A DNA stretch of 64,000 nt from Acidobacteriota bacterium (GTDB lineage: Bacteria; Acidobacteriota; Blastocatellia; RBC074): contig JACPYM010000029.1 in the NCBI GenBank assembly GCA_016196035.1, positions 1-64,000 on the forward strand, in the 5' to 3' direction. Made by a program: the position numbers and the translations under genes. A model generated the notes under the pieces. The model was not told the DNA's origin. It saw only the letters and a list, made by a program, of their open reading frames with translations, and ran no database searches. Positions within the stretch are counted from its first letter, which is position 1. The number at the start of each line of letters is the position of its first letter. Shown piece after piece: positions 1 to 64,000 of the stretch.

Positions 1-161
1 TGTGCTGGAAAAACTGACCCACCTGATTGCGACCTCATTGCCACAACAGCTTGCCTCGGTAAATACGTCCTAAAGCTAAATTCAACTACCACACTCTCAA
101 CACACAATCGGCAAAATCAAAGCGAGCCGCTAATCAAGTACTTCTGCAAGATAAATGGATA
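1..161 (+). other. left edge, possible 3' end of an upstream gene
   Basis: Two plus-strand frames are open from the window edge. One stops at TAA 71-73, the other at TAA 187-189. Both pieces are too short to identify. The stretch is visibly more AT-rich than most of the window, like the small gene that follows, which would fit an acquired or fast-evolving segment such as the variable tail of an RHS toxin gene. That reading is inference only. Confidence 0.2.
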
Positions 162-527
162 TTGGATTACAACGTTTCGTTTGCCTTAATAAACTCAGCA
201 ACACTCAAAGAAGATAATGTATGTACTGCCTTGCGTACTTACGGCTTGGTTTTGTTAAAGAGAAAAGAGGGCTCGCTAACCAAGGAACTGCCAAGTAGTT
301 CGTCGTATTTCTGGATTGCTGGCTTGAAAACAGCGGAGGGGAAAAGCGAGTTCGCGGGCTTTAGGGTACTTCCGAGCAACTTAACCAAAGATTCAGAAAC
401 GATGCTATTCAAGATAGTTAGTTTTCCTGCTGGGTTTTTTAAGTCGAAAGCCATAAAAATTATCGGCGAATTAGAGCTTCGATCAGACGATCCGAGTAAA
501 TATAAAGAATGGTTTCGGCAACGATGA
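162..527 (+). CDS. hypothetical protein, AT-rich, possible RHS-linked small protein
   Basis: I do not recognise this 121-residue protein. It begins with TTG at 162 if that start is right. The frame is open back to position 63 without an ATG or GTG, so the gene may be a fragment or the start may be wrong. There is no signal peptide or membrane segment; the sequence is mixed and soluble-looking, with a basic end (KYKEWFRQR). Codon use is more AT-rich than the downstream genes. It lies 36 bases before an RHS-repeat fragment on the same strand. In RHS toxin loci, small AT-rich genes in this position are often immunity proteins. That is only a positional guess, since no toxin domain is visible. 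Confidence 0.35.
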   Translation: MDYNVSFALINSATLKEDNVCTALRTYGLVLLKRKEGSLTKELPSSSSYFWIAGLKTAEGKSEFAGFRVLPSNLTKDSETMLFKIVSFPAGFFKSKAIKIIGELELRSDDPSKYKEWFRQR

Positions 528-563
528 CCCGATTGATCGCCATCACTCGCTTGGAGGCCACCT

Positions 564-1391
564 GTGCCATTCAGTTTGACGGGCTACGTCTACGACAAAC
601 TGTCGAACCTGAAGAAAGTGACCGACCCGCTGGCGCGCACAACCGATCTGGCATACGACAATCTGGATCGTTTGCATCGCGTCAACTATCCGCTGACACC
701 CGGCAATGCGACGCGGCTGTTTGAACGGTACGAATACGACGCGGGCCATCGGCTGATTCGGCGGATTGACACGGCGGGGCGGCTGACACGGTTCTTTTAC
801 GACGTGGGCGACCGGCTGACGCGCGAGCTTGACCCGGCGGGCAATGACACGCAGTACAGCTACAACCCGCGTTCGCAGGTGTTGCAGGTGACGGACGCGC
901 GCAATCAACACTACGAGTTCAGCTACGATGCCGTGGGCCGCGTGTTGCAAACGAAGCGGGGCGGGCGCGAGTGGAGCTTCACCTACGACGGCGACGGCAA
1001 CCGCGCCACGCGCACCGACGCCAAAGGCAACACGACCACGTATGCCTACAACGAATTGAACAACCTGACGACGATCACCTATGCCAACGGCGGGACGCAG
1101 AGTTATGCCTACGACGTTTTGGGACGAATGACCGGCGCGACGAATGCGACGGGCACCGTGACGCTGGGTTATGACGCGCGTAGTCGCGTGACCGGCACGA
1201 CGGACGTGTGGGGCCAGACGCTCGGCTATCAATACGACACGCGCACCTGCACCTATGACGGGTTGAACCGATTGACGGCGGCGACACGCCCGAATCAGCC
1301 AGCAAAGAGCTATGCCTGCGATACGGTGGGCAACCGGGCTTCAGCGCATTTGAGCGCGGTGTACGGCAGCCGGGATCAGCCAAAGTTTTGA
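564..1391 (+). CDS. RHS/YD-repeat protein fragment
   Basis: Almost the whole 275-residue product is RHS (YD) repeats of the form YDxxGR/NRL: for example YDAGHRLIRRID, YDVGDRLTRELD, YDAVGRVLQT, YDVLGRMTGAT, YDGLNRLTAAT. Full RHS proteins usually exceed 1000 residues and have a signal peptide, a long repeat shell and a C-terminal hypervariable domain. This one has only about a dozen repeats. It begins at GTG 564, with a GGAGG ribosome site eight bases upstream. After the last repeat (DTVGNRASAHLSAVYG) it ends in unrelated residues, as if truncated or frameshifted. It is most likely an orphan or displaced RHS module left after recombination, not a working toxin shell. The repeat identity is certain; function is doubtful. 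Confidence 0.7.
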   Translation: MPFSLTGYVYDKLSNLKKVTDPLARTTDLAYDNLDRLHRVNYPLTPGNATRLFERYEYDAGHRLIRRIDTAGRLTRFFYDVGDRLTRELDPAGNDTQYSYNPRSQVLQVTDARNQHYEFSYDAVGRVLQTKRGGREWSFTYDGDGNRATRTDAKGNTTTYAYNELNNLTTITYANGGTQSYAYDVLGRMTGATNATGTVTLGYDARSRVTGTTDVWGQTLGYQYDTRTCTYDGLNRLTAATRPNQPAKSYACDTVGNRASAHLSAVYGSRDQPKF

Positions 1392-1708
1392 TGCCGCGCG
1401 CGCGGTCGGCAGCCGGTGAGGGGGGCCGCTATGAGCGTGAAAGCCTTGCGGCAGACAGCCGCGAAGGGCAATGCGGCTAGCGTCGCGGTGCCTGCCTTGG
1501 TTGGTCGGGAAACAATGTGGTTGGAGCGGCAGGCGCTTACAAGCAGCTTGGTGAACTAGCCAGAACTGCGCAGGGCCAATATGCTGTAGCAAAGCAAGCG
1601 GCAAAGACCAGGGCGTTCGCCGTGCTTCCATTTCTGTCGCCACGCAAGCTATCATCCGTCGCCACGACAACCGTGGAAGTTCCAAACGCCTCAAACCGGA
1701 GAATCAAA
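1392..1708. other. spacer after RHS fragment, no convincing gene
   Basis: This stretch holds a 42-codon frame at 1431-1559 (ATG preceded by GAGGGGGG), which could be a tiny peptide but shows no recognisable motif. The next gene's frame can be extended upstream to 1517, but those residues do not resemble an exported-protein start and its true start is 1709. No hairpin terminator was seen. Confidence 0.3.
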
Positions 1709-2602
1709 ATGAAACGAAGCTCGTTCGCGTTACTGTTGTTATTGCTGCTGGCCGTCGCTGTCCATCTTTTCTTCCCAATGCTCGGCGCCGCGCAGGGCAA
1801 AGCGAAAAACGATCCGAACCGCGAAGAGTGGTTGCCGCTGTTCAATGGCAAAGACCTCAAGGATTGGCACGTCAAAATCAACGGCTATGCGCTGGATGAC
1901 AATTTCGGCAACACCTTCCGCGTTGCGAAGGGCGTGATGCAGGTGGGCTACGAAAAATACGATGCGTTCAACAAACGCTACGGGCACATTTTCTATAAAG
2001 ACAAGTTTTCGTATTACCGGTTAGTGGTTGAATACCGCTTCGTCGGCGAGCAGTGCACGGGCGGCGAGGGCTGGGCCACGCGCAACAGCGGCGCGATGTT
2101 GCATTGCCAAGACCCCAAGACGATGGGCAAGGATCAGGACTTTCCGATTTCGATTGAAGCGCAATTGCTCGGCGGCTTAGGCAAAGGGCCACGCCCGACG
2201 CTGAACCTGTGCACGCCGGGCACGAACGTCGAGATAGACGGCAAGCTGTTCACGACGCATTGCCTCAATTCAAAATCCAAAACCTACGACGGCGATCAGT
2301 GGGTGCGTGTCGAAGTGGAGGTGCGTGGCAGCGAGGGCATCAAGCACATCATTGACGGGCAGGTGGTGTTGTCTTACGAAAAGCCGCAAATCGGCGGCGG
2401 CAGCGTCAGCGGCTACGATCCGGCGGTGAAGAAGGATGGGATGTTGCTCAGCGAAGGGTATATTTCGTTGCAGAGCGAGAGCCATCCAGTCGAATTTCGC
2501 AAGGTGGAGGTGTTAAACCTGGTCGGCTGTATGGACAAGAAAGCGAAGAACTATAAAAGCTATTACGTGAAGGCGGACAACGCGAAATGTAGCTATAAGT
2601 GA
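1709..2602 (+). CDS. secreted DUF1080 (3-keto-disaccharide hydrolase-like) protein
   Basis: This 297-residue exported protein starts with a clear signal peptide (MKRSSFALLLLLLLAVAVH, cleavage probably near GAAQG). The rest is a DUF1080 domain (PF06439), with the family opening LFNGKDLKDWH, the internal GEGWATRNSGAMLHCQDP and QDFPISIEAQLLGG segments and the closing FRKVEVLNL. The fold is a concanavalin-like beta sandwich; some members hydrolyse 3-keto glycosides, others have unknown sugar-related roles. The tail GCMDKKAKNYKS...CSYK resembles the short cysteine-bracketed GCxDxxAxNY repeat found at the end of many secreted proteins. ATG 1709 is chosen because GGAG lies eight bases upstream and the signal peptide begins there. 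The precise substrate cannot be read from sequence. Confidence 0.85.
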   Translation: MKRSSFALLLLLLLAVAVHLFFPMLGAAQGKAKNDPNREEWLPLFNGKDLKDWHVKINGYALDDNFGNTFRVAKGVMQVGYEKYDAFNKRYGHIFYKDKFSYYRLVVEYRFVGEQCTGGEGWATRNSGAMLHCQDPKTMGKDQDFPISIEAQLLGGLGKGPRPTLNLCTPGTNVEIDGKLFTTHCLNSKSKTYDGDQWVRVEVEVRGSEGIKHIIDGQVVLSYEKPQIGGGSVSGYDPAVKKDGMLLSEGYISLQSESHPVEFRKVEVLNLVGCMDKKAKNYKSYYVKADNAKCSYK

Positions 2603-2626
2603 GTTGGGCACAGCGCAAAGTAGGTT

Positions 2627-2724
2627 GAGAATACGGAACAGACGGAAGTAACGGAACATACGGAAAGCAGAACTGTCTTTAGGCTATTCCGTGTGTTCCG
2701 TATTTCCGTCTGTTCCGTATTCTC
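2627..2724. repeat. long inverted repeat of ACGGAA words, terminator-like
   Basis: The arms at about 2627-2665 and 2687-2724 are near-complementary and made of repeated ACGGAA/TTCCGT words. They fold into one very long hairpin between the DUF1080 gene and the permease. T5 follows at 2725-2729, so it can act as an intrinsic terminator for the upstream gene. It resembles other word-repeat hairpins in this window. Confidence 0.75.
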
Positions 2725-2840
2725 TTTTTGAATGCCCTATGGCAAACTCCGCCCCGCATTTGCGCGGAGTCCAATCAGCAACGTTCAACACGTTCACTAC
2801 AACTGGCAATTCAATCCCTCTCGACAGGCAAGGACACTCT

Positions 2841-4598
2841 ATGAACCTCGCAGGACTGTTTCGCACAAAATCCATCGAACGTATTCAGGCCGATGCGGCC
2901 GCCGGGTTGGCCGATGAAACGCATTCGCCGGGCGGACTCAAACGCGCGCTGGGCGTGACCGACCTGACGCTGCTCGGCATCGCGGCGGTCATCGGCGCGG
3001 GCATCTTTTCGACCATCGGCAATGCGGCGGCGAGCGGCGGGCCGGCCGTGGCGGGATTGTTCGTCTTCACCGCGATTGCCTGCGCGTTTGCGGCGTTTTG
3101 TTATGCAGAATTCGCTTCGACGATTCCGGTGGCGGGGTCGGCTTACACCTATGCCTACGCCTCGTTCGGCGAATTGATTGCGTGGATCATCGGCTGGGAT
3201 TTGTTGATGGAATACGCCATCGGCAACATCGCGGTGGCGATTTCGTGGAGCGATTACTTCACCGGCTTGCTCGCCGGGTACGGCATCAATATGCCCGAAT
3301 ACCTGACGATGGATTTTCTGACGGCGCGGCGCGGGTTTACCGAAGTGAGCCAGAAAATGGCCGAGGGGTTATCGCTCGATCAAGTCGGCGCGCTTGACGG
3401 CATGGCGAGCAAAGTGGAAGCGTATCAGGCGTGGCTGCACGCGCCGGTCATCGGTGGCTGGCATTTCGTCTGCGACCTGCCGGCGCTGGGAATCGTGTTC
3501 ATCATCACGGCCCTGGTTTACGTCGGCATCCGCGAATCGAAGACGGCGTCGAATGTGATGGTGGCGCTGAAACTGGCGGTGATCGTGCTGGTGATCGTGC
3601 TGGGCGCGTTTTACGTCAAACGCAGCAACTGGTCGCCCTTTGCGCCCAACGGCGTGAGCGGCGTGCTCAAAGGCGTCTCGGCGGTTTTCTTTGCCTACAT
3701 CGGTTTCGACGCGATCTCGACGACGGCGGAAGAGTGCAAAGACCCGCAACGCGATCTGCCGCGCGGGATGATGAATGCGCTGATTATCTGCACGATTCTC
3801 TATGTGCTGATCTCGCTCGTGCTGACCGGCATGGTCAGTTACAAGAACCTTGCTGTGGGCGACCCGATGGCCTACGTGTTTGGCCCCGACGGCGCGAATC
3901 TGCCGTGGATCAAGGGCATCATCGCCATCAGCGCGGTGATTGCGATGGCGACGGTCTTGCTGGTGTTTCAATTGGGCCAGCCGCGCATCTGGATGGCGAT
4001 GAGCCGCGACGGCCTGTTGCCGCCGATCTTTTCGTCAATCCATCCGAAGTTCAAAACGCCGTGGTTCTCGACGATTGTGACGGGGTTTCTGGTGGCGATT
4101 CCGGCGCTCTTTATGAACCTGGTCGAGGTGACCGACCTGACCAGCATCGGGACGCTGTTCGCCTTCGTGCTGGTCTGCGGCGGCGTGCTGATCATGGACA
4201 AGTCCGAACAGAAGATCGAACGCCGCTTCCGCGTGCCGTATATCAATTCCAAATTCATCGCGCCGTTGTTATTCGCTGTGATCGTAGCGTTGGTGTTCTG
4301 GTTCAACCGCGCGGGCGTCAACAGCTTCTTCAACTTCAGCGTGCCGTGGGACGAGTTCAAGCACCGCATCCCGCTGCTGATTTTCTGCGTGCTGATGGTG
4401 GTGCTGGTGGTGTATTGCTACCTCAAAGAACTCTCGCTGATCCCGGTGCTGGGGCTAGTGACCTGCGGGTATTTGATGACGGAGTTGGGGTGGACGAACT
4501 GGGTGCGGTTTTTGCTGTGGCTGGTGGTGGGGCTGGTGCTCTATTTCTTTTACGGGAATAGCCATAGCAAGCTGGCGCGGAAGGTTGAATCCGCTTAA
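2841..4598 (+). CDS. APC-family amino acid permease
   Basis: A polytopic inner-membrane transporter of 585 residues, probably moving amino acids by proton symport or exchange. It belongs to the amino acid-polyamine-organocation superfamily (CAT-like branch): the first helix has the signature GIAAVIGAGIFSTIG, followed by ASGGPAVAGLFVF, CYAEFASTIPVAGSAYTY, GWDLLMEYAIG and FFAYIGFDAISTTAEE. About twelve to fourteen hydrophobic segments can be counted. A long hydrophilic insert near residues 155-210 (between the TM segments around GWDLL and LGIVFIITALVYV) is typical of CAT members. ATG 2841 has AAGGA seven bases upstream; the frame extends further up but only through the preceding inverted repeat. 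Substrate specificity cannot be assigned. Confidence 0.9.
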   Translation: MNLAGLFRTKSIERIQADAAAGLADETHSPGGLKRALGVTDLTLLGIAAVIGAGIFSTIGNAAASGGPAVAGLFVFTAIACAFAAFCYAEFASTIPVAGSAYTYAYASFGELIAWIIGWDLLMEYAIGNIAVAISWSDYFTGLLAGYGINMPEYLTMDFLTARRGFTEVSQKMAEGLSLDQVGALDGMASKVEAYQAWLHAPVIGGWHFVCDLPALGIVFIITALVYVGIRESKTASNVMVALKLAVIVLVIVLGAFYVKRSNWSPFAPNGVSGVLKGVSAVFFAYIGFDAISTTAEECKDPQRDLPRGMMNALIICTILYVLISLVLTGMVSYKNLAVGDPMAYVFGPDGANLPWIKGIIAISAVIAMATVLLVFQLGQPRIWMAMSRDGLLPPIFSSIHPKFKTPWFSTIVTGFLVAIPALFMNLVEVTDLTSIGTLFAFVLVCGGVLIMDKSEQKIERRFRVPYINSKFIAPLLFAVIVALVFWFNRAGVNSFFNFSVPWDEFKHRIPLLIFCVLMVVLVVYCYLKELSLIPVLGLVTCGYLMTELGWTNWVRFLLWLVVGLVLYFFYGNSHSKLARKVESA

Positions 4599-4603
4599 CC
4601 GAG

Positions 4604-4852
4604 ATGGATAACAGGATGTACGGTTATCGCTGCGAATACTGCGAAGGCACGGTTCAAGTTCGCACGCTCGAACGCGAAACGTTCAAGCACGAAAAAGGCT
4701 TTGTCGTTTTAGAGAACGTCACGATTGGCGTTTGCGATGGTTGCGGGAATCGGTATTACAGCGCCGAGATTCTGCATGCCGTTCACGACATTGCCAGTGG
4801 GGCCAGATTGCCAGAGCGAACTGAATTGGTTCCCGTCGCGCATCTGGCGTGA
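4604..4852 (+). CDS. YgiT/MqsA-type zinc-finger protein
   Basis: The 82-residue product carries two CxxC pairs, CEYC near residue 12 and CDGC near residue 44, followed by GNRYY. This is the N-terminal zinc-binding arrangement of the YgiT/MqsA antitoxin family. The usual C-terminal XRE helix-turn-helix of MqsA is missing, so this is the short zinc-finger-only type often paired with a small DUF4258 toxin. No such toxin lies beside it: the permease ends five bases upstream and the next gene, a PIN toxin, is convergent. Start 4604 is tentative; ATG 4616 (MYGYRCEYC) fits relatives equally well. DNA binding is possible but unproven. Confidence 0.75.
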   Translation: MDNRMYGYRCEYCEGTVQVRTLERETFKHEKGFVVLENVTIGVCDGCGNRYYSAEILHAVHDIASGARLPERTELVPVAHLA

Positions 4853-4856
4853 AGGT

Positions 4857-5261
4857 TCAAAATATCGAAACGGCTTTGTGGTAAGCACGATACAGCGGTT
4901 TGGTTGGCTTTTCAGCAGAAACAAGCTCTGCACCCGCAAACGACGCGGCTGCCACGTGCAGCGCATCCAATGCGCCCAGCGCGTGCTGACACGCCAGTTG
5001 ATAAGCATCATCGTAAATGTCCACCGGATCAACCCAACTTTGCACGCGGCGAAAGAACGCTTCGTAGAACAGTCGTTCTTTTGTCCGCCCGAAGTGAATT
5101 GCCAAAGGGATGACTTCCATCCGTAAGAAAAGGCTGGAAACAAACTGCCGGTTGGGATCGGTGATGATGGCTAAGGCGCGCAGTTGAATGGCGCGATTTG
5201 CTCCTGTTGCCGCATTCACCAGCACATTGCTGTCAAGATACGTCAGCATGGGTAGAGGCAC
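4857..5261 (-). CDS. PIN-domain toxin (VapC-like)
   Basis: A 134-residue single-domain PIN ribonuclease. The acidic quartet of the family is visible: D10 in YLDSNVL, E49 in LRMEV, D99 in LGALDALH and E117 in VSAEK. Such proteins cleave RNA (often tRNA or rRNA) when released from a cognate antitoxin. Its start overlaps the end of the upstream 72-residue gene by 29 bases, the usual layout of a co-translated toxin-antitoxin operon. It is convergent with the zinc-finger gene, ending four bases away from it. A start at M5 (MLTYLDSN) is possible. Target and physiological role cannot be inferred. Confidence 0.85.
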   Translation of the reverse strand: MPLPMLTYLDSNVLVNAATGANRAIQLRALAIITDPNRQFVSSLFLRMEVIPLAIHFGRTKERLFYEAFFRRVQSWVDPVDIYDDAYQLACQHALGALDALHVAAASFAGAELVSAEKPTKPLYRAYHKAVSIF

Positions 5262-5451
5262 CCCCGCGCATTAATTCAATCAAGCGGTTAATCTCTTCAG
5301 TGGTACGCGTACCTTGTTCCTGCGCAATCTCTTCCGCTAAGCGTACCATTTCCTGACCAAACTCAGTCTCAGTCATATAGCTCAAGTCGGCGGGAATCTG
5401 CGCTTGACGAACCACAAAGGTGGGTTTTTGCTCGGCAATTTGAACTGGCAT
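5233..5451 (-). CDS. putative antitoxin of the PIN toxin
   Basis: A 72-residue acidic protein (MPVQIAEQKPTFVV...) directly upstream of and overlapping the PIN toxin. By position and size it is the antitoxin, expected to bind the toxin with its C-terminal half (TRTTEEINRLIELMRGG) and perhaps repress its own promoter. No classical AbrB or ribbon-helix-helix motif is obvious, so the fold is unassigned. The start at 5451 is favoured over an upstream in-frame codon by a strong AAAGGAGG ribosome site eight bases before ATG. Confidence 0.7.
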   Translation of the reverse strand: MPVQIAEQKPTFVVRQAQIPADLSYMTETEFGQEMVRLAEEIAQEQGTRTTEEINRLIELMRGGASTHADVS

Positions 5452-5526
5452 TACAGCCTCCTTTCGCTGCCATCTTAGCATGACGCAGATTGAACGAGCG
5501 TTTCGTTTCTGCGCGATCAGTGCGCG

Positions 5527-6525
5527 CTAAACCGCCACCCACAAATTACTGCTAAACCACTCCCGCTCATCCAACCACACCTGCACGGGCGCAAAGCCTG
5601 TTGCCGCTGCCAGCGCCGCCAACTGCGCTACGTTAAATTTGTGGGAATGCTCGGTGTGAATCATCTCGCCTGCTTCAAATTCAACCGTGAGATCAAGCGC
5701 CGCCAGCCGGACGGTTTGGGCCACACGGCTGACCGCATACATTTCCATGCGCGATTGTGCTGCGTTAAAGACGGCGCGATGGGCGAATTGGCGCAGGTTG
5801 AAATCAGCGCCCAATTGCTGATTGAGGCGCAGCAGTACATTCAGATTGAATGCCGCCGTCACGCCCAGCGCGTCGTCATAGGCCGCTTCCAACACACGCG
5901 GGTCTTTCGCCAAATCCGCACCCAGCAACAAACCGTCGCCCGGTTGCATGGTTTGCCGCATGCGTTGCAATAGGGCGCGGGCTTCTTCGGGCGTGTAATT
6001 GCCGATGTTCGAGCCTAGGAATAAAACTAAAACACGGCCTCCGTGGCGGCGTTCAAGGGGAGGCATCTGCTGCAAGTAATCGCAAACGTACCCCGTGATG
6101 CTCAACCCGGCGTAACTTTCCAGTAACGCTTCGGCGCTTTGCCGCAGGATTTCAGGGGAAATATCGAGCGGCTGGTAATGCACAACATCACGTTGGGCCA
6201 GCAGGGCGGCGATCAAGTAACGGCTCTTAACCGCGCTGCCGCTGCCGAATTCAGCGATGCTCGTCAGATTGGGAATGGCCGTGACGATGGCGTTGGCGTG
6301 ACGCTGGAAAATCGCGGTCTCGGCGCGCGTCAGATAGTATTCCGGCAGTTGGCAGATAGCCTCGAACAGATGCGAGCCGAGCGTGTCGTAAAAGTATTTG
6401 GGTGGTAACCGCTTTGGCCTGGCCGTCAAACCAGCGCGCGCATCGGCGGCCAGGGAATCGGCGCTGCGGTTCACGAGCAGATTATGGATTGTCAGCGGCG
6501 TGGATAGCTTCTCGACCTCCGGCAT
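5527..6525 (-). CDS. egtD: L-histidine N-alpha-methyltransferase (EgtD family)
   Basis: EgtD trimethylates histidine to hercynine with three S-adenosylmethionines, the first step of ergothioneine synthesis. The 332-residue product matches the family (PF10017) in length and motifs: YFYDTLGSHLFEAICQLPEYYLTRAE near the N terminus, the SAM-binding EFGSGSAVKSRYLI, FLGSNIGNYTPEEA, and a C-terminal HSHKFN...W segment ending in WFSSNLWVAV. No egtB-like sulfoxide synthase is in the window, so the pathway, if complete, is split. ATG 6525 is chosen over an upstream TTG at 6555. It lies 146 bases downstream of folA on the same strand and may be a separate unit. Confidence 0.93.
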   Translation of the reverse strand: MPEVEKLSTPLTIHNLLVNRSADSLAADARAGLTARPKRLPPKYFYDTLGSHLFEAICQLPEYYLTRAETAIFQRHANAIVTAIPNLTSIAEFGSGSAVKSRYLIAALLAQRDVVHYQPLDISPEILRQSAEALLESYAGLSITGYVCDYLQQMPPLERRHGGRVLVLFLGSNIGNYTPEEARALLQRMRQTMQPGDGLLLGADLAKDPRVLEAAYDDALGVTAAFNLNVLLRLNQQLGADFNLRQFAHRAVFNAAQSRMEMYAVSRVAQTVRLAALDLTVEFEAGEMIHTEHSHKFNVAQLAALAAATGFAPVQVWLDEREWFSSNLWVAV

Positions 6526-6671
6526 AACCTCGTTCTCCAGTGTTCGTCCAGGCAATGGTTTCGAGTCGGCTCGGCTGCCTTGCCTACATCAAAATAGATT
6601 ACCGATTTGGAACCAAGAGGGAGGGCGTTCCGTGCGGCGCGTTTTATTCCTCACCAAGTACCTGCCCAACC

Positions 6672-7166
6672 TTAATGGTTTCGGGTCAGCGTGACAAACG
6701 TGAACGCGTATTGATGCTTTTCGTCCGCTGCGTGCGTGCTGCGTTCCACTTCCTGCCAATCATCCGCGGCAAATACTGGGAAAAAGGTGTCGGCGGCAAC
6801 TTCGGCTTCCACGAACGTCAGATACAGCCGGTCAGCTTGCGCGAGGGTTTGCGCGTAAATTTCCGCGCCGCCAATCACAAAGACTTCCTGTTCGCCGCGC
6901 GTATTTGCCAGCGCCAGCGCCTCGGCTACGGAGTCCACCACCAAACACCCTTTAACCTGAACGTCGGGCTGCCGCGTCACGATGATCAGCGTGCGGCCCG
7001 GCAGCGGCTTGCCAATGGATTCATAGGTCTTGCGCCCAACGATCAGGTGATGGCCCAGCGTCAGTTCACGAAAACGTTTCATGTCCGCCGGTAAACGCCA
7101 GGGCAGTTGGTTGTCTTTGCCGATACCACGACGGCGATCCAGCGCCGCGATCAACGAGACGATCAT
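6672..7166 (-). CDS. folA: dihydrofolate reductase
   Basis: Reduces dihydrofolate to tetrahydrofolate with NADPH. At 164 residues it is the standard bacterial size. Visible motifs are the N-terminal [13 protein letters not shown], the substrate loop [18 protein letters not shown] with the catalytic Asp in LPAD, the NADPH-binding [10 protein letters not shown] and [10 protein letters not shown], and [11 protein letters not shown]. The ATG overlaps the thyA stop codon in an ATGA junction, so translation is coupled. Pairing with thyA makes sense because thymidylate synthase turns methylene-THF into dihydrofolate, which FolA recycles. Confidence 0.97.
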
Positions 7167-7960
7167 ACGGCCACCGCCGCTTTGATGTGTGGATGGAACT
7201 GGTAATTGACCAGTTCGAAGTCTTCGTACTTGAACGCAAAGATGTCTTTGATGGCGGGATTGAGTTTCATTTGCGGCAGCGGCAGTGGCGCGCGTGTGAG
7301 TTGCAGCCGCGCCTGTTCCAGATGGTTCAGATACAGGTGCGCATCGCCCAGCGTGTGGATGAATTCGCCCGGCTGCAGATCGCAAACCTGCGCGACCATC
7401 AGCGTTAGCAGCGCATACGAAGCGATGTTGAACGGCACGCCCAGAAAGATGTCGGCGGAACGTTGATACATCTGGCACGACAGCTTGTCCTCGGCGACAT
7501 AAAACTGAAAGAAGGAATGACAGGGCGGCAGCGGCGTCGTGTCGGCGAACGAAGGGTTGAAGGCGACAACGAGCAAGCGGCGCGAGTTGGGATTGCGGTT
7601 GATTTGGGCGATAACCTGCGTGATTTGATCCAGCGTCGTGCCGTCCGGGTTCGGCCAGGCGCGCCACATTGAACCGTAAATGCCCTGGCCCAATTCGCCA
7701 TTTGCGTCGGCCCACTCATTCCAAATTGTCACGCCGTGCTCTTTCAAATAGGCGATGTTGGTGTCGCCGCGCAAGAACCAAAGCAATTCGTGCAGGATGG
7801 ATTTCAGGTGCAGCTTCTTGGTCGTGACCAGCGGGAAACCCTGCTGCAAGTCGAAGCGCATTTGATAGCCGAAGACCGAGCGCGTGCCCGTGCCGGTGCG
7901 GTCGTCTTTGGTCACGCCGTGTTCCAAGACGTGACGCATAAGGTCTAAATACTGTTGCAT
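7163..7960 (-). CDS. thyA: thymidylate synthase
   Basis: Converts dUMP to dTMP using methylene-tetrahydrofolate. The 265-residue protein is the same length as the E. coli enzyme. Signature pieces include [34 protein letters not shown], the active-site [12 protein letters not shown] with the nucleophilic Cys, [24 protein letters not shown], and [16 protein letters not shown] 7960 is preceded by AAGGA at good spacing; an earlier in-frame start at 8014 would add residues absent from relatives. First gene of a two-gene thyA-folA operon. Confidence 0.98.
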
Positions 7961-8061
7961 CGTTAATCCTTGCCGCGAAACCAACCGATAAGCTTGAAAG
8001 GGGAAACAGAGCAACTATAGCAGAGATGCCATAACCGGTGGAGCCGCGACAAAACTGTCGG

Positions 8062-8091
8062 TTGACGCGCGCAGACAGCTTTCAGTAGAGT
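8062..8091 (+). promoter_or_regulatory. possible sigma-70-like promoter
   Basis: TTGACG (8062-8067) and TAGAGT (8086-8091) are separated by 18 bases on the plus strand, a fair match to a housekeeping promoter. It points toward the phosphorylase gene, about 460 bases away, with the repeat element at 8341-8486 inside the presumed leader. Confidence 0.3.
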
Positions 8092-8340
8092 GCCCAAGGT
8101 TCACGCGGCTTGGAACCAAATCCAAGCCTCCCTCATCAAAAGACCAAGTAATTGCTCAGCTTTACCAGGAGCGTAGGTGTCCCCGCCGGCGGGCGTCAAA
8201 CAAGGCGCATTGCAATCGGTAGTTCATCCCCTGAAGCGTGCTGGCGAAAATGCTTGTGCGTAAGGAGCAGCAATTACGATTCAGAAAGTGGTAGCGATAA
8301 AAACGTTTGGTCTTGCCTGTCTTTGCCGCATAGCGACAGT

Positions 8341-8486
8341 TGAATTTAGCCGTGGGGTTCAACCCACGGTGGCGTGCCAGAAGAACCCCGCGTCGCGTCA
8401 GCGACGCTTGAATTCAAGCGTCGCTGACGCGACGCCGAAAGGCTCTCCGGCAGCTTTCCCGGCGTTGAAACGCCAGGCTAAATTCA
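8341..8486. repeat. compound palindromic repeat element
   Basis: An outer inverted repeat, TGAATTTAGCC (8341-8351) and GGCTAAATTCA (8476-8486), encloses three inner hairpins: CCGTGGG/CCCACGG around 8351-8370, a perfect 44-base palindrome at 8391-8434 centred on GAATTC, and GGCG-TTGAAA-CGCC at 8461-8474. The nested structure and lack of coding potential suggest a mobile palindromic (REP/MITE-like) unit or a structured RNA element. It occupies the 593-base gap between thyA and the phosphorylase gene; nothing else was recognised there. Confidence 0.75.
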
Positions 8487-8553
8487 GGTCCTCGCTAGGC
8501 GACTGCATTTTCGGCATCACTTCTTTATCGCTGCCCGGAAAGTTAAAAGGACA

Positions 8554-10707
8554 ATGAGTACAACCATAGCGACAGGAATTACCTTGCCGGCGCGCATAAG
8601 CCGGTTGGATGAGTTGGCGCACAATTTGTGGTGGAGTTGGCGTATTGATGCCTCCGAATTGTTTCAGAGTCTGGATCGCACACTCTGGGAATTGACGCTG
8701 CACAATCCGGTGGCGATGTTGCAGCAAATGCCGCAGGCCAAACTGAATGCGGCGGCGGCTGATCCGCGCTTTTTGCGCCGCTACGACGGCATCGTGATGG
8801 CGCTGGATCGCTGCCTGACCGCCAAGGGCGCATGGTTTACCGAAAAACATGCCGATCTGGCCGGGAACACGATTGCCTATTTTTCGGCGGAATTCGGTTT
8901 GCACATCTCGCTGCCAATCTATTCGGGCGGCTTGGGCATTCTCGCCGGGGATCATTGTAAAGAAGCCAGCGACTTGGGTTTGCCGCTGGTCGGCATCGGC
9001 TTTGTGTACCCGCAAGGTTATTTCAAACAGCGCATCACCGCCGAAGGCCGTCAGGAAGCGTATTACGAGCGCTTCAATTACGACACGGCGCCGATTGAGC
9101 CGGTGATTACGCGCGAGAGCGAAGGTGGATTGTTGAAGCTCGCGCTTGATGGCCGTTCGATTCACGTCGCCGTCTGGCGCGTGTACGTAGGCGCGATTTC
9201 GCTGTACCTGATGGACACCGATGTCGAAGAAAACACGCCGTGGGATCGCGAGCTTTCCGCGCGGCTTTACGGCGGCGATCAGGAAACGCGCATTTCGCAA
9301 GAGATGGTGCTGGGCATCGGCGGCATTCGTATGATGGACCGCCTCGGTATTCGCCCGACGGCCTATCACGCCAACGAAGGCCACGCCGCCTTTATGTTGC
9401 TCGAACGCGTGCGCGTTTTTGTGCAAAGCGGCTTGAGCTTCAACGAAGCCGTCGAGCGCGTCAAAGCCACCACGATTTTCACCACGCATACGCCGGTGCC
9501 AGCGGGCCACGATGCTTTTCCCTTCTGGCTGGTCGAAAAGCATTTCGCGGAATTCTGGGGCGAGATGGGCCTGGATCGCGAACAGTTCCTGATGCTGGGC
9601 GGATATTCGGACGGTTTCGGCGGGATGAATTTCAATATGACCGCGTTGGCCTTGCGATTAAGTGGCAAGCGCAACGGCGTGAGCAAACTGCATGGCGAAG
9701 TCTCGCGCCAGATGTGGCAATCGCTGTGGCCGGAAAAGAAAACGAGCGAAGTGCCCATCACGCACGTCACCAATGGCGTGCACACGCCAACCTGGATCGC
9801 GCCGCGCCTGGATCGGCTCTTTGCCAAATATCTGGGGCCGGATTGGCTGGAACATCACGACGAACCCGCCCTGTGGGAACGCCTGCACGAGTTGCCCGAC
9901 GAAGAGTTGTGGAATGTGCATACCCTATTGAAAAGCCGCCTGTTTAACTTCATGCGCGAACGCGCGCGGCGCGGTTGGATGGAAGAAGAAGCCGGGCCGG
10001 TCAAAGTGTTGACCTCGGGCACGCTGCTCAATCCGAACGCCTTGACCATCGGCTTTGCGCGGCGCTTTGCGACGTATAAACGCGCGCTACTGATCTTCCG
10101 CTCGTTGGAACGGCTCAAACATATCCTGCACGACGACTGGCGGCCCGTGCAGATCATCTTTGCGGGCAAGGCCCACCCGGCGGACAATCCGGGCAAGAAC
10201 CTGATTCACGAACTGTACAACTTCGCCCGTGACCACAACATCGGCGGGCGCGTCGCCTTTATCGAAAACTACGACATCCACGTCGCCAAATACTTCTATC
10301 GTGGCGTAGACGTCTGGCTCAACAACCCGCGCCGCCCCCTGGAAGCCAGCGGCACCAGCGGTCAAAAAGCCGCCCTCAATGGCGTCCCGCACCTCAGCGT
10401 GCTGGACGGCTGGTGGTACGAAGGCTACCACGGCACCAACGGCTGGGCGATTGACCCCAAAGTCCCCGAAGGCATCACTGAAGAAGAACAGGACGAAGCC
10501 GATGCCGCCGAACTTTACCGCGTGCTCGAACAGGAAGTCGTCCCGCTCTATTTCGACCGCGACTCCGACGGCGTCCCGCGCGGCTGGGTCAAGGTGATGA
10601 AAGAAGCGATTCGCAACGCTGCTCCAACGTATAGCGCGCGCCGGATGGTGAAAGAGTATGCGGAGCGGATGTATATTCCGGCGATGAAGGCGGCGGAAGA
10701 GAAATAA
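8554..10707 (+). CDS. glgP: alpha-glucan phosphorylase (GT35)
   Basis: Releases glucose-1-phosphate from glycogen or maltodextrins with pyridoxal phosphate. The 717-residue protein belongs to the shorter prokaryotic subfamily (TIGR02094-like), with an N-terminal DUF3417 segment (LDELAHNLWWSWRIDASELF) and a phosphorylase core: YFSAEFGLHISLPIYSGGLG, TTHTPVPAGHDAF, HVTNGVHTPTW, GFARRFATYKRA, VDVWLNNPRRPLEASG. The PLP-lysine region reads EASGTSGQKAALNG, where many phosphorylases have GTSGMKA; the lysine is kept. ATG 8554 follows AAAAGGAC. It stands alone, so no glycogen operon is seen here. Confidence 0.93.
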   Translation: MSTTIATGITLPARISRLDELAHNLWWSWRIDASELFQSLDRTLWELTLHNPVAMLQQMPQAKLNAAAADPRFLRRYDGIVMALDRCLTAKGAWFTEKHADLAGNTIAYFSAEFGLHISLPIYSGGLGILAGDHCKEASDLGLPLVGIGFVYPQGYFKQRITAEGRQEAYYERFNYDTAPIEPVITRESEGGLLKLALDGRSIHVAVWRVYVGAISLYLMDTDVEENTPWDRELSARLYGGDQETRISQEMVLGIGGIRMMDRLGIRPTAYHANEGHAAFMLLERVRVFVQSGLSFNEAVERVKATTIFTTHTPVPAGHDAFPFWLVEKHFAEFWGEMGLDREQFLMLGGYSDGFGGMNFNMTALALRLSGKRNGVSKLHGEVSRQMWQSLWPEKKTSEVPITHVTNGVHTPTWIAPRLDRLFAKYLGPDWLEHHDEPALWERLHELPDEELWNVHTLLKSRLFNFMRERARRGWMEEEAGPVKVLTSGTLLNPNALTIGFARRFATYKRALLIFRSLERLKHILHDDWRPVQIIFAGKAHPADNPGKNLIHELYNFARDHNIGGRVAFIENYDIHVAKYFYRGVDVWLNNPRRPLEASGTSGQKAALNGVPHLSVLDGWWYEGYHGTNGWAIDPKVPEGITEEEQDEADAAELYRVLEQEVVPLYFDRDSDGVPRGWVKVMKEAIRNAAPTYSARRMVKEYAERMYIPAMKAAEEK

Positions 10708-10779
10708 GGCAGTGTGCTTGTGCGGGGTCTCTGTTACGAGGCAGGAAAGCCGTTGTTGCAAGTTCAATGTGACTGGCTT

Positions 10780-11190
10780 TTACCCTGGTTGCAGCGCTTT
10801 GCGAATGCGTCCGATTACCTTGGTTGAGGAATGTTTGAGTGAATGTTCCCACACGCGTAGAACGACCCATCCGGCTTGGCGCAATGCGCGTGTAATGCGC
10901 CTGTCGCGCCTCTGATTGCTGGCGATTTTGCGTTCCCAATACTCTTGGTTGCTAGCCGGAATACGGCAGTGCTTGGAGCAGCCGTGCCAAAAGCAGCCGT
11001 CCACGAATAGGGCGAGACGTTGTTTGGGCCAGACAAAATCAGGCTGCCCGTGTAGCTTCCATTTGCGTCGCCAGCCTGTCACACCAGAATCCCTGAGTAG
11101 AGTCGCAAGCGCGACTTCCGTTGACTGATTCCCGCTAGAGCGAACCGCTGCCATCACTTTTGACCGGGTTGCTTGGCTTACGTTGTCCAT
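10780..11190 (-). CDS. vsr: very short patch repair (Vsr) endonuclease
   Basis: Nicks next to T:G mismatches produced when 5-methylcytosine deaminates, protecting sites of a cytosine methyltransferase. Diagnostic residues are present: ATRSKVMAAVRSSGN near the start, PDFVWPKQRLALFVDGCFWHGC with the catalytic Asp and the zinc-ligand cysteines, CRIPASNQEYWERKI, NQRRD and the closing GWVVLRVWEH. ATG 11190 gives the usual MDN start; a GTG at 11199 would overlap the endonuclease stop as GTGA. It is the last gene of the controller-endonuclease-vsr operon and serves the methyltransferase encoded divergently nearby. Confidence 0.95.
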   Translation of the reverse strand: MDNVSQATRSKVMAAVRSSGNQSTEVALATLLRDSGVTGWRRKWKLHGQPDFVWPKQRLALFVDGCFWHGCSKHCRIPASNQEYWERKIASNQRRDRRITRALRQAGWVVLRVWEHSLKHSSTKVIGRIRKALQPG

Positions 11191-11195
11191 AGACG

Positions 11196-11987
11196 TCACC
11201 CGTTCGCATCATTCTCGCTCGCAGCGCCGCTGATCACAGAGATAAACGGGGCGTGTGAGAAAGAGAATTTCTCTGTGGTGGCAGTCGTGTTGCGCGTGGC
11301 GCGCCGGTAATCGGATTTTGACAGGTAAGCGAGGTAAACGTCGTAGGCGCGCCATCGTTCGCCCGCCTGATCGAAGGTCATCGCCAAGTGCAAGCCTTGA
11401 TGATCGTGGTGACAGTCAACCCGGATTCTTTTCCCGCGCTGAGATTTGATTTCAATACCGTCAGGCACGGAAGTTGGGTGTTCCCTGCGCAAGGCTGGGC
11501 CTATGGCATTTCCACTTTGGCGGCGCGGAAGATGGCTGTAGTCGAATGAGGCAAAGTAGAGGTCAGGATAAGTGCTGCGATTGTTCTTATGGAGGCCAGG
11601 AAACTCGTGGCATAGGAAGTCTGAAATCAGATTGGAGACCGTTTCTCCCGTGATGACTGTGAGCAAGCTGGCTTCAAGTCCAAGCTCTGCGTCAAGCAAA
11701 GAGATGTGCTGTTCGATCTCTTTGGGAATTCGTCCTTGCCGTAGATGTTCTTTGATTTTTGACCATGTCACGCGAGCGTTATCAGGGCTGTTCAAGGTCA
11801 ATTCGACTTCTTGGCGCAGGTTTGGGGCAAGCTCAGTGAGCCGGGGCACGAAGAGCTTTACGCCGGTTTCGATGCGCTGTTTCCATTTCAACTTCGGCTC
11901 AAGCGCAGACAAGTTCGCAGCGTCTCGCTCAATCTGAGCAAGGATATGCGACAGCACTTTATTTTTTAGCTTTGGTATTTTTGGCAT
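11196..11987 (-). CDS. putative type II restriction endonuclease
   Basis: A 263-residue protein with a likely PD-(D/E)xK nuclease core: YPDLYF at residues 140-145 and GIEIKSQRG at 177-185 supply the PD and ExK residues, followed by a conserved-looking VDCHHDHQGLHLAMTF strand region. It sits between an XRE controller and vsr, opposite a C5-cytosine methyltransferase, which is the layout of a type II restriction-modification system. ATG 11987 overlaps the controller gene by 29 bases, implying coupled translation. The N-terminal half is helical and unassigned, and may hold target recognition. Recognition sequence unknown; it should equal that of the methyltransferase. Confidence 0.75.
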   Translation of the reverse strand: MPKIPKLKNKVLSHILAQIERDAANLSALEPKLKWKQRIETGVKLFVPRLTELAPNLRQEVELTLNSPDNARVTWSKIKEHLRQGRIPKEIEQHISLLDAELGLEASLLTVITGETVSNLISDFLCHEFPGLHKNNRSTYPDLYFASFDYSHLPRRQSGNAIGPALRREHPTSVPDGIEIKSQRGKRIRVDCHHDHQGLHLAMTFDQAGERWRAYDVYLAYLSKSDYRRATRNTTATTEKFSFSHAPFISVISGAASENDANG

Positions 11988-12234
11988 TTTTTACCACCGT
12001 GGCGGTTGGCTCGTCAATGAATTTCAGTAGCTCATAAGGCGGCGTGGCGAGTGCGCGAGCAAGCGCGCAGATATTGAGCAGCGAAATATTATATTCGCCA
12101 CGCTCGACACCGCCGACATAGCTACGGTCAAGTTCAGCGGCATAGGCCAGCGCTTCTTGGGACAGTCCCGCGTCTTGGCGAAGCTTGCGCAAACGGTTGC
12201 CGAATTGTTTTCTAGGGTCTTGCTTGCTTTTCAC
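11959..12234 (-). CDS. XRE-family regulator, likely restriction-modification controller protein
   Basis: A 91-residue lambda-repressor-type HTH protein: FGNRLRKLRQDAGLSQEALA, AAELDRSYVGGVERGEYN and SLLNICALARALATPPYELL cover all helices of the HTH_3 domain. Its size and position as first gene before the endonuclease match C-proteins, which delay endonuclease expression and often repress the methyltransferase promoter. The start codon is GTG at 12234. The Lys-rich tail (KNAKNTKAKK) lies within the stretch overlapping the endonuclease start. Operator sites are expected in the 75-base divergent region but none was identified with certainty. Confidence 0.9.
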   Translation of the reverse strand: MKSKQDPRKQFGNRLRKLRQDAGLSQEALAYAAELDRSYVGGVERGEYNISLLNICALARALATPPYELLKFIDEPTATVVKNAKNTKAKK

Positions 12235-12260
12235 GGCGGCGTAGAGTGAAATATCTGCCG

Positions 12261-12289
12261 GTTATATGTCCACGGGTTTTAACTACCAA
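12261..12289 (-). promoter_or_regulatory. putative promoter of controller-endonuclease-vsr operon
   Basis: Read on the minus strand: TTGGTA (12289-12284), 17 bases, TATAAC (12266-12261). Transcription would start about 20 bases before the GTG of the controller. Its -35 box shares base 12284 with the -35 box of the opposing methyltransferase promoter. Confidence 0.45.
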
Positions 12290-12307
12290 TTTCGCTAGGT
12301 TTAGAAT
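12279..12307 (+). promoter_or_regulatory. putative promoter of the methyltransferase gene
   Basis: TTAACT (12279-12284), 17 bases, TAGAAT (12302-12307). The expected start site falls at about the first ATG codons (12310-12318), so the message would be leaderless. No ribosome-binding sequence is visible before the start, which agrees. Confidence 0.45.
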
Positions 12308-12309
12308 AG

Positions 12310-13557
12310 ATGATGATGGCTGAGAAAACGTTTTTAGAGTTCTTCGCAGGGATTGGTTTAGTGCATCTTGGACTGCGCTCAACTGGTTGGCGCTGTGTGT
12401 ATGCGAACGACATCTCAGAAAAAAAACAAGCCATGTACCTGGATGAGTTTCCAGATGCTTCCTATTTTCACCTGGAAGACATTTGGCAGACTGAAAACGT
12501 TTTAGAACTTATCCGCCAACCGGCTTTATTGGCTACGGCATCTTTCCCTTGTGTTGATTTGTCGCTGGCCGGACACATGAGGGGACTCAAGGGTGAGCAC
12601 TCTTCATCGCTTTTCGGTTTTCTTGAGGTGCTGCGCCGCCTAAAAGCACAAAACAAAATGCCGCCGTTGGTAATGTTGGAAAATGTTCTCGGTCTGTTGA
12701 CCGGCCAGCAGGGAAAGGATTTTGAGGAGACTTGCCTTGCGTTAGCTGAGTTAGGTTTCTGGATTGATGCTTTCGTTGTTGATGCCAAACACTTCACCTC
12801 GCAAAGCCGCCCGCGTTTGTTCATTGTCGGTGTGTTAAAGGAAGCGATCCCACCAGAGGGAATCACCAGTTTTCATCCATTGTGGAATGAACGTGTCACT
12901 GCGCGGAGTCATACTTGTCCCTCACGGCTTTCCACTGCGCTGTTAAAACTCAAACTGCCGACAGGCTGGATAGCTTTTGATTTGCCAGAACTGCCGTCCG
13001 TACAGAGAGATTTGGCAACCATGATTGACCTTGATGATAGTCAAGCCTGGTGGTCAGAAGCCGAGGTGGTGAAGCATTTTGACCGAATGAGCGATTTACA
13101 CCGGCTGCGTGTTGAAAAACTGATGGCTTCAAAACAACTTTGGGTTGGGGCAATGTTCCGCCGCGTTCGTGAAGGGAAAACCAAGTCAGAGGTGCGGTTT
13201 GATGGGTTGGCAGGTTGTTTGCGAACGGCAAAAGGCGGCAGCGGCAAACAGATCGTCGTAGTGATAGACGGCGGCAAATTAATGATGCGTTGGATGACAC
13301 CGGTGGAATACGCCCGCTTGCAGGGCGCGCCAGACTTCAACATTCAGAGGACTCGGAACGAAGCCTTGACCGGATTTGCAGATGCGGTTTGTGTGCCGGT
13401 GATTGATTGGGTGGCGCGACACGTGCTTGCCCCGGTGGCGGCCCACTTGGGCTACCAAACGGCGCAGGCGAAACACTCAAGCCGAGAGCAATTCCAACTT
13501 CCTTTCGACGGGCTACGACCAGCAATGCCTGTTACCGTGGCGGCTGTGCCTTCGTGA
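12310..13557 (+). CDS. C5-cytosine DNA methyltransferase
   Basis: Methylates the C5 position of cytosine at a specific site, protecting against the linked endonuclease. The family's ordered motifs are visible in the 415 residues: I (FLEFFAGIGLVHLGL), IV with the catalytic cysteine (SFPCVDLSLAG), VI (MLENVLGLL), VIII (QSRPRLFIVGV), a target-recognition region around residues 190-330, IX (YARLQGAPDF) and X (GFADAVCVPVIDWVA). Three consecutive ATG codons open the gene. Divergent from the controller-endonuclease-vsr operon. The presence of vsr supports a 5-methylcytosine product. Confidence 0.95.
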   Translation: MMMAEKTFLEFFAGIGLVHLGLRSTGWRCVYANDISEKKQAMYLDEFPDASYFHLEDIWQTENVLELIRQPALLATASFPCVDLSLAGHMRGLKGEHSSSLFGFLEVLRRLKAQNKMPPLVMLENVLGLLTGQQGKDFEETCLALAELGFWIDAFVVDAKHFTSQSRPRLFIVGVLKEAIPPEGITSFHPLWNERVTARSHTCPSRLSTALLKLKLPTGWIAFDLPELPSVQRDLATMIDLDDSQAWWSEAEVVKHFDRMSDLHRLRVEKLMASKQLWVGAMFRRVREGKTKSEVRFDGLAGCLRTAKGGSGKQIVVVIDGGKLMMRWMTPVEYARLQGAPDFNIQRTRNEALTGFADAVCVPVIDWVARHVLAPVAAHLGYQTAQAKHSSREQFQLPFDGLRPAMPVTVAAVPS

Positions 13558-13619
13558 AGCCGCTATTCATTGTCAGCGGAATCAGCCTTCTTCTTGACGC
13601 GGCTTTGCCCGCTTGCCTG

Positions 13620-14048
13620 CTATTGCTGTGTATGCTGAGTCAAGGCAAACCAGTTGCCGGAGTTGTCTTTGAAGACAGCTTCCAAGCCATAAGGCCGCTG
13701 GATGGGCGGCGACAGAAACTCTACGCCACGGCTTTTCATTTCTTCGTAGGCGGCTTGGCAATCGTCTGTATCGAAAGCCCCAGCGCCGAGTGCGCCTTTT
13801 TCGACGAGCGCGCGGATTTGGCGGGCCGTCTCTTCATCCAGCATGCCACCGCCGCCTGCGCCGCCTTTGGGTTCCATCAAGGCGATTTCAAGATCGGGTT
13901 GTTCCTTTGGGCTGACCGTGAGCCAGCGAAAGCCGTTGCCCATCGTGACGTCGGTGCGGACTTCGAAGCCGAGCTTTTCGACGTAAAACTGGTAGGCTTC
14001 GTCCTGGTTGGTTACGTAAATCGTCGCGTGCGAGAGTCGTTTGATCAT
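13620..14048 (-). CDS. VOC-family (glyoxalase-like) protein
   Basis: A 142-residue vicinal-oxygen-chelate protein with two beta-alpha-beta-beta-beta modules: HATIYVTNQDEAYQFYVEKLGFEVRTD at the N terminus and YEEMKSRGVEFLSPPIQRPYGLEAVFKDNSGNWFAL at the C terminus. The family includes glyoxalases, dioxygenases and antibiotic-binding proteins; this short, single-chain type resembles the bleomycin-resistance/PhnB-like group. It follows an AraC-type regulator by 75 bases on the same strand, a common pairing in soil bacteria, so the two are probably one operon. ATG 14048 chosen because the domain begins there; AAGGAGG lies 13 bases upstream, rather far. Substrate unknown. Confidence 0.88.
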   Translation of the reverse strand: MIKRLSHATIYVTNQDEAYQFYVEKLGFEVRTDVTMGNGFRWLTVSPKEQPDLEIALMEPKGGAGGGGMLDEETARQIRALVEKGALGAGAFDTDDCQAAYEEMKSRGVEFLSPPIQRPYGLEAVFKDNSGNWFALTQHTQQ

Positions 14049-14123
14049 GGTTGTTTCAATGCCTCCTTGGTAGGCGGGAAGATACAACAGACGTGGGGCG
14101 ATGGGCTTCTTGAAAATTGCGAT

Positions 14124-14570
14124 TCAGCGGGCGGCGGCGGGGAGGCCGCCGAACTTCATCAGGAAGCAGGCGGGGATGGCCGCGAGTTGGGCTGGTGTGG
14201 CAAGCGGGCGCGGCTGGTCGAAGCGGGCGCGGTAATGGGCGGGCGAAACGCCCGCGACTTTGCGAAAGAGCGTGCTGAACGAACCGAGGCTGGCAAAGCC
14301 GACTTCGAAACAGACTTCGGTCACCGGCAAGCGGCTCGCATCGAGCAATTCTTTGGCGCGCTGGATGCGCTTTTCGGTCAGATATTGATGCGGCGTCTTG
14401 CCGAAGTATTGCTGAAAGAGCCGCAGGAAGTGAAAGCGGGAAAAACAGGCTTGGTGGGCGAGGCGGTCTAGGTTGAGCGGCTGTTGATAATGCTGATCCA
14501 TCAAGCGGCGCGCACGGCAAAGGCGTTGCCAGGTGTCCTGATCCAACCGGTTTTTGACACGCACAACCAT
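14124..14570 (-). CDS. AraC-family transcriptional regulator, DNA-binding domain only
   Basis: A 148-residue protein consisting mainly of the double helix-turn-helix of AraC/XylS regulators: LNLDRLAHQACFSRFHFLRLFQQYFGKTPHQYL, then RIQRAKELLDASRLPVTEVCFEVGFASLGSFSTLFRKVAGVSPAHYR. There is no separate effector-binding domain; the last 30 residues are a short unassigned tail. ATG 14570 is preceded by AAAGGCGG. The neighbouring VOC gene downstream is the likely target and operon partner. Confidence 0.92.
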   Translation of the reverse strand: MVVRVKNRLDQDTWQRLCRARRLMDQHYQQPLNLDRLAHQACFSRFHFLRLFQQYFGKTPHQYLTEKRIQRAKELLDASRLPVTEVCFEVGFASLGSFSTLFRKVAGVSPAHYRARFDQPRPLATPAQLAAIPACFLMKFGGLPAAAR

Positions 14571-14606
14571 TGCCGCCTTTCGGGCATGACTTAGGCAAAC
14601 ACTGAG

Positions 14607-14703
14607 AAGGATTGCCACAGAGGCACGGAGTCACAGAGGGTTTTCGTCTATTGGAGAAGTTCTTGGCCTTGCTCCGTGACTCCGTGCCTCTGTGGCAATC
14701 CTT
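14607..14703. repeat. long inverted repeat with GCACGGAGTCACAGAG arms
   Basis: Arms 14607-14638 and 14672-14703 are 32 bases each with one mismatch, separated by a 33-base loop. The arms are made of CACAGAGGCACGGAG-type words. Upstream of the AraC gene, non-coding, and similar in design to the other long hairpins here. Confidence 0.85.
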
Positions 14704-14800
14704 GTCGGGAAAAGAGAAGGGGCGAGATTGCCTGTTAGCCAGCCTCGCCCCTTGCCGTGATTGTCAGGTTTTGCGCCGCTGCTGGTGCAGGTTCTGACAG

Positions 14801-15175
14801 TTATTCAACTTCGCTGATGCTCTCGACCATCATTTTGCCATCGTGGACCATGCCCATGACTTTGAACTTCGCGCCATTGGGTTTGCTGGTCTTTTCGAGC
14901 GCTTCTTTAGCCTTGGCCGATCCCGCTTCGTCAAAGGCCGTGAATTTGCCATCAGCATAAACGCCGTAGCCGCTCTTGGAACAGCCTGGGGAAAGCGCGC
15001 AACCTTTCTTGTGATTGGCCGCTGCTTCATCCGTCGTCGCCTTGGCGGAACAGGCTACGTCGAGAATGTTGCCGGTCAACGTGACCGACTTGTGACTGTC
15101 TTGCGCCGCCGCCATGATGCTCAGGCTGAGCACCAGCGCGAACGCAAACAGCATGGTGGTGAATTTCTTGCTCAT
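14801..15175 (-). CDS. small secreted protein, unknown function
   Basis: A 124-residue exported protein. Residues 1-24 (MSKKFTTMLFAFALVLSLSIMAAAQ) form a signal peptide. The mature part has four cysteines (one in DVACSAKA, then CALSPGC and the CS that follows) and the segments SGYGVYADGKFTAFDEAG and KFKVMGMVHDGKMMVESI, which suggest a small beta-rich periplasmic domain, perhaps OB-like. I do not recognise a named family. ATG 15175 follows AAAGG by eleven bases; a longer in-frame extension lacks a signal-like start. It stands alone between two other minus-strand genes. Confidence 0.75.
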   Translation of the reverse strand: MSKKFTTMLFAFALVLSLSIMAAAQDSHKSVTLTGNILDVACSAKATTDEAAANHKKGCALSPGCSKSGYGVYADGKFTAFDEAGSAKAKEALEKTSKPNGAKFKVMGMVHDGKMMVESISEVE

Positions 15176-15330
15176 AGTTTTGCTACCTTTCTTGATCCTA
15201 CTAGGGTCTGTAAACGTTGATTGTTTGGTCTGCATTGAGAGACGCTCGGGGCGTCCCGGAGGGATCACGGTTTACGGGCTGCATTATCCGAAACCGCATC
15301 CATAGAAGCAAATCGGCGAGGCTGTCCCCG

Positions 15331-15366
15331 GAAAAGAAAAGAGCAGCTACATTTGGTGTAGCTGCT
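15331..15366 (-). terminator. intrinsic terminator of the 87-residue gene
   Basis: Perfect 10-base stem AGCAGCTACA / TGTAGCTGCT with loop TTTGG at 15342-15366. On the minus strand it is followed by a T-rich run (CTCTTTTCTTTTC). It lies about 30 bases past the stop of the gene ending at 15397. Confidence 0.75.
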
Positions 15367-15396
15367 GCCAGAGAAGCGTGAAAATTTGAAAAAAAA

Positions 15397-15660
15397 CTAG
15401 AGCGCTCGCGGGCTGCGGTATTGCTCGTAACGGCGCGTCGGCTCGTACTTACTAGGCACAAAACCAAGTTCCTTGGTTGGCGGGCCTTCAAGCCGGATGA
15501 TTTCAATCGCTTCCTGATAGACACGTTCGAGGTTTTCGGGCTGGAACCCGTTCAAACGACACGCCCGAATGTGAGCGCGTACCATTTGTTCGACCGCTTC
15601 GCGGCCAATCTCGTCCAGCTCTTGTAGGGAACGCAGAGCATGTGCGGACAGCTTCAACAT
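15397..15660 (-). CDS. hypothetical protein
   Basis: An 87-residue protein that I do not recognise. It is mostly helical and charged (MLKLSAHALRSLQELDEIGREAVEQMVRAH), followed by an Arg/Tyr-rich tail (KYEPTRRYEQYRSPRAL). There is no export signal or membrane segment. The start at 15660 is preceded by AAAGGAC at long spacing; an in-frame start at 15735 is possible. A terminator follows, which supports its being a real monocistronic gene. Confidence 0.55.
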   Translation of the reverse strand: MLKLSAHALRSLQELDEIGREAVEQMVRAHIRACRLNGFQPENLERVYQEAIEIIRLEGPPTKELGFVPSKYEPTRRYEQYRSPRAL

Positions 15661-15916
15661 AATCCAGTCCAGTCCTTTCGAGAAAGTTGTGTTTGATTCC
15701 GTATTGGAACTTTTTTGAGGAGGAAACGGGCGCAATATAACACAGTTTCAAAAGCTGTCTACAACTATTTTCCCCGGACTGCGCCCTTTAGTTGCTAGAA
15801 TTTACCTCAGTTCCAGACGGCTAACAGCCGCGTGTTACAATACGTTCCACAGTTCACCGAAAGGCTCTCTGGGCCTGTTCCAGGCTGGCTGCTTCGTCGC
15901 CGTCACAAAGGACTTT

Positions 15917-16762
15917 ATGCGTATCGCCGCTTCGACTTATCTCAATTCCGCGCCGTTGGTTTACAGCTTCGCGCAAGGCAATTTACGCACGCGTTACTCG
16001 TTTATCGGAGATGCCGCCCCGTCACGTTGCTCGGCGTTGCTGGCCGCCGGGCAAGCCGAGATTGCCTTAATCCCGGTCATTGAGTATCAACGCATCCCCG
16101 GACTGAAGATTATCCCGAATGTTGCCGTCGGCTCGAAAGGGAAGGTGCGCAGCGTCTTGTTGGCGGCGCGTGGCCCTTTGTCAGAGGTGCAAACCGTCAC
16201 GCTGGATACGGCCTCGCGTAGTTCGCAAGCGCTGGTCAAAATCCTGCTGGCCAAACGCTACGGTGTGCAGCCGCGCTTTGTGGAGCGCACGCCCGATGCG
16301 GCTCTGCGCTGCGAAAACATGCTGGAAGCGAGCGATGCGGCGCTGGTGATTGGCGATCCGGCCTTACGGTTGGCGGCGACGGCCGATCAACTCGGCGTGC
16401 AAATTTATGATTTGGCTGAAGAATGGCGCGCGCTGACTGGCTGGCCCTTTATTTTTGCCGTGTGGGCCGTGCGGGCGGATGCTGTAACCGATGCGGCCAC
16501 ACTCGTGCGCGATTTTCAGGCGGCCAAGCAGGAAGGGCTAGGGAAGTTGGAGGAGTTAGCGGCCACGTATGCCGCTGAGTTGCGATTCCCGTATGAGGAC
16601 TTGCTGGCGTACCTGCGCGAGAACGTCAATTACGATTTGGACGTGGAGAACTGCGCCGGGATGCAGCAGTATTTTGAATTCGCCTATGAAGCTGGATTGT
16701 TGACGGAATTGCGTCCGCTTGATTTTTTGGCTGATCCCGGCCTGAGCGTGAGCGCTACCTAG
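15917..16762 (+). CDS. mqnA: chorismate dehydratase (menaquinone, futalosine pathway)
   Basis: MqnA removes water from chorismate to make 3-enolpyruvyl-benzoate, the entry step of futalosine-route menaquinone synthesis. The 281-residue protein matches PF02621: N-terminal RIAASTYLNSAPLVYSF, PSRCSALLAAGQAEIALIPVIEYQRIPGL, VRSVLLAARG, TLDTASRSSQALVKILL, ALVIGDPALR and ALTGWPFIFAVWAVR. The fold is a periplasmic-binding-protein-like two-lobe enzyme without signal peptide. The other mqn genes are not in the window. It implies a menaquinone-based respiratory chain. Confidence 0.93.
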   Translation: MRIAASTYLNSAPLVYSFAQGNLRTRYSFIGDAAPSRCSALLAAGQAEIALIPVIEYQRIPGLKIIPNVAVGSKGKVRSVLLAARGPLSEVQTVTLDTASRSSQALVKILLAKRYGVQPRFVERTPDAALRCENMLEASDAALVIGDPALRLAATADQLGVQIYDLAEEWRALTGWPFIFAVWAVRADAVTDAATLVRDFQAAKQEGLGKLEELAATYAAELRFPYEDLLAYLRENVNYDLDVENCAGMQQYFEFAYEAGLLTELRPLDFLADPGLSVSAT

Positions 16763-16852
16763 CAACCGAGGCCGATAGCTGGAGAGATGAGTCGTTTGTA
16801 CGCTGCAATGTGGTTGCGCATAAGGTGCAAAACGTTTTGGCGAAAGCGGTTT

Positions 16853-17905
16853 TCATCGCTGCTCCTTCAAGGTTGTTTTCCATTCGGATAAGGGGTGATA
16901 GCGCTCGTCGCCGTGCAACAACCCGTGCAGCAAACCGCGATAATCGCGCGCTGGTTGAATGTTTTCAGCCGTTGGCACCCAGCGTTGCGCCAGCCCGTCT
17001 GCGTCAAATTGCAAGCCCCAAAGAGGCGTGAGGCTTTCTACCGCCGCTGTAATGCGCATGTCTCCAACGGCTGTGGGCTGACCGGGAACAGGCGCCAAAT
17101 AGCCGCCCGCAAACCAGTCCAGGATTTTGAACTGCCGCCACGTTTCAGGTTGCGCCTGGGCTGATGCCGGCAGGTCAGTGAAGGTTATAGCAGCGGCGGA
17201 CGCGCCCGGCAAAACCTTTGCCGGGCGAAACCACGGAAGCTGTATGCCGTCGGCATACAGCCGCCCGTCGGCGATATACAGCGAGCGCCAAAACACCAGC
17301 CAGCCAGGCGCGGGCAGCACACGCGCTTGAGTGGGCAGGTGTTTGCGCGAGGCCAACAACTCCTGTTGCACTGACCTACCGCGCTGATGTTGCCAGAAGC
17401 CAAACCCAACATAGAACAGTGCCAGTGCCAGGCCCCAACGCACACCGCTTAGTTTTCGTGTTTTTGCCGTGTACACCAACCCCGCGACTAGGATCAGCGA
17501 ATAGATCGGATCAACAATCGGCATTGCATCCCAGGCTATGCGTGTATCAGCGAAAGGCCATAACTGCTGTGTGCCATAGTTCGTCAGGGAGTCGAGTAAT
17601 GTATGTGTCGCACACCCGATGATCGCTGCCAGTACAACCGCGCCACGGTAATTGGCGTAACGTTTCAGCCATAAGAAAGGTAATGCGGCAAACAATCCGA
17701 CCAGTGGAATGAGCAACAAGCTATGCGTGAAATGGCGGTGATACAACCATCCCAGGGTCGGATCAGCAGGAGAAAAAATTAAAACATCGAGATCCGGAGC
17801 CATTGCGCCGATCGCGCCAATGATTCCCACGCCGTGTGGTATGCGCCGCCACATTGTCGTCTTCGCCACAGTTGCGCCTAACAAACCATGTGTGATGGGG
17901 TCCAT
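16853..17905 (-). CDS. membrane-bound metal-dependent hydrolase (YdjM/YbcI family)
   Basis: A 350-residue inner-membrane protein of PF04307. The start MDPITHGLLGATVAKT and the segments APDLDVLIF, YHRHFTHSLLLIPLVGLF and CATHTLLDSLTNYGTQQLWPF give the characteristic His/Asp metal ligands between four or five membrane helices. The family includes the LexA-regulated YdjM; the substrate is unknown. The C-terminal half (residues 200-350) is soluble and contains repeated Trp-rich strands. Weak ribosome site before ATG 17905. Convergent with mqnA. Confidence 0.85.
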   Translation of the reverse strand: MDPITHGLLGATVAKTTMWRRIPHGVGIIGAIGAMAPDLDVLIFSPADPTLGWLYHRHFTHSLLLIPLVGLFAALPFLWLKRYANYRGAVVLAAIIGCATHTLLDSLTNYGTQQLWPFADTRIAWDAMPIVDPIYSLILVAGLVYTAKTRKLSGVRWGLALALFYVGFGFWQHQRGRSVQQELLASRKHLPTQARVLPAPGWLVFWRSLYIADGRLYADGIQLPWFRPAKVLPGASAAAITFTDLPASAQAQPETWRQFKILDWFAGGYLAPVPGQPTAVGDMRITAAVESLTPLWGLQFDADGLAQRWVPTAENIQPARDYRGLLHGLLHGDERYHPLSEWKTTLKEQR

Positions 17906-18973
17906 ATTATTCGTGCGAAAGAGAAGTCATAAATCTGTGCTTATTGGTTGAGAAGAGCGAAATCGCCTCCGTCTGTCAGTAACATATCAAATAGGTGCTC
18001 AGCATTAAGTTACTTCAGTAAGATGACGAATTTGCTATGCAGATGCAAACCTTACCTTGATCGTGCCAGTAAACAAAATGATGTGCGATGAGGTAAACAT
18101 AGATAATTTGAAGCGCGCCGAGCGCGCTTCGCATGAAACAAGGGCAATCAAGATTGTAGTCAATGAAGAATAAGTAGACAATTCGCAACAAAAGCAAGTG
18201 AAATAATTTGGCAACGCGCCGTGCTCCATTTAAGCGAATATGGAAGTTCATTGTATGGCCAAAAAGATCTTCCTGCCGCGTAGGAGTTAGTCTGAAGTTA
18301 GTTGTCTGACAAGCAGCAAAGCTGTTGTGAGTTCGGCAGCAAGGACGGTGTCAGATAGGGCCCGCTACTGGTGGGGCGCATACCGGGAAATTTAATGGTT
18401 GCGGCGCTTTTCAGAAATAGCTATACTCCGCGCGCTTTAGCTTTGAGTAGTCCTGCTTGTATGTCCACGCTCGTGAAGTAGGATGAACATCTTCCGCAGT
18501 TGGTGGGTTTCGATGGTAGGCGAACCCAGGTGATCTGGTAAATCTGCCCTGAGTGCAGAAAGGAAGTTGGTGTTATGGTTTGGGTCGGTTGTAGCTGAGA
18601 TTCGTAGCGGACGATTTACGGTGTAGGTGAAGCGGAATTTAGAACAGCCCGCAAAAATACGCGCTTGTTACTGCGTCTCACCGGCAGTTACCCTCTGCAA
18701 AATTCAGTTACGCGGAAAGCTTCTTGCCGGTTTGGGTGTTCTGCCCTCCTGTTACCCTTGTAAGCTCCACTCAAATGATAACCCCTACTTGGCTCACTGC
18801 CTGTTTAAGCTGCTGGTCAGTGTGGCAGTTGTGCAGGTCGGCTCACTTTTGCGAGTAGAGGTTAAAGCATCTATTGCGCCGCAATTATCCCGCGAATCGT
18901 GCCCGCTTAGACCAGACTGGGTGCGTGAGTAACTGTTTATTCTTACTCAAGTAACTCAAGCTGAGGATCGTCA
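17906..18973. other. 1.07-kb apparently non-coding region upstream of the chemosensory operon
   Basis: No convincing gene, tRNA or repeat was found. Short frames at 18015-18251 (minus) and 18627-18932 (plus) lack recognisable motifs and good ribosome sites. The region is less GC-rich than its surroundings. It contains a promoter-like site at 18399-18427. It could hold a long 5' leader, a small RNA, or decayed genes. Confidence 0.4.
18399..18427 (+). promoter_or_regulatory. putative promoter upstream of the chemosensory operon
   Basis: TTGCGG (18399-18404), exactly 17 bases, then TATACT (18422-18427), a five-of-six match to a sigma-70 -10 box. If used for the operon, the leader would be about 540 bases long. 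The -35 match is poor, so confidence is limited. Confidence 0.4.
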
Positions 18974-20200
18974 ATGATTCAAAGTATAGTCACATTACCG
19001 GTAGAACCGGAATTCCCGGAGTTGGCGCTGGCACGCCGGGGATTTCAGATGATGAAGGCGGACGATCCCGGCGATCGGTTATTTTGGCAACAGGTGGCTG
19101 AGCGTGAACCTGCCAATGAAATCGCCTGGATGCGACTGGCGATGTTAGCTGAGAACGATCAGCAAGCGATCGGCTATTTGCGCAGGGTGCTTGAAATCAA
19201 TCCGCAGAATGAGCAGGCGCTGATTCGCTTGCATCAAGCCTTACTCAATGAAGGCGCGACCCTGGCGCGCGAAGGGAATAAATCACGGGCGCGCTGGCTG
19301 CTGATGGAAGCTTCGGCGCTGAATCCGCAAAGCGAGGAAGCCTGGTTGCGGCTGGCCGAGGTGGCGGAAAAATCAGCCGACTCAATTCGTTGTTTGCAGC
19401 GGGTGCTCAAACTCAACCCGCAAAATGTCGAGGCGATTGCCAAGCTCAATCAGACCTATGCCTTGCAAGCCAACTTTGCACCGGCCGTAAAAACCTGGCA
19501 ATGCCCGCTCTGCGCGGCGGCTTTTCAAGTGGAGTTGACGACCTGTGCGAGTTGCCGCGCCATTCTCAACTTGAATGATCTTGAGGCCGTGCTGGCCAAT
19601 AAAGACGTTGACCGGGAAGTGCTGCTCAATGCCATCCGGCATTATCAAAACCTGACGGAAAGCGTGGATGACTTTCACGCTTACTATTATTTGGGCGTGG
19701 CTTATCTGCACCTCCAGCAACTTCCGGAAGCGGTGCAAGCGTTACGCAAAGCCAGCCTCTTGCGGGCTGATGAGTTGCACTTAAAAGCGCAACTCATCGT
19801 GTTGGAGCAGCGGCAGACCGAGGCGCAAGCCCGTGTCGTGCTGGTGATTGATGACTCGGCGACCATTCGCAAGCTGGTTTCGATAACGTTGCAAAAACAA
19901 GGGCATCGGGTGCTGGAAGCGGCCGAGATGATGGAAGCCCTGGCGAAGCTCAACGAAGCGACACCTGACATGATCCTGCTCGACATCTGCCTGCCTGGGA
20001 TGGATGGTTATCAAATCTGCAAAATTATCAAAGCCTATCCTTCCACCAAAGATGTGCCAGTCGTGATGTTGAGTGGCAAAGACGGTTTTTTTGACAAAGT
20101 GCGGGCCCGGCTGGTGGGCGCGCAAGGGTATCTGACCAAACCGGTCGTGCCCAATGATTTGCTTAAAGCGGTTGAGAATTATTGCGGTGTAGAGAAATAA
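18974..20200 (+). CDS. TPR - zinc ribbon - response regulator protein (PilG-like)
   Basis: A 408-residue fusion. Residues 1-160 hold TPR-like helices (AIGYLRRVLEINPQNEQALIRLHQALL, CLQRVLKLNPQNVEAIAKLNQ). Next comes a zinc ribbon with CPLC and CASC near 177-195, then another TPR-like pair (AYYYLGVAYLHLQQLPEAVQALRKASLL). The C-terminal REC domain (about 287-405) has VIDDSATIRK, the phospho-acceptor Asp in LLDICLPGMDG, MLSGKDG and the Lys in YLTKP. The REC part is closest in style to PilG/PilH of type IV pilus chemosensory systems; TPR and zinc ribbon probably dock a partner. First gene of the chemosensory operon, probably a phosphorylation target of the CheA at its end. Confidence 0.88.
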   Translation: MIQSIVTLPVEPEFPELALARRGFQMMKADDPGDRLFWQQVAEREPANEIAWMRLAMLAENDQQAIGYLRRVLEINPQNEQALIRLHQALLNEGATLAREGNKSRARWLLMEASALNPQSEEAWLRLAEVAEKSADSIRCLQRVLKLNPQNVEAIAKLNQTYALQANFAPAVKTWQCPLCAAAFQVELTTCASCRAILNLNDLEAVLANKDVDREVLLNAIRHYQNLTESVDDFHAYYYLGVAYLHLQQLPEAVQALRKASLLRADELHLKAQLIVLEQRQTEAQARVVLVIDDSATIRKLVSITLQKQGHRVLEAAEMMEALAKLNEATPDMILLDICLPGMDGYQICKIIKAYPSTKDVPVVMLSGKDGFFDKVRARLVGAQGYLTKPVVPNDLLKAVENYCGVEK

Positions 20201-20332
20201 GTTTGAACCAGTTCGCTGGCGCGTTGGCCGGTTCGCTGAGAGGTTTGAATAAGCTGGTCCGACCACGCGGGGAGGCCAAAGAACAAATCAACTGACCACA
20301 CAACTGGCCACACAACAATTGGAGGAACGTTT

Positions 20333-20695
20333 ATGAAGCGAAAGATTCTCTTAGTGGAAGACAGCCCCACCCAGATGCACAGTGTGATGCGGACGCTCCA
20401 AAACAAAGGTTACAGCGTCATCACCGCCGAAAGCGGCGAAGAAGGCTTGGAAAAGGCGCGCCGGGAACATCCTGAATTGGTGGTTCTGGATGTGATTTTA
20501 CCGGGCCGGAATGGCTTCCAGATTTGCCGTGATCTGAAGACTTCACCGGATACCGAGCAATTGCCGGTCATTCTGCTGACCAGTAAGAATCAGGAAAGCG
20601 ATAAGTTTTGGGGCATGAAACAAGGGGCGGATGAATACTTAACCAAACCCTGTAAGGAAGAAGACTTGCTCGCCACCATCGCCCGGCATCTGTAA
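20333..20695 (+). CDS. single-domain response regulator (PilH/CheY-like)
   Basis: A 120-residue stand-alone receiver domain: KILLVEDSPTQMHSVM with the acidic pair, the acceptor Asp in VVLDVILPGRNGFQ, ILLTSKNQESD and the conserved Lys in YLTKPCKEEDL. It is typical of PilH-type regulators, which act as output or phosphate sink for Pil-Chp kinases. ATG is preceded by GGAGG. It lies 132 bases after the TPR/REC gene in the same operon. Confidence 0.93.
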   Translation: MKRKILLVEDSPTQMHSVMRTLQNKGYSVITAESGEEGLEKARREHPELVVLDVILPGRNGFQICRDLKTSPDTEQLPVILLTSKNQESDKFWGMKQGADEYLTKPCKEEDLLATIARHL

Positions 20696-20782
20696 CCGCA
20701 CCAGTCTGGCGTGTGACGCGTCAGCGGGCGGCCTGCCGGATGGCGCCTGCTGCGATAAAGCGAAGAGGGAGTCTTGATCGCG

Positions 20783-21676
20783 ATGATTGATGCCGAAGAC
20801 ATTTTGACGCTGCCCAGCGAGACGCCTTGGGAATTGCTGCCCGATTTGCTGCCGGATTTGTCGCCGGAAAATGCCGCGCCAGTCGAAAACTTGCTACAGT
20901 TCACCCCCGCCGATTTTGGCGAGGACGATGTGCTGAGCCTGGCCGATGAGCTGCCGGATTTGCAGCCCTTACCCCCGCTACAGCAAGCGCAGTTTCAGGA
21001 GCCCTTGCGGCATACTGAGCCGTTGCAACCTGAGAACTTGCTGGCGAACTTTACCAACCTTGACGAGTCTAACGTCGCGTACCACGGCGAAAGCACCGCC
21101 ATGCCGGCGAGAGCATACGCCGACCCCTTTGTGTTAGAGCCGCTTGAGCGACACGAGCCGTCTGCGCTCGCCGCTGAGTTGGCCGCCAGATTGGCGGCGG
21201 TTGAATTGCCGTCCGAAACGGTGGTCGAAGCTGAAAAGCACGTCGTTTTTGCCCTGGCCGGGGCGAAATATGCTGTGCCGATGGAACAGGTGCTTGAGGT
21301 TTGCGATCTCGAACAATTCACCCCGGTGATCAATGTGCCGGACTGGGTGCTGGGGATTGCCAACCTGCGCGGCGATATTGTTTCAGTCGTGGATTTACGT
21401 CATTTCCTCGACAGTTCGACGGAGGCTTTGGCCCGGCGCCAGCCGTTGCGGAATTTGGTCGTGGTGCAAACGCAACGCGGGGATCTGACCACCTGTCTGG
21501 CGGTCGAAAGCATGCTCGGTCTGGCGCAAGCACCCACGGCGGAAATTCAAACGGTCGAACGCGTTTTCGGCGATGGTTTAACGCCACATACGCGCGGCTT
21601 TTTGGCGCAAGGCGACGAATTGTTGAGCATGCTCAATCTGGAAAGCCTGCTGCGCGCGCTCGAAATTACCGGCTAA
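20783..21676 (+). CDS. CheW-domain protein with long acidic N-terminal extension (PilI-like)
   Basis: The C-terminal 140 residues form a CheW domain (VVFALAGAKYAVPMEQVLEV, VINVPDWVLGIANLRGDIVSVVDLRHFL, FLAQGDELLSMLNLESLL), the adaptor that couples MCP receptors to CheA. The first 155 residues are an acidic, Pro/Leu-rich low-complexity stretch (repeats of ELLPDLLPDLSPE and PLPPLQQAQ type) not found in ordinary 150-residue CheW proteins; it may tether the adaptor or bind a partner. ATG 20783 is chosen because GGGAG lies eleven bases upstream; TTG 20774 is too close to it. Confidence 0.88.
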   Translation: MIDAEDILTLPSETPWELLPDLLPDLSPENAAPVENLLQFTPADFGEDDVLSLADELPDLQPLPPLQQAQFQEPLRHTEPLQPENLLANFTNLDESNVAYHGESTAMPARAYADPFVLEPLERHEPSALAAELAARLAAVELPSETVVEAEKHVVFALAGAKYAVPMEQVLEVCDLEQFTPVINVPDWVLGIANLRGDIVSVVDLRHFLDSSTEALARRQPLRNLVVVQTQRGDLTTCLAVESMLGLAQAPTAEIQTVERVFGDGLTPHTRGFLAQGDELLSMLNLESLLRALEITG

Positions 21677-22041
21677 ACCCGCGTCGGCGCGAGGACACAT
21701 CCCACCTCGTCACCCTCATTGATCAAGAGGCTTCTGACAAGCCTCGTCTGTTCGCGCATCCCGCACTACAAACACAATGACGGGCTTGTCCCTAACGGCC
21801 GCTGGTACCGACTGCGAAACGACGGAGTGCGGCAGGCGGCGTTATCCGCGCAGCAATGAGCGGAACGCACCGGCGACCTGAAAGTGCGGGGCGGCCTGGT
21901 CAGCCCGGGCCAGTCTGCACAGGGCCTTTCATTGATTTGCGCAAACGCAGTGGCTGGCCAGCAGTGCATTTTGAAAGCCACCAGACGTCTCACGCTCCCG
22001 CGGCGCGAGTCTGTTGCAGTGGCCAAACAGGCAGAAAAGTT
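21677..22041. other. intergenic, no gene recognised
   Basis: Between the CheW and first MCP genes. It contains a small hairpin GAGGCTT-CTGAC-AAGCCTC at 21727-21745 without a T-run. The MCP frame extends upstream to 21856, but that extension is Arg/Pro-rich and lacks a membrane segment, so the MCP start is placed at 22042. Probably transcribed as part of the operon. Confidence 0.4.
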
Positions 22042-24255
22042 ATGCAACTTAAATCCATTCAATTTCGCTTCGCGCTTTGGGCGGGCATCTGTTTATTGGT
22101 GTCCGGGGCCTTGTTCATCGGGTATTCCGCGTATTCCGCCCGCACTGCGGCGGTGGCCAAGGCGCAAGAAGAAGCCGTCGGCATTGTGCAAACCGAAGCC
22201 GGCCGCGTCCGCACTGAATTGGAATATGCGCTCAATGTGACCCGGACGGTGGCCCAGACGTTGACCGCGGCCAAAGAACAGAAAGGGCTTGCGCTCACGC
22301 GCGAAGGCGTCAACACGATTATCAAAAAAGTGCTGACCGAGAACCCGCAATTTGTCGCCTTCTACTCCGATTGGGAACCGAATGCCTTTGATGGCCGCGA
22401 TCAAGAGTATGGAGGGAAACCCGGTTATAACCCGGATGGCCGCTTCAACTTCACCTGGAGCCGCGGTGAAGATGGCGTCATTCGCTCGGACGTGACGCCG
22501 CCCGGCGATGAAGAGGTTTCCGATTGGTACCAAGCGCCCAAACGGGCCATGAAGGAAGCCATCATCGAACCATACCCCTACAACGTGCAGGGGAAGGAAA
22601 TCCTCGAAACCACGGTTTCCGTGCCCATCATCGTCAATGGCGAATTCATTGGTATGGTCGGGGCCGACCTCAAAATTGACTTCCTGCAAAAAATGGCCGA
22701 TGGCATCAGCCTTTATAACGGCACAGGTAAGTTACTGTTATTGAGCCACAAAGGCATTATTGCCGGCGCCACGAGACAGCCTGAGCTAATCAAACAGCCG
22801 GTGAACAAAGCGCACCCGGAATTAAGCGAGATGCTGCCTCAGATCCAGGCTGGCCAAGGCCAGATCGCCGTGGCTGGTGACAAGCTTAGAGTGTTAATTC
22901 CTTTGCCCGTTGGCCAAACGGGCACTCCCTGGGCGGCGCTGATGCTGATTCCGACCACGGCCGTTACGGCTGAGGCCACGCGGACAATGTGGGGGCAATT
23001 GCTCACTGGATTGCTGCTGACGGCGTTGGCGATGTTGTTATTGTGGTATCTGGCGGGCAAAGTCGCCGCGCCCATTAAAGCGGCGGCCCGCTTTGCCGAG
23101 AATCTTGCCAACGGTGAAAACGTCACCAAAGTCCCGGTGACCTCTGCCGATGAAACGGGTCGTTTGCTGACCGCGATGAACAGCATGTTGGAGAGCGCAA
23201 ACTCTCTGGTCCAGACCCGCGAAGAGCGCGACAACCTGCAACGTTCGATTATCAAACTGCTCAATGAGGTCGGTTCGGTCGCCGAAGGCGACCTGACGCG
23301 GCGGGCCGAAGTCACCAATGATGCCACCGGCGCCATTGCCGATTCCTTCAACTTTATGACCGGCGAATTGCGGCGCATTGTCGGCGATGTGAAACAAGTG
23401 GCGACCGAGGTCGGTTCAACCGCCAATCAGACACAACACGCCACGCGGCAACTGGCGGAAGAAGCCAGGACGCGCGCCGACCAGATCATCCAGGCCTCAC
23501 AGGATATTGACGCGATGGCCGATTCGATCCAGCGGGTTTCCGAGACCGCCGCCACCTCCAAGGATGTGGCGCATCAATCGCTGGCGACCGCCAAACGCGG
23601 AGCCGAAGTCCTGCAACATACGGTGGCCGGGATGAGCCGCTTGCGCGAACAGGTGCAGGAAACGGCGAAGCGCATCAAACGGCTGGGCGAACATTCGCAG
23701 GAAATCGGCGAGATCGTGCAATTGATCAACGATATTGCTTATCGCACCAGCGTGCTGGCCTTGAACGCTTCGATTCAAGCGGCCCGCGCGGGTGAAGCCG
23801 GGCGCGGTTTCGCCGTGGTGGCCGAAGACGTGGATCGGTTAGCCAAACGCTCCAGCGAAGCGACGAAACGCATTGCCGACCTGGTCAAGACCACGCAGAT
23901 GGGCGCGAAAGAGGCTATCGCGGCAATGGAAGAAAGCACGCACAGCGTGGTGCAAGGGACGACGTTGATTCACGAGGCTGGCGAAGCCTTAAGCGAAATC
24001 GAGAGTGTCTCGGCGCAATTGGCCAAACTTGTGCAAGGCATCTCAGAGTCGGCCCAACAACAGACCCGGGAATCCGCCGCCGTCTCGCAACGCATGGTCT
24101 GGATTTCGAAGGCGACGGGCGAAACGGCCAGCGGAATTAAGCAATCGGCGTTGTGGGTGGATCAGTTGGCCGCGCTGGCCGATGACCTGAATGTGTCGGT
24201 GGCCTCCTTCAAACTACAAAGTTCTCGTCCTCAAAGCCTGGCCCAAGTTCCGTAA
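22042..24255 (+). CDS. methyl-accepting chemotaxis protein 1 (dCache-like sensor)
   Basis: A 737-residue receptor. An N-terminal membrane helix (residues 10-30) is followed by a periplasmic sensor of about 300 residues with the Cache hallmarks FVAFYSDWEPNAFDGRD, SDWYQAPKR, IEPYPYN and SVPIIVNGEFIGMVGADLKID; such domains bind small ligands such as amino acids. A second helix (LLTGLLLTALAMLLLWYLAGKV) leads to HAMP segments and a long coiled-coil signalling domain with tip NASIQAARAGEAGRGF. First of three tandem receptor genes between CheW and CheA. No CheR or CheB gene is nearby to adjust methylation. Confidence 0.92.
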   Translation: MQLKSIQFRFALWAGICLLVSGALFIGYSAYSARTAAVAKAQEEAVGIVQTEAGRVRTELEYALNVTRTVAQTLTAAKEQKGLALTREGVNTIIKKVLTENPQFVAFYSDWEPNAFDGRDQEYGGKPGYNPDGRFNFTWSRGEDGVIRSDVTPPGDEEVSDWYQAPKRAMKEAIIEPYPYNVQGKEILETTVSVPIIVNGEFIGMVGADLKIDFLQKMADGISLYNGTGKLLLLSHKGIIAGATRQPELIKQPVNKAHPELSEMLPQIQAGQGQIAVAGDKLRVLIPLPVGQTGTPWAALMLIPTTAVTAEATRTMWGQLLTGLLLTALAMLLLWYLAGKVAAPIKAAARFAENLANGENVTKVPVTSADETGRLLTAMNSMLESANSLVQTREERDNLQRSIIKLLNEVGSVAEGDLTRRAEVTNDATGAIADSFNFMTGELRRIVGDVKQVATEVGSTANQTQHATRQLAEEARTRADQIIQASQDIDAMADSIQRVSETAATSKDVAHQSLATAKRGAEVLQHTVAGMSRLREQVQETAKRIKRLGEHSQEIGEIVQLINDIAYRTSVLALNASIQAARAGEAGRGFAVVAEDVDRLAKRSSEATKRIADLVKTTQMGAKEAIAAMEESTHSVVQGTTLIHEAGEALSEIESVSAQLAKLVQGISESAQQQTRESAAVSQRMVWISKATGETASGIKQSALWVDQLAALADDLNVSVASFKLQSSRPQSLAQVP

Positions 24256-24354
24256 CAGGATTTGCCGGCCTCGCTAGCGTAAGTCTAATTCTGACCTGAC
24301 CCAGGTTTGGCCCAGTAACACGAAAGCCAGTAACACGAAAGAAGGAAGTGCGGA

Positions 24355-26598
24355 ATGAAGCGTGAATCTAGCATCGGAAACTTAAAGCTCTGGCAGAAAC
24401 AGGCGTTGATCGTGACCCTCCTGAGTCTGTCGGTCGTGGCGCTTCTCTCTTTGACCATCCGCGAAAAGAACGGCGGAATTGAGTTCGCACGGAACGAGGT
24501 GAATGGTGTTGTTTACCTGCGTACCTTGCGCACGTTACTGGACCATTCTGCCCAGTTCATTGGCGCCGGGAATAACAGCAAAGCCGAGCGCATAGATGAC
24601 ACCCTGCTGCAACTCGAAAACCTCGACCGGCAGTGGGGCGCGGAGTTGAAAACCAGCGACCAGTTGCGGGCGCTGACCGCGCAGTGGCAAGGCATGAAAA
24701 GCAAAGGCGCCGCGGCTGCGCTCAACGCAGCCTTCCTCGCCAGCATCCGTGCGCTGATGATGCAAGTGACAGATACCTCTGGGCTGTTCGTAGACCCTGA
24801 TCTGGATGCCGTCTACACTATGGAAACGGTCGCCCTGGAGTTGCCGAGGCAACAGGATTTTATCGCCCAAGCCATGTGGCTGGGCACGCGTGCTTTGACG
24901 AACAAGCAGTTGCCTCTGGCCGACAGGGTCAAATTGCTGGGGCTAAGCGCGGAAATTCAGACCGTGACGGAGACAGCCAAGAGTAATGTGGAAAAAGCCG
25001 TTGGCTACAACACCTCCGGCGTGGTCAAAGCGCTTGAACCAAAGCTCCAGGAAAACCTGGCCGCCGTGCAAACCTTGTTGGAGTGGTTGAACCAAAAAAT
25101 CCTCGCGCCCGCCTCCCTCGAAACAAGCACGAACAATGAAGCGCAAGAATTTGTCACTGTTAGTAACACAGCCTTGAACACCAGCTTTAATTGCTGGGAT
25201 GGCGCGACCCAAACGCTGGCGGATTTGATCGGCGCGCGCAGCGCCAGTCTGGCCTGGAATCGCAATGCTTTCCTGCTTGGTGGGGTGTTGATGGCGCTGG
25301 TGGTCGGCATGACCCTGTTTATGCTGGCGCGCAAGGTGGGCCGCCAACTCAAGACGCTGACCAAGCTGGTAGATGAAATCAATGCCGGTAATACCGAGGC
25401 ACGAGCCGAAGTGCTCGCCAAAGATGAACTGGGCTTACTGGCCCAGGCCTTCAATGAAATGCTCGATGCCAATCAGGGTTTGGTGCAAACACGTGGAGAG
25501 CGCGACGAAATTCAACGCTCCATTATGAAACTGCTCGATGAAGTGAGCGGCGTGGCGCGCGGCGACCTCTCGCGCGAAGCTGAAGTGACGGACGGGATGA
25601 CCGGCGCTATTGCCGATGCGTTCAATTACATGATCGAGCAGTTACGCCACATCATCGGCAAGGTGCAAACAGTCGCGCGCGAGGTCAATGTCACCGCCAG
25701 CGCCACCCAGCGCAACACCCAGCATTTGGCCGAAGAAGCCAAACAACGCGCGGAACAATTGGTCAGCGCCGCCCACGAAATTGACGCGATGGCCTTCTCA
25801 ATCCGCAATGTCGCGGAAACTGCCGAAGCCTCGAAACTGGTGGCCCAGAAAACGCTGGAGACGGCGAAACGCGGCTCCAAGATTTTGCAAGGCACCATCA
25901 AAGGCGTCAGCCAGGTGCGCGATCAGGTGCTGGAAAGCTCGCAGCACCTCAAACAATTGAGCGCCACCTCGCGCGAGATTGGTGAGGTGGTGCAGGTCAT
26001 CGAAGAGATCGCCAAACGCACCAGCGTGCTGGCGTTACATGCTTCGATTCAGGCCGCCAGCGCGGGCGAGGCTGGGCGCGGTTTTGCCGTGGTCGTGCGC
26101 GAGGTCGAACATCTGGCGTTGCGTTCGACGGAAGCTGCCAAGTTGATTGGCGAGTTGGTCAACCGGACGAGGCAAAACGCGCAAACCGCCGCCAGCGCGA
26201 TGGAAGAAAGCAGCCGTGGCGTGCACGAAGGCACAACCATGATCTGTGAGGCTGGCGACGCCTTGGTCGAGATTGAACAGGTGATGGCGCAACTCACCGA
26301 TTTGATTCAATCCATTTCCCGCACCACCGAAGTGCAAACCAAAGAGTCCGCCGCCGTTTCCTCCGCGATGTTGCAGCTTTCCGAGGCGACCCGGCAAACG
26401 GCGACGGGCATTTCGCGCTCGGCCACGACAGCGACGCAATTGGCCGCGCTGGCCGATGATCTCAACGGTTCGGTCGCGTCCTTTAAGCTGGCGGCGCATG
26501 AGCGCTCGACCGGGCGGCTGGGCCGTCTGACCGGCAGCAGCCTGCGTCCCATTAGCGTTGAGGAATGGGGCAGCGGCCAATACTTCACCCAGAACTGA
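24355..26598 (+). CDS. methyl-accepting chemotaxis protein 2
   Basis: A 747-residue receptor with a membrane helix near residues 18-36, a helical extracytoplasmic domain of about 270 residues containing DTSGLFVDPDLDAVYTMETVALELPR, a second helix (AFLLGGVLMALVVGMTLFMLA), HAMP and a signalling domain. The tip reads HASIQAASAGEAGRGF: the normally invariant Asn of LALNA is His here. The cytoplasmic half aligns closely with the receptors on each side, the sensor half does not match receptor 1, consistent with tandem duplication plus sensor exchange. 99 bases after receptor 1, preceded by GAAGGAAG. Confidence 0.92.
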   Translation: MKRESSIGNLKLWQKQALIVTLLSLSVVALLSLTIREKNGGIEFARNEVNGVVYLRTLRTLLDHSAQFIGAGNNSKAERIDDTLLQLENLDRQWGAELKTSDQLRALTAQWQGMKSKGAAAALNAAFLASIRALMMQVTDTSGLFVDPDLDAVYTMETVALELPRQQDFIAQAMWLGTRALTNKQLPLADRVKLLGLSAEIQTVTETAKSNVEKAVGYNTSGVVKALEPKLQENLAAVQTLLEWLNQKILAPASLETSTNNEAQEFVTVSNTALNTSFNCWDGATQTLADLIGARSASLAWNRNAFLLGGVLMALVVGMTLFMLARKVGRQLKTLTKLVDEINAGNTEARAEVLAKDELGLLAQAFNEMLDANQGLVQTRGERDEIQRSIMKLLDEVSGVARGDLSREAEVTDGMTGAIADAFNYMIEQLRHIIGKVQTVAREVNVTASATQRNTQHLAEEAKQRAEQLVSAAHEIDAMAFSIRNVAETAEASKLVAQKTLETAKRGSKILQGTIKGVSQVRDQVLESSQHLKQLSATSREIGEVVQVIEEIAKRTSVLALHASIQAASAGEAGRGFAVVVREVEHLALRSTEAAKLIGELVNRTRQNAQTAASAMEESSRGVHEGTTMICEAGDALVEIEQVMAQLTDLIQSISRTTEVQTKESAAVSSAMLQLSEATRQTATGISRSATTATQLAALADDLNGSVASFKLAAHERSTGRLGRLTGSSLRPISVEEWGSGQYFTQN

Positions 26599-26658
26599 GC
26601 GCTGCGGCGCTGTAGAAAAACCTGCCCTGGCGGGTGTTGGCGCTGATAAGGAGTCACT

Positions 26659-28944
26659 ATGCTGAAAAATTTGCAGTTGTTGCAACGGTTGAAAATCTGG
26701 CAGAAGCTGATCTTAATCGCCCTCTTTATGGGGTTGCCGATCCCGGTCATCACCTGGCTCTATGTCACCGAAAAAGGCAATACGATCGGCTTTGCCCAGA
26801 AAGAGCTTTACGGCACAGAGCTCCTGTTGCCCTTGCAAAAGCTGGCGAAAGAGATCGCCAATCATCGCGGCCTGGCGAGCGCCCTGTTGCGCGGCGAAAC
26901 CTCGTTGCAGTCTCAATTGTCTGAAGCGGCGCGCGGTGTTGAACAGCAATTGGCCGCCGCTGAAGAGCAAGACCGCCGGGAAATTGGCCAGACCGGAAAT
27001 ACATACGGCGGGTTACTGCAAACTTCCGGCAAGCTGCGCGCGCTGCGGCAGAAATGGAATCTGCTCAAAAGCAAGACGGCGCAAACCGAGGCGCGCGCGA
27101 ATTTCGACGAACATACGCAATTGATCGCCGAGGTCAACGACCTCATCATTTACGCGGGCGACACCTCCAACCTGATTCTCGACCCTGACCTCGATACCTA
27201 TTACCTGATGGATGCGGTCATTATTCAAATCCCGCGCTTGGCCGAAGAGGCCAATCGGTTGCGTGGTTTGGGGGCGGGCCTGGCCGTGGCGAAAAAAGCC
27301 ACGCCGGAAGAGTTTGCCCAACTGACTACCTTTTTCAGTCAGGTACAGGTGACGTTGCAGAACCTGGAACGCAGCTTTGGCAAGGCCTATGCCGCCAATC
27401 CTAGTTTGAAGGACCGGCACGATGGGCAGTTGGAAATTCTGGCCAAAGAGGTAAACGGGTTTATCGTCTGGGCGGATCGTCAACTCACCCGCAGCAGCGA
27501 TTCCTCCATGCTGGCGACGCAATTCCTGGCCGCCGGAGCGCCCTCCATCGAACGGCTGATGCAATTGCATCAACTGGCGCTCGACGATCTGAAGACGCTC
27601 TTGCAAGCGCGTGTGGATAAAGTGAAACGCGAGCGCAACTCGGTTTTGGTGCTAACCGTGCTGGGGTTGTTATTGACGGTGCTGGCGGTGGCCGTGATTA
27701 CCCGGGGGGTCAATCAACAAACCCAAGCGCTCACGCAACTGATCGCGCACATTGACAACGGCAATTTCGAGGAACGCGCCCCGGTACTTTCAAGCGACGA
27801 ATTGGGGCGCACCGCGCAGGCCTTCAACAACATGCTCGACAACACGCGCGGCCTGATGCAGTCCCGCACCGAACGTGACGAAATTCAACGTTCGATCATC
27901 AAGCTGCTGGATGAAGTCAGCGGTGTGGCGGAAGGCGATCTGACGCGCGAGGCCGAAGTCACCGAAGGCATGACCGGCGCCATCGCCGACGCGTTCAACT
28001 ACATGATGGACAGCCTGCGCCAACTGATCGGCAAGGTGCAGAACGTTTCCCAACAGGTCAACAGCACCGCCGCCGAAACCCAAACCAGCGCCGAACGCCT
28101 GGCCCAAGGCAGTCAGGAACAAGCCGCCCAAATTACCAATACCACCATGGCCCTGGCCGAAATGACGCGCGCCATCCAACAGGTGGCCGAGAGCGCCGAA
28201 TTGTCAGCGGCCGTGGCCGACCAATCATTGAGCACGACGCACAAAGGCTCCGAGATTGTGCAACACAACATGCACGGCATGCTGCGCGTGCTCGAACAGG
28301 TGCAGGAAACGGCGCGCCAGATGCAGCAATTGAGCGAGCGTTCGCAAGAGATCGAAGAGATCGTGCATCTGATTGATGAAATCGCCGACCGTACCGGCGT
28401 GCTGGCGCTCAACGCTTCCATCCAGGCCGCCACCGCAGGCGAGGCCGGCGCGGGGTTTGCCGTGGTTGCGCGCGAAGTCGAACAACTCGCCGGGCGCTCT
28501 GCCGACGCCACCAAACGCATCAGCACGCTGATTCGCACAATTCAGGGCGGCACCCGTGACGCGCTCAGTGCGATGGAAGAAACCTCGCGCGAAGTGCTGG
28601 CGGGTTCCAAACTGGCCAATCAAGCCGGTCAATCGCTGACCGAGATCGAAGGGGTGACCAACCGGCTGGCCGAACTGGTGCGCGCCATTGCCGACGACTG
28701 TAAGTTGCAAGCCCGCAGTTCGACACAACTCTCGCAAACCATGGCCCAAATCGCCAAGATCACCAACCAGACCACCAACGGCGTCATTCAATCCGCCGTC
28801 ACCGTCAAGAGCCTGGCCGAACTGGCCGACGAACTGCGCGCTTCGGTCGTGTCGTTTAAGTTGCCGGGCAACGCGCCGGGCAAGGTTGCCGGGCCGCACT
28901 TCCAGGCGGGCAAGGCGGCCTACGGCACGGCGCATTTGAATTAA
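26659..28944 (+). CDS. methyl-accepting chemotaxis protein 3
   Basis: A 761-residue receptor. Membrane helix near residues 17-35, then a helical sensor of about 300 residues including [19 protein letters not shown], which resembles the nitrate/nitrite-sensing (NIT) type helix, and [16 protein letters not shown], a sequence shared in outline with receptor 2. A second helix ([20 protein letters not shown]) is followed by HAMP and the signalling coiled coil. The tip reads [16 protein letters not shown]: the conserved Arg of GRGF is replaced by Ala. ATG follows AAGGAG. Separated from receptor 2 by 60 bases. Confidence 0.92.
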
Positions 28945-29196
28945 CCCGCTTGGCAAACGCACGCGGCCAAATAGTTGTCCGGCGGGCGCAAGTTTCATCT
29001 GGCGGGCGGCCCTGCTGCGCGCGCCGGATGCTGAACAATTTAGCAGGGCAGTGTCATCAAAGGCGCCCGCCCCACGGGCGTGACAAACACCAACAACGAT
29101 CCACGAAGCCACACGAAGCGGTATCAGAGGTGGCCCACGAACCCCGTCTAAACCCATCGTGAAGCCTCTTGGTTGTATTTCCAAAGAGAGACTTCT

Positions 29197-29925
29197 ATGC
29201 AATACAAAACCAGACTCACGCTGAGCGCCGCCGGGCTGCTCCTGACGATGATTCTTTTCAATACTGTGCCGGCGGCGGCGCAATCCTTGATCTTCAACAC
29301 GCCCTCGACCGATGTGGTCGCCAAGGGCAAAACCTATGTCGAGATGGATTGGTTCGGCCATTTGGAAAGTCTCGACAACGGCGGTTATCACGGCTTTTAT
29401 CCGCGTGTCGTGGTGGGGGTCGGCAAAGGCGTCGAGGTGGGCGCCAATGTTGCCTGGTCGAAATCGGTCACGCCGAATCAGCCGGTGCAAGTGATCCCCA
29501 ACGTCAAGTGGCAGGTTTACAGCAATGAGAAAACGGGCGTCACCTCCACCGTCGGCGTGCTGGCTTATCTGACGGTCAAAAACCGGCAGAACGGCGGCGA
29601 TAACTACGCGCTGCTTTACAGCAACGTCAGCAAAAAGTTCAAAAGCGATTTTGGGCCGCGCTTCACGGGCGGTTATTACCATCTGGTGGGCCGGGCGGCC
29701 GGTACTGGCACGACGAAAGGCGCGATGCTGGGGTACGAACAACCGCTGCATCCGAAAGTTTCGTTTGTGATGGATTGGTACAGCGGCAAAAACAGCTTGG
29801 GGTATCTCACCCCGGCGCTGGTTTTTTCGTTGCCCAAAAGCCAGTCAATTTCGGCGGGCTGGCTGATCGGCAACCAAGGGCGGAAAAACAATTACCTGTA
29901 TCTGACCTACGGTTTCACGTTTTAA
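29197..29925 (+). CDS. putative outer-membrane beta-barrel protein A
   Basis: A 242-residue exported protein. Signal peptide MQYKTRLTLSAAGLLLTMIL... ends near PAAAQS. The mature part is rich in alternating strands (YPRVVVGVGKGVEVGANVAW, PNVKWQVYSN, VSFVMDWYSGKN) and ends in YLYLTYGFTF; the final Phe is the usual recognition signal for outer-membrane beta-barrel assembly. It has a paralogue at 40771-41490 sharing PSTDVVAK, PRVVVGVGKGVEVG, NVSKKFK, GPRFT and GYEQP. I do not know a named family. Its location inside the chemosensory operon suggests a linked surface or sensing role, which is inference. ATG 29197 preceded by AAGAGAG. Confidence 0.75.
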   Translation: MQYKTRLTLSAAGLLLTMILFNTVPAAAQSLIFNTPSTDVVAKGKTYVEMDWFGHLESLDNGGYHGFYPRVVVGVGKGVEVGANVAWSKSVTPNQPVQVIPNVKWQVYSNEKTGVTSTVGVLAYLTVKNRQNGGDNYALLYSNVSKKFKSDFGPRFTGGYYHLVGRAAGTGTTKGAMLGYEQPLHPKVSFVMDWYSGKNSLGYLTPALVFSLPKSQSISAGWLIGNQGRKNNYLYLTYGFTF

Positions 29926-30012
29926 GGTCTTGGCGGCAGGGTCGGCGAAGAAACAATTTGCAGACCCTGCCGCGCCCTTACGTCAAGCTGGGGTGTGAGC
30001 GAGGACAAGGCG

Positions 30013-33000
30013 ATGAATGAAAGCAGCGAGGATTTGAGCGTGAATGATTTGAATGAGACCGCCGGCGCAATGAGTTGGGCCAGCGGCGGGCCGGGTGATC
30101 AATTGCTCCCTGAATTGCTCAACGGATTTATCGCTGAAGTGAAGAGCTATCTGCCCAAGCTTCAAACGGCCTTGGACGAATATCAGCGCCGCCCGCAACA
30201 AACCGCGTTGCTGGCGGAAGCGCAACGCCACGTCCGCACGATCAAAGGCGCCGCCGCCGTGGTTGGGTTGATGCCGCTGGGTGACCTCGCCAGCAGTTTT
30301 GAAGAAGTGTTGGAAAAGCTGATTGCCAGCCAACTGCCGGTGAGCGTTGCGGCCTTAACGGCGTTCACCCGACTACTCCTGCAACTCGATCATTATCTGG
30401 ATGCGGTTGTCACGGGCGCGCGCGATTTCCCCGCAGAATTAACGCAGACCTTGCGCGAATTGCGCGACCTGACCAGCCCGCCAGCGCTCAATTCATTTGA
30501 CGCCGTACTCAACACCCCCTTGCGTAACACGGGGCCGCTGCGTCCGATCCTGTCCTTCATTCCGCCTGCGCCCGCAATGCCGCCGCCAGCGGCGCAAAGT
30601 GCCGGCGCGCCGCCCGCCGCAGCGGAAGCGGAAATTTCCGGCCTGCCCGATTTGTCGGCTTGGCTGGACTTGAATGACGAAGAGGGCCTGCTGCCATTGG
30701 TGGCTGAAAATCCCGCGCCAGTCGTTATGTCGCCTCCGCCGTTACCCGTGCGGCAACCCAGCCTTGCGGAATGGGAAGAAGAAAGGCGGGCGGAGGACGC
30801 CGCAGTTTTTGCCGAAGTGGCCTTCACCGCAGCCCCCGCTACAACCGAAGCGCCTGCCTTCGCTGTTGCCGCTCCGCCCGCCGAAACGCTGGCGGGGGCC
30901 GAAATCACGGCCAGCGACGCGCCCTTGGCCGCTGAACCATTTGAGGAGTTGCTCGCGCCTTTTCCACCCGCCGACACCAGCGCCAGCGCAATCGAAACAC
31001 CGGTGCCGGAAACCGAGTTGGACATGCCGGATATTCCGGCGGAATTGCTCGAAGTCTTTTTGCCCGAGGCCGAAGAGCATTTGCGCGTCATGACGCTCTC
31101 ACTGCCCGCGCTGGCCGCGCAACCCGGCAATAAAGCGTTGTTACAAGAGATTCGGCGCAGCGCCCATTCGCTCAAAGGCTCCGCCGCCGTCGTCGGTTTT
31201 CAGGAACTCGCCAATCTCGCCCACCGCGCCGAAGACCTGCTCGATTTGCTTTACGATGACGAGTTGAAGCTGACCTCAGAGCTGCTGCAACTGCTTTTCG
31301 CTTCCACCGAAATCCTGGAGAACCTGCTCAATCAACGGGCAGATCAGGATGTCCTGGCGGGCCTGTATGCCGCTTATGCCGAAGTGCTCGCAGCCCCGCA
31401 CCCAGCGCCGGGAGCGGAATATACGTTTGAAGCACTGGAGGCCTTAGCCGATCCGCTGCCGCTCAAACGCACGACCAAGCCCTTGCCGAACGAGACGGCG
31501 GAGCCGGAGTCTGACAGCACGGCGGAAAAAGACGCCCCGGCGGTGGCGGTCGTCAATCGCGGCAAATATGTGCGCGTGCCGATTGATCAATTAGACACGG
31601 TGGTCAAATTGGTGACGGAGTTGTTGGTCAATCACGCGGCGTTTGAACAGAACATGACGACCCTCAACCGCCAGCTCGAAGAGGTGCATACCAATTCGAC
31701 TCGGTTGAACCGCGTGGCCACAAAGATGGAGGTTCAATTCGAGGCCAGCACGCTCGGCGGCGGCCACCCGGCGCCTGCCCGGCCTTTTTCGGCCAATGCC
31801 TTACTCAATAGCCTTACTCAACCCCACGGCTTGGCAGCGCCCTTGCTGAACCAGAATACCTACGGCTTCGATGCGCTGGAATTTGACCGATACACCGAAT
31901 TTCACTTGCTGTTGCGTGAATTGACGGAAGCGGCCAGCGACGTGCACGCGCTCGAAAGCGAACTGGTCGAAATCAAAGACGACTTCCAAAATTGCCTGCA
32001 ACGGGAAGCGCGGTTGTGCAGCGACATCCAGGAAAAATTGATGCGGCTGCGCATGGTGCCGCTCTCAACCTTGTCCTCGCGCTTGCACCGCACCGTGCAT
32101 ACCGTGGCGGCGCGGCGCGACAAACAGGTCAATCTGGTGATCGAAGGCGACGAGACGCGGTTGGACAAAACCGTCATCGAAGAAATTGCCGACCCCTTGT
32201 TGCACATTTTGCGCAATGCCATTGACCACGGCATCGAAACGCCCAGCGCGCGTGCGGCCAATGGCAAGCCGACCAGCGGCACGATCCGCTTGCGCGCGTT
32301 TCACGACAATACCCAAACCGTGCTTCAAATCGGGGATGACGGCAGCGGTCTTAATCCCGAACGTATCCGTCAAACCGCGCTGAAAAACGGGTTGTTGAGC
32401 GCGGCTGAGGCGGCGCATTTGAGCAACGAAGAGCTTTACTCACTGATTTTTTTGCCGGGCTTCAGCACGGCCGAAGCCGTCAGTGAAATTTCCGGGCGCG
32501 GGGTCGGGATGGATGTGGTCAAATCCACCATCCACCGTTTGAAAGGCAGCATTAGCATGGATTCCCAACCCGGCCAGGGCACGCTCTTTACGCTGCGCCT
32601 GCCGCTGACCTTGGCGGTCATGCGTTCACTGCTGGTCAAGACGCAACAACAAATTTTCGCCGTGCCCCTTGCGGGCTTGTCACAGGTCGTCAAGCTCACG
32701 CCCAATCTATTGGATCGCATCGGTCACGACACGGTGGTGCGCACCGGCGGCAAGGTCTATCCGTTGTTGCAACTCAGCAAACTGCTCAATCTCAAGCGTC
32801 ACGAAATCAACCATGCCACGCAAATGGCATTGATTATGAACATCGAAGGTCATCAGGTCGCCATTGCCGTGGATGAAACCCTCGAAGGCCGCGAAGTTGT
32901 GGTGAAAAACCTGGGCAATCATTTGCGCCGCGTGCACGGCTTGACCGGTGCCACGTTGCTGGGCGACGGCAGCGCCGTTTTGATTCTGAACCTGCCGGAA

Positions 33001-33564
33001 TTATTGCGTGAGGTGTTCCGTCCGCGCGCCGCCTTTGAGCTGCGCGCGGAACCCAGATTGCCAGTGGCGGCACAGTCGGCGGCACCCCGCGCCATTGCAT
33101 CACCGGTAATAACTACATCGGCGCCGAAAGCAGTGGCCGCGCCCGTGAGTGTGCCCGTGAGCGCGTCCTTGACTGTGCCTTTGACCGTGATGGTAGTGGA
33201 CGATTCGCTCAGCGTGCGCCGCGTGCTGACCAACCGGCTGACCAGCGCTGGCTGGAATGCGTTGCAAGCCAAGGATGGCCTCGACGCATTGGAGCAATTA
33301 CAGCAAATGACCATCCCGCCTGATTTGCTGCTGGTGGACATTGAGATGCCGCGCATGGACGGTTACGAATTTATCAACACCTTACGCAAGCAACTTGAGT
33401 ACGCTGATTTGCCGGTGATCGTATTGACCTCGCGCGCAGGCCAGAAACACCGTGACCGCGCCTTTGAAGTCGGGGCGACCGAATACCTGGTAAAACCTTA
33501 CCAGGATGACGTGCTGCTCAGCCTGATCCGGCGGCTGGCCAACCGACGTAGCCGCGAGAGCTAA
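30013..33564 (+). CDS. CheA-type hybrid histidine kinase with two Hpt domains and REC (ChpA-like)
   Basis: The kinase of the cluster, 1183 residues. Hpt1 spans about residues 30-130, a Pro/Ala/Glu-rich linker about 160-340, Hpt2 about 340-450 with H385 in AHSLKGSAAVVG, a dimerisation region, the HATPase core (LLHILRNAIDHGIE, IGDDGSGLN, GRGVGMDVVK, GTLFTLRLPLTLAVM), a CheW-like domain, and a C-terminal REC (VMVVDDSLSVRRVL, DIEMPRMDGYEF, YLVKPYQ). In Hpt1 the position of the phospho-accepting His is Arg (R75 in VRTIKGAAAVVG), so only Hpt2 can be a normal phosphate carrier. The layout resembles ChpA of type IV pilus systems. ATG 30013, preceded by GAGG, is preferred over GTG 29995. Confidence 0.93.
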   Translation: MNESSEDLSVNDLNETAGAMSWASGGPGDQLLPELLNGFIAEVKSYLPKLQTALDEYQRRPQQTALLAEAQRHVRTIKGAAAVVGLMPLGDLASSFEEVLEKLIASQLPVSVAALTAFTRLLLQLDHYLDAVVTGARDFPAELTQTLRELRDLTSPPALNSFDAVLNTPLRNTGPLRPILSFIPPAPAMPPPAAQSAGAPPAAAEAEISGLPDLSAWLDLNDEEGLLPLVAENPAPVVMSPPPLPVRQPSLAEWEEERRAEDAAVFAEVAFTAAPATTEAPAFAVAAPPAETLAGAEITASDAPLAAEPFEELLAPFPPADTSASAIETPVPETELDMPDIPAELLEVFLPEAEEHLRVMTLSLPALAAQPGNKALLQEIRRSAHSLKGSAAVVGFQELANLAHRAEDLLDLLYDDELKLTSELLQLLFASTEILENLLNQRADQDVLAGLYAAYAEVLAAPHPAPGAEYTFEALEALADPLPLKRTTKPLPNETAEPESDSTAEKDAPAVAVVNRGKYVRVPIDQLDTVVKLVTELLVNHAAFEQNMTTLNRQLEEVHTNSTRLNRVATKMEVQFEASTLGGGHPAPARPFSANALLNSLTQPHGLAAPLLNQNTYGFDALEFDRYTEFHLLLRELTEAASDVHALESELVEIKDDFQNCLQREARLCSDIQEKLMRLRMVPLSTLSSRLHRTVHTVAARRDKQVNLVIEGDETRLDKTVIEEIADPLLHILRNAIDHGIETPSARAANGKPTSGTIRLRAFHDNTQTVLQIGDDGSGLNPERIRQTALKNGLLSAAEAAHLSNEELYSLIFLPGFSTAEAVSEISGRGVGMDVVKSTIHRLKGSISMDSQPGQGTLFTLRLPLTLAVMRSLLVKTQQQIFAVPLAGLSQVVKLTPNLLDRIGHDTVVRTGGKVYPLLQLSKLLNLKRHEINHATQMALIMNIEGHQVAIAVDETLEGREVVVKNLGNHLRRVHGLTGATLLGDGSAVLILNLPELLREVFRPRAAFELRAEPRLPVAAQSAAPRAIASPVITTSAPKAVAAPVSVPVSASLTVPLTVMVVDDSLSVRRVLTNRLTSAGWNALQAKDGLDALEQLQQMTIPPDLLLVDIEMPRMDGYEFINTLRKQLEYADLPVIVLTSRAGQKHRDRAFEVGATEYLVKPYQDDVLLSLIRRLANRRSRES

Positions 33565-33587
33565 TTACTTGCTGACAAAAATGTATA

Positions 33588-33637
33588 CTGAAAGGCACGC
33601 TGCGACGAAATTGTCGCAGCGTGCCTTTCAGTTTTTT
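33588..33637 (+). terminator. strong intrinsic terminator of the chemosensory operon
   Basis: A perfect 19-base stem (33588-33606 with 33613-33631), loop GAAATT, then TTTTTT. It begins 24 bases after the CheA stop codon and marks the end of the operon. Confidence 0.95.
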
Positions 33638-33987
33638 CGGCCAGTCAACGAGGTATTGGCTTTGTGGGGGCCGCCGTGAATTTCATTATCAGGTTGGCTT
33701 GGCATCGGGGTCACCCATGCTACAGGAAGGTCGTATAGAAAGGTATCGCGAGTGAACAAAATTGTCAGACTTCTTTTGATAATAAACAACTTTGTCGGTT
33801 AAGGGTCGTCAGCCAACACGCCAGTCAGACGCGTTTATTCGAGCCAAAAGCAATCGCGGCAACCGCTTGCGAGGTTGCGGGCCACCCGCCGCCGCTTTGG
33901 CATTGAGCTTGCACTTAGGTCCAACGAATACAAACCACCGCGCTTCGTGAAAGCAAAAGAAGCAAGGGCTTGGATGATGTCACAGGA
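33638..33987. other. intergenic before glnD
   Basis: No gene recognised. The section is more AT-rich than its surroundings (TTTGATAATAAACAAC around 33775) and probably carries the promoter of the nitrogen-control genes, but no box pair with acceptable spacing could be fixed. Start of the next gene is uncertain within the last 18 bases. Confidence 0.4.
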
Positions 33988-36759
33988 ATGCAAATCAACT
34001 TTGAGACAATTCGTCAGCACGCAGGGGAAAAGCTGCGGCGCATCGAAGCCCAACCGACTCCGGCAGAGCGGCTGAGCGCGCTCAAAAAGTTTTTGAAAAT
34101 CGAAACGCAACGGCTGCAATTGCGGCACCGTTTCGGCATCAGCGGTTCACAAATTGTCGCCGCGCGCAGTTTGATTGTTGATCTGGTGATCCAGCGCATC
34201 GCCCGCACCGCCGCCGAAGAGTTGCAGCACGACGCGGCCAAAGTTCCTTTTGCGGTGATTGCGTTGGGCGGTTATGGCCGCGTGGAACTCGCGCCGCATT
34301 CGGACATTGACGTGATGTTTTTGCATCAAGGCCGCAAGGAAGCGGCCGCCGCCGCGTTGCTGAGCGAAAAGATGCTCTACCTGCTCTGGGACATGGGGTT
34401 CAGCGTGGGTCACAGTAACCGCAGCGTGAGTGAGTGTCTGGCTGAAGCGAAAGACGACAATATCACGCGCAATTCGTTGATTGATGCGCGGCTGCTCTGG
34501 GGCAGCGAAACGCTGTTTGAACAATTGACCGAGCGGATCGACGATGAAATTTTCAGCAATTCGCGGGGGCAGCAGCAGGCTTTGCTGGGACAGATTTTGG
34601 CCGACCGGACAGGGCGTTATGAGAAATTCGGCAACGTCGCCTGTTTACAAGAGCCAAACGTAAAAGAGACTGCTGGCGGCTTACGTGATTTGCATACGCT
34701 GTTGTGGGCCACGCGTGTGGCCCACGGCAAAGCGAACCTGATTGATTTGGTGGCGGAGGGCGTAGTGCCCGAACGGGACGCCAAGGCCATCACGGCGGCT
34801 TATGACTTTTTGCTGCGCGTGCGCAACGAAATGCATTTCGCCACGGCACGGCGCACTGATGCCTTGACGCTGGATTTGCAACAGCAGGTTGCGCACAGCT
34901 TCGGGTACATCGACAGCGCCGAAGCGCAGGCGTCGGAAAGTTTCATGCGCGACTATTACCTGCACGCACGGCGCTTGCACAGTCTGTGCGAAGCGCATTT
35001 GCAGCGGGCGGCGAGCAAGCAGGAAAAGAAACGCTGGTTCAGCCGCGCGCGCACCATGTCGGCCCAAGGCGGGTTCGTGATGCGCGATGGCGTGCTCGAT
35101 GTCGAAAAGACCGCGACCGAATTGGCCGAGACTGCGTTGGCCGAGCCTACCCTGGATGGCCACCGCATGTTGCTGGCGTTTAGCTATGCCCAAGCGACCG
35201 GCGCGCCGTTCAGCGTGAATTTGCAGGAGTTGGTGCAAGCCAACCTGGCCGCCGTCAATAAAACTTTTCGCGCTTCGACGGACGTGGCGCAGACCTTTAT
35301 GAAGTTGTTGCGCGCCAAAGGCCGTGTCGCGGCGGGCTTGCGGCTGATGCACGAAGTCGGTTTCCTGGCCAAATATCTGCCGGAATTTGGCCGCGTGACC
35401 TGTCTGGTGCAACACGATCTTTATCACCGCTTCACCGTGGATGAGCATACGTTGCGCACCATCGAAGTGCTGGATGAACTCGCCAATTCGCGCAACAAAC
35501 AATTGGAACGCTACCGTGCGCTGTATCAGGAGATCAGCGATCCGGCCATCCTGCACATGGGCTTGTTGATGCACGACATCGGCAAAGGCCTGGGCGGCGG
35601 CCACACCGAGAAAGGCATCAAGATTGCCGAGCGTGTCTGCGAACGGTTGCAACTGGATGCACAGGCCAGCGAACAGATCGTCTTTTTGGTGCGGCAGCAC
35701 TTGCTGATGGCGCACATCGCGCAACGCCGCGATTTGAGCGACGAAAAAATCGTGCGCGATTTTGCCGCCCAGATCGGTACGCTCGACAGCTTGAATATGC
35801 TGACACTGCTCACCTATGGCGACATCAATGGCGTCGGGCCGGGCGTTTGGAGCGAGTGGAAAGACACGCTGTTGTGGGAGCTTTACAGCAAAGCGCGCGC
35901 GTTGCTGGTGCCTGAACCGGAACACGATGAGACGGCGGAACGCTTGCGCGAGCGCATCGTCAGGATGCTGGCGAGCGAGGTGGATTACGCCGAAGTGCAA
36001 CAGCATTTCGCGATGTTGCCCGAAGATTACGCGCGCTTCACCGCGCCGCAGGTGATCATCGAACACATTCGGCTGGCGCATGCGCTGAATTCACGGCGCG
36101 TCAAAACCAGTTGGCGCGTCAATGCGCAATCCAAGTGCACTGACTTGCACGTGTGCGCGCGCAACCGGCGCGGTCTCTTCGCCAATCTGGCCGGAGCGCT
36201 GACGGCGCAAGGCGTCAACATTCTAAGTGTGAGTTTGAACACGCGGACGGACGGTCTGGCGGTGGATTCGTTCAAAGTCAGCGACACCGTCGGCGAACCG
36301 TTGGCCGATCCACAGCGCTGGGAACAGATTGACGACTCGATCAAGCGTGTCCTCAGCGGTGAGTTAGACATTGCGGCTGCCGTGGCAAAACGCTTGCACG
36401 CGCAAACGGCGTCGCGGTTCAGCAAGCGTAAAACGGCGCTGCCCAAAGCGGTGCAACGCGCCGCCAAGCTGAGTTGGGATAATCAATCGTCGGATAAAAG
36501 CACGATTTTGGAAGTCCAAACGGCTGATCGTTTGGGTTTGGCTTACAAGCTTGCGAGCACGCTGGCGAGCCTGTCGCTCGACATTGTGTTTGCGAAAGTG
36601 GCCACCGAAAAGCATCTGGCACTGGATGTGTTTTATGTGACCGATGCAGCGGGGCGAAAATTACCTGACAGTGAATTGGCAGAACTTGAGCGCGCGCTTC
36701 GCGCGGTGCTTGATGAGCCAATCAAACCATTGCCACAGGTTTCTGCGGGTCGCGGTTAG
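33988..36759 (+). CDS. glnD: PII uridylyltransferase / uridylyl-removing enzyme
   Basis: GlnD senses glutamine and adds or removes UMP on PII. Domain order over about 923 residues: nucleotidyltransferase with VIALGGYGRVELAPHSDIDVMF (Gly-Gly and the catalytic DxD), the GlnD-type helical domain, an HD hydrolase (VDEHTLRTIEVLDEL, LLMHDIGKGLGGGHTEKG with HD), and two C-terminal ACT domains (CARNRRGLFANLAGALTAQGVNIL; TADRLGLAYKLASTLASLSLDI) that bind glutamine. ATG 33988 and TTG 33970 are both possible starts; neither has a good ribosome site. It leads directly into amtB and glnK, its protein partner. Confidence 0.95.
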   Translation: MQINFETIRQHAGEKLRRIEAQPTPAERLSALKKFLKIETQRLQLRHRFGISGSQIVAARSLIVDLVIQRIARTAAEELQHDAAKVPFAVIALGGYGRVELAPHSDIDVMFLHQGRKEAAAAALLSEKMLYLLWDMGFSVGHSNRSVSECLAEAKDDNITRNSLIDARLLWGSETLFEQLTERIDDEIFSNSRGQQQALLGQILADRTGRYEKFGNVACLQEPNVKETAGGLRDLHTLLWATRVAHGKANLIDLVAEGVVPERDAKAITAAYDFLLRVRNEMHFATARRTDALTLDLQQQVAHSFGYIDSAEAQASESFMRDYYLHARRLHSLCEAHLQRAASKQEKKRWFSRARTMSAQGGFVMRDGVLDVEKTATELAETALAEPTLDGHRMLLAFSYAQATGAPFSVNLQELVQANLAAVNKTFRASTDVAQTFMKLLRAKGRVAAGLRLMHEVGFLAKYLPEFGRVTCLVQHDLYHRFTVDEHTLRTIEVLDELANSRNKQLERYRALYQEISDPAILHMGLLMHDIGKGLGGGHTEKGIKIAERVCERLQLDAQASEQIVFLVRQHLLMAHIAQRRDLSDEKIVRDFAAQIGTLDSLNMLTLLTYGDINGVGPGVWSEWKDTLLWELYSKARALLVPEPEHDETAERLRERIVRMLASEVDYAEVQQHFAMLPEDYARFTAPQVIIEHIRLAHALNSRRVKTSWRVNAQSKCTDLHVCARNRRGLFANLAGALTAQGVNILSVSLNTRTDGLAVDSFKVSDTVGEPLADPQRWEQIDDSIKRVLSGELDIAAAVAKRLHAQTASRFSKRKTALPKAVQRAAKLSWDNQSSDKSTILEVQTADRLGLAYKLASTLASLSLDIVFAKVATEKHLALDVFYVTDAAGRKLPDSELAELERALRAVLDEPIKPLPQVSAGRG

Positions 36760-36802
36760 ATCCATCAACACAAAGCAAAATTCAATCGAGGAGATACCAG
36801 CT

Positions 36803-38293
36803 ATGAGAAGAGTAGTTCCCCTACAGCGCGTAGTGTGCGCGCTGCTAGGAATCATGGCCTTGCCGCTAATGGCATTGGCCCAAACACCATCATCGTCCCC
36901 ATCGTTGGAAGAACGCCTGGCGAAGGCCGAGGCCGCCGTGGCCAGCGCCCAAACAGCAGGCGATAACGCCTGGATGCTGGTCTGTTCAGCCCTGGTTTTG
37001 CTGATGACCGGGCCGGGGCTGGCGCTGTTTTATGGCGGTCTGGTGCGGCGCAAGAATGTGCTGGGCACGATGATGCAAAGCTTCATTATGATGGCCGTGA
37101 TTACGGTCGTCTGGGCGCTGTTTGGCTATAGTTTGGCCTTTGCGAAAGGCAGCGCGTTTATTGGCGGATTGGGCCATCTGTTCTTGAAAGGTGTGGGCGC
37201 TGAGCCTTCGGTTTACGCCGGGACGATCCCCGCGCAGACCTTCATGGTCTATCAGTTGATGTTTGCCATCATCACGCCCGCGCTGATCACGGGCGCGTTT
37301 GCCGAACGCATGAAGTTTTCGGCGATGTTGCTCTTTTGCACGCTGTGGGCTGTGGTCGTGTACTTCCCGCTGGCCCATATGGTTTGGGGCGATGGCGGTT
37401 ATTTGAACGCCTTTCTGGGCGGCAAAATTCCGGCGCTCGATTTTGCGGGCGGTACGGTGGTGCATATTTCATCGGGTTTTTCGGCGCTGGTTTGTGCGCT
37501 CTATTTGGGCAAACGGCTGGGCTATCCGAAAACACCCTTTGCGCCGCATAACCTGGTGCTCAGCGTGATTGGCGCGTGCTTGCTGTGGGTGGGCTGGTTC
37601 GGCTTCAACGCGGGCAGTGCGGTGGCGGCGGGCAGTTTGGCTTCGAGCGCGTTTGTGGCGACGCATTTTGGCGCAGCGGCGGCGACACTTGGCTGGCTGT
37701 TAGTGGAATGGCTCAAGCAGGGCAAGCCGACGGTCTTGGGCGGCATTTCGGGCGCGGTGGCCGGCTTGGTCGGCATTACGCCGGCGGCGGGCTTCGTGAC
37801 GCCGATGGGCGCGCTGGCGGTCGGTTTCATCGCCGGTGTGGTTTGCTTTTTTGCCGTGACCGAGTTGAAGAAGAAATTGGGTTATGACGATTCACTCGAT
37901 GCCTTTGGCGTGCACGGCGTGGGCGGGTTCACGGGCGCGATTCTGACGGGTGTTTTTGCCAACAGCGCGGTCAACACGGTGTTCAAAGATGCGAATGGCA
38001 AGCCGCTGCCGAGTGGTTTGCTGGAAGGCAATGGCAAGCAGGTCGTCAATCAATTGGTGGCCTCGCTGATTGCGATTGTGCTGGGGATGGTTGCTTCTTA
38101 CATCATCCTGAAAATCGTGGACGCAACGGTGGGCGTGCGCGTGACGGGTGAAGATGAAAGCGTCGGTCTCGATCTGTCGCAGCACGGCGAAGAGGGCTAC
38201 AACTTGGATGCCGATTTGGGCACGACCATAGGGAGTGGCACGGCCTTGAGCGGTCACAGTTTTGCCGCCGCGACGGCAACGGCCAATGAATAA
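36803..38293 (+). CDS. amtB: ammonium transporter 1
   Basis: A 496-residue ammonium channel. Signal sequence (residues 1-26) and a short extracytoplasmic linker precede the eleven-helix core: MTGPGLALFYGGLVRRKN, AFAERMKFSAMLLF, the pore histidines in TVVHISSGFSALVCAL and DAFGVHGVGGFTG, and GWFGFNAGSA. The cytoplasmic tail DLSQHGEEGYN is the standard AmtB tail that PII contacts. ATG 36803 has GAGGAG eight bases upstream. 43 bases after glnD and upstream of glnK, so transport and its regulator are co-encoded. Confidence 0.95.
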   Translation: MRRVVPLQRVVCALLGIMALPLMALAQTPSSSPSLEERLAKAEAAVASAQTAGDNAWMLVCSALVLLMTGPGLALFYGGLVRRKNVLGTMMQSFIMMAVITVVWALFGYSLAFAKGSAFIGGLGHLFLKGVGAEPSVYAGTIPAQTFMVYQLMFAIITPALITGAFAERMKFSAMLLFCTLWAVVVYFPLAHMVWGDGGYLNAFLGGKIPALDFAGGTVVHISSGFSALVCALYLGKRLGYPKTPFAPHNLVLSVIGACLLWVGWFGFNAGSAVAAGSLASSAFVATHFGAAAATLGWLLVEWLKQGKPTVLGGISGAVAGLVGITPAAGFVTPMGALAVGFIAGVVCFFAVTELKKKLGYDDSLDAFGVHGVGGFTGAILTGVFANSAVNTVFKDANGKPLPSGLLEGNGKQVVNQLVASLIAIVLGMVASYIILKIVDATVGVRVTGEDESVGLDLSQHGEEGYNLDADLGTTIGSGTALSGHSFAAATATANE

Positions 38294-38300
38294 CTCAAGT

Positions 38301-38390
38301 ACGGTACCGCGCGCGTCAGCAAGCGGGGTTTGAGCATGCGCACGGTTAGCAGCAGCGTGAGTTTCCGCTGGCTGACGCGCGCGGTACCGT
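38301..38390. repeat. dispersed palindromic repeat, copy 1 (GTACCGCGCGCGTCAGC arms)
   Basis: Arms 38301-38326 and 38365-38390 are 26 bases with one mismatch, enclosing a 38-base loop. Nearly the same arms recur at 57809-57906. Lies eight bases after amtB, before glnK. Confidence 0.85.
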
Positions 38391-38402
38391 CCCGATCGAT
38401 AG

Positions 38403-38762
<360 letters not shown>

Positions 38763-38771
38763 GTCGTGAAA

Positions 38772-38873
38772 GTCTTGAGAAGTCCGGGAAAGTCTCGTGA
38801 AGTCTGGGGAAAGTCTGGCCCGGCTTTACGAGACTCTCAGGACTTCACAAGACTTTCCCAAATTTCTCAAGAC
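38772..38873. repeat. long inverted repeat of GAAAGTCT words
   Basis: Arms 38772-38804 and 38841-38873 are about 33 bases with a few mismatches, mostly compatible with G-U pairing. Built from repeated GAAAGTCT/GAAGTC words. Located between glnK and the second amtB; no T-run follows, so it is not a classic terminator. Confidence 0.8.
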
Positions 38874-38970
38874 TGACTGACTTATCCATCAACCAACCAC
38901 CCATAGCAGGCGGAAGCAGCAAATTGACGATCACCATCAATAGCCCGACAGGGCAAAAGGGAGAAACACA

Positions 38971-40623
38971 ATGCAGCGGATAAAAGCTATTGGGCTGGCA
39001 GTCGGCGTCATGCTGGCGCTCTTGTGCTGGGGCGGTTTTAACGCCCGCAGTAACTGGCTGGGAATGACCAACGTTCAGGCGCAGACGGCTGATCCGTCGG
39101 GCGCCAACACAGGCGCGGCGGGCGACATCACCGCCAAAGACGCGGGCAAGCCGACGCTCGATGAAGTGGCCGCGACGGTCGGTCATAACAAAATCGCGAT
39201 CAACTTCATCTGGGTGTTGGTCGCCGGTTTTCTGGTGATGTTCATGCAGGCGGGCTTTGCGCTGGCCGAGACGGGTTTTTGCCGCGCCAAAAATGCCGCG
39301 CATACGATGTCTATGAACCTGATGGTTTATGCGGTCGGCATGATCGGCTTCTGGATTTCCGGCTTTGCTTTGATGATGGGTGGGATTGGTTCCATCCCGG
39401 CGTTGGGCACGGCGACGTCTGTGCTCAATCATGAATTCACGATTACGCTGGCTGGGAAGACCTTTGGCCTGTTCGGCCTCAAAGGATTTTTCCTGAGCTT
39501 CGGCACCTACGACGTGGCGGTTTTCGGGCTGTTCCTTTTCGCCATGGTCTTTATGGATACGGCGGCGACGATTCCGACGGGCGCGATGGCTGAACGCTGG
39601 AAATTTTCCGCCTTCATCATCTTCTCGTTTTTTATGGGCGCGCTGGTCTATCCCATCTTCGGCAACTGGGTGTGGGGCGGCGGCTGGCTGGCGACGCTCG
39701 GTTCAAATTTCGGCTTGGGCCACGGCTTTGTTGATTACGCCGGGTCATCGGTCGTGCACATGACGGGTGGCGTGACGGCCTTTGTCGGCGCGAAACTGCT
39801 GGGGCCGCGCATTGGGAAATTTACGCGCGAAGGCAAACCGGTGGCGTTGCCAGGGCACGATCTGCCGATGGCCTTGCTGGGGGTTTTCATTCTGGCCTTT
39901 GGCTGGTTCGGCTTTAACGCGGGCAGCAGCCTGGCGGGCGGCGACTTGCGCATCAGCGTCATTGCTACCAACACCATGCTGGCTTCGGCCACGGGTGCGT
40001 TTGCCAGTGCGCTCTATGTTTGGAAGCGGCTGGGCAAGCCCGATCCGAGCATGATCGCCAATGGGATGCTCGCCGGTTTGGTCGCCATCACCGCGCCCTG
40101 CGCGTTTGTCACCAGTTGGGCGGCGGCCTTAATCGGCGTTATCGCCGGGGTGCTGGTGGTGGAAAGCATCCTCTTCTTTGAGCAAAAGATGAAGATTGAC
40201 GATCCGGTCGGCGCGATTTCGGTGCACGGCGTGAACGGCTTTTGGGGCGTGGTGAGTTTGGGGTTGTTCGCCGACGGCACGTATGGCGACGGTTACAACG
40301 CGGTGACGGGCGGCGTGAAAGGTTTGTTTTATGGCGATGCCAAGCAATTCATCGCGCAACTCATCGGGCCAGTGGTCAATATCGTTTTCGTCGGCTTGGC
40401 CTTCTATCTGATTTACAAATTGGTAGACAAACTCGTCGGTCACCGGGTGGACGCCGAAGTCGAAATCGGCGGTCTCGATCTGCCGGAGATGGGCGCGCTG
40501 GCTTATCCCGACTTCCAGGTTTTATCGGGCGGGCCTGGCAGCAGCTTTACGCCGTCATCAAATAGTGCGCTGGCGAGTAGCGAAAACGTCCCGCTCGGCG
40601 TTCCACTCACGGAAATCCGCTGA
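38971..40623 (+). CDS. ammonium transporter 2
   Basis: A second, distinct ammonium channel of 550 residues. It has a signal-type N-terminal helix, a roughly 50-residue extracytoplasmic linker and the Amt core: MFMQAGFALAETGFCRAKNA, MDTAATIPTGAMAERWKFSAF, pore histidines in SSVVHMTGGVTAFVGA and ISVHGVNGFWG, GWFGFNAGSSLAGGD. The tail GLDLPEMGALAYPDF is the PII-contact type seen in a second Amt subclass. The last 35 residues (SSFTPSSNSALASSE...) are low complexity. It is quite different from transporter 1, so the two are old paralogues. Two amtB genes around one glnK suggest different affinity or roles. Confidence 0.94.
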   Translation: MQRIKAIGLAVGVMLALLCWGGFNARSNWLGMTNVQAQTADPSGANTGAAGDITAKDAGKPTLDEVAATVGHNKIAINFIWVLVAGFLVMFMQAGFALAETGFCRAKNAAHTMSMNLMVYAVGMIGFWISGFALMMGGIGSIPALGTATSVLNHEFTITLAGKTFGLFGLKGFFLSFGTYDVAVFGLFLFAMVFMDTAATIPTGAMAERWKFSAFIIFSFFMGALVYPIFGNWVWGGGWLATLGSNFGLGHGFVDYAGSSVVHMTGGVTAFVGAKLLGPRIGKFTREGKPVALPGHDLPMALLGVFILAFGWFGFNAGSSLAGGDLRISVIATNTMLASATGAFASALYVWKRLGKPDPSMIANGMLAGLVAITAPCAFVTSWAAALIGVIAGVLVVESILFFEQKMKIDDPVGAISVHGVNGFWGVVSLGLFADGTYGDGYNAVTGGVKGLFYGDAKQFIAQLIGPVVNIVFVGLAFYLIYKLVDKLVGHRVDAEVEIGGLDLPEMGALAYPDFQVLSGGPGSSFTPSSNSALASSENVPLGVPLTEIR

Positions 40624-40770
40624 GCGCTGGCGCATGCCAGCCGCCGCGAAACAGCAAAACGCCAGGGCTTCCGCGCTTGGTTGCAGATTTATCACCGCAA
40701 CCCCAAAGAGGCCCTGCAAGCATACTGAAAAAGGTGCTTAGCATACGAACTCAATTGAGGAGATGACACA

Positions 40771-41490
40771 ATGACTATGAAACACAGTAAATTCGCGCTT
40801 CTGCTCGGCCTTTTCGGCCTCTTGCTGGCCGTTAGCCCCTCAGCGTTGGCGCAATCCACGATCTTCAACATTCCTTCGACCGATGTCGTGGCGAAAAAGA
40901 AGACTTATTTTGAATTCGATCTGATCACACACCTGGAAGGCCACAAAGACGGCGGCTTTCAAACCTATGTCCCGCGCGTCGTCGTGGGTGTGGGCAAAGG
41001 CGTCGAAGTGGGCGTGAACGTCGCCGCGACCGATTCCATCGGCTCCACGCTGCTCTATGTGCAACCCAACATTAAGTGGCAGTTTTACGCCAACGAAGAC
41101 AAGGGCGTGGCGACAACGATGGGCGCGATTGCCTTCACGCCGCTCAAAGATCGCAAGTCCAATGACAGCTTCGGACTGTTTTATGGCAACGTCAGCAAGA
41201 AATTCAAAGGCGATTATGGCCCGCGCTTCACGGTCGGCGGTTATGGCCTGGCCGGTTACGACTACGCGGGGCTGGATAAAGGCGGCGCGATGGTCGGCTA
41301 TGAGCAACCCGTCGGCAAGAAGGCCAGTTTTGTGGCGGATTGGTTCAGCGGCAAGAACGGCTTTGGCTATGTGACGCCGGGGTTTTCGTTCACCTTGCCG
41401 AAGAGCAGCCTGTTCAACATTGGTTACAGCATCGGCAATTATGGCCGGAAGAATAACGGGCTGTTCGTTTATTACGGCATTACGTTCTAA
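40771..41490 (+). CDS. putative outer-membrane beta-barrel protein B
   Basis: A 239-residue exported protein, paralogue of the one in the chemosensory operon (29197-29925). Signal peptide ends near SALAQS. Shared segments include PSTDVVAK, PRVVVGVGKGVEVG, PNIKWQFYAN, NVSKKFKGDYGPRFT, GYEQP and FSGKNGFGYVTPGFSF. It ends in YYGITF, again with the terminal Phe of outer-membrane barrels. GAGGAGA lies seven bases before ATG 40771. It follows amtB2 by 147 bases and may be the last gene of the nitrogen cluster; a role in passage of ammonium or another small solute across the outer membrane is a guess. Confidence 0.75.
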   Translation: MTMKHSKFALLLGLFGLLLAVSPSALAQSTIFNIPSTDVVAKKKTYFEFDLITHLEGHKDGGFQTYVPRVVVGVGKGVEVGVNVAATDSIGSTLLYVQPNIKWQFYANEDKGVATTMGAIAFTPLKDRKSNDSFGLFYGNVSKKFKGDYGPRFTVGGYGLAGYDYAGLDKGGAMVGYEQPVGKKASFVADWFSGKNGFGYVTPGFSFTLPKSSLFNIGYSIGNYGRKNNGLFVYYGITF

Positions 41491-41500
41491 AGAGATTTTT

Positions 41501-41543
<43 letters not shown>

Positions 41544-41650
41544 GCGGCGGGCCGTCAAGGCTCGCCGCGCTTTCTGCGCGCAGGCAGACGCGATTGCACG
41601 GTATTCACTGAAATTCGTTGCGTGCGCTTGCGTGTTCCTGCGCGGAACAA

Positions 41651-41725
<75 letters not shown>

Positions 41726-41777
41726 GAGGTAGCGGACGAGTCAAAAGGGGAGTCTCGAAAAGACGGGCTGCAAATGT

Positions 41778-42050
41778 TTAACGCGGCGGGATGGTCATGA
41801 TGACTTCTTTGGCGCTCAACGTAAGCAGCGGATGTTTGACCAGCGGTTGAAATTCATAGCGCTGCCCCGGTTCCAAGCCGCCGATTTCCGCCGTGAAGGC
41901 GCCCGTCGTTGTGCGCGTCACCAGCGGCGTTGGCTGCCACGGACGCGACGTGAATTCGGTTGCTTCGGTACGGACGCGATATTGAAAGTCGGCTTCGACC
42001 GCAGCAGTCTTGCCCAGGTCATCCAGGCGGCCTTCGACGATGACGGCTTT
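41778..42050 (-). pseudogene. possible FN3-like C-terminal remnant
   Basis: On the minus strand a coherent frame of about 90 codons with no start codon at its head runs to TAA 41778-41780. It encodes VIVEGRLDDLGKTAAVEADF, YRVRTEATEFTSRPW, GAFTAEIGGLEPGQRYEF and VKHPLLTLSAKEVIMT. The pattern of strands and the LEPGQRYEF motif look like a fibronectin-type or fucosidase-type C-terminal domain. It begins right at the stop of the cyclase gene but in another frame. It is either the tail of a decayed gene or a C-terminal extension separated by a frameshift. No start codon or ribosome site found. Confidence 0.4.
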
Positions 42051-42052
42051 CT

Positions 42053-42925
42053 TTAGGGCAGCAGCGCCACGATGCGCACGGGGCCGCCCGTGCCGCCTTT
42101 GATTTTCATGGGCAAGGCAATAATCGTCGCACCGATGGGCGGCACGCGTTCGATAAAGGCGACGTTTTCCAAGCCATAAATGTTGGCGCCGTTCAGCACC
42201 TGATGCGCGATGAAGTCTTTGGTTTGACCGTAATCCAGACTGGCGGTGTCAATGCCGACGCCGTTGACTTTGCGCTCTTGGGCGAGGAATTCGGCGGCTT
42301 CTTTGGAGATGCCAGGGAAGTGCAGATTGGCCGTGTCGCCTTTGACAGCGGTGCCCAGATAACGTTTTTTGTCCGGCCAGAATTGGCCCCAACCCGTTTG
42401 CACCAGGACGATGTTGCCTGCGGGAAGAGGGCCGTAATCTTTTTCCCAGGCCCGGATGTCGGCCACGGTCAGCCGGTAATCGCGGTCTTGGTCGCAGGCT
42501 TTGCGGATGTCAATTTTGCTGACCGGGCCGATCAGCCGTTGCAACGGCAATTCATCCATCGAGGCTTTGCCTTCGCCGAAATGGATCGGCGCGTCCACGT
42601 GCGTGCCGCCATGTTCGCTGGCGCTGTAACGCCCCGCCGTGTACCACCAGCCAGCCGCCGATCGGCCCCAGGCTTCTTTTTCCCATTTGAAGGGTTGCGC
42701 AGTCGGCCAATAGATCGTTTGATCGTCGAAGTTGTAGGTCAGGTCAACGACTTTGGCGGTATTGAGGGCGGTCGTCGTCGCCGGTGAACTGGTGGGTTGC
42801 GCCTGGTCGGAGTCCCGTTTTTCGGGGGCTTTTGTCGGGCGGTTCCATGCAAAGAGCGCCAGACCTGTCACCAGCAGTCCGGCGATGAAGGCGAGCAAGA
42901 TTTTGTGATGATGATGAATAACCAT
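42053..42925 (-). CDS. cyclase family protein (kynurenine formamidase-like), membrane-anchored
   Basis: A 290-residue enzyme of PF04199. The N terminus (MVIHHHHKILLAFIAGLLVTGLALFAW) is a signal or anchor helix. The domain carries the metal-binding motif HGGTHVDAPIHF (the family HxGTHxDxPxH), plus LTYNFDDQTIYWP, ILVQTGWGQFW-like and GVGIDTASLDYG segments. Relatives are Zn- or Mn-dependent amidohydrolases acting on formylkynurenine, isatin or unknown amides. AGGAG lies six bases before the ATG. Third gene of a minus-strand operon, thirteen bases after the methyltransferase stop. Substrate unknown. Confidence 0.88.
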   Translation of the reverse strand: MVIHHHHKILLAFIAGLLVTGLALFAWNRPTKAPEKRDSDQAQPTSSPATTTALNTAKVVDLTYNFDDQTIYWPTAQPFKWEKEAWGRSAAGWWYTAGRYSASEHGGTHVDAPIHFGEGKASMDELPLQRLIGPVSKIDIRKACDQDRDYRLTVADIRAWEKDYGPLPAGNIVLVQTGWGQFWPDKKRYLGTAVKGDTANLHFPGISKEAAEFLAQERKVNGVGIDTASLDYGQTKDFIAHQVLNGANIYGLENVAFIERVPPIGATIIALPMKIKGGTGGPVRIVALLP

Positions 42926-42938
42926 GCCATTCTCCTGT

Positions 42939-43562
42939 TTATGTTTGCGGCTTTGCGATTCCGCGATACATCTCGGCCAGCACGCGCGGCGCTTTGGGCA
43001 ACAGGAAGCGCTCGAGTTCGGCGAGCTTGAAGCCAGCTTGTGTAATCAGCCGGTCAATGGGTCGGTTCATATTGCAACCCACACCGATGATCTTTTGCAA
43101 TGGATTGAAGCGATCCTGTTTACGCGCCACTTCGGCATCGTCGCTGCGCCCGTGTTCAAAGAAAATGAATTGCCCCGCCGGTTTGAGCACGCGGCGAATT
43201 TCGGCCAGGGCGGGCGCGGTGTTGGCGATGGAACAAAGCGTCAAGGTCGAGACGACCGAATCGAATGATTGATCGGCAAACGGCAAACGGCCTTGCGCAT
43301 CCAGTTGCAGCTTCGTCACGGGAATCGGACACGCGGCGAGGCGGCGCGCCACCCGCCGTTGCAGCATGTTTTCGGAATCGAAGACCGTCAATTCCGTTAC
43401 GGCGGCGGGGTAGTAAGGCAGATTCAACCCCGTGCCGAAGCCGATTTCGAGCGTCTGGCCACGCGCGGACGCCAGTGCGCGCTGCCGGTATTTGCCGAAT
43501 TCCGGCGTGCCCAGTGTCCAATCGAGCAGGCAGGGAAAGATGAATTTGGCGTAGATGCCCAT
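42939..43562 (-). CDS. class I SAM-dependent methyltransferase
   Basis: A 207-residue methyltransferase with the SAM-binding motif TLEIGFGTGLNLPYYP, a post-I acidic residue in VFDSEN, LPFADQSFDSVVSTLTLCSI and VLKPAGQFIFFEHGRSDD. This pattern is like the phospholipid/METTL7-type small methyltransferases that work at membranes; the opening YAKFIFPCLLDWTL could be an amphipathic membrane contact. ATG 43562 is 16 bases after a 32-residue membrane peptide gene and 13 bases before the cyclase gene, so the three form an operon. No good ribosome site; coupling with the upstream peptide is likely. Confidence 0.88.
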   Translation of the reverse strand: MGIYAKFIFPCLLDWTLGTPEFGKYRQRALASARGQTLEIGFGTGLNLPYYPAAVTELTVFDSENMLQRRVARRLAACPIPVTKLQLDAQGRLPFADQSFDSVVSTLTLCSIANTAPALAEIRRVLKPAGQFIFFEHGRSDDAEVARKQDRFNPLQKIIGVGCNMNRPIDRLITQAGFKLAELERFLLPKAPRVLAEMYRGIAKPQT

Positions 43563-43578
43563 AGGCCGCAGCGACGGA

Positions 43579-43677
43579 TTACTTTTCCGGGGTGGAGTTG
43601 TTTTTCTTGTCGAGGTACATCTTGATGCCGCCGCCAATCATGATCAGGATTCCCAGCACAAACAGAATTACAAGCAT
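43579..43677 (-). CDS. 32-residue single-helix membrane peptide
   Basis: ATG 43677 to stop 43579 encodes MLVILFVLGILIMIGGGIKM followed by a charged tail (YLDKKNNSTPEK). It is a single hydrophobic helix with a positive cytoplasmic end. An AAAAGGAG ribosome site sits seven bases before ATG, strong evidence for translation. It leads the methyltransferase-cyclase operon. Function unknown; it may anchor or regulate the methyltransferase. Confidence 0.65.
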   Translation of the reverse strand: MLVILFVLGILIMIGGGIKMYLDKKNNSTPEK

Positions 43678-43849
43678 CGGTAAGCTCCTTTTCTGTGGAT
43701 GTAGCAGTGTGATTGCAGATCGTTGACTGATTGACAGGCTAGCAGAGACGACCATACTTGTCACCGCTTCACCGGATACGGGCGGCAGGGCTGCTGCCTG
43801 ACGCAGATGATTGTTGAACGAGTTGTTACCCAAGAAGGAGAGCACGCCG

Positions 43850-44272
43850 ATGACGACCGAACCTGAGGGTGGAAAATGTGTATCGTGCGGTTTTGTCACC
43901 GCCAATCCGGCTGAACGGTGTCCGCGTTGCAACCGTCCCTGGCAAACAGATCAACAAGTGCGCGGGCGTGGCCTCGCGTTGATCGTGCTGGGCGGTTTGC
44001 TGTCGGGTGGCATGACGTTGCTGCTGCTGTGGGTCAGCAGCGCCATGTACCCCGCGCTCAGCCAGACGCGCAGTTCATTCAATGGCACACGCGGCGATGC
44101 GGTCTTCATCTTCGGCATTCTCGGCGCTGTCCTGGTGCTCGGCCTCACGGGCTTTATCGCAGGCGTTTGGCAGGTCGTGACCGGGCAGGTCAACCGGGCG
44201 CTGCGGATCACGATGCTGGCAGAGGGCTTGCTGGTGTTGCTGTTGGCGCTCAACTTTTATTTCAAAAGCTAA
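43850..44272 (+). CDS. zinc-ribbon membrane protein
   Basis: A 140-residue protein with an N-terminal zinc ribbon (CVSCGFV and CPRCNRPW, residues 10-31) followed by three hydrophobic helices (LALIVLGGLLSGGMTLLLLW, AVFIFGILGAVLVLGLTGFI, MLAEGLLVLLLALNFYF). AAGGAGA lies eight bases before ATG 43850; the frame could extend to 43811 but without support. Divergent from the small-peptide operon. I do not recognise a specific family; such zinc-ribbon plus helices proteins are common and uncharacterised. Confidence 0.75.
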   Translation: MTTEPEGGKCVSCGFVTANPAERCPRCNRPWQTDQQVRGRGLALIVLGGLLSGGMTLLLLWVSSAMYPALSQTRSSFNGTRGDAVFIFGILGAVLVLGLTGFIAGVWQVVTGQVNRALRITMLAEGLLVLLLALNFYFKS

Positions 44273-44363
44273 CGTTCGACTCCGGTTCGCTCAAACGCGC
44301 CAGAGTATTGTAGGATTCGGCTTGCCCTGTTAAACCATCTCCGAAAGGTAACCAGCACCCGCT

Positions 44364-47300
44364 ATGCAGCAGGACGACATACTCCAGATTATCCAAGAAG
44401 ACTTCGGCGCCAACGCCAGCTATGTCGAAGATATTCTCAGGCAATTTCAAAACAACCCGCGCTCCGTGGACGAAGAGTGGAGCGAGTATTTCAGCGACTT
44501 GCTCAATGGCAGCAATGGCGCGAATGGCAGCGGCAGCGGTGTTGTGGCCGCCGCCGCGACGGCGACCGCCGCGCGCCAGGTGATGGCCGCGCCGCAACCG
44601 GTGGTCGCCGCGAAACCGGTGAGCGCCCCCGCGCCCGTGGCTGAAACGGACAATGCCGAACGCCTGCAAATTCGCGGCCCGGCGTTGAAGATCGTCGAGA
44701 ACATGGACGCCAGTTTGAGCGTGCCCATCGCTACCTCAGTGCGCCAGATTCAAATCAAGCTGCTCGATGAAAACCGCCGCTGGGTCAATCGCCATCTCGA
44801 AGCGCAAGGCAAAGGCAAAACCTCGTATACGCACCTCATCGCCTGGGCCATGATCAAGGCGCTCGCCAAGTATCCGCAGATGAATGACGGTTACGAAACA
44901 CAGGCTGGCGCTTCAATGCGCATCAAACGGCCCGACGTGAATTTGGGCGTGGCGGTGGATGTGCAGAAGAAAGACGGTTCGCGCACGTTGTTGGTGCCGA
45001 ATGTCAAAAGTGCGAACCGCCTGAACTTCATCGAGTTTTTCAACGCCTATCAGGATGTCATCAAACGCGCGCGCGACGGCAAACTGGCCGTGGCCGATTT
45101 TCAAGGCACGACGATTTCGCTGACCAATCCCGGCACGCTCGGCACGTCGGCTTCCAGCCCGCGCCTGATGGCGGGGCAGGGCGCGATCATCGCCACGGGC
45201 GCGATTGAATACTCGCCTGAATACGCTGCGATGACCGACGCGGCCCTGTCGCAACTGGGCATCAGCAAGGTGGTCACGCTGACTTCGACGTATGACCATC
45301 GCATCATCCAGGGCGCAGAGTCGGGTTCGTTCTTGGCCTACGTCCACGAACTGCTGATGGGGCAGCACGGCTTTTACGACGAACTGTTTTTCGACTTGGG
45401 CATCACCTACAAACCGTTGCGCTGGTCAAAGGATTACAACCCCATCCTGTTCGGCGTTGACCGCGAACGCGAGATGGTCAAGAAACAGGCGCGCATCTTC
45501 GAGTTCATCAACGCCTACCGTGTGCGCGGCCATCTGATCGCCGACATTGATCCGCTGAACCTGATCTCGATGCACGAGCATCTCGAACTGGAAGCCGAAA
45601 CTTACGGCCTTTCGATTTGGGATTTGGATCGCACGTTTTTCACCGGCGGCTTGGGCGGCAAGGATGAAGCCAGCTTCCGCGAAATCTGGGCGATGCTCGT
45701 GCGTTATTATTGCAGCACGGTCGGCGTCGAGAGTCGTCACATCACCAGCCGCGAACAAAAACAGTGGATCATCGGCGCGGTCGAACGCGACCCCGAAGCC
45801 ATCGCGCCCGAAGTCAAAAAGCAATTGCTGCGCAGCCTGGTCGCCGCCGAACAGTTCGAGAAATTCCTGCACACCAAATTCCTGGGGCAAAAACGCTTCT
45901 CGCTCGAAGGCTGCGAAACGATCATCCCGATGCTCGATCAACTGATTGCGGGTGCGGCGGCGCGCGGCATTGATGAAGTCGTCTTTGGTATGGCGCATCG
46001 CGGACGGTTGACGGTACTCGCCAACATCATCGGCAATTTCAGCGAACGCCTCTTCACCATCTTTGAAGGCTCCGTCCACCCCAACTTTCCGGCGGATAGC
46101 GGCGACGTGAAATACCATCAGGGCGCGGTGGCCGAACGCGAAGTCGGCGGCCAGGCGGTCAAGCTCACGCTCGCGCCCAACCCCAGCCACCTGGAAGCCG
46201 TCAACACCGTGGTCGAAGGCATGGTGCGCGCCAAACAGGATGCGCGTATCGTGGACGGCAACAAAGACGCCGCGCGCGCCAGCGTCCTGCCCGTCTTGTT
46301 ACACGGCGACGCTGCTTTCATCGGGCAAGGCGTCGTGATGGAAACGCTGAATCTGGCCGATCTGAAAGGCTATCGCACGGGCGGCACGATTCACATCATC
46401 ATCAACAACCAGATCGGTTTCACGACTTCACCCGAGTCGGGCCGCTCTTCGATCTATTCGAGCGATGTGGCGAAGATGACGCAACTGCCGATCTTCCATG
46501 TCAATTGCGACGACGTAGAAGCCGCGCACCGCACCATCCAGCTCGCGTTGGAATGGCGGCAAAAATACCGCAAAGACATTGTCATTGACTTGATCGGCTT
46601 CCGCCGCCACGGCCACAACGAAGGCGACGAACCCAGCTACACGCAACCGCTGATGTACCAGCGCGTCAAAGAACACCCCGGCGTGCGCGAACTTTATGCC
46701 CGCCGGCTCATTCGCGAAGGCGTCGTCACGGCGGACGAAGTGCAGCAGATGATCGAAGAGCGTTGGCGGCGCTATGAAAATGCGCTGCTCGGCGCGAAAG
46801 AAATTGTCGCGCGCCTCAAAACCGCTGGGGGCGTTGCCGCGCTGCCCGAACCAGCGGCGGATGAGGACGGTTCCGAAGTATTGGAAACCGGCGTCACGGC
46901 GGATGTGCTGACGCACATTTCGCAAACGCTCAGCGTCGTTCCGCAGGGCTTCAACTTGAATCCTAAGATGGTCAGTCAGATGTCGCGCCGCGCCAAGATG
47001 GGCAGCGGCGAAGCGCCGATTGATTGGGGCTTTGGCGAAAGCCTGGCCTTTGGCTCACTGGCGTTGGAAGGCACAACCGTCCGGCTCTCCGGCGAAGATT
47101 GCGGGCGCGGCACCTTCAGCCAGCGCCACGCGATCCTGTATGACACGCGCACGGGCCAGCCCTGGACGCCGCTGGAATCATTAGGCAAGTTCGAAGTGTT
47201 TGACAGTTCGCTCTCCGAATTCGGCGTGCTGGGATTCGATTACGGCTTTGCCGTCGTCGCACACAATGCGCTGACAATGTGGGAAGCGCAATTCGGCGAT

Positions 47301-48029
47301 TTCGCCAACGGCGCGCAAGTCATCATTGACCAATTCATCGCGCCCGGCGAAGACAAATGGAAACAGACCAGCCGCCTGGTCATGCTCTTGCCGCACGGTT
47401 ACGAAGGGCAAGGCCCCGAACATTCCAGCGCGCGGCTCGAACGCTATTTGCAACTCTGCGCCGAAAACAACATGCAGGTTTGCTATCCGACCACGCCCGC
47501 CCAGTACTTTCATTTGCTGCGGCGGCAGGTCAAACAAAGCGCCGAACGCCCGCTGATCGTGATGACGCCCAAGAGTCTGTTGCGTTTGCCGCAAGCAGTT
47601 TCTTCGCTCGCTCAATTCACCACAGGCGGATTTTTGCCGGTCATCGGCGACACGGTTGCGCCCGCCGCGGTCGAGCGCGTGCTGGTTTGCAGCGGCAAGG
47701 TCTATTACGACCTGCACGCCGAGCGTGAAAAACGCGGCGACAATCGTGTTGCTATTCTGCGGCTCGAACAGTTCTATCCCTTCCCGCAAACACTGTTGCA
47801 ACGCTGGCTCGCGCATTACGGCCAGGCCCGCCAGCTTTTCTGGGTGCAAGAAGAGCCGCGCAACATGGGCGGCTGGTGGTTCATGCGCTCGCGGCTCGAA
47901 GCGTTGACGCGCGCCGGACAGGAACTGCGTTACGTCGGTCGCACGGCCAGCGCGAGTCCGGCGACGGGTTCGTATACTCTGCATCAGTTAGAGCAGCAGG
48001 AATTTTTGCGGGAGGCGTTGAGTTTGTAA
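44364..48029 (+). CDS. kgd: fused 2-oxoglutarate dehydrogenase E1 / succinyltransferase-like enzyme (Kgd type)
   Basis: A 1221-residue multifunctional enzyme of the TCA cycle, turning 2-oxoglutarate to succinyl-CoA or succinic semialdehyde. Order of parts: short E1-type N-terminal helix (residues 1-45, DEEWSEYFSDLL), an Ala/Gly linker (50-95), an E2-like acyltransferase domain (about 105-340) with the terminal motif DHRIIQGAESG, and the E1o thiamine-diphosphate part (about 370-1221) with MAHRGRLTVLANI, LLHGDAAFIGQGVVMETLN, IINNQIGFTT, HGHNEGDEPSYTQP and the C-terminal EEPRNMGGWWFM. There is no lipoyl domain, as in mycobacterial Kgd. Known mainly from Actinobacteria and also found in acidobacteria. 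No separate sucB or lpd here. Confidence 0.93.
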   Translation: MQQDDILQIIQEDFGANASYVEDILRQFQNNPRSVDEEWSEYFSDLLNGSNGANGSGSGVVAAAATATAARQVMAAPQPVVAAKPVSAPAPVAETDNAERLQIRGPALKIVENMDASLSVPIATSVRQIQIKLLDENRRWVNRHLEAQGKGKTSYTHLIAWAMIKALAKYPQMNDGYETQAGASMRIKRPDVNLGVAVDVQKKDGSRTLLVPNVKSANRLNFIEFFNAYQDVIKRARDGKLAVADFQGTTISLTNPGTLGTSASSPRLMAGQGAIIATGAIEYSPEYAAMTDAALSQLGISKVVTLTSTYDHRIIQGAESGSFLAYVHELLMGQHGFYDELFFDLGITYKPLRWSKDYNPILFGVDREREMVKKQARIFEFINAYRVRGHLIADIDPLNLISMHEHLELEAETYGLSIWDLDRTFFTGGLGGKDEASFREIWAMLVRYYCSTVGVESRHITSREQKQWIIGAVERDPEAIAPEVKKQLLRSLVAAEQFEKFLHTKFLGQKRFSLEGCETIIPMLDQLIAGAAARGIDEVVFGMAHRGRLTVLANIIGNFSERLFTIFEGSVHPNFPADSGDVKYHQGAVAEREVGGQAVKLTLAPNPSHLEAVNTVVEGMVRAKQDARIVDGNKDAARASVLPVLLHGDAAFIGQGVVMETLNLADLKGYRTGGTIHIIINNQIGFTTSPESGRSSIYSSDVAKMTQLPIFHVNCDDVEAAHRTIQLALEWRQKYRKDIVIDLIGFRRHGHNEGDEPSYTQPLMYQRVKEHPGVRELYARRLIREGVVTADEVQQMIEERWRRYENALLGAKEIVARLKTAGGVAALPEPAADEDGSEVLETGVTADVLTHISQTLSVVPQGFNLNPKMVSQMSRRAKMGSGEAPIDWGFGESLAFGSLALEGTTVRLSGEDCGRGTFSQRHAILYDTRTGQPWTPLESLGKFEVFDSSLSEFGVLGFDYGFAVVAHNALTMWEAQFGDFANGAQVIIDQFIAPGEDKWKQTSRLVMLLPHGYEGQGPEHSSARLERYLQLCAENNMQVCYPTTPAQYFHLLRRQVKQSAERPLIVMTPKSLLRLPQAVSSLAQFTTGGFLPVIGDTVAPAAVERVLVCSGKVYYDLHAEREKRGDNRVAILRLEQFYPFPQTLLQRWLAHYGQARQLFWVQEEPRNMGGWWFMRSRLEALTRAGQELRYVGRTASASPATGSYTLHQLEQQEFLREALSL

Positions 48030-48099
48030 TTGCCTCAAAGAGCCAAACCGATAAATGTTATGGCCGATGACAAGCTCGCTCATCCAGCGTTCGCCTCGA

Positions 48100-48143
48100 A
48101 GCCGCGCCAACCCCGTGTTGAAGCCCTGGGGTTAGGCGCGGCT
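48100..48143. repeat. strong hairpin after kgd
   Basis: AGCCGCGCCAACCCC (48100-48114) pairs with GGGGTTAGGCGCGGCT (48128-48143) with one bulged A. No T-run, so it is a possible rho-assisted terminator or a repeat unit like those elsewhere in the window. Confidence 0.75.
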
Positions 48144-48188
48144 ACGCAAATGTCGTATGCCCAAATTCCTCGCCGGCAGGTAAATCTC

Positions 48189-48701
48189 ATGGATCTCAAA
48201 GACATGTTTCGGTTCATTGCGCCCAACGTGCGTGACGCCGCGCTCAACACCGCCGCCCGGTTGAATCATCTGGGCATTCGCTATGCACTGGCCGGGGGAT
48301 TGGCGGTTGGCGCGCACGGCTACATCCGCGCCACAACGGATGTGGATTTTCTGGTGGGCGAAGAGGCGTTCGAACATCAAGGCGTGCTGGTCGCTTTCAA
48401 AGCTGGCGTCCCCATTGAAGTGGCAGGCATCCGCATAGATTATCTATCGCCCACCGCGCTGGGGGCGCAATTAGAAGACGTGCTCAATCACCCGCAGCAT
48501 AGTGAAGGCTTAGCTGTCGTGCCGATTGAGGCGTTGATTTATATGAAGCTCGTGGCGCGGCGACGTAAAGACCTGGTGGATGTCGTCGAACTGGTTAAAG
48601 CGGGTGCGGACGTGACGAGGGTGCGCGATTACCTCAGGCAATACGCTGTTGATCTGGTTCCCTTGTATGAAGAACTGGTCAATGAGTCGCTGGCCGGATA
48701 A
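48189..48701 (+). CDS. nucleotidyltransferase-fold protein
   Basis: A 170-residue protein with the minimal nucleotidyltransferase signature: GIRYALAGGLAVGAHGYIRATTDVDFLVG, i.e. the GG motif followed by the DxD pair. The rest includes PIEALIYMKLVARRRKDLVDVVEL, typical of the DUF6036/AbiEii-related and related antitoxin- or toxin-linked nucleotidyltransferases. No partner gene is adjacent, so a toxin-antitoxin role is only possible. The start at 48189 is preceded by AGGT; the frame extends upstream through the hairpin, which argues against an earlier start. Confidence 0.75.
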   Translation: MDLKDMFRFIAPNVRDAALNTAARLNHLGIRYALAGGLAVGAHGYIRATTDVDFLVGEEAFEHQGVLVAFKAGVPIEVAGIRIDYLSPTALGAQLEDVLNHPQHSEGLAVVPIEALIYMKLVARRRKDLVDVVELVKAGADVTRVRDYLRQYAVDLVPLYEELVNESLAG

Positions 48702-48774
48702 CGCCACACGCGGTTTGTATAAAACGGGTGAGTCTGTCGGTGCTGAAACTAAGGCTGCTGCGATACAGGCTTAG

Positions 48775-49752
48775 TTACCTTTCCGCGCGCTCTAACGGTT
48801 CTGATAACTCATTGCGATACACCTTAGCCACACTATAAATGCTGCGTTGTTCAGGCGCGTAATAGAGCCGCGCGAACAAATCGCCCAACAGGCCCAGCCC
48901 TAAAAACTGCACGCCGCCCAAAAACAGCACCGCCGAAAACAGCAGCAGCGGGCCGTTCTGAATAAAAATGTCTTCGTGCCAGAAGAGCTTTTTACAGAGC
49001 AGCCATGACGCCAGCAACATTGCCACCGCAATCATCGTCGCGCCAACGCTGCCAAAAAAATGCAGCGGGCGCGCGAGGTAACGCACCAACAGGCGAATCG
49101 TCAGCAGGTCGAACATCACGCGGAAGGTGCGCGACAGGCCGTAATGCGATTGGCCGTTGGCGCGCGGTTGGTCTTTGATGGGGACTTCGGCAATGAGCGC
49201 GCCTTCGATGCTGGCCAGCGCGGGGATGAAGCGGTGCATTTGGCCATACAGCGGCACGCGTTTGAGCACGTCGCGGCGATAGGCTTTGAACGTGGTGCCG
49301 AAATCGTGGATCGGCACGCCGGAGGCTTTGGCCATCAGTTGATTGGCGATGCGCGAGGGCAAGGTGCGCCGCACACCGTCCTGGCGGTTCTGCCGCCAGC
49401 CGCTGACGATGTCGTAACCTTCCTTGAGCTTTTCGATGAAGCGCGGGATGTCTTCGGGTGCATGTTGCAGGTCGCCGTCCATGGCGATGATGACTTCGCC
49501 AGCGGCGCGGTCGAACCCGGCGGCCAGCGCGGCGGTTTGGCCGAAGTTGCGGCGCAGGCGTAAGCCCGTGACGCGCGGGTCGAGGGCGCAAATGTCTTTG
49601 AGGATGACTTGCGTGCGGTCATTGCTGCCGTCGTCTACAAAAACCAGTTCGTATTCGACAGCCAACGTTTCCAGCACGCGGGTGAGGCGGCGATAGAGTT
49701 CGGGCAGATTGGCTTCTTCGTTATGAAAGGGGACGACGATGGAATAGTCCAA
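48775..49752 (-). CDS. GT2 family glycosyltransferase, polyprenyl-phosphate type
   Basis: A 325-residue membrane-linked glycosyltransferase. The N-terminal GT-A domain shows SIVVPFHNEEANLPELYRRL, LVFVDDGSNDRTQ, NFGQTAALAAGFDRAAGEVI and AMDGDLQHAPEDIP with the metal-binding DxD, then DIVSGWRQNRQD. Two hydrophobic helices follow (VGATMIAVAMLLASWLL and LLLFSAVLFLGGVQFLGLGLLGDL). This is the layout of GtrB/ArnC/DPM-like enzymes that move a sugar from a nucleotide donor to undecaprenyl or dolichyl phosphate. The sugar cannot be told from sequence. A stand-alone gene. Confidence 0.9.
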   Translation of the reverse strand: MDYSIVVPFHNEEANLPELYRRLTRVLETLAVEYELVFVDDGSNDRTQVILKDICALDPRVTGLRLRRNFGQTAALAAGFDRAAGEVIIAMDGDLQHAPEDIPRFIEKLKEGYDIVSGWRQNRQDGVRRTLPSRIANQLMAKASGVPIHDFGTTFKAYRRDVLKRVPLYGQMHRFIPALASIEGALIAEVPIKDQPRANGQSHYGLSRTFRVMFDLLTIRLLVRYLARPLHFFGSVGATMIAVAMLLASWLLCKKLFWHEDIFIQNGPLLLFSAVLFLGGVQFLGLGLLGDLFARLYYAPEQRSIYSVAKVYRNELSEPLERAER

Positions 49753-49796
49753 GCGGGCAGGCTCCTTTGGCGAAATGGCGGAGAGCTTGTCCGGTT

Positions 49797-49893
49797 AGCG
49801 TAGGGGCAACCTAGGTGTCTGCCCCCGTGGCATCAGACGGAATCGAAGGCGTCAAATGCGACCGGGGCAGACACACATGTCTGCCCCTACGCT
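49797..49893. repeat. long inverted repeat with GTAGGGGCA/TGCCCCTAC ends
   Basis: Arms 49797-49827 and 49863-49893 are about 31 bases and largely complementary, with GTGTCTGCCCC words. Intergenic between the glycosyltransferase and the kinase fusion gene, serving as a shared 3'-end/promoter spacer. Confidence 0.75.
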
Positions 49894-49968
49894 ATCTGGA
49901 AACTCTCCGCTGCCCGGCAATGTTCAACCGCCAAGGCGGCAAAAAGTTAGCAGGTTGGTCTGCGTCTT

Positions 49969-52764
49969 TCAACGCTCGACCGCGCTGAGCCGCCATTCGC
50001 CCAACGTGCCCAACGCCGTTGCGCCGCGTTCGCTGAAGCGGATGCCGGAACCCGCGACGAGGTCTTTGACGGTGCTGGTGACGAGGACTTCGCTGATGGC
50101 GGCTTGGGTGGCGACTTGAGTGGCGAGTTCGACGGCGGGGCCGCCGACGCGATCTTTCATCACGTCGCATTCGCCCGTGTGCAAGCCGACTTGCAGCTTG
50201 ATGCCAAGACGCCGCGCCGAATCGCGGATGGCGCAGGCGGCGCGGATGGCGCGGGCGGGGCCGTCAAACGTGGCGATGATCTGGCCGCCGTTGAGTTCGC
50301 TGCCGATTTGGGCGGCGTGACCTTTGAACATTTCGATTTCGCGTTTGACGTGCGCCTGGTGGCGGTTGAGCAATTCGTGATAACGCGCGTCATCAAACCG
50401 TTCGGGGAGTCGTTCGATATCGGCCGCCGATCCGACCGAATGCGCAACCAGCACGGTCGCCAGCACACGATCCACTTCGGTGGCATAACGCACGCCGGTC
50501 AGGAACTCTTCGATCTCGCCGAGGATGGATTCCTGATCGCCGACGAAAGGCAGATGGTCAATGCCGGGCAGTTCGACGAATTTGGCGCCGGGGATGTGTT
50601 CGGCCAGATAGCGACCTTCTTCGACGTGCAGCAAGGCGTCGTCGGTGCGGTGCAGCACCAGCGTCGGCACTTGAATCGCGGGCAACACGGGGCGAATGTC
50701 AATCGCGGCGCTCATGCGCGTCAACGCCAGAGCAGCGCCGGGGCTGGCGCCCATGCGCAAGTAAGTCGCCCACCATTTGCTGAACTGCGGATCGTTGGCG
50801 CGGCTGGGGGCGCGGTCTTCGAGGCCGACAGGGCCGCCCCAATGCTGGCGAATCTCTTCAAAGAAATGCTCGCGGTGCTCTTCGGTCGGCCCCCAGGGGT
50901 AATCTTCGGCCCAGAGGCGGCGCGCGTAACTGCCGATCATCACCAGCGCGGTGGTCTTTTCGGGATAGGTGGCGGAAAACAAGCTGCACAGCGGGCCGCC
51001 TTCCGAAATGCCGCAGAGCACGGCTTTTTCTGATCCGGCGGCTTCCATCACGGCGCGCACGTCGTCCATGCGCTGTTCCAGCGTGGGCAATTCGTTGAGC
51101 GGGACGCGGTCGCTCAGGCCGGTGCCGCGTTTATCGAAAAGGATCACGCGCGCGAATGAAGCCAAGCGATTCAGGAATTGCGCAAAGCCTGGCTCTTTCC
51201 AGAACCATTCCAAGTGCGAGACCCAGCCCATTACAAAGACCAGATCGAGCGGGCCTTCGCCGATGACTTGATAAGCGATGTTAACGTCGCCGCTGCGTGT
51301 GTAGTGGATTTCGGGGGTGAACTGTGCTTCTTCCTGGCTGGGCTGGCTGGGAATTTCTTTGCCGGAACGCGCTTGGACGAGCGTCGTGCCGGCCAGATTG
51401 ATTTCGCCCCACGAATCACCCAGCCGTGTTTGCAGCTCCAGTTCCTGCAACAGGTTTTTCAGATCAATCTGGAAGTCCTTGACGGTTTGATAGCGTTCGT
51501 CGCGGTCTTTGCGCAGCGCCTTGTTGACGATGCGTTCCAGTTCGGGCGGGGCGCTTTCCAGACTACGCGACAAACGGGGCGGCTCGTGTTCCAGAATCGA
51601 GACCATCACGTCGCTGGGCGTTTCGCCTTGAAAGGGCGGACGGCCCGACAGCATTTCGTAAAGCACGATGCCGAGACTGAAAACATCGCTACGCCCGTCT
51701 ACTTCGAGGCCGCGCGCCTGTTCGGGCGACATGTAATTCACCGTGCCCATCACCGTGCCGGGGTCGGTGTGGTAAAGCGAGGCGGTTGTGAGCGCCGATT
51801 GTTTGCTGGTTTTGGCGAGGCCGAAATCGAGCACCTTAATGTAGCCATCGGTGCGCAGCATGACGTTTTCGGGTTTGATGTCGCGGTGGATGATCCCGGC
51901 GGCGTGCGCGGCGGCGAGCGCGCTGGCAACCTGGCTGGCGATGTTCAGCGCCTGGGGCAATTTCAAACTGCTGACGGGCTGGCTGCTGGACACGGGGCCG
52001 CGTGCCATCTGTTGCCGCAACGTCTGGCCGTCAATGTATTCGGTGGCGATGAAATGGCGGCCCCCCGTCTGGCCGATTTCGTGAATGGTCAGAATGTTGG
52101 GGTGGTTGAGCGCCGAAGCGGCTTTGGCCTCGTGGACGAAGCGGCGCAACCATTGCTGGTTGTTGGTGTATTCGGACGAGAGCGTCTTCAACGCCACCCG
52201 TCGCTCCAGTTGCGTGTCGTTCGCCAGATAGACTTCGCCCATGCCCCCGACCCCGATGCGCGATTGAATCTCGTAACGGCCAAAACGCGCGCCGGGTTGA
52301 ATCGTGGACAGAAAAACCTGTGCGCTGGCATGCGCGGGCGGCGTGGTTTCGCGCTGGGCCAATTCGCCGTTTTTCTTTTTGGCCGGAGCGGGGGTGGACG
52401 TGGCGGCCACCAGACTGGTGCGGGTGGGTTCGAGTTTGGTTTTTTTGACCGTCGCGACGAAGCGGTAGCCGCGTTTGGGCACGGTTTCGATGAACTGCCC
52501 CCCGTCCGGTTTTTCGCCCAGCACCCGGCGCAGCATGGAAACGTGCTGGGCCAGATTGGTTTCTTCGACGTAAGTGTCGGGCCAGATCGTTTCGAGCAAT
52601 TCTTCCTTGGTCATCACGTGGCGGTTGTTCTCGACCAGGACGACCAGGGTATCAAAGGCTTTGGGAGTGAGCGCCACGGGCAGTTCGCCTTTCCAGAGCA
52701 GCCGCTCGACCGGGTCTAGACGGAAGGGGGCGAATTCGTAAATGTGACGAGTTTGTTTAGCCAT
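49969..52764 (-). CDS. four-domain fusion: winged helix, Ser/Thr kinase, alpha/beta hydrolase, degenerate cyclase
   Basis: A 931-residue protein. Residues about 8-105 form an OmpR-type winged helix ([34 protein letters not shown]). A PknB-type kinase spans about 165-430 with [39 protein letters not shown] and YMSPEQARG. About 485-740 is an alpha/beta hydrolase with nucleophile elbow GISEGGPL and a late GIDHLPF histidine. The last 180 residues resemble class III nucleotide cyclases ([38 protein letters not shown]) but the metal Asp of the usual FTDIVGST is His (VAHSVGSA) and the second Asp is also missing, so it is probably inactive. ATG 52764 is chosen over 52785. Likely a signal-integrating transcription regulator. 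Confidence 0.88.
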
Positions 52765-53358
52765 GACGTTCTCAGGGTTTTGCATGAACCGGGCAGGTTG
52801 AATTATTCAACCGTGCCGCCAATTCAGAGAGGCTGCCGCGAGCAAAATCGGGGCACCCATCTCTCAATGTGCGAATTAAGCCATGCGCGCGCGCGAAAAG
52901 TCTTGAGTGCGGCAACTTTCGGTTTGAGAGTCAAATTGCTGAAAGGGCAATGGATAACCCCTTTCAAAATTCTTTCAAGAATTTTTCAGCGGCTCTTTAG
53001 GACTTCCCGTCGCGCCTTCACTATCGTGGGCCACGTTGCAGTGCTTACCCAAGACAGGCCTACAAAATCTGAGGCCAAGCTGTGGCCAGCCGGGTGGTTG
53101 CCGCCTGGGTGTCTCCCGCCACGTGCCCGCACCCCACACCGCACGTGGCGGTTTCTGAAACTTGCTGGGAGACCCTGGGCTGGGTGACAGGCTGTTACGA
53201 ATTTCGGCAGGGGCACATCCGTGCAGTGCCGAAGCCGGAAGGCCGAATCGTTAGGCGTCAACCGACGTGAGCGATTCAGCCTTCTTTTGCGTTGGACTGC
53301 TCGGGCGGCCGCAGCCAATCTTGCGAAACCCGCAGCCAATTGTTAGCTTGTGCCCGCT
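52765..53358. other. intergenic with hairpin, no gene recognised
   Basis: A possible plus-strand frame (52744-53187) reads through structured DNA and lacks motifs, so it is not accepted. A hairpin CCGCCACGTGC (53116-53126) / GCACGTGGCGG (53141-53151) lies within a larger loose inverted repeat (GGGTGTCTCCC at 53107 and GGGAGACCC after 53168). Promoters for the divergent fusion gene and TPR gene should lie here. Confidence 0.45.
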
Positions 53359-54066
53359 ATGCCACATGTGTTTCGTGCGCTCGTTCTCGTCGCTTTACTC
53401 GCTTGCGCCGCGTTGGCGCAAACCTTTCAGGAAGCCGACCGTCTGTTTACTTATGGCGATGATACGGGCCGCGATCAACAGGCGTTGGCCGTGATCGAAA
53501 AGGCCCTGGCCAGCGACGGCAACAATTACCAATGGCTTTGGCGTGCCGCCCGGGCGCGGTATTACGTGGGCGATGAGGCCAAGGCCGACAAGCTTAAACA
53601 TTTCGAGAGTGGCATCGCCTATGCCCAACGCGCTATCGCCCAATCGCCCAACGCCGTCGAAGGGCATTTCTGGCTGGGCGCCAGTTATGGCGGTTACAGC
53701 GAGGTCAAAGGCGCGTTCAGCGCGCTGGCGACCGTCAAAAAGATTCGCGCCGAGATGGAAACGGTGTTGCGGTTGAATGCCGGGTACGAAGACGCGCGTG
53801 CCTATCTGGCGCTGGGCGAACTCGACCGCCAGTTGCCGCGGTTGTTGGGCGGGAATGTGGAGCGTGCCATCACACGTTTGGAAGCCGGCCTGAAAATCGC
53901 GCCACGCAATTTGGAAATGAAATACGCGCTGGCCCAGGCCTATCAGGAAAATGGGCGCAAAGAAGACGCGCGCCGCCAGCTCAATGAATTGACGCAAGCC
54001 AGCGCGCGCAATCAGGCCGAACGCAACATACAGGGCAAAGCGCGCGCGTTGCTCACCAAGCTTTAA
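53359..54066 (+). CDS. exported TPR protein (TatT/TRAP T-component-like)
   Basis: A 235-residue protein with a signal peptide (MPHVFRALVLVALLACAALAQ) followed by TPR-like helices: LWRAARARYYVG, HFESGIAYAQRAIAQSPNAVEGHFWLGASYGG, LGELDRQLPRLLGGNVERAITRLEAGLKIAPRN. The motif of Leu-Gly-Gly followed by a helix pair is typical of the TatT-like family (PF16811) connected to some TRAP transporters, but no transporter is adjacent. GTG 53350 would add three residues; no ribosome site is visible for either. Probably periplasmic scaffold. Just upstream of the sensor kinase and may be co-transcribed. Confidence 0.75.
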   Translation: MPHVFRALVLVALLACAALAQTFQEADRLFTYGDDTGRDQQALAVIEKALASDGNNYQWLWRAARARYYVGDEAKADKLKHFESGIAYAQRAIAQSPNAVEGHFWLGASYGGYSEVKGAFSALATVKKIRAEMETVLRLNAGYEDARAYLALGELDRQLPRLLGGNVERAITRLEAGLKIAPRNLEMKYALAQAYQENGRKEDARRQLNELTQASARNQAERNIQGKARALLTKL

Positions 54067-54091
54067 CGCTATCGTCCGTTCGCTGAGGCTT

Positions 54092-55561
54092 ATGCTAACA
54101 GGCACGTTGTCCAGGCTGCTTTCCAGCTTTCGCGCGCAATTGGTCGCGTTCATTACGGCCATGCTGTTGTTGACGGCGCTGGTCATCTTTTTCATCAATC
54201 AACAATTGGAACGGCGCACGACGCGGCAAGTGGACGAGTATTTTCAATCCATCATTCTGGCGATGGATCTCAGCTATCGTTCGCTGGCCGAGGGCAAGTA
54301 TCTTTACGAACTGGTCAACACCCGTCAGCCAAACAGCTTGCCGATAGATTCCGAAAGCGTCATCAAGCACATTTTGATTTTGGACGCGAGCACCAAAGAG
54401 ATTAGCGACAGCACGGATAAAAAAGACATCGGCACCAAATCAGAATATACCGGCATTCCGACGTTCGCGCCCGGCGATGTCAAACTCGATGCCGACTCGC
54501 TCAGCGCGAATGAAAGCCGTTCGGTCAAATTCTCCATCGAAACCGACAAAGGCAAAATCCGCGACATCCTGATCGTCATCTCGCTCAAACGGCTGAAGCG
54601 CGTCAAGGATGCCGCTGACCGCGACCGCAGCATTGCTTTGACGGTGCTGGGGCTGTTGCTGATTGTTGCTCTGGCGTTGTTCAGCCAGCGCTTCACCCGC
54701 CCGGTCACCGAACTGGCGCGCGCGGCCCAACGTGTCACTGCGGGCAAATTGGATTTCGATGTGACCGTCTCTGGCCCGCAAGAAATCAGCACGCTCTCGT
54801 CCACCTTCAACGAAATGCTCACCGGCTTGCGCCGCAACCGCGACCTCGAAGAGCAATTACAACGCGCCGAACGCTCCGCCGTCGTGGGCCGTTTGGCCTC
54901 CGGCATCGCGCACGAGATTCGCAATCCGCTCAATTTCATGAATCTCTCGATTGATCACCTGCAAGCCGCCTGCGCGCCCACGGATGAGCGCCGCCGCGCC
55001 GAATTTCTGCACATCACCACCACGATCAAAGAGGAGATTCAACGCCTGAACCGCCTGGTCAGCGACTTCCTCAGCTATGGCCGCCCGGCGCGTTTGAAAC
55101 CGCGCGAACTCGACGCCCAAGTACTGATCGAAGAAGTCGGCGCGCTGGTCAGAGCCACTGCCGAACAACAGGGCGTGCAAGTACGCATCGCCAGCGACAA
55201 CGGCCCCAATAACGTTGACACCAAATTCCAGGCGGACTACGAACAGATCAAGACCTGCTTTTCCAACCTGATGATCAACGCCGTCCAAGCCATGCCCGGT
55301 GGCGGCGCGCTCAACGTCACGCTGCATCCCGACAATTCGCATTTGCAGATCGAATTCGCTGACAACGGCCCCGGCATCGCAGCGGAAAACCTGAAACAGA
55401 TTTTCGAGCCGTACTATTCGACCAAAGAGACGGGTATCGGCCTGGGCTTGCCGCTGACCAAAAAGATTATCGAAGAGCACGGCGGTCAGATCACTGTCAC
55501 CAGCGAACTTGGCACAGGGACGACGTTCAACGTTACACTCCCACGCGAAGCCGCGTGTTAA
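54092..55561 (+). CDS. membrane sensor histidine kinase (NtrB/ZraS-like)
   Basis: A 489-residue sensor kinase. Membrane helices near residues 15-36 and about 185-200 enclose a periplasmic domain of about 150 residues. HAMP follows (FTRPVTELARAAQRVTAGKLDF), then a HisKA box with the phospho-His in GIAHEIRNPLNFM, and the HATPase core (NLMINAVQAMPGGG, FADNGPGIAAEN, GIGLGLPLTKKIIEEHGG). The stop-gap with the sigma-54 response regulator at 56418 is bridged only by a DUF433/DUF5615 pair, so this kinase very probably phosphorylates that regulator. Confidence 0.93.
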   Translation: MLTGTLSRLLSSFRAQLVAFITAMLLLTALVIFFINQQLERRTTRQVDEYFQSIILAMDLSYRSLAEGKYLYELVNTRQPNSLPIDSESVIKHILILDASTKEISDSTDKKDIGTKSEYTGIPTFAPGDVKLDADSLSANESRSVKFSIETDKGKIRDILIVISLKRLKRVKDAADRDRSIALTVLGLLLIVALALFSQRFTRPVTELARAAQRVTAGKLDFDVTVSGPQEISTLSSTFNEMLTGLRRNRDLEEQLQRAERSAVVGRLASGIAHEIRNPLNFMNLSIDHLQAACAPTDERRRAEFLHITTTIKEEIQRLNRLVSDFLSYGRPARLKPRELDAQVLIEEVGALVRATAEQQGVQVRIASDNGPNNVDTKFQADYEQIKTCFSNLMINAVQAMPGGGALNVTLHPDNSHLQIEFADNGPGIAAENLKQIFEPYYSTKETGIGLGLPLTKKIIEEHGGQITVTSELGTGTTFNVTLPREAAC

Positions 55562-55584
55562 ACTGCGCGCGAAAGGAGCACGTT

Positions 55585-55842
55585 ATGAGTTTGGCAACCA
55601 AAACAACGATTCAACCTAACTACCAACCCGCGCCACCCATTTCGATCAACCCGGAACGCCTGAGCGGCCAAGCGGTCATCGGCCTGAGTCGTGTGCCTGT
55701 GGCGGCTTTGCTCGATCACTTGGATGTCGCCACTTTTTTGCGGGATTTTCCCTCCGTGTCACAAACGCAAGTGGAAAGCGCCATTGAATATCTGAAAGAG
55801 CTGGCGGAAGACGGCAAGCTGGGTGAGCGCGTTGATGACTAA
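55585..55842 (+). CDS. DUF433-domain protein (putative antitoxin)
   Basis: An 85-residue protein with the DUF433 (PF04255) helix-turn-helix: RLSGQAVIGLSRVPVAALLDHLD, FPSVSQTQVESAIEYLKELAEDG. Such proteins pair with DUF5615 PIN-like toxins, acting as antitoxin and perhaps autorepressor. Its stop TAATG overlaps the next gene by one base, implying coupled translation. AAAGGAG precedes ATG. It lies within the two-component locus. Confidence 0.85.
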   Translation: MSLATKTTIQPNYQPAPPISINPERLSGQAVIGLSRVPVAALLDHLDVATFLRDFPSVSQTQVESAIEYLKELAEDGKLGERVDD

Positions 55843-56222
55843 TGAAAATCTTGCTTGATGAAAATGTGCCGGAAGGTGTCCTGCCCGCATTTGACCGTTA
55901 TGAAACGCGGCACGTTAACCAATTGGGTTGGCAAGGGAAAAAGAACGGCGCGTTGCTACAAGCTGCCAGTGAGCACGGGTTCACAGTATTGGTGACGACT
56001 GATGTGAACCTTTATCAGCAGCGCAAAGCCGAAGGGCACTCCTTGAGCGTCATTGTGTTGCGCGTTTTCCAGAACTCGCTGGCCGGCGTACTGCCACTCG
56101 TGAATGACGCGCAAGACACTACAGCCAGGATTACGCCAGGCGAAGTCGAATACCTCTACATCGCCAAAACTTTGCAGGAAAGCGATAGGCGCCGAAAACG
56201 CGGGCAATTCGCGCCGCCCTGA
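55842..56222 (+). CDS. DUF5615 PIN-like protein (putative toxin)
   Basis: A 126-residue protein with the DUF5615 (PF18480) pattern: MKILLDENVPEGVLPAF, VNQLGWQGKKNGALLQAASEHGFTVLVTTDVN, and a short basic tail. The LDEN and TTDVN aspartates match the PIN-like active site that would cleave RNA. Overlaps the DUF433 gene in a typical toxin-antitoxin pair. It separates the sensor kinase and its response regulator. Confidence 0.85.
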   Translation: MKILLDENVPEGVLPAFDRYETRHVNQLGWQGKKNGALLQAASEHGFTVLVTTDVNLYQQRKAEGHSLSVIVLRVFQNSLAGVLPLVNDAQDTTARITPGEVEYLYIAKTLQESDRRRKRGQFAPP

Positions 56223-56417
56223 AATGGTAAACTGTGAATGGCAAGCTTGAAGCAACGAAAACCCGCGTCCCAGCGTGTTCAAGCCATCCTATTCCATATC
56301 GTGCACCCAGCAATTGCAGAAACCGCGGCACTTCGCCTATCTTGTACCCTGCATTTGACATCCTCCGATGTACCGTAATCTCCACTTTCAAATCTCGAAT
56401 TTATAAGGGCGAACGCA

Positions 56418-57800
<1,383 letters not shown>

Positions 57801-57808
57801 ACCTGCTT

Positions 57809-57906
57809 GGGACAGTACCGCGCGCGGTCAGCAAGCGGTGACTCACACAACAAACCCAGTGGGCACAAGTTGATGGTTCCGCTTGCTGACGCGCGCGGTA
57901 CTGCCC
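57809..57906. repeat. dispersed palindromic repeat, copy 2
   Basis: Arms 57809-57838 and 57879-57906 match the arms at 38301-38390 (TACCGCGCGC...TCAGC) apart from one extra G. Lies between the convergent ends of the response regulator and SbcC-like genes and may serve as a bidirectional terminator. Confidence 0.85.
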
Positions 57907-57908
57907 GC

Positions 57909-60900
57909 TCACACTCCCTCGGCACGCTCACCCAATGAAATCACCTGATCGGTATACCCCTCAAACGTATCGTCATGGCTGATGACGAAAAGCTGCTGAA
58001 AATCTTTGATGCGGCCGATTTGCTGCGCCAGGTTGCGGCGCCGCTCCTCATCCATATTCGTGGTCGGCTCGTCGAAGAACGCTATGTTCAGGTCGGACAA
58101 TTCTTTCAACAACGCCAAGCGCACGGCCAGCGCCGCCGCCATCTGTTCGCCGCCGGACAGGTTGGCGAAGGGGCGTTCGCGGCCTTCTTCTTCCAGCGTG
58201 ATTTCGTAATCTTTGGCCCAGCGCAGCGTGGCGTCGTGCCGCCCGGTGATTTCGCGGAAAAGTTGATTGGCTTCGAGCGAGATTGAAAACAGGTACGATT
58301 CGGTGATGAAGGGCGCGGCCTTTTGCAGAATGTCGCGGATGAAATCGGTCGTTTCGCGCAAGCGCTGCGCCCGCTCCTTTTCGGCCAGTTGGGCACGCAT
58401 GCGCTCGCGCACTTCTTCGAGTTGGGCCAGCCGTTGTTGCAATTGGCTGAAGCTGGCGCGCACGTGTTCCAGTTGCGCGGCCAGATGTGTAGCGCGTTCG
58501 CGCCAGTGCTCGAATTGGCGGAGCGCGGTGCGATGCGCGTCGGCCTGATACTGCGCTTCCAACTGCGTCAATTCTGTTTGTGTGGCGGCCAGCGTCGTTT
58601 CAGCCGTAACGATCTCTGCCGCAATGGCCGCGACTTCTGTTTCGTGCGTCGGCAGCGTTTCGGCAATTTTCAAGTTCGACAAATAAGCGTGGTAATCGCG
58701 TTCGTTGCTGGCGCGGGCGACGTTCACTTCGGCCAGTTGCACATCCAGCGCGGCGAACTGTTGCAACTCTTCGTTGAGGTGCTGCTGTCCGGCACGAATC
58801 TCCGCCACTTTCTGTTCAGCCAGCGCGATACCTTGTTGCCATTCGGCCTCGCGTTCGATCACGCGTTGCAATGCGCCCGCCCGCCCGCGCGGATCGCTCA
58901 GCGCTTGCAAACTGCTTTCGGCGGCGGCGAGTTGCGCCTCGATGTTGCCGAGCGCGGTCAGCCGTTGTTGCAAGGTGTCGGCTTCGACTTTGCGCGTCTT
59001 GCCGTAGGCGCTCAGTTCGGCCAACTCGCCGCGCATCCCTTCGGCTTGATTGAAAACGCGCTCGGCTTCGCGCGCGGCGCGCAACACTTGTTCAAGCGCG
59101 GCGCGCTCAGCTTTGCGTTGTTGCAACTCGGCCTCGCTGATGGTTCCGGCTTGCGCCAATTCGCTTTCCAGCTTGGCGACCTGTTCCTGTTGCGCGGCCA
59201 GTTCGCGGGTGAAGCGTTCGGCGGCTTCGCGCAAGCGCGGCAATTGCGCTGTTTCGGCAGCGGCGGCGCGCGCCTGTTTCACTGCGGCGGCCAGTGTTTT
59301 CAAACTGCTTTGCAGCGGTTTGATTTGCTCGCGCCGCTCAGTCAGGCCGGTGCGAAAGCGCGCTTCGATGGATTCGCCGGGTTTGAGGTTCAAGCACTTT
59401 TCGGTCAGCAGCGGGCAGATACCGCCGCTGGCAAGGCTGGCGATCATCTCTTCATCGCGGCTGACTTCGGCGCGTAATTGCGCCAGTTGTTCGGTCTCTG
59501 TTTGCTGCTGCGTTTCGCTTTCGGTCAAGCGCGCCGCTTGGGCCAACAGCGGTTCCAGGTGCGCCAATTCGCGGCCATTCTGTTCTAACTCGCTTTGCAG
59601 GCGCGTTTGTTCCTGCCGGGCTTTGTCCAAATAACTGCGTTGCATTTGGCTGCTCTTGAGTGTCAGTTCCAGCCGCGCCAATTCAGCATCGAGTTGCGCG
59701 CGTTTTTCGTCGAGCGTGGCGACTTGCTCAGCCTGTGCGCGCAAGCCTTCGGCTTTTTCGATCTCGCGCGAGAGCAGCGAATAGCGCAGCCGCATCTGCT
59801 CTAAATCTTTGTCGAGTGCGCGGCGCGCGTGTTCCAGACCCTGCAATTCACCACGGCTTTCGCGTAGGCCCGCCAGCGTGGTTTCAAATTGCGTTTGTTC
59901 GGCCACCTTGTCCGCCAGCGCAGCCAATTCAACCCGCGCGTCAGCAATTTCTTGCAAGCGTTCGCGCTGGCGTTCGGCTTGGGCCTGCACTTCAAACTGT
60001 TCGCGTTCGGTGGCGGCCAGCTTGTTGCGCAACTCATCACGGCTGAGCCGGTGGCGTTCCAATTCGCTGAGCTTGGCAGTTGCTGCTTGGTAGTTATCGT
60101 GTCCGGCTTGCGCGGCGGTGACGATTTGGGCGGCGGCGCGCGCTTGTTCCAGCGCTTCGCGCGCAGTAGCGAGCGAACCGCGCCGCACGTCCAGCTTGAT
60201 GCGCAAACTTTCGAGCGCGGCGCGGCGCGTTTCGAGCTGCTGTTTTAGCGCGTCGAGTTGCGCGACCGTTTGCGCGGCGACATCGCGTGCGGTTTGTGCG
60301 GCGGCGTAATCCGTTTCGTGTTGCTGCAACTGCGCGGCGGTCTGGTCGTGTTGCCGTTTGGTTTCGTCGTAAGCCTTCAACTCGCCTTCGGCAGCGGCCA
60401 TTTTGCGGTCGGCCTCGTTGATGCGGCCTTCGATGTGTTTGAGCGTGTCGCGCAACTGGTCGGAGGCCTGTTTGTATTCTTCGACTTTGAGGATTTGATC
60501 GAAGATGATTTTGCGTTTGGCGGCGGTGAGTGTGAAATCGTAAGTGAAGGTGCCTTGCGGAACGCCGATGGTCGTTTTGAAAAGCGCCGAAAGATCGGTG
60601 GCTTCATCCACGCCGAGGTGTTCGCGCAACCATTTGACGACTTGATTTTTTTGTTCGATGAGCCGCGTTTTGGTGTCGGGATCGTAAACGTGATAGCCGC
60701 CGCCCGTGTCGCGCGTGACGGTGTATTCGCGCCCATCTTTGTCAGAAATGAAGCTGACGACGACTTGGCCTTTTTTCGCGCCGCGTTTGACGAAATCGTC
60801 TTTGTTGTAATCGAGATGATCGAAGAGCGCCCAGGCGATGGCCTCCAGGATCGTGGTTTTGCCCGCGCCGTTGGGGCCGCAAATCGCGATGACTCCGGGC

Positions 60901-60965
60901 TGAAAGGAGAAATCGGCTTCGGCGTGATTCTTGATGTTTTTGAGTTCGACGCGTGTGATTTGCAA
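57909..60965 (-). CDS. SMC/SbcC-family ATPase
   Basis: A 1018-residue DNA repair-type ATPase. Walker A GPNGAGKTT is near residue 31, two long coiled coils (about 180-500 and 545-850, rich in Gln/Glu/Ala/Arg) flank a hook around residues 515-523, and the C-terminal lobe has NLSGGEQMAAALAVR and Walker B IAFFDEPTTNMDEE. This is the SbcC/Rad50 layout. The zinc hook is unusual: GICPLLTEKCLNL, with cysteines seven positions apart instead of the standard CPxC. No sbcD nuclease gene is adjacent; the next genes belong to other families. It may be an orphan SbcC relative. Confidence 0.9.
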   Translation of the reverse strand: MQITRVELKNIKNHAEADFSFQPGVIAICGPNGAGKTTILEAIAWALFDHLDYNKDDFVKRGAKKGQVVVSFISDKDGREYTVTRDTGGGYHVYDPDTKTRLIEQKNQVVKWLREHLGVDEATDLSALFKTTIGVPQGTFTYDFTLTAAKRKIIFDQILKVEEYKQASDQLRDTLKHIEGRINEADRKMAAAEGELKAYDETKRQHDQTAAQLQQHETDYAAAQTARDVAAQTVAQLDALKQQLETRRAALESLRIKLDVRRGSLATAREALEQARAAAQIVTAAQAGHDNYQAATAKLSELERHRLSRDELRNKLAATEREQFEVQAQAERQRERLQEIADARVELAALADKVAEQTQFETTLAGLRESRGELQGLEHARRALDKDLEQMRLRYSLLSREIEKAEGLRAQAEQVATLDEKRAQLDAELARLELTLKSSQMQRSYLDKARQEQTRLQSELEQNGRELAHLEPLLAQAARLTESETQQQTETEQLAQLRAEVSRDEEMIASLASGGICPLLTEKCLNLKPGESIEARFRTGLTERREQIKPLQSSLKTLAAAVKQARAAAAETAQLPRLREAAERFTRELAAQQEQVAKLESELAQAGTISEAELQQRKAERAALEQVLRAAREAERVFNQAEGMRGELAELSAYGKTRKVEADTLQQRLTALGNIEAQLAAAESSLQALSDPRGRAGALQRVIEREAEWQQGIALAEQKVAEIRAGQQHLNEELQQFAALDVQLAEVNVARASNERDYHAYLSNLKIAETLPTHETEVAAIAAEIVTAETTLAATQTELTQLEAQYQADAHRTALRQFEHWRERATHLAAQLEHVRASFSQLQQRLAQLEEVRERMRAQLAEKERAQRLRETTDFIRDILQKAAPFITESYLFSISLEANQLFREITGRHDATLRWAKDYEITLEEEGRERPFANLSGGEQMAAALAVRLALLKELSDLNIAFFDEPTTNMDEERRRNLAQQIGRIKDFQQLFVISHDDTFEGYTDQVISLGERAEGV

Positions 60966-61046
60966 GGCGGGTAAGCGGTAGCGGTAGTCGGCAGTCGGTA
61001 GTCTGGGCGTGGGCTGGCCGACTACGGGCTACCGGCTACGGCCTAC
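60966..61046. repeat. word-repeat inverted region
   Basis: Repeats of GTAGTCGG and its complement, GTAGCGG, GTCGGTAGTC and GGCTACGGCC form a loose inverted repeat between two minus-strand genes. Confidence 0.3.
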
Positions 61047-61253
61047 TTATGAGTGAGCGGCTTCAGCGTGCTGATCCGTATGGCCGAGTAAATGGCGGCC
61101 TTCGGCGCTGCGCGGGTCAATGGTGCGCACGTGCTTGCGTCCGCGCATTTCCCAAATCGCCGTGATCTTGCCGCTCTTTTCGACTGCGTGATATGAGATT
61201 TCGTCCTGATGCGCCTCTGCTGCTGGCACCGTTTCCGTCGTGTGTTCGCTCAT
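61047..61253 (-). CDS. small hydrophilic protein, unknown
   Basis: A 68-residue His-rich protein (MSEHTTETVPAAEAHQDEISYHAVEKSG...WEMRGRKHVRTIDPRSAEGRH). No recognised family, no signal peptide. AGGAG is twelve bases before the ATG, rather far. It lies 81 bases before the SbcC-like gene on the same strand and could be co-transcribed. Could be spurious. Confidence 0.5.
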   Translation of the reverse strand: MSEHTTETVPAAEAHQDEISYHAVEKSGKITAIWEMRGRKHVRTIDPRSAEGRHLLGHTDQHAEAAHS

Positions 61254-61403
61254 GAATTCTAGTAACTCCTGAATTGATTTGATTGATGTGACAGGTGTCG
61301 AAGGAAACCGGATTCTGCCATACGCTGCGGCGGGGTGTCCAGTTACCAGTCCCGACGCAGTTTTGCGGCCATGCCAACAGGCCAATGAATGACGGTGGGC
61401 GGG

Positions 61404-61703
61404 TCAGACGCGCACCAAAGCCGTGAGCAGGCGAAAGCGTTTCGCACTCATGCCGCGCACGATGATCAGGTCTTGCGGGCGTTTGAACAGGCCGTGTTTG
61501 CGGCGGTATTCCAGAATACGGGCTGCCAGACCGGGGCCAATGCCGGGCAATGTTTCAAGTTGGGCGGCGGTAGCTGTGTTGAGATCGAGCGGCGTGTTGG
61601 GCGTTTGCGCTTGTGCGAAAGAAGAGAGCAGTAGCAAAAGCACAATCCAGCTGAGATTTGAAATTGGAGATTTGAGAGCGGGAAGACAATCAGCGTAGGC
61701 CAT
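61404..61703 (-). CDS. ComEA-like helix-hairpin-helix protein
   Basis: A 99-residue exported DNA-binding protein. A signal or anchor helix (SNLSWIVLLLLLSSFAQAQ) precedes DLNTATAAQLETLPGIGPGLAARILEYRRKHG, the helix-hairpin-helix pair of ComEA-type proteins, and DLIIVRGMSAKRFRLL. Such proteins bind double-stranded DNA at the cell surface for uptake; the length fits the short HhH version. The gene overlaps the end of the AlbA-type gene by 14 bases on the same strand. Confidence 0.85.
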   Translation of the reverse strand: MAYADCLPALKSPISNLSWIVLLLLLSSFAQAQTPNTPLDLNTATAAQLETLPGIGPGLAARILEYRRKHGLFKRPQDLIIVRGMSAKRFRLLTALVRV

Positions 61704-62988
61704 AGATTTTCAACCGGAATTCGTTGTTGTTGATCGTCGGCCCTTCAGGCGTGCGGCGCGCAAAGTCTGTGCTTTGCGCAAAGAGCAGCGGCAAGCCGCC
61801 GGGCGCGAGTGCCGTGCCATAATGCTGGTTGGTGAAGACGGCTTTGAGACGGGCGTTGGGCGCTTGCGCAATACCGTAGCGCAGCGCGATTAACGGCAGT
61901 TCAAGCGGATTGGCCGGGTTGCTGAATTCCAGACTGTCGTCATAAATCGTGATGCGCGCTTGGCGGTCGTGTAACTGCCAGGCACGATGGATCAGCATGT
62001 TGGCGAGCGCTTCGTGAATAGACGCGCGATGATAATTGGCGCGGCCGGTGAGAAAGCCATCATGGGATTCCAGCGCTTTGCGCGAAGGTTTGGTGTCCCA
62101 CAGATCAACATAGCGTTTCAGGAAATGCAGCGCGCCGTCGTAAAGCCGCAATAGATTGCCTTGCAATTGCACGCGTTCGACGAGGGGCGCATTGGCAGCG
62201 TGGCCGCTGACGCGCATGAGTTGCAGGCTGGCTTGCGGCAGCAATTTGGCAACGCGTTCGTTCTGGCCAAAGAGCAACAACCCGCCCACAGTCGGCAATA
62301 ACACCTCGCCGAATTTGATTACCAAGCCCATCTCACGCAACACCGCATCGGTCGGAAAGCCTTTGGTGGACTCACCCCAGTAACCGGGATTGACGCCGCG
62401 CACATAGCTCCAAAACAGCGATTCATCAATGTCTTTTTCAAGTTCGGCCTGAAAGACCAGCGCATATTCAAAACGTGACGGATGAGTTTCGCCATAAACG
62501 CGGGCAAGTTCTTCGCGGGTTGTTTCGCGTTTGATGGCGCCTTCGCGCAGATAGAATTTGTCGTCGAGCGTGCGATGCGGGCGATTGTGGGCGTCTACTT
62601 CCAGCACGACGACGCGCCGACCGCTGTCAAAGGCGACTTTATTGATGTACGGAAAGACGGGCGGTCGGATTTGGGTGGCGCAAATCTCACGCAGTTTTTC
62701 TTCGACGTCTTCGACATCGTCAACGCCCTCGATGCGCAGTTGGTCATTGACACCGAAGATGATTGCTCCGCCTTCGGTATTAGCCAGCGCAATGATCTCT
62801 GCCGTGATCTTTTCGGCGTTGCTGAAGCGGACTTTTAATTCGAGGTAGGTGTCTTCGCCGCCACGAATCAGGCGCACTAACTCCAGGCGCGAGGTCGCTT
62901 GCAGAGGCACATCGAATTGATAGGCGTGATAAGAGCGTTCAGAACCAGGGGCGTGGCGATGAGCATTATTGAAGCGTTTGCGGCCCAT
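61690..62988 (-). CDS. AlbA-type/ATP-binding transcriptional regulator-like protein
   Basis: A 432-residue protein with an N-terminal AlbA_2 domain (PF04326): EDTYLELKVRFSNAEKITAEIIALANTEGGAIIFGVND. The C-terminal part (about 310-390) has a divergent GHKL-type ATP-binding domain: SIHEALANMLIHRAWQLHDRQARITIYDDSLEFSNPAN. This family is often annotated as putative DNA-binding or ATP-dependent regulator and turns up near defence and restriction genes, but no direct role is known. Upstream of a ComEA-like gene, overlapped by 14 bases. Start 62988 is uncertain; it has no clear ribosome site. Confidence 0.8.
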   Translation of the reverse strand: MGRKRFNNAHRHAPGSERSYHAYQFDVPLQATSRLELVRLIRGGEDTYLELKVRFSNAEKITAEIIALANTEGGAIIFGVNDQLRIEGVDDVEDVEEKLREICATQIRPPVFPYINKVAFDSGRRVVVLEVDAHNRPHRTLDDKFYLREGAIKRETTREELARVYGETHPSRFEYALVFQAELEKDIDESLFWSYVRGVNPGYWGESTKGFPTDAVLREMGLVIKFGEVLLPTVGGLLLFGQNERVAKLLPQASLQLMRVSGHAANAPLVERVQLQGNLLRLYDGALHFLKRYVDLWDTKPSRKALESHDGFLTGRANYHRASIHEALANMLIHRAWQLHDRQARITIYDDSLEFSNPANPLELPLIALRYGIAQAPNARLKAVFTNQHYGTALAPGGLPLLFAQSTDFARRTPEGPTINNNEFRLKIYGLR

Positions 62989-63132
62989 GGCGGATGGTAA
63001 AACAACGCGGGCGGCGTTGCGGGAAACGAGGCGTTAAAACAGTTTGAGCGGAGTACGCATCGCCAATGGATTGTGACGAACGATGGGTCTCCGCTCAGTA
63101 AATTCGCGTTACCAGTTGCGTGACTGGAAAAA

Positions 63133-63303
63133 CTACTTGGGCAATTCAGGTTTCTTTTCGTCAGGATCTTCGTGCATGCCCTGCTTGAAGTTGCGGATGC
63201 CTTCACCCATGCCTTTCATCAAGCCGGGCAGGCGGCTGCCGCCGAAGAGGATCAGAACGATCACCAGCAGGACAATCATTTCCGTTGGACCTAAGCCAAA
63301 CAT
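63133..63303 (-). CDS. tatA: twin-arginine translocase subunit TatA/E
   Basis: A 56-residue single-helix protein of the Tat export system. The opening MFGLGPTEMIVLLVIVLILFGG matches the TatA helix, followed by the hinge and amphipathic helix SRLPGLMKGMGEGIRNFKQGM and an acidic tail. The length is short but typical for TatA/E in this kind of genome. AAGGAGA sits seven bases before ATG 63303. TatB and TatC are not in the window. Confidence 0.93.
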   Translation of the reverse strand: MFGLGPTEMIVLLVIVLILFGGSRLPGLMKGMGEGIRNFKQGMHEDPDEKKPELPK

Positions 63304-63408
63304 AAGCGTCTCCTTGAATAAAACATACGTGACAAGCTTGCCAGTCGAAAGCGCAGGCATTCTAGCTTTATCTTTCGCGGCTCCGCAAGAGCGTCAATTC
63401 GCAAAATC

Positions 63409-63437
63409 TTGCTGTGCACTAGCGGGGATGCTATAGT
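63409..63437 (+). promoter_or_regulatory. putative promoter of the YtxH gene
   Basis: TTGCTG (63409-63414), 17 bases, TATAGT (63432-63437). The start site would lie about 140 bases before the YtxH start. Divergent to tatA. Confidence 0.5.
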
Positions 63438-63580
63438 CCAAGTGTTCTAATGATGCTTGATTTACAAGCCTATCTGCGCTGGTGCCCCGGTTTCTGAGCC
63501 GGTTTTCGGTCGTGTGGCCGGGAAGTTTAGCGAGCACCTTTATCAAGATCATTTTTCGAGGTCATTTAGGAGGAAATACG

Positions 63581-64000
63581 ATGGCAGACGAAAACAATGG
63601 CAGTGACAAGCTGGTCTATTTTTTGATTGGCGCGGGGATCGGCGCCGTGACAGCGTTGTTGTTTGCGCCCAAACCGGGGAGCGAGTTACGCGCCGATTTG
63701 GCCGACGCGACCAAACGCAGCTTGGATCAGGCGCGTGATACCACCCGCGAATTGAACGAGCGCGCCACCGAGCTATATCAAACGGGCGTTGAACGCGCGA
63801 GCGACATCGCCGCCCGCAGTCGCGAAGCCGTCACCGATTTGAATGCGCGTAGCCGGGACACGGTCAATGAATTGACCGAACGCGGCAAAGAACTGGTCAA
63901 TCGCCAGAAATCGCAAATTCAGGCCGCCTTGGAAGCCGGCAAACAAGGCTACTTGGAAGCGAAGCAGTCTGATCAATCGAAGGCGGCTTTTGAGGATAAC
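63581..64000 (+). CDS. YtxH-domain stress protein, incomplete at the right edge
   Basis: An open frame from ATG 63581 to the window end encodes at least 140 residues. Residues 10-45 are the YtxH domain (PF12732): LVYFLIGAGIGAVTALLFAPKPGSELRADL, a Gly-rich membrane helix followed by APKxG. The rest is a long charged helix with repeats of the form RATELYQTGVERASDIAARSREAV, like the coiled-coil tails of general-stress YtxH proteins. AGGAGG lies seven bases before ATG. Its 3' end is outside the window. Confidence 0.9.
   Translation, partial: MADENNGSDKLVYFLIGAGIGAVTALLFAPKPGSELRADLADATKRSLDQARDTTRELNERATELYQTGVERASDIAARSREAVTDLNARSRDTVNELTERGKELVNRQKSQIQAALEAGKQGYLEAKQSDQSKAAFEDN

Follow-up and report, generated by a model that had tools for sequence, protein, structure and literature searches.

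An operon in the window, the whole 64,000-nucleotide stretch of Acidobacteriota DNA that we analysed, encodes a chemosensory system that appears to derive from the Tfp class, to work without adaptation, to have been uncoupled from pilus retraction and to have been turned to sensing inorganic nitrogen. We assign this reading a probability of about one half. The listing of open reading frames and their Pfam matches places eight genes, all on the forward strand, at positions 18974–33564 in the order TPR–zinc ribbon–REC, REC, CheW, MCP1, MCP2, MCP3, barrel1 and hybrid CheA (Table 1). A first-pass annotation, made from the sequence itself, had named two REC proteins (one fused to a TPR and zinc ribbon), an extended CheW, three MCPs and a CheA hybrid, and both the coordinates and the Pfam matches agree with that list.

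Table 1 Features of the chemosensory operon and of the unit that follows it (positions in the window)
Feature	Position	Strand	Details
TPR–zinc ribbon–REC response regulator	18974..20200	+	408 aa; Pfam TPR and REC
Stand-alone REC (CheY/PilH-like)	20333..20695	+	120 aa; Pfam REC; phosphorylation pocket intact
CheW with N-terminal extension of 145 residues	20774..21676	+	Pfam CheW; alternative start at 20783 possible
MCP1: dCache-type sensor, HAMP, MCP signalling domain	22042..24255	+	probable start; longest frame from 21856
MCP2: NIT-like sensor with neither Arg-Gly pair, HAMP, MCP signalling domain	24355..26598	+	
MCP3: NIT-fold sensor with Arg70-Gly71 and Arg202-Gly203, HAMP, MCP signalling domain	26659..28944	+	
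barrel1: signal peptide and predicted outer-membrane beta-barrel, Amt/Kdp-associated family	29197..29925	+	probable start; longest frame from 29173
CheA hybrid: Hpt1 (no His), Hpt2 (His391), dimerisation, HATPase, CheW, REC	29995..33564	+	1189 residues
Intrinsic terminator	33587..33632	+	20-pair stem, then six T
glnD	33970..36759	+	neighbouring unit, outside operon
Two ammonium transporter (amt) genes	36644..40623	+	neighbouring unit, outside operon
barrel2, paralogue of barrel1	40771..41490	+	directly after the two amt genes; neighbouring unit, outside operon

Between the listed frames of the operon the intergenic gaps are 60–228 bases, with a larger one before the likely start of MCP1. That start is probably 22042 rather than 21856, because in the longest frame the first transmembrane segment begins only at residue 68; barrel1 probably starts at 29197. 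The operon ends at the intrinsic terminator, a perfect 20-bp stem and six T that lie 22 bases past the cheA stop codon. In the first protein two CxxC motifs, at residues 177 and 191, form the zinc ribbon; most orthologues keep both the fusion and the pair of motifs, with unchanged spacing. Upstream of the operon, the window also encodes a DNA cytosine-5 methyltransferase (TIGR00675 match, 12310–13557).

The ancestry of the operon is very probably that of the Tfp class, which includes Pil–Chp and the cyanobacterial Pix–Hmp systems; both the CheA clade and the gene order bear out its initial description as Pil–Chp-like. Multiple Hpt domains, no P2 and a C-terminal REC are the Tfp pattern in CheA (PMC10782961). 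By Pfam, the operon's CheA has two Hpt domains, H-kinase_dim, HATPase, CheW and a C-terminal REC, with no P2. Hpt1 has Arg in place of the phospho-accepting His, leaving Hpt2 with His391 as the only Hpt that keeps one; the kinase boxes are intact, as are the phosphorylation pockets of all three REC domains. CheA matches with E below 1e-70 occurred in 48 of 147 related genomes, and leaving out two (G015 and G019), whose matches were no stronger than those of other CheA classes, gave 46 operon holders. A pattern scan for further CheA, using peptide patterns that proved poor, matched only distant kinases.

Looking for the same gene order in other genomes, as the first-pass annotation had suggested, showed that operons of the class share it: the window CheA and 34 CheAs from such operons form one clade (support 97) with a common order. 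Within that clade the window is sister to its congener G001 (99), then joined by genome G031 and then by G007. The operon clade lies with ChpA, a cyanobacterial CheA and an Azospirillum CheA within a group of 44 rows (85), in which the branches of the references are long and the tree leaves the fork among them open. The fullest order among relatives reads TPR–REC, DUF4388, REC, CheW, MCP, CheR, CheA–REC, CheB, CheW–CheW (locus L213, and nearly so L084 and L086), and most of family f3 has TPR–REC, CheW, MCP, MCP, CheA–REC, with neither CheR nor CheB. The window operon follows the Pil–Chp order of REC, REC, CheW, MCP, (CheR), CheA–REC, (CheB), minus CheR and CheB, and of the genes in its fullest relatives it is further without DUF4388 (PATAN-like) and the second CheW. 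G007 retains CheB together with CheW–CheW, and G031 has neither CheR nor CheB in the operon. The branching order of the CheAs places the probable loss of CheR from the operon ahead of the split between the window and G001, G031 and G007, and that of CheB after it.

As first annotated, the interval 18974–33564 contains no CheR, CheB or pilus genes. Elsewhere in the genome, where the annotation had advised looking, we found three CheR genes (contigs C128, C101 and C24) and two CheB genes (C128 and C101). C101 and C128 carry two other chemosensory clusters, each with its own CheR and CheB, the one on C128 beside a flagellar gene, FlhA; the third CheR is an orphan on C24 (L075:5047-7625) that adjoins moaC and moeA. 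The lack of both enzymes from the operon is a known and ordinary trait. CheR is absent genome-wide from 28 of the 46 operon holders, and the operons of Acinetobacter, the cyanobacterium Allocoleopsis and Deinococcus have neither gene in place; in a Synechococcus elongatus control genome, MCP was detected and CheR and CheB were not. We therefore dropped the idea that the lack is novel. Of the earlier remark about missing methylation enzymes, the absence stands and the unusualness does not, since most operons of the same class, and those of three other phyla, are alike in this respect.

The idea that the lost CheR had been relocated was discarded as well, because the C24 orphan belongs to a different family. 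In the CheR tree the operon CheRs make up a clade of their own (99) that includes none of the window genome's three; on these sequences, the cognate CheR has been lost and not moved. The C24-type orphan family is also found in relatives (L227-L230, L234, L235, L239-L241) in which no operon-type CheA was detected. Three f3 genomes (L236, L237, L242) have separate CheR and CheB genes between large multi-REC proteins, possibly a signalling hub.

With three CheR and two CheB genes in the genome, the enzymes of the C101 or C128 clusters could methylate MCP1–MCP3 in trans, and adaptation would then be normal. However, no match to the methylation consensus, strict or loose, was found in any of the three receptors, whereas each of the genome's other three MCPs, all in the C101 cluster, shows two to four strict ones; where an operon retains CheR (L072, L084, L086), its receptors show one or two sites, strict or loose. 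The CheRs of C101 and C128 also fall in other clades, and 28 of the 46 holders have no CheR at all. Methylation from outside the operon is improbable, and the sequences make it likely that MCP1–MCP3 have no cognate methylation.

The genome was also surveyed for type IV pilus genes outside the operon, a check proposed in the first-pass annotation. The PilT model (TIGR01420) found nothing over its cut-off (best 165 bits against 319); it is passed by 123 of the 147 relatives and by 44 of the 46 operon holders, the window genome and its congener G001 being the only holders without it (Fisher's test, p 0.0075, with kinship ignored). Within the window's family, PilT occurs only in G007 (> 490 bits), and nine other genomes of the family are also without it. 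The window is part of contig C29 of an assembly that is 9.59 Mb and 96.9% complete, so single gene absences are not absolute. PilQ gave no match over its cut-off either, in what is a weak test, since just 1 of the 14 control genomes reaches that cut-off. The link to type IV pilus motility genes by which the Tfp class is otherwise recognized was, on these two genes, not seen. The survey did find a PilB/GspE-like ATPase, located with GspF and a secretin–cohesin protein, and a TadA/CpaF locus.

An ordinary Tfp-class system might nevertheless still control a pilus here, either type IVa with PilT missed or Tad/Flp, in response to surface or nutrient cues and with the barrel incidental. The gene order and CheA clade of the window's operon match those of systems that control pili, PilT does accompany the operon in nearly all holders, the TadA/CpaF locus and the PilB/GspE-like ATPase are present, and some pili retract without PilT. 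The pattern within the family runs against it: PilT is missing from the window genome and from nine others, while G007 has it, and PilQ is below cut-off. We consider pilus control rather unlikely, and likely that the operon does not act through retraction of a type IVa pilus.

The genome has six MCPs, three in the operon and three on C101. In a tree of signalling domains, MCP3 falls beside one receptor from each of G007 and G031; the second receptor lineage in these two genomes takes in MCP1 and MCP2, which are each other's sisters (98). The three tandem receptors, which had been thought non-standard, are indeed present, but by this tree they derive through one extra duplication from the two-receptor arrangement of G007 and G031. 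A dCache sensor is found both in MCP1 and in its G031 counterpart.

The predicted structure of the MCP3 sensor (pLDDT 73, pTM 0.72) is highly similar to NasR (PDB 4akk; Z 24.4, rmsd 3.8 across 273 residues; the second-best row has Z 14.7), and NasR was the sole Foldseek match below E 0.001 (E 2.6e-4). According to this model, the sensor has the nitrate-receptor (NIT) fold of NasR. Its Arg-Gly pairs lie at residues 70–71, in the first long helix, and 202–203, where the counterpart of NasR helix 5 is expected, as matched by a rough residue offset. The nitrate site of NasR is predicted to include R176 of helix 5 (PMC7496416), and NasR is stated to possess both arginines of that site (PMC8199190). 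MCP2 has lost both pairs. Neither the MCP2 nor the MCP3 sensor matches the Pfam NIT profile (PF08376, cut-off 24.9), which orthologue sensors from G007 and G013 pass (L083, 42.8 bits; L084, 37.5). Sequence searches of the PDB with the sensor returned chance matches only. The PilJ sensor domain had no Pfam match in the MCPs, and PilJ (8wdf) stood at rank 50 in Foldseek, with the NIT fold first. In a published test, the NIT domain of the chemoreceptor PA4520 did not bind nitrate or nitrite (PMC6381276); a NIT fold is therefore no proof of the MCP3 ligand.

The beta-barrel protein reported by the first-pass annotation is encoded by barrel1 (longest frame 250 residues). Three features point to a barrel: the protein carries a signal peptide, it ends in Phe, and a model of low confidence (pLDDT 45) predicts about 12 strands. 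Neither barrel1 nor its family has a match in Pfam or NCBIfam, and a plasmid search with the barrel found none. Homologues occur in 62 of the 147 relatives, yet in a phylum-wide sample of 297 genomes only 18 have one. In a tree of 83 members, kdpA is nearby in 27 and amt in 14, often with glnD or glutamine synthetase. Nearly all kdp-linked barrels fall in one clade, and in several loci (L166:3759-11334, and similarly L148, L161, L162 and L165) the barrel lies just upstream of kdpA-kdpB-kdpC and is itself preceded by genes for a DUF4118 sensor kinase and a response regulator. These positions suggest that the kdp-adjacent barrel is an outer-membrane partner of potassium uptake. Barrel1 sits on a long branch in the amt-linked (Amt/GlnD/GS) subclade, and barrel2, which is 55% identical and 11 kb downstream, lies elsewhere in that subclade and is not its sister.

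Barrel1 could be a hitch-hiker, a copy of the nearby amt-linked barrel that fell into the operon and has no signalling role. The closeness of the paralogue agrees with this, the long branch suggests relaxed or changed constraint, and relatives with the same operon (G013, G017, G031 and G007) have no barrel in it. However, the reading frame is intact, with its signal peptide and C-terminal Phe, and the two barrels are not sisters. Moreover, members of the family lie in the chemosensory operons of three other genomes, against a rough chance expectation of 0.1–0.3 cases among 97 matches: in G114 the barrel is in the same type of operon, between CheW and MCP and with CheR and CheB kept, and in G122 and G062 (L093:5866-17999 and L094:3124-11379) the operon belongs to a different CheA class and the barrel separates CheW from two or more tandem MCPs, with an internal stop in the copy of G062 (L094). 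Two further genomes (G036 and G056; L087:6553-8031, L088:9794-11296) carry an unrelated OmpL-like porin (PF07642) between MCP and CheA, which likewise speaks against a passenger. We regard the hitch-hiker as a serious possibility, at somewhat less than even odds. The barrel in this position is non-standard, as had been proposed, and also one of several captures of its family by chemosensory operons.

In the window, barrel1 occupies the position of cheR in relatives; the idea that it replaces CheR was dropped, as the G114 operon has both. A bolder view holds that barrel1 is a working signalling part: as an outer-membrane channel devoted to small nitrogen ions, or to potassium, it would set the ligand level that the receptors meet in the periplasm. 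The class would then have recruited such barrels several times, and the operon would encode a three-layer, adaptation-free nutrient-status sensor. We hold this view to be doubtful.

The case for nitrogen draws on the NasR fold and both Arg-Gly pairs of MCP3, the place of barrel1 in the Amt subclade, the glnD-amt-amt-barrel2 cluster directly downstream, and nitrate assimilation genes elsewhere in the genome, where NasA-like molybdopterin oxidoreductase and NirB genes stand side by side in a region that also has a sigma-54 activator, HemD and an NMT1-like binding protein. The strong terminator between the operon and glnD makes the adjacency one of position and not of co-transcription. A nitrogen-related input is, on this basis, about an even bet.

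The same class of system could instead serve an alternative function with an input unrelated to nitrogen, its NIT and dCache sensors binding other ligands and the glnD/amt neighbourhood being accidental. NIT domains can take other ligands (PMC6381276), MCP2 has neither Arg-Gly pair, the terminator separates cheA from glnD, and the orthologous operons that were mapped elsewhere are not beside glnD. Against such an input, MCP3 retains both pairs, barrel1 comes from the Amt-associated subclade and the genome has nitrate assimilation genes; we judge it unlikely, though still to be reckoned with. The strongest objections to nitrogen sensing are that the ligand is predicted from a model, that a terminator stands ahead of glnD and that barrel1 may be a passive duplicate of its neighbour.

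If nitrogen sensing is the correct reading, the barrel in the outer membrane would let small nitrogen ions or compounds into the periplasm. MCP3, with its NIT fold, would probably bind nitrate or nitrite, MCP1, with its dCache sensor, probably a small amine or amino acid, and MCP2 would be a degenerate NIT sensor. The three receptors would signal through CheW to the single CheA, which would autophosphorylate on Hpt2 and pass phosphate to TPR–zinc ribbon–REC and to the stand-alone REC, with its own REC as a phosphate sink. An array that has no cognate methylation would signal the steady level of ligand and not its change in time, which fits the reporting of nutrient status. Pilus retraction would no longer be the output, for which Tad pili, gene expression and the flagellar system are candidates. 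In this scheme the parts with their order, the CheA clade, the genes lost from the operon, the absent PilT, the NIT fold and the family of the barrel are shown, whereas the ligand, the path of the phosphate, transport by the barrel and the output are inferred.

Neither the kinase core nor the lack of adaptation enzymes is of a new kind. The most unusual features, which the sequence-only annotation had no means of seeing, are the genome without PilT, the NIT-fold receptor and the connection of the barrel with ammonium transporters. In the open-access literature we did not find the combination of NIT receptors, an Amt/Kdp-type barrel and a PilT-less genome, nor anything relevant on chemosensory operons with an outer-membrane protein. 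Tfp-class systems take their name from their link to type IV pili, and a lineage that kept the kinase core, gained a receptor and lacks the retraction motor would illustrate, in nature, how a chemosensory pathway changes its output. A methylation-free operon also allows one to test whether such arrays report absolute levels or gradients, and a barrel family found beside genes for ammonium and potassium uptake predicts a new class of outer-membrane cation channels.

Among known proteins, NasR shares the predicted fold of the MCP3 sensor and, as judged by residue offset, its two Arg-Gly pairs; NasR is a soluble antiterminator that responds to nitrate, whereas MCP3 is a transmembrane chemoreceptor with a predicted ligand. 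Among known systems, Pil–Chp of Acinetobacter baumannii (pilG-pilH-pilI-pilJ-chpA) and Pseudomonas aeruginosa has the same order of REC, REC, CheW, MCP and hybrid CheA, and a multi-Hpt CheA with a C-terminal REC. The Acinetobacter operon, from which pilK is missing (PMC5635159), likewise has no CheR or CheB in place. Unlike Pil–Chp, the window has three NIT/dCache MCPs where Pil–Chp has one PilJ, its first REC is fused to a TPR–zinc ribbon, a barrel gene is present and PilT is absent. The cyanobacterial Pix/Hmp/Tax systems (PATAN–REC, REC, CheW, MCP, CheA–REC) are similar in gene order and, in Allocoleopsis, in an operon without CheR and CheB, as is Synechocystis tax1 in both respects (PMC5812497). 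They differ in having other sensors, PATAN–REC instead of TPR–zinc ribbon–REC, type IV pili and no barrel. The REC–CheW–MCP–CheA–DUF4388–RR operons of Deinococcus also have no CheR or CheB, and that of D. radiophilus has two MCPs; in a plasmid operon of D. aetherius, cheW and MCP are separated by a gene for an ABC solute-binding protein (L201:4927-6228). The Deinococcus operons differ from that of the window in placing DUF4388 and RR after CheA, and in having a solute-binding protein instead of an outer-membrane barrel.
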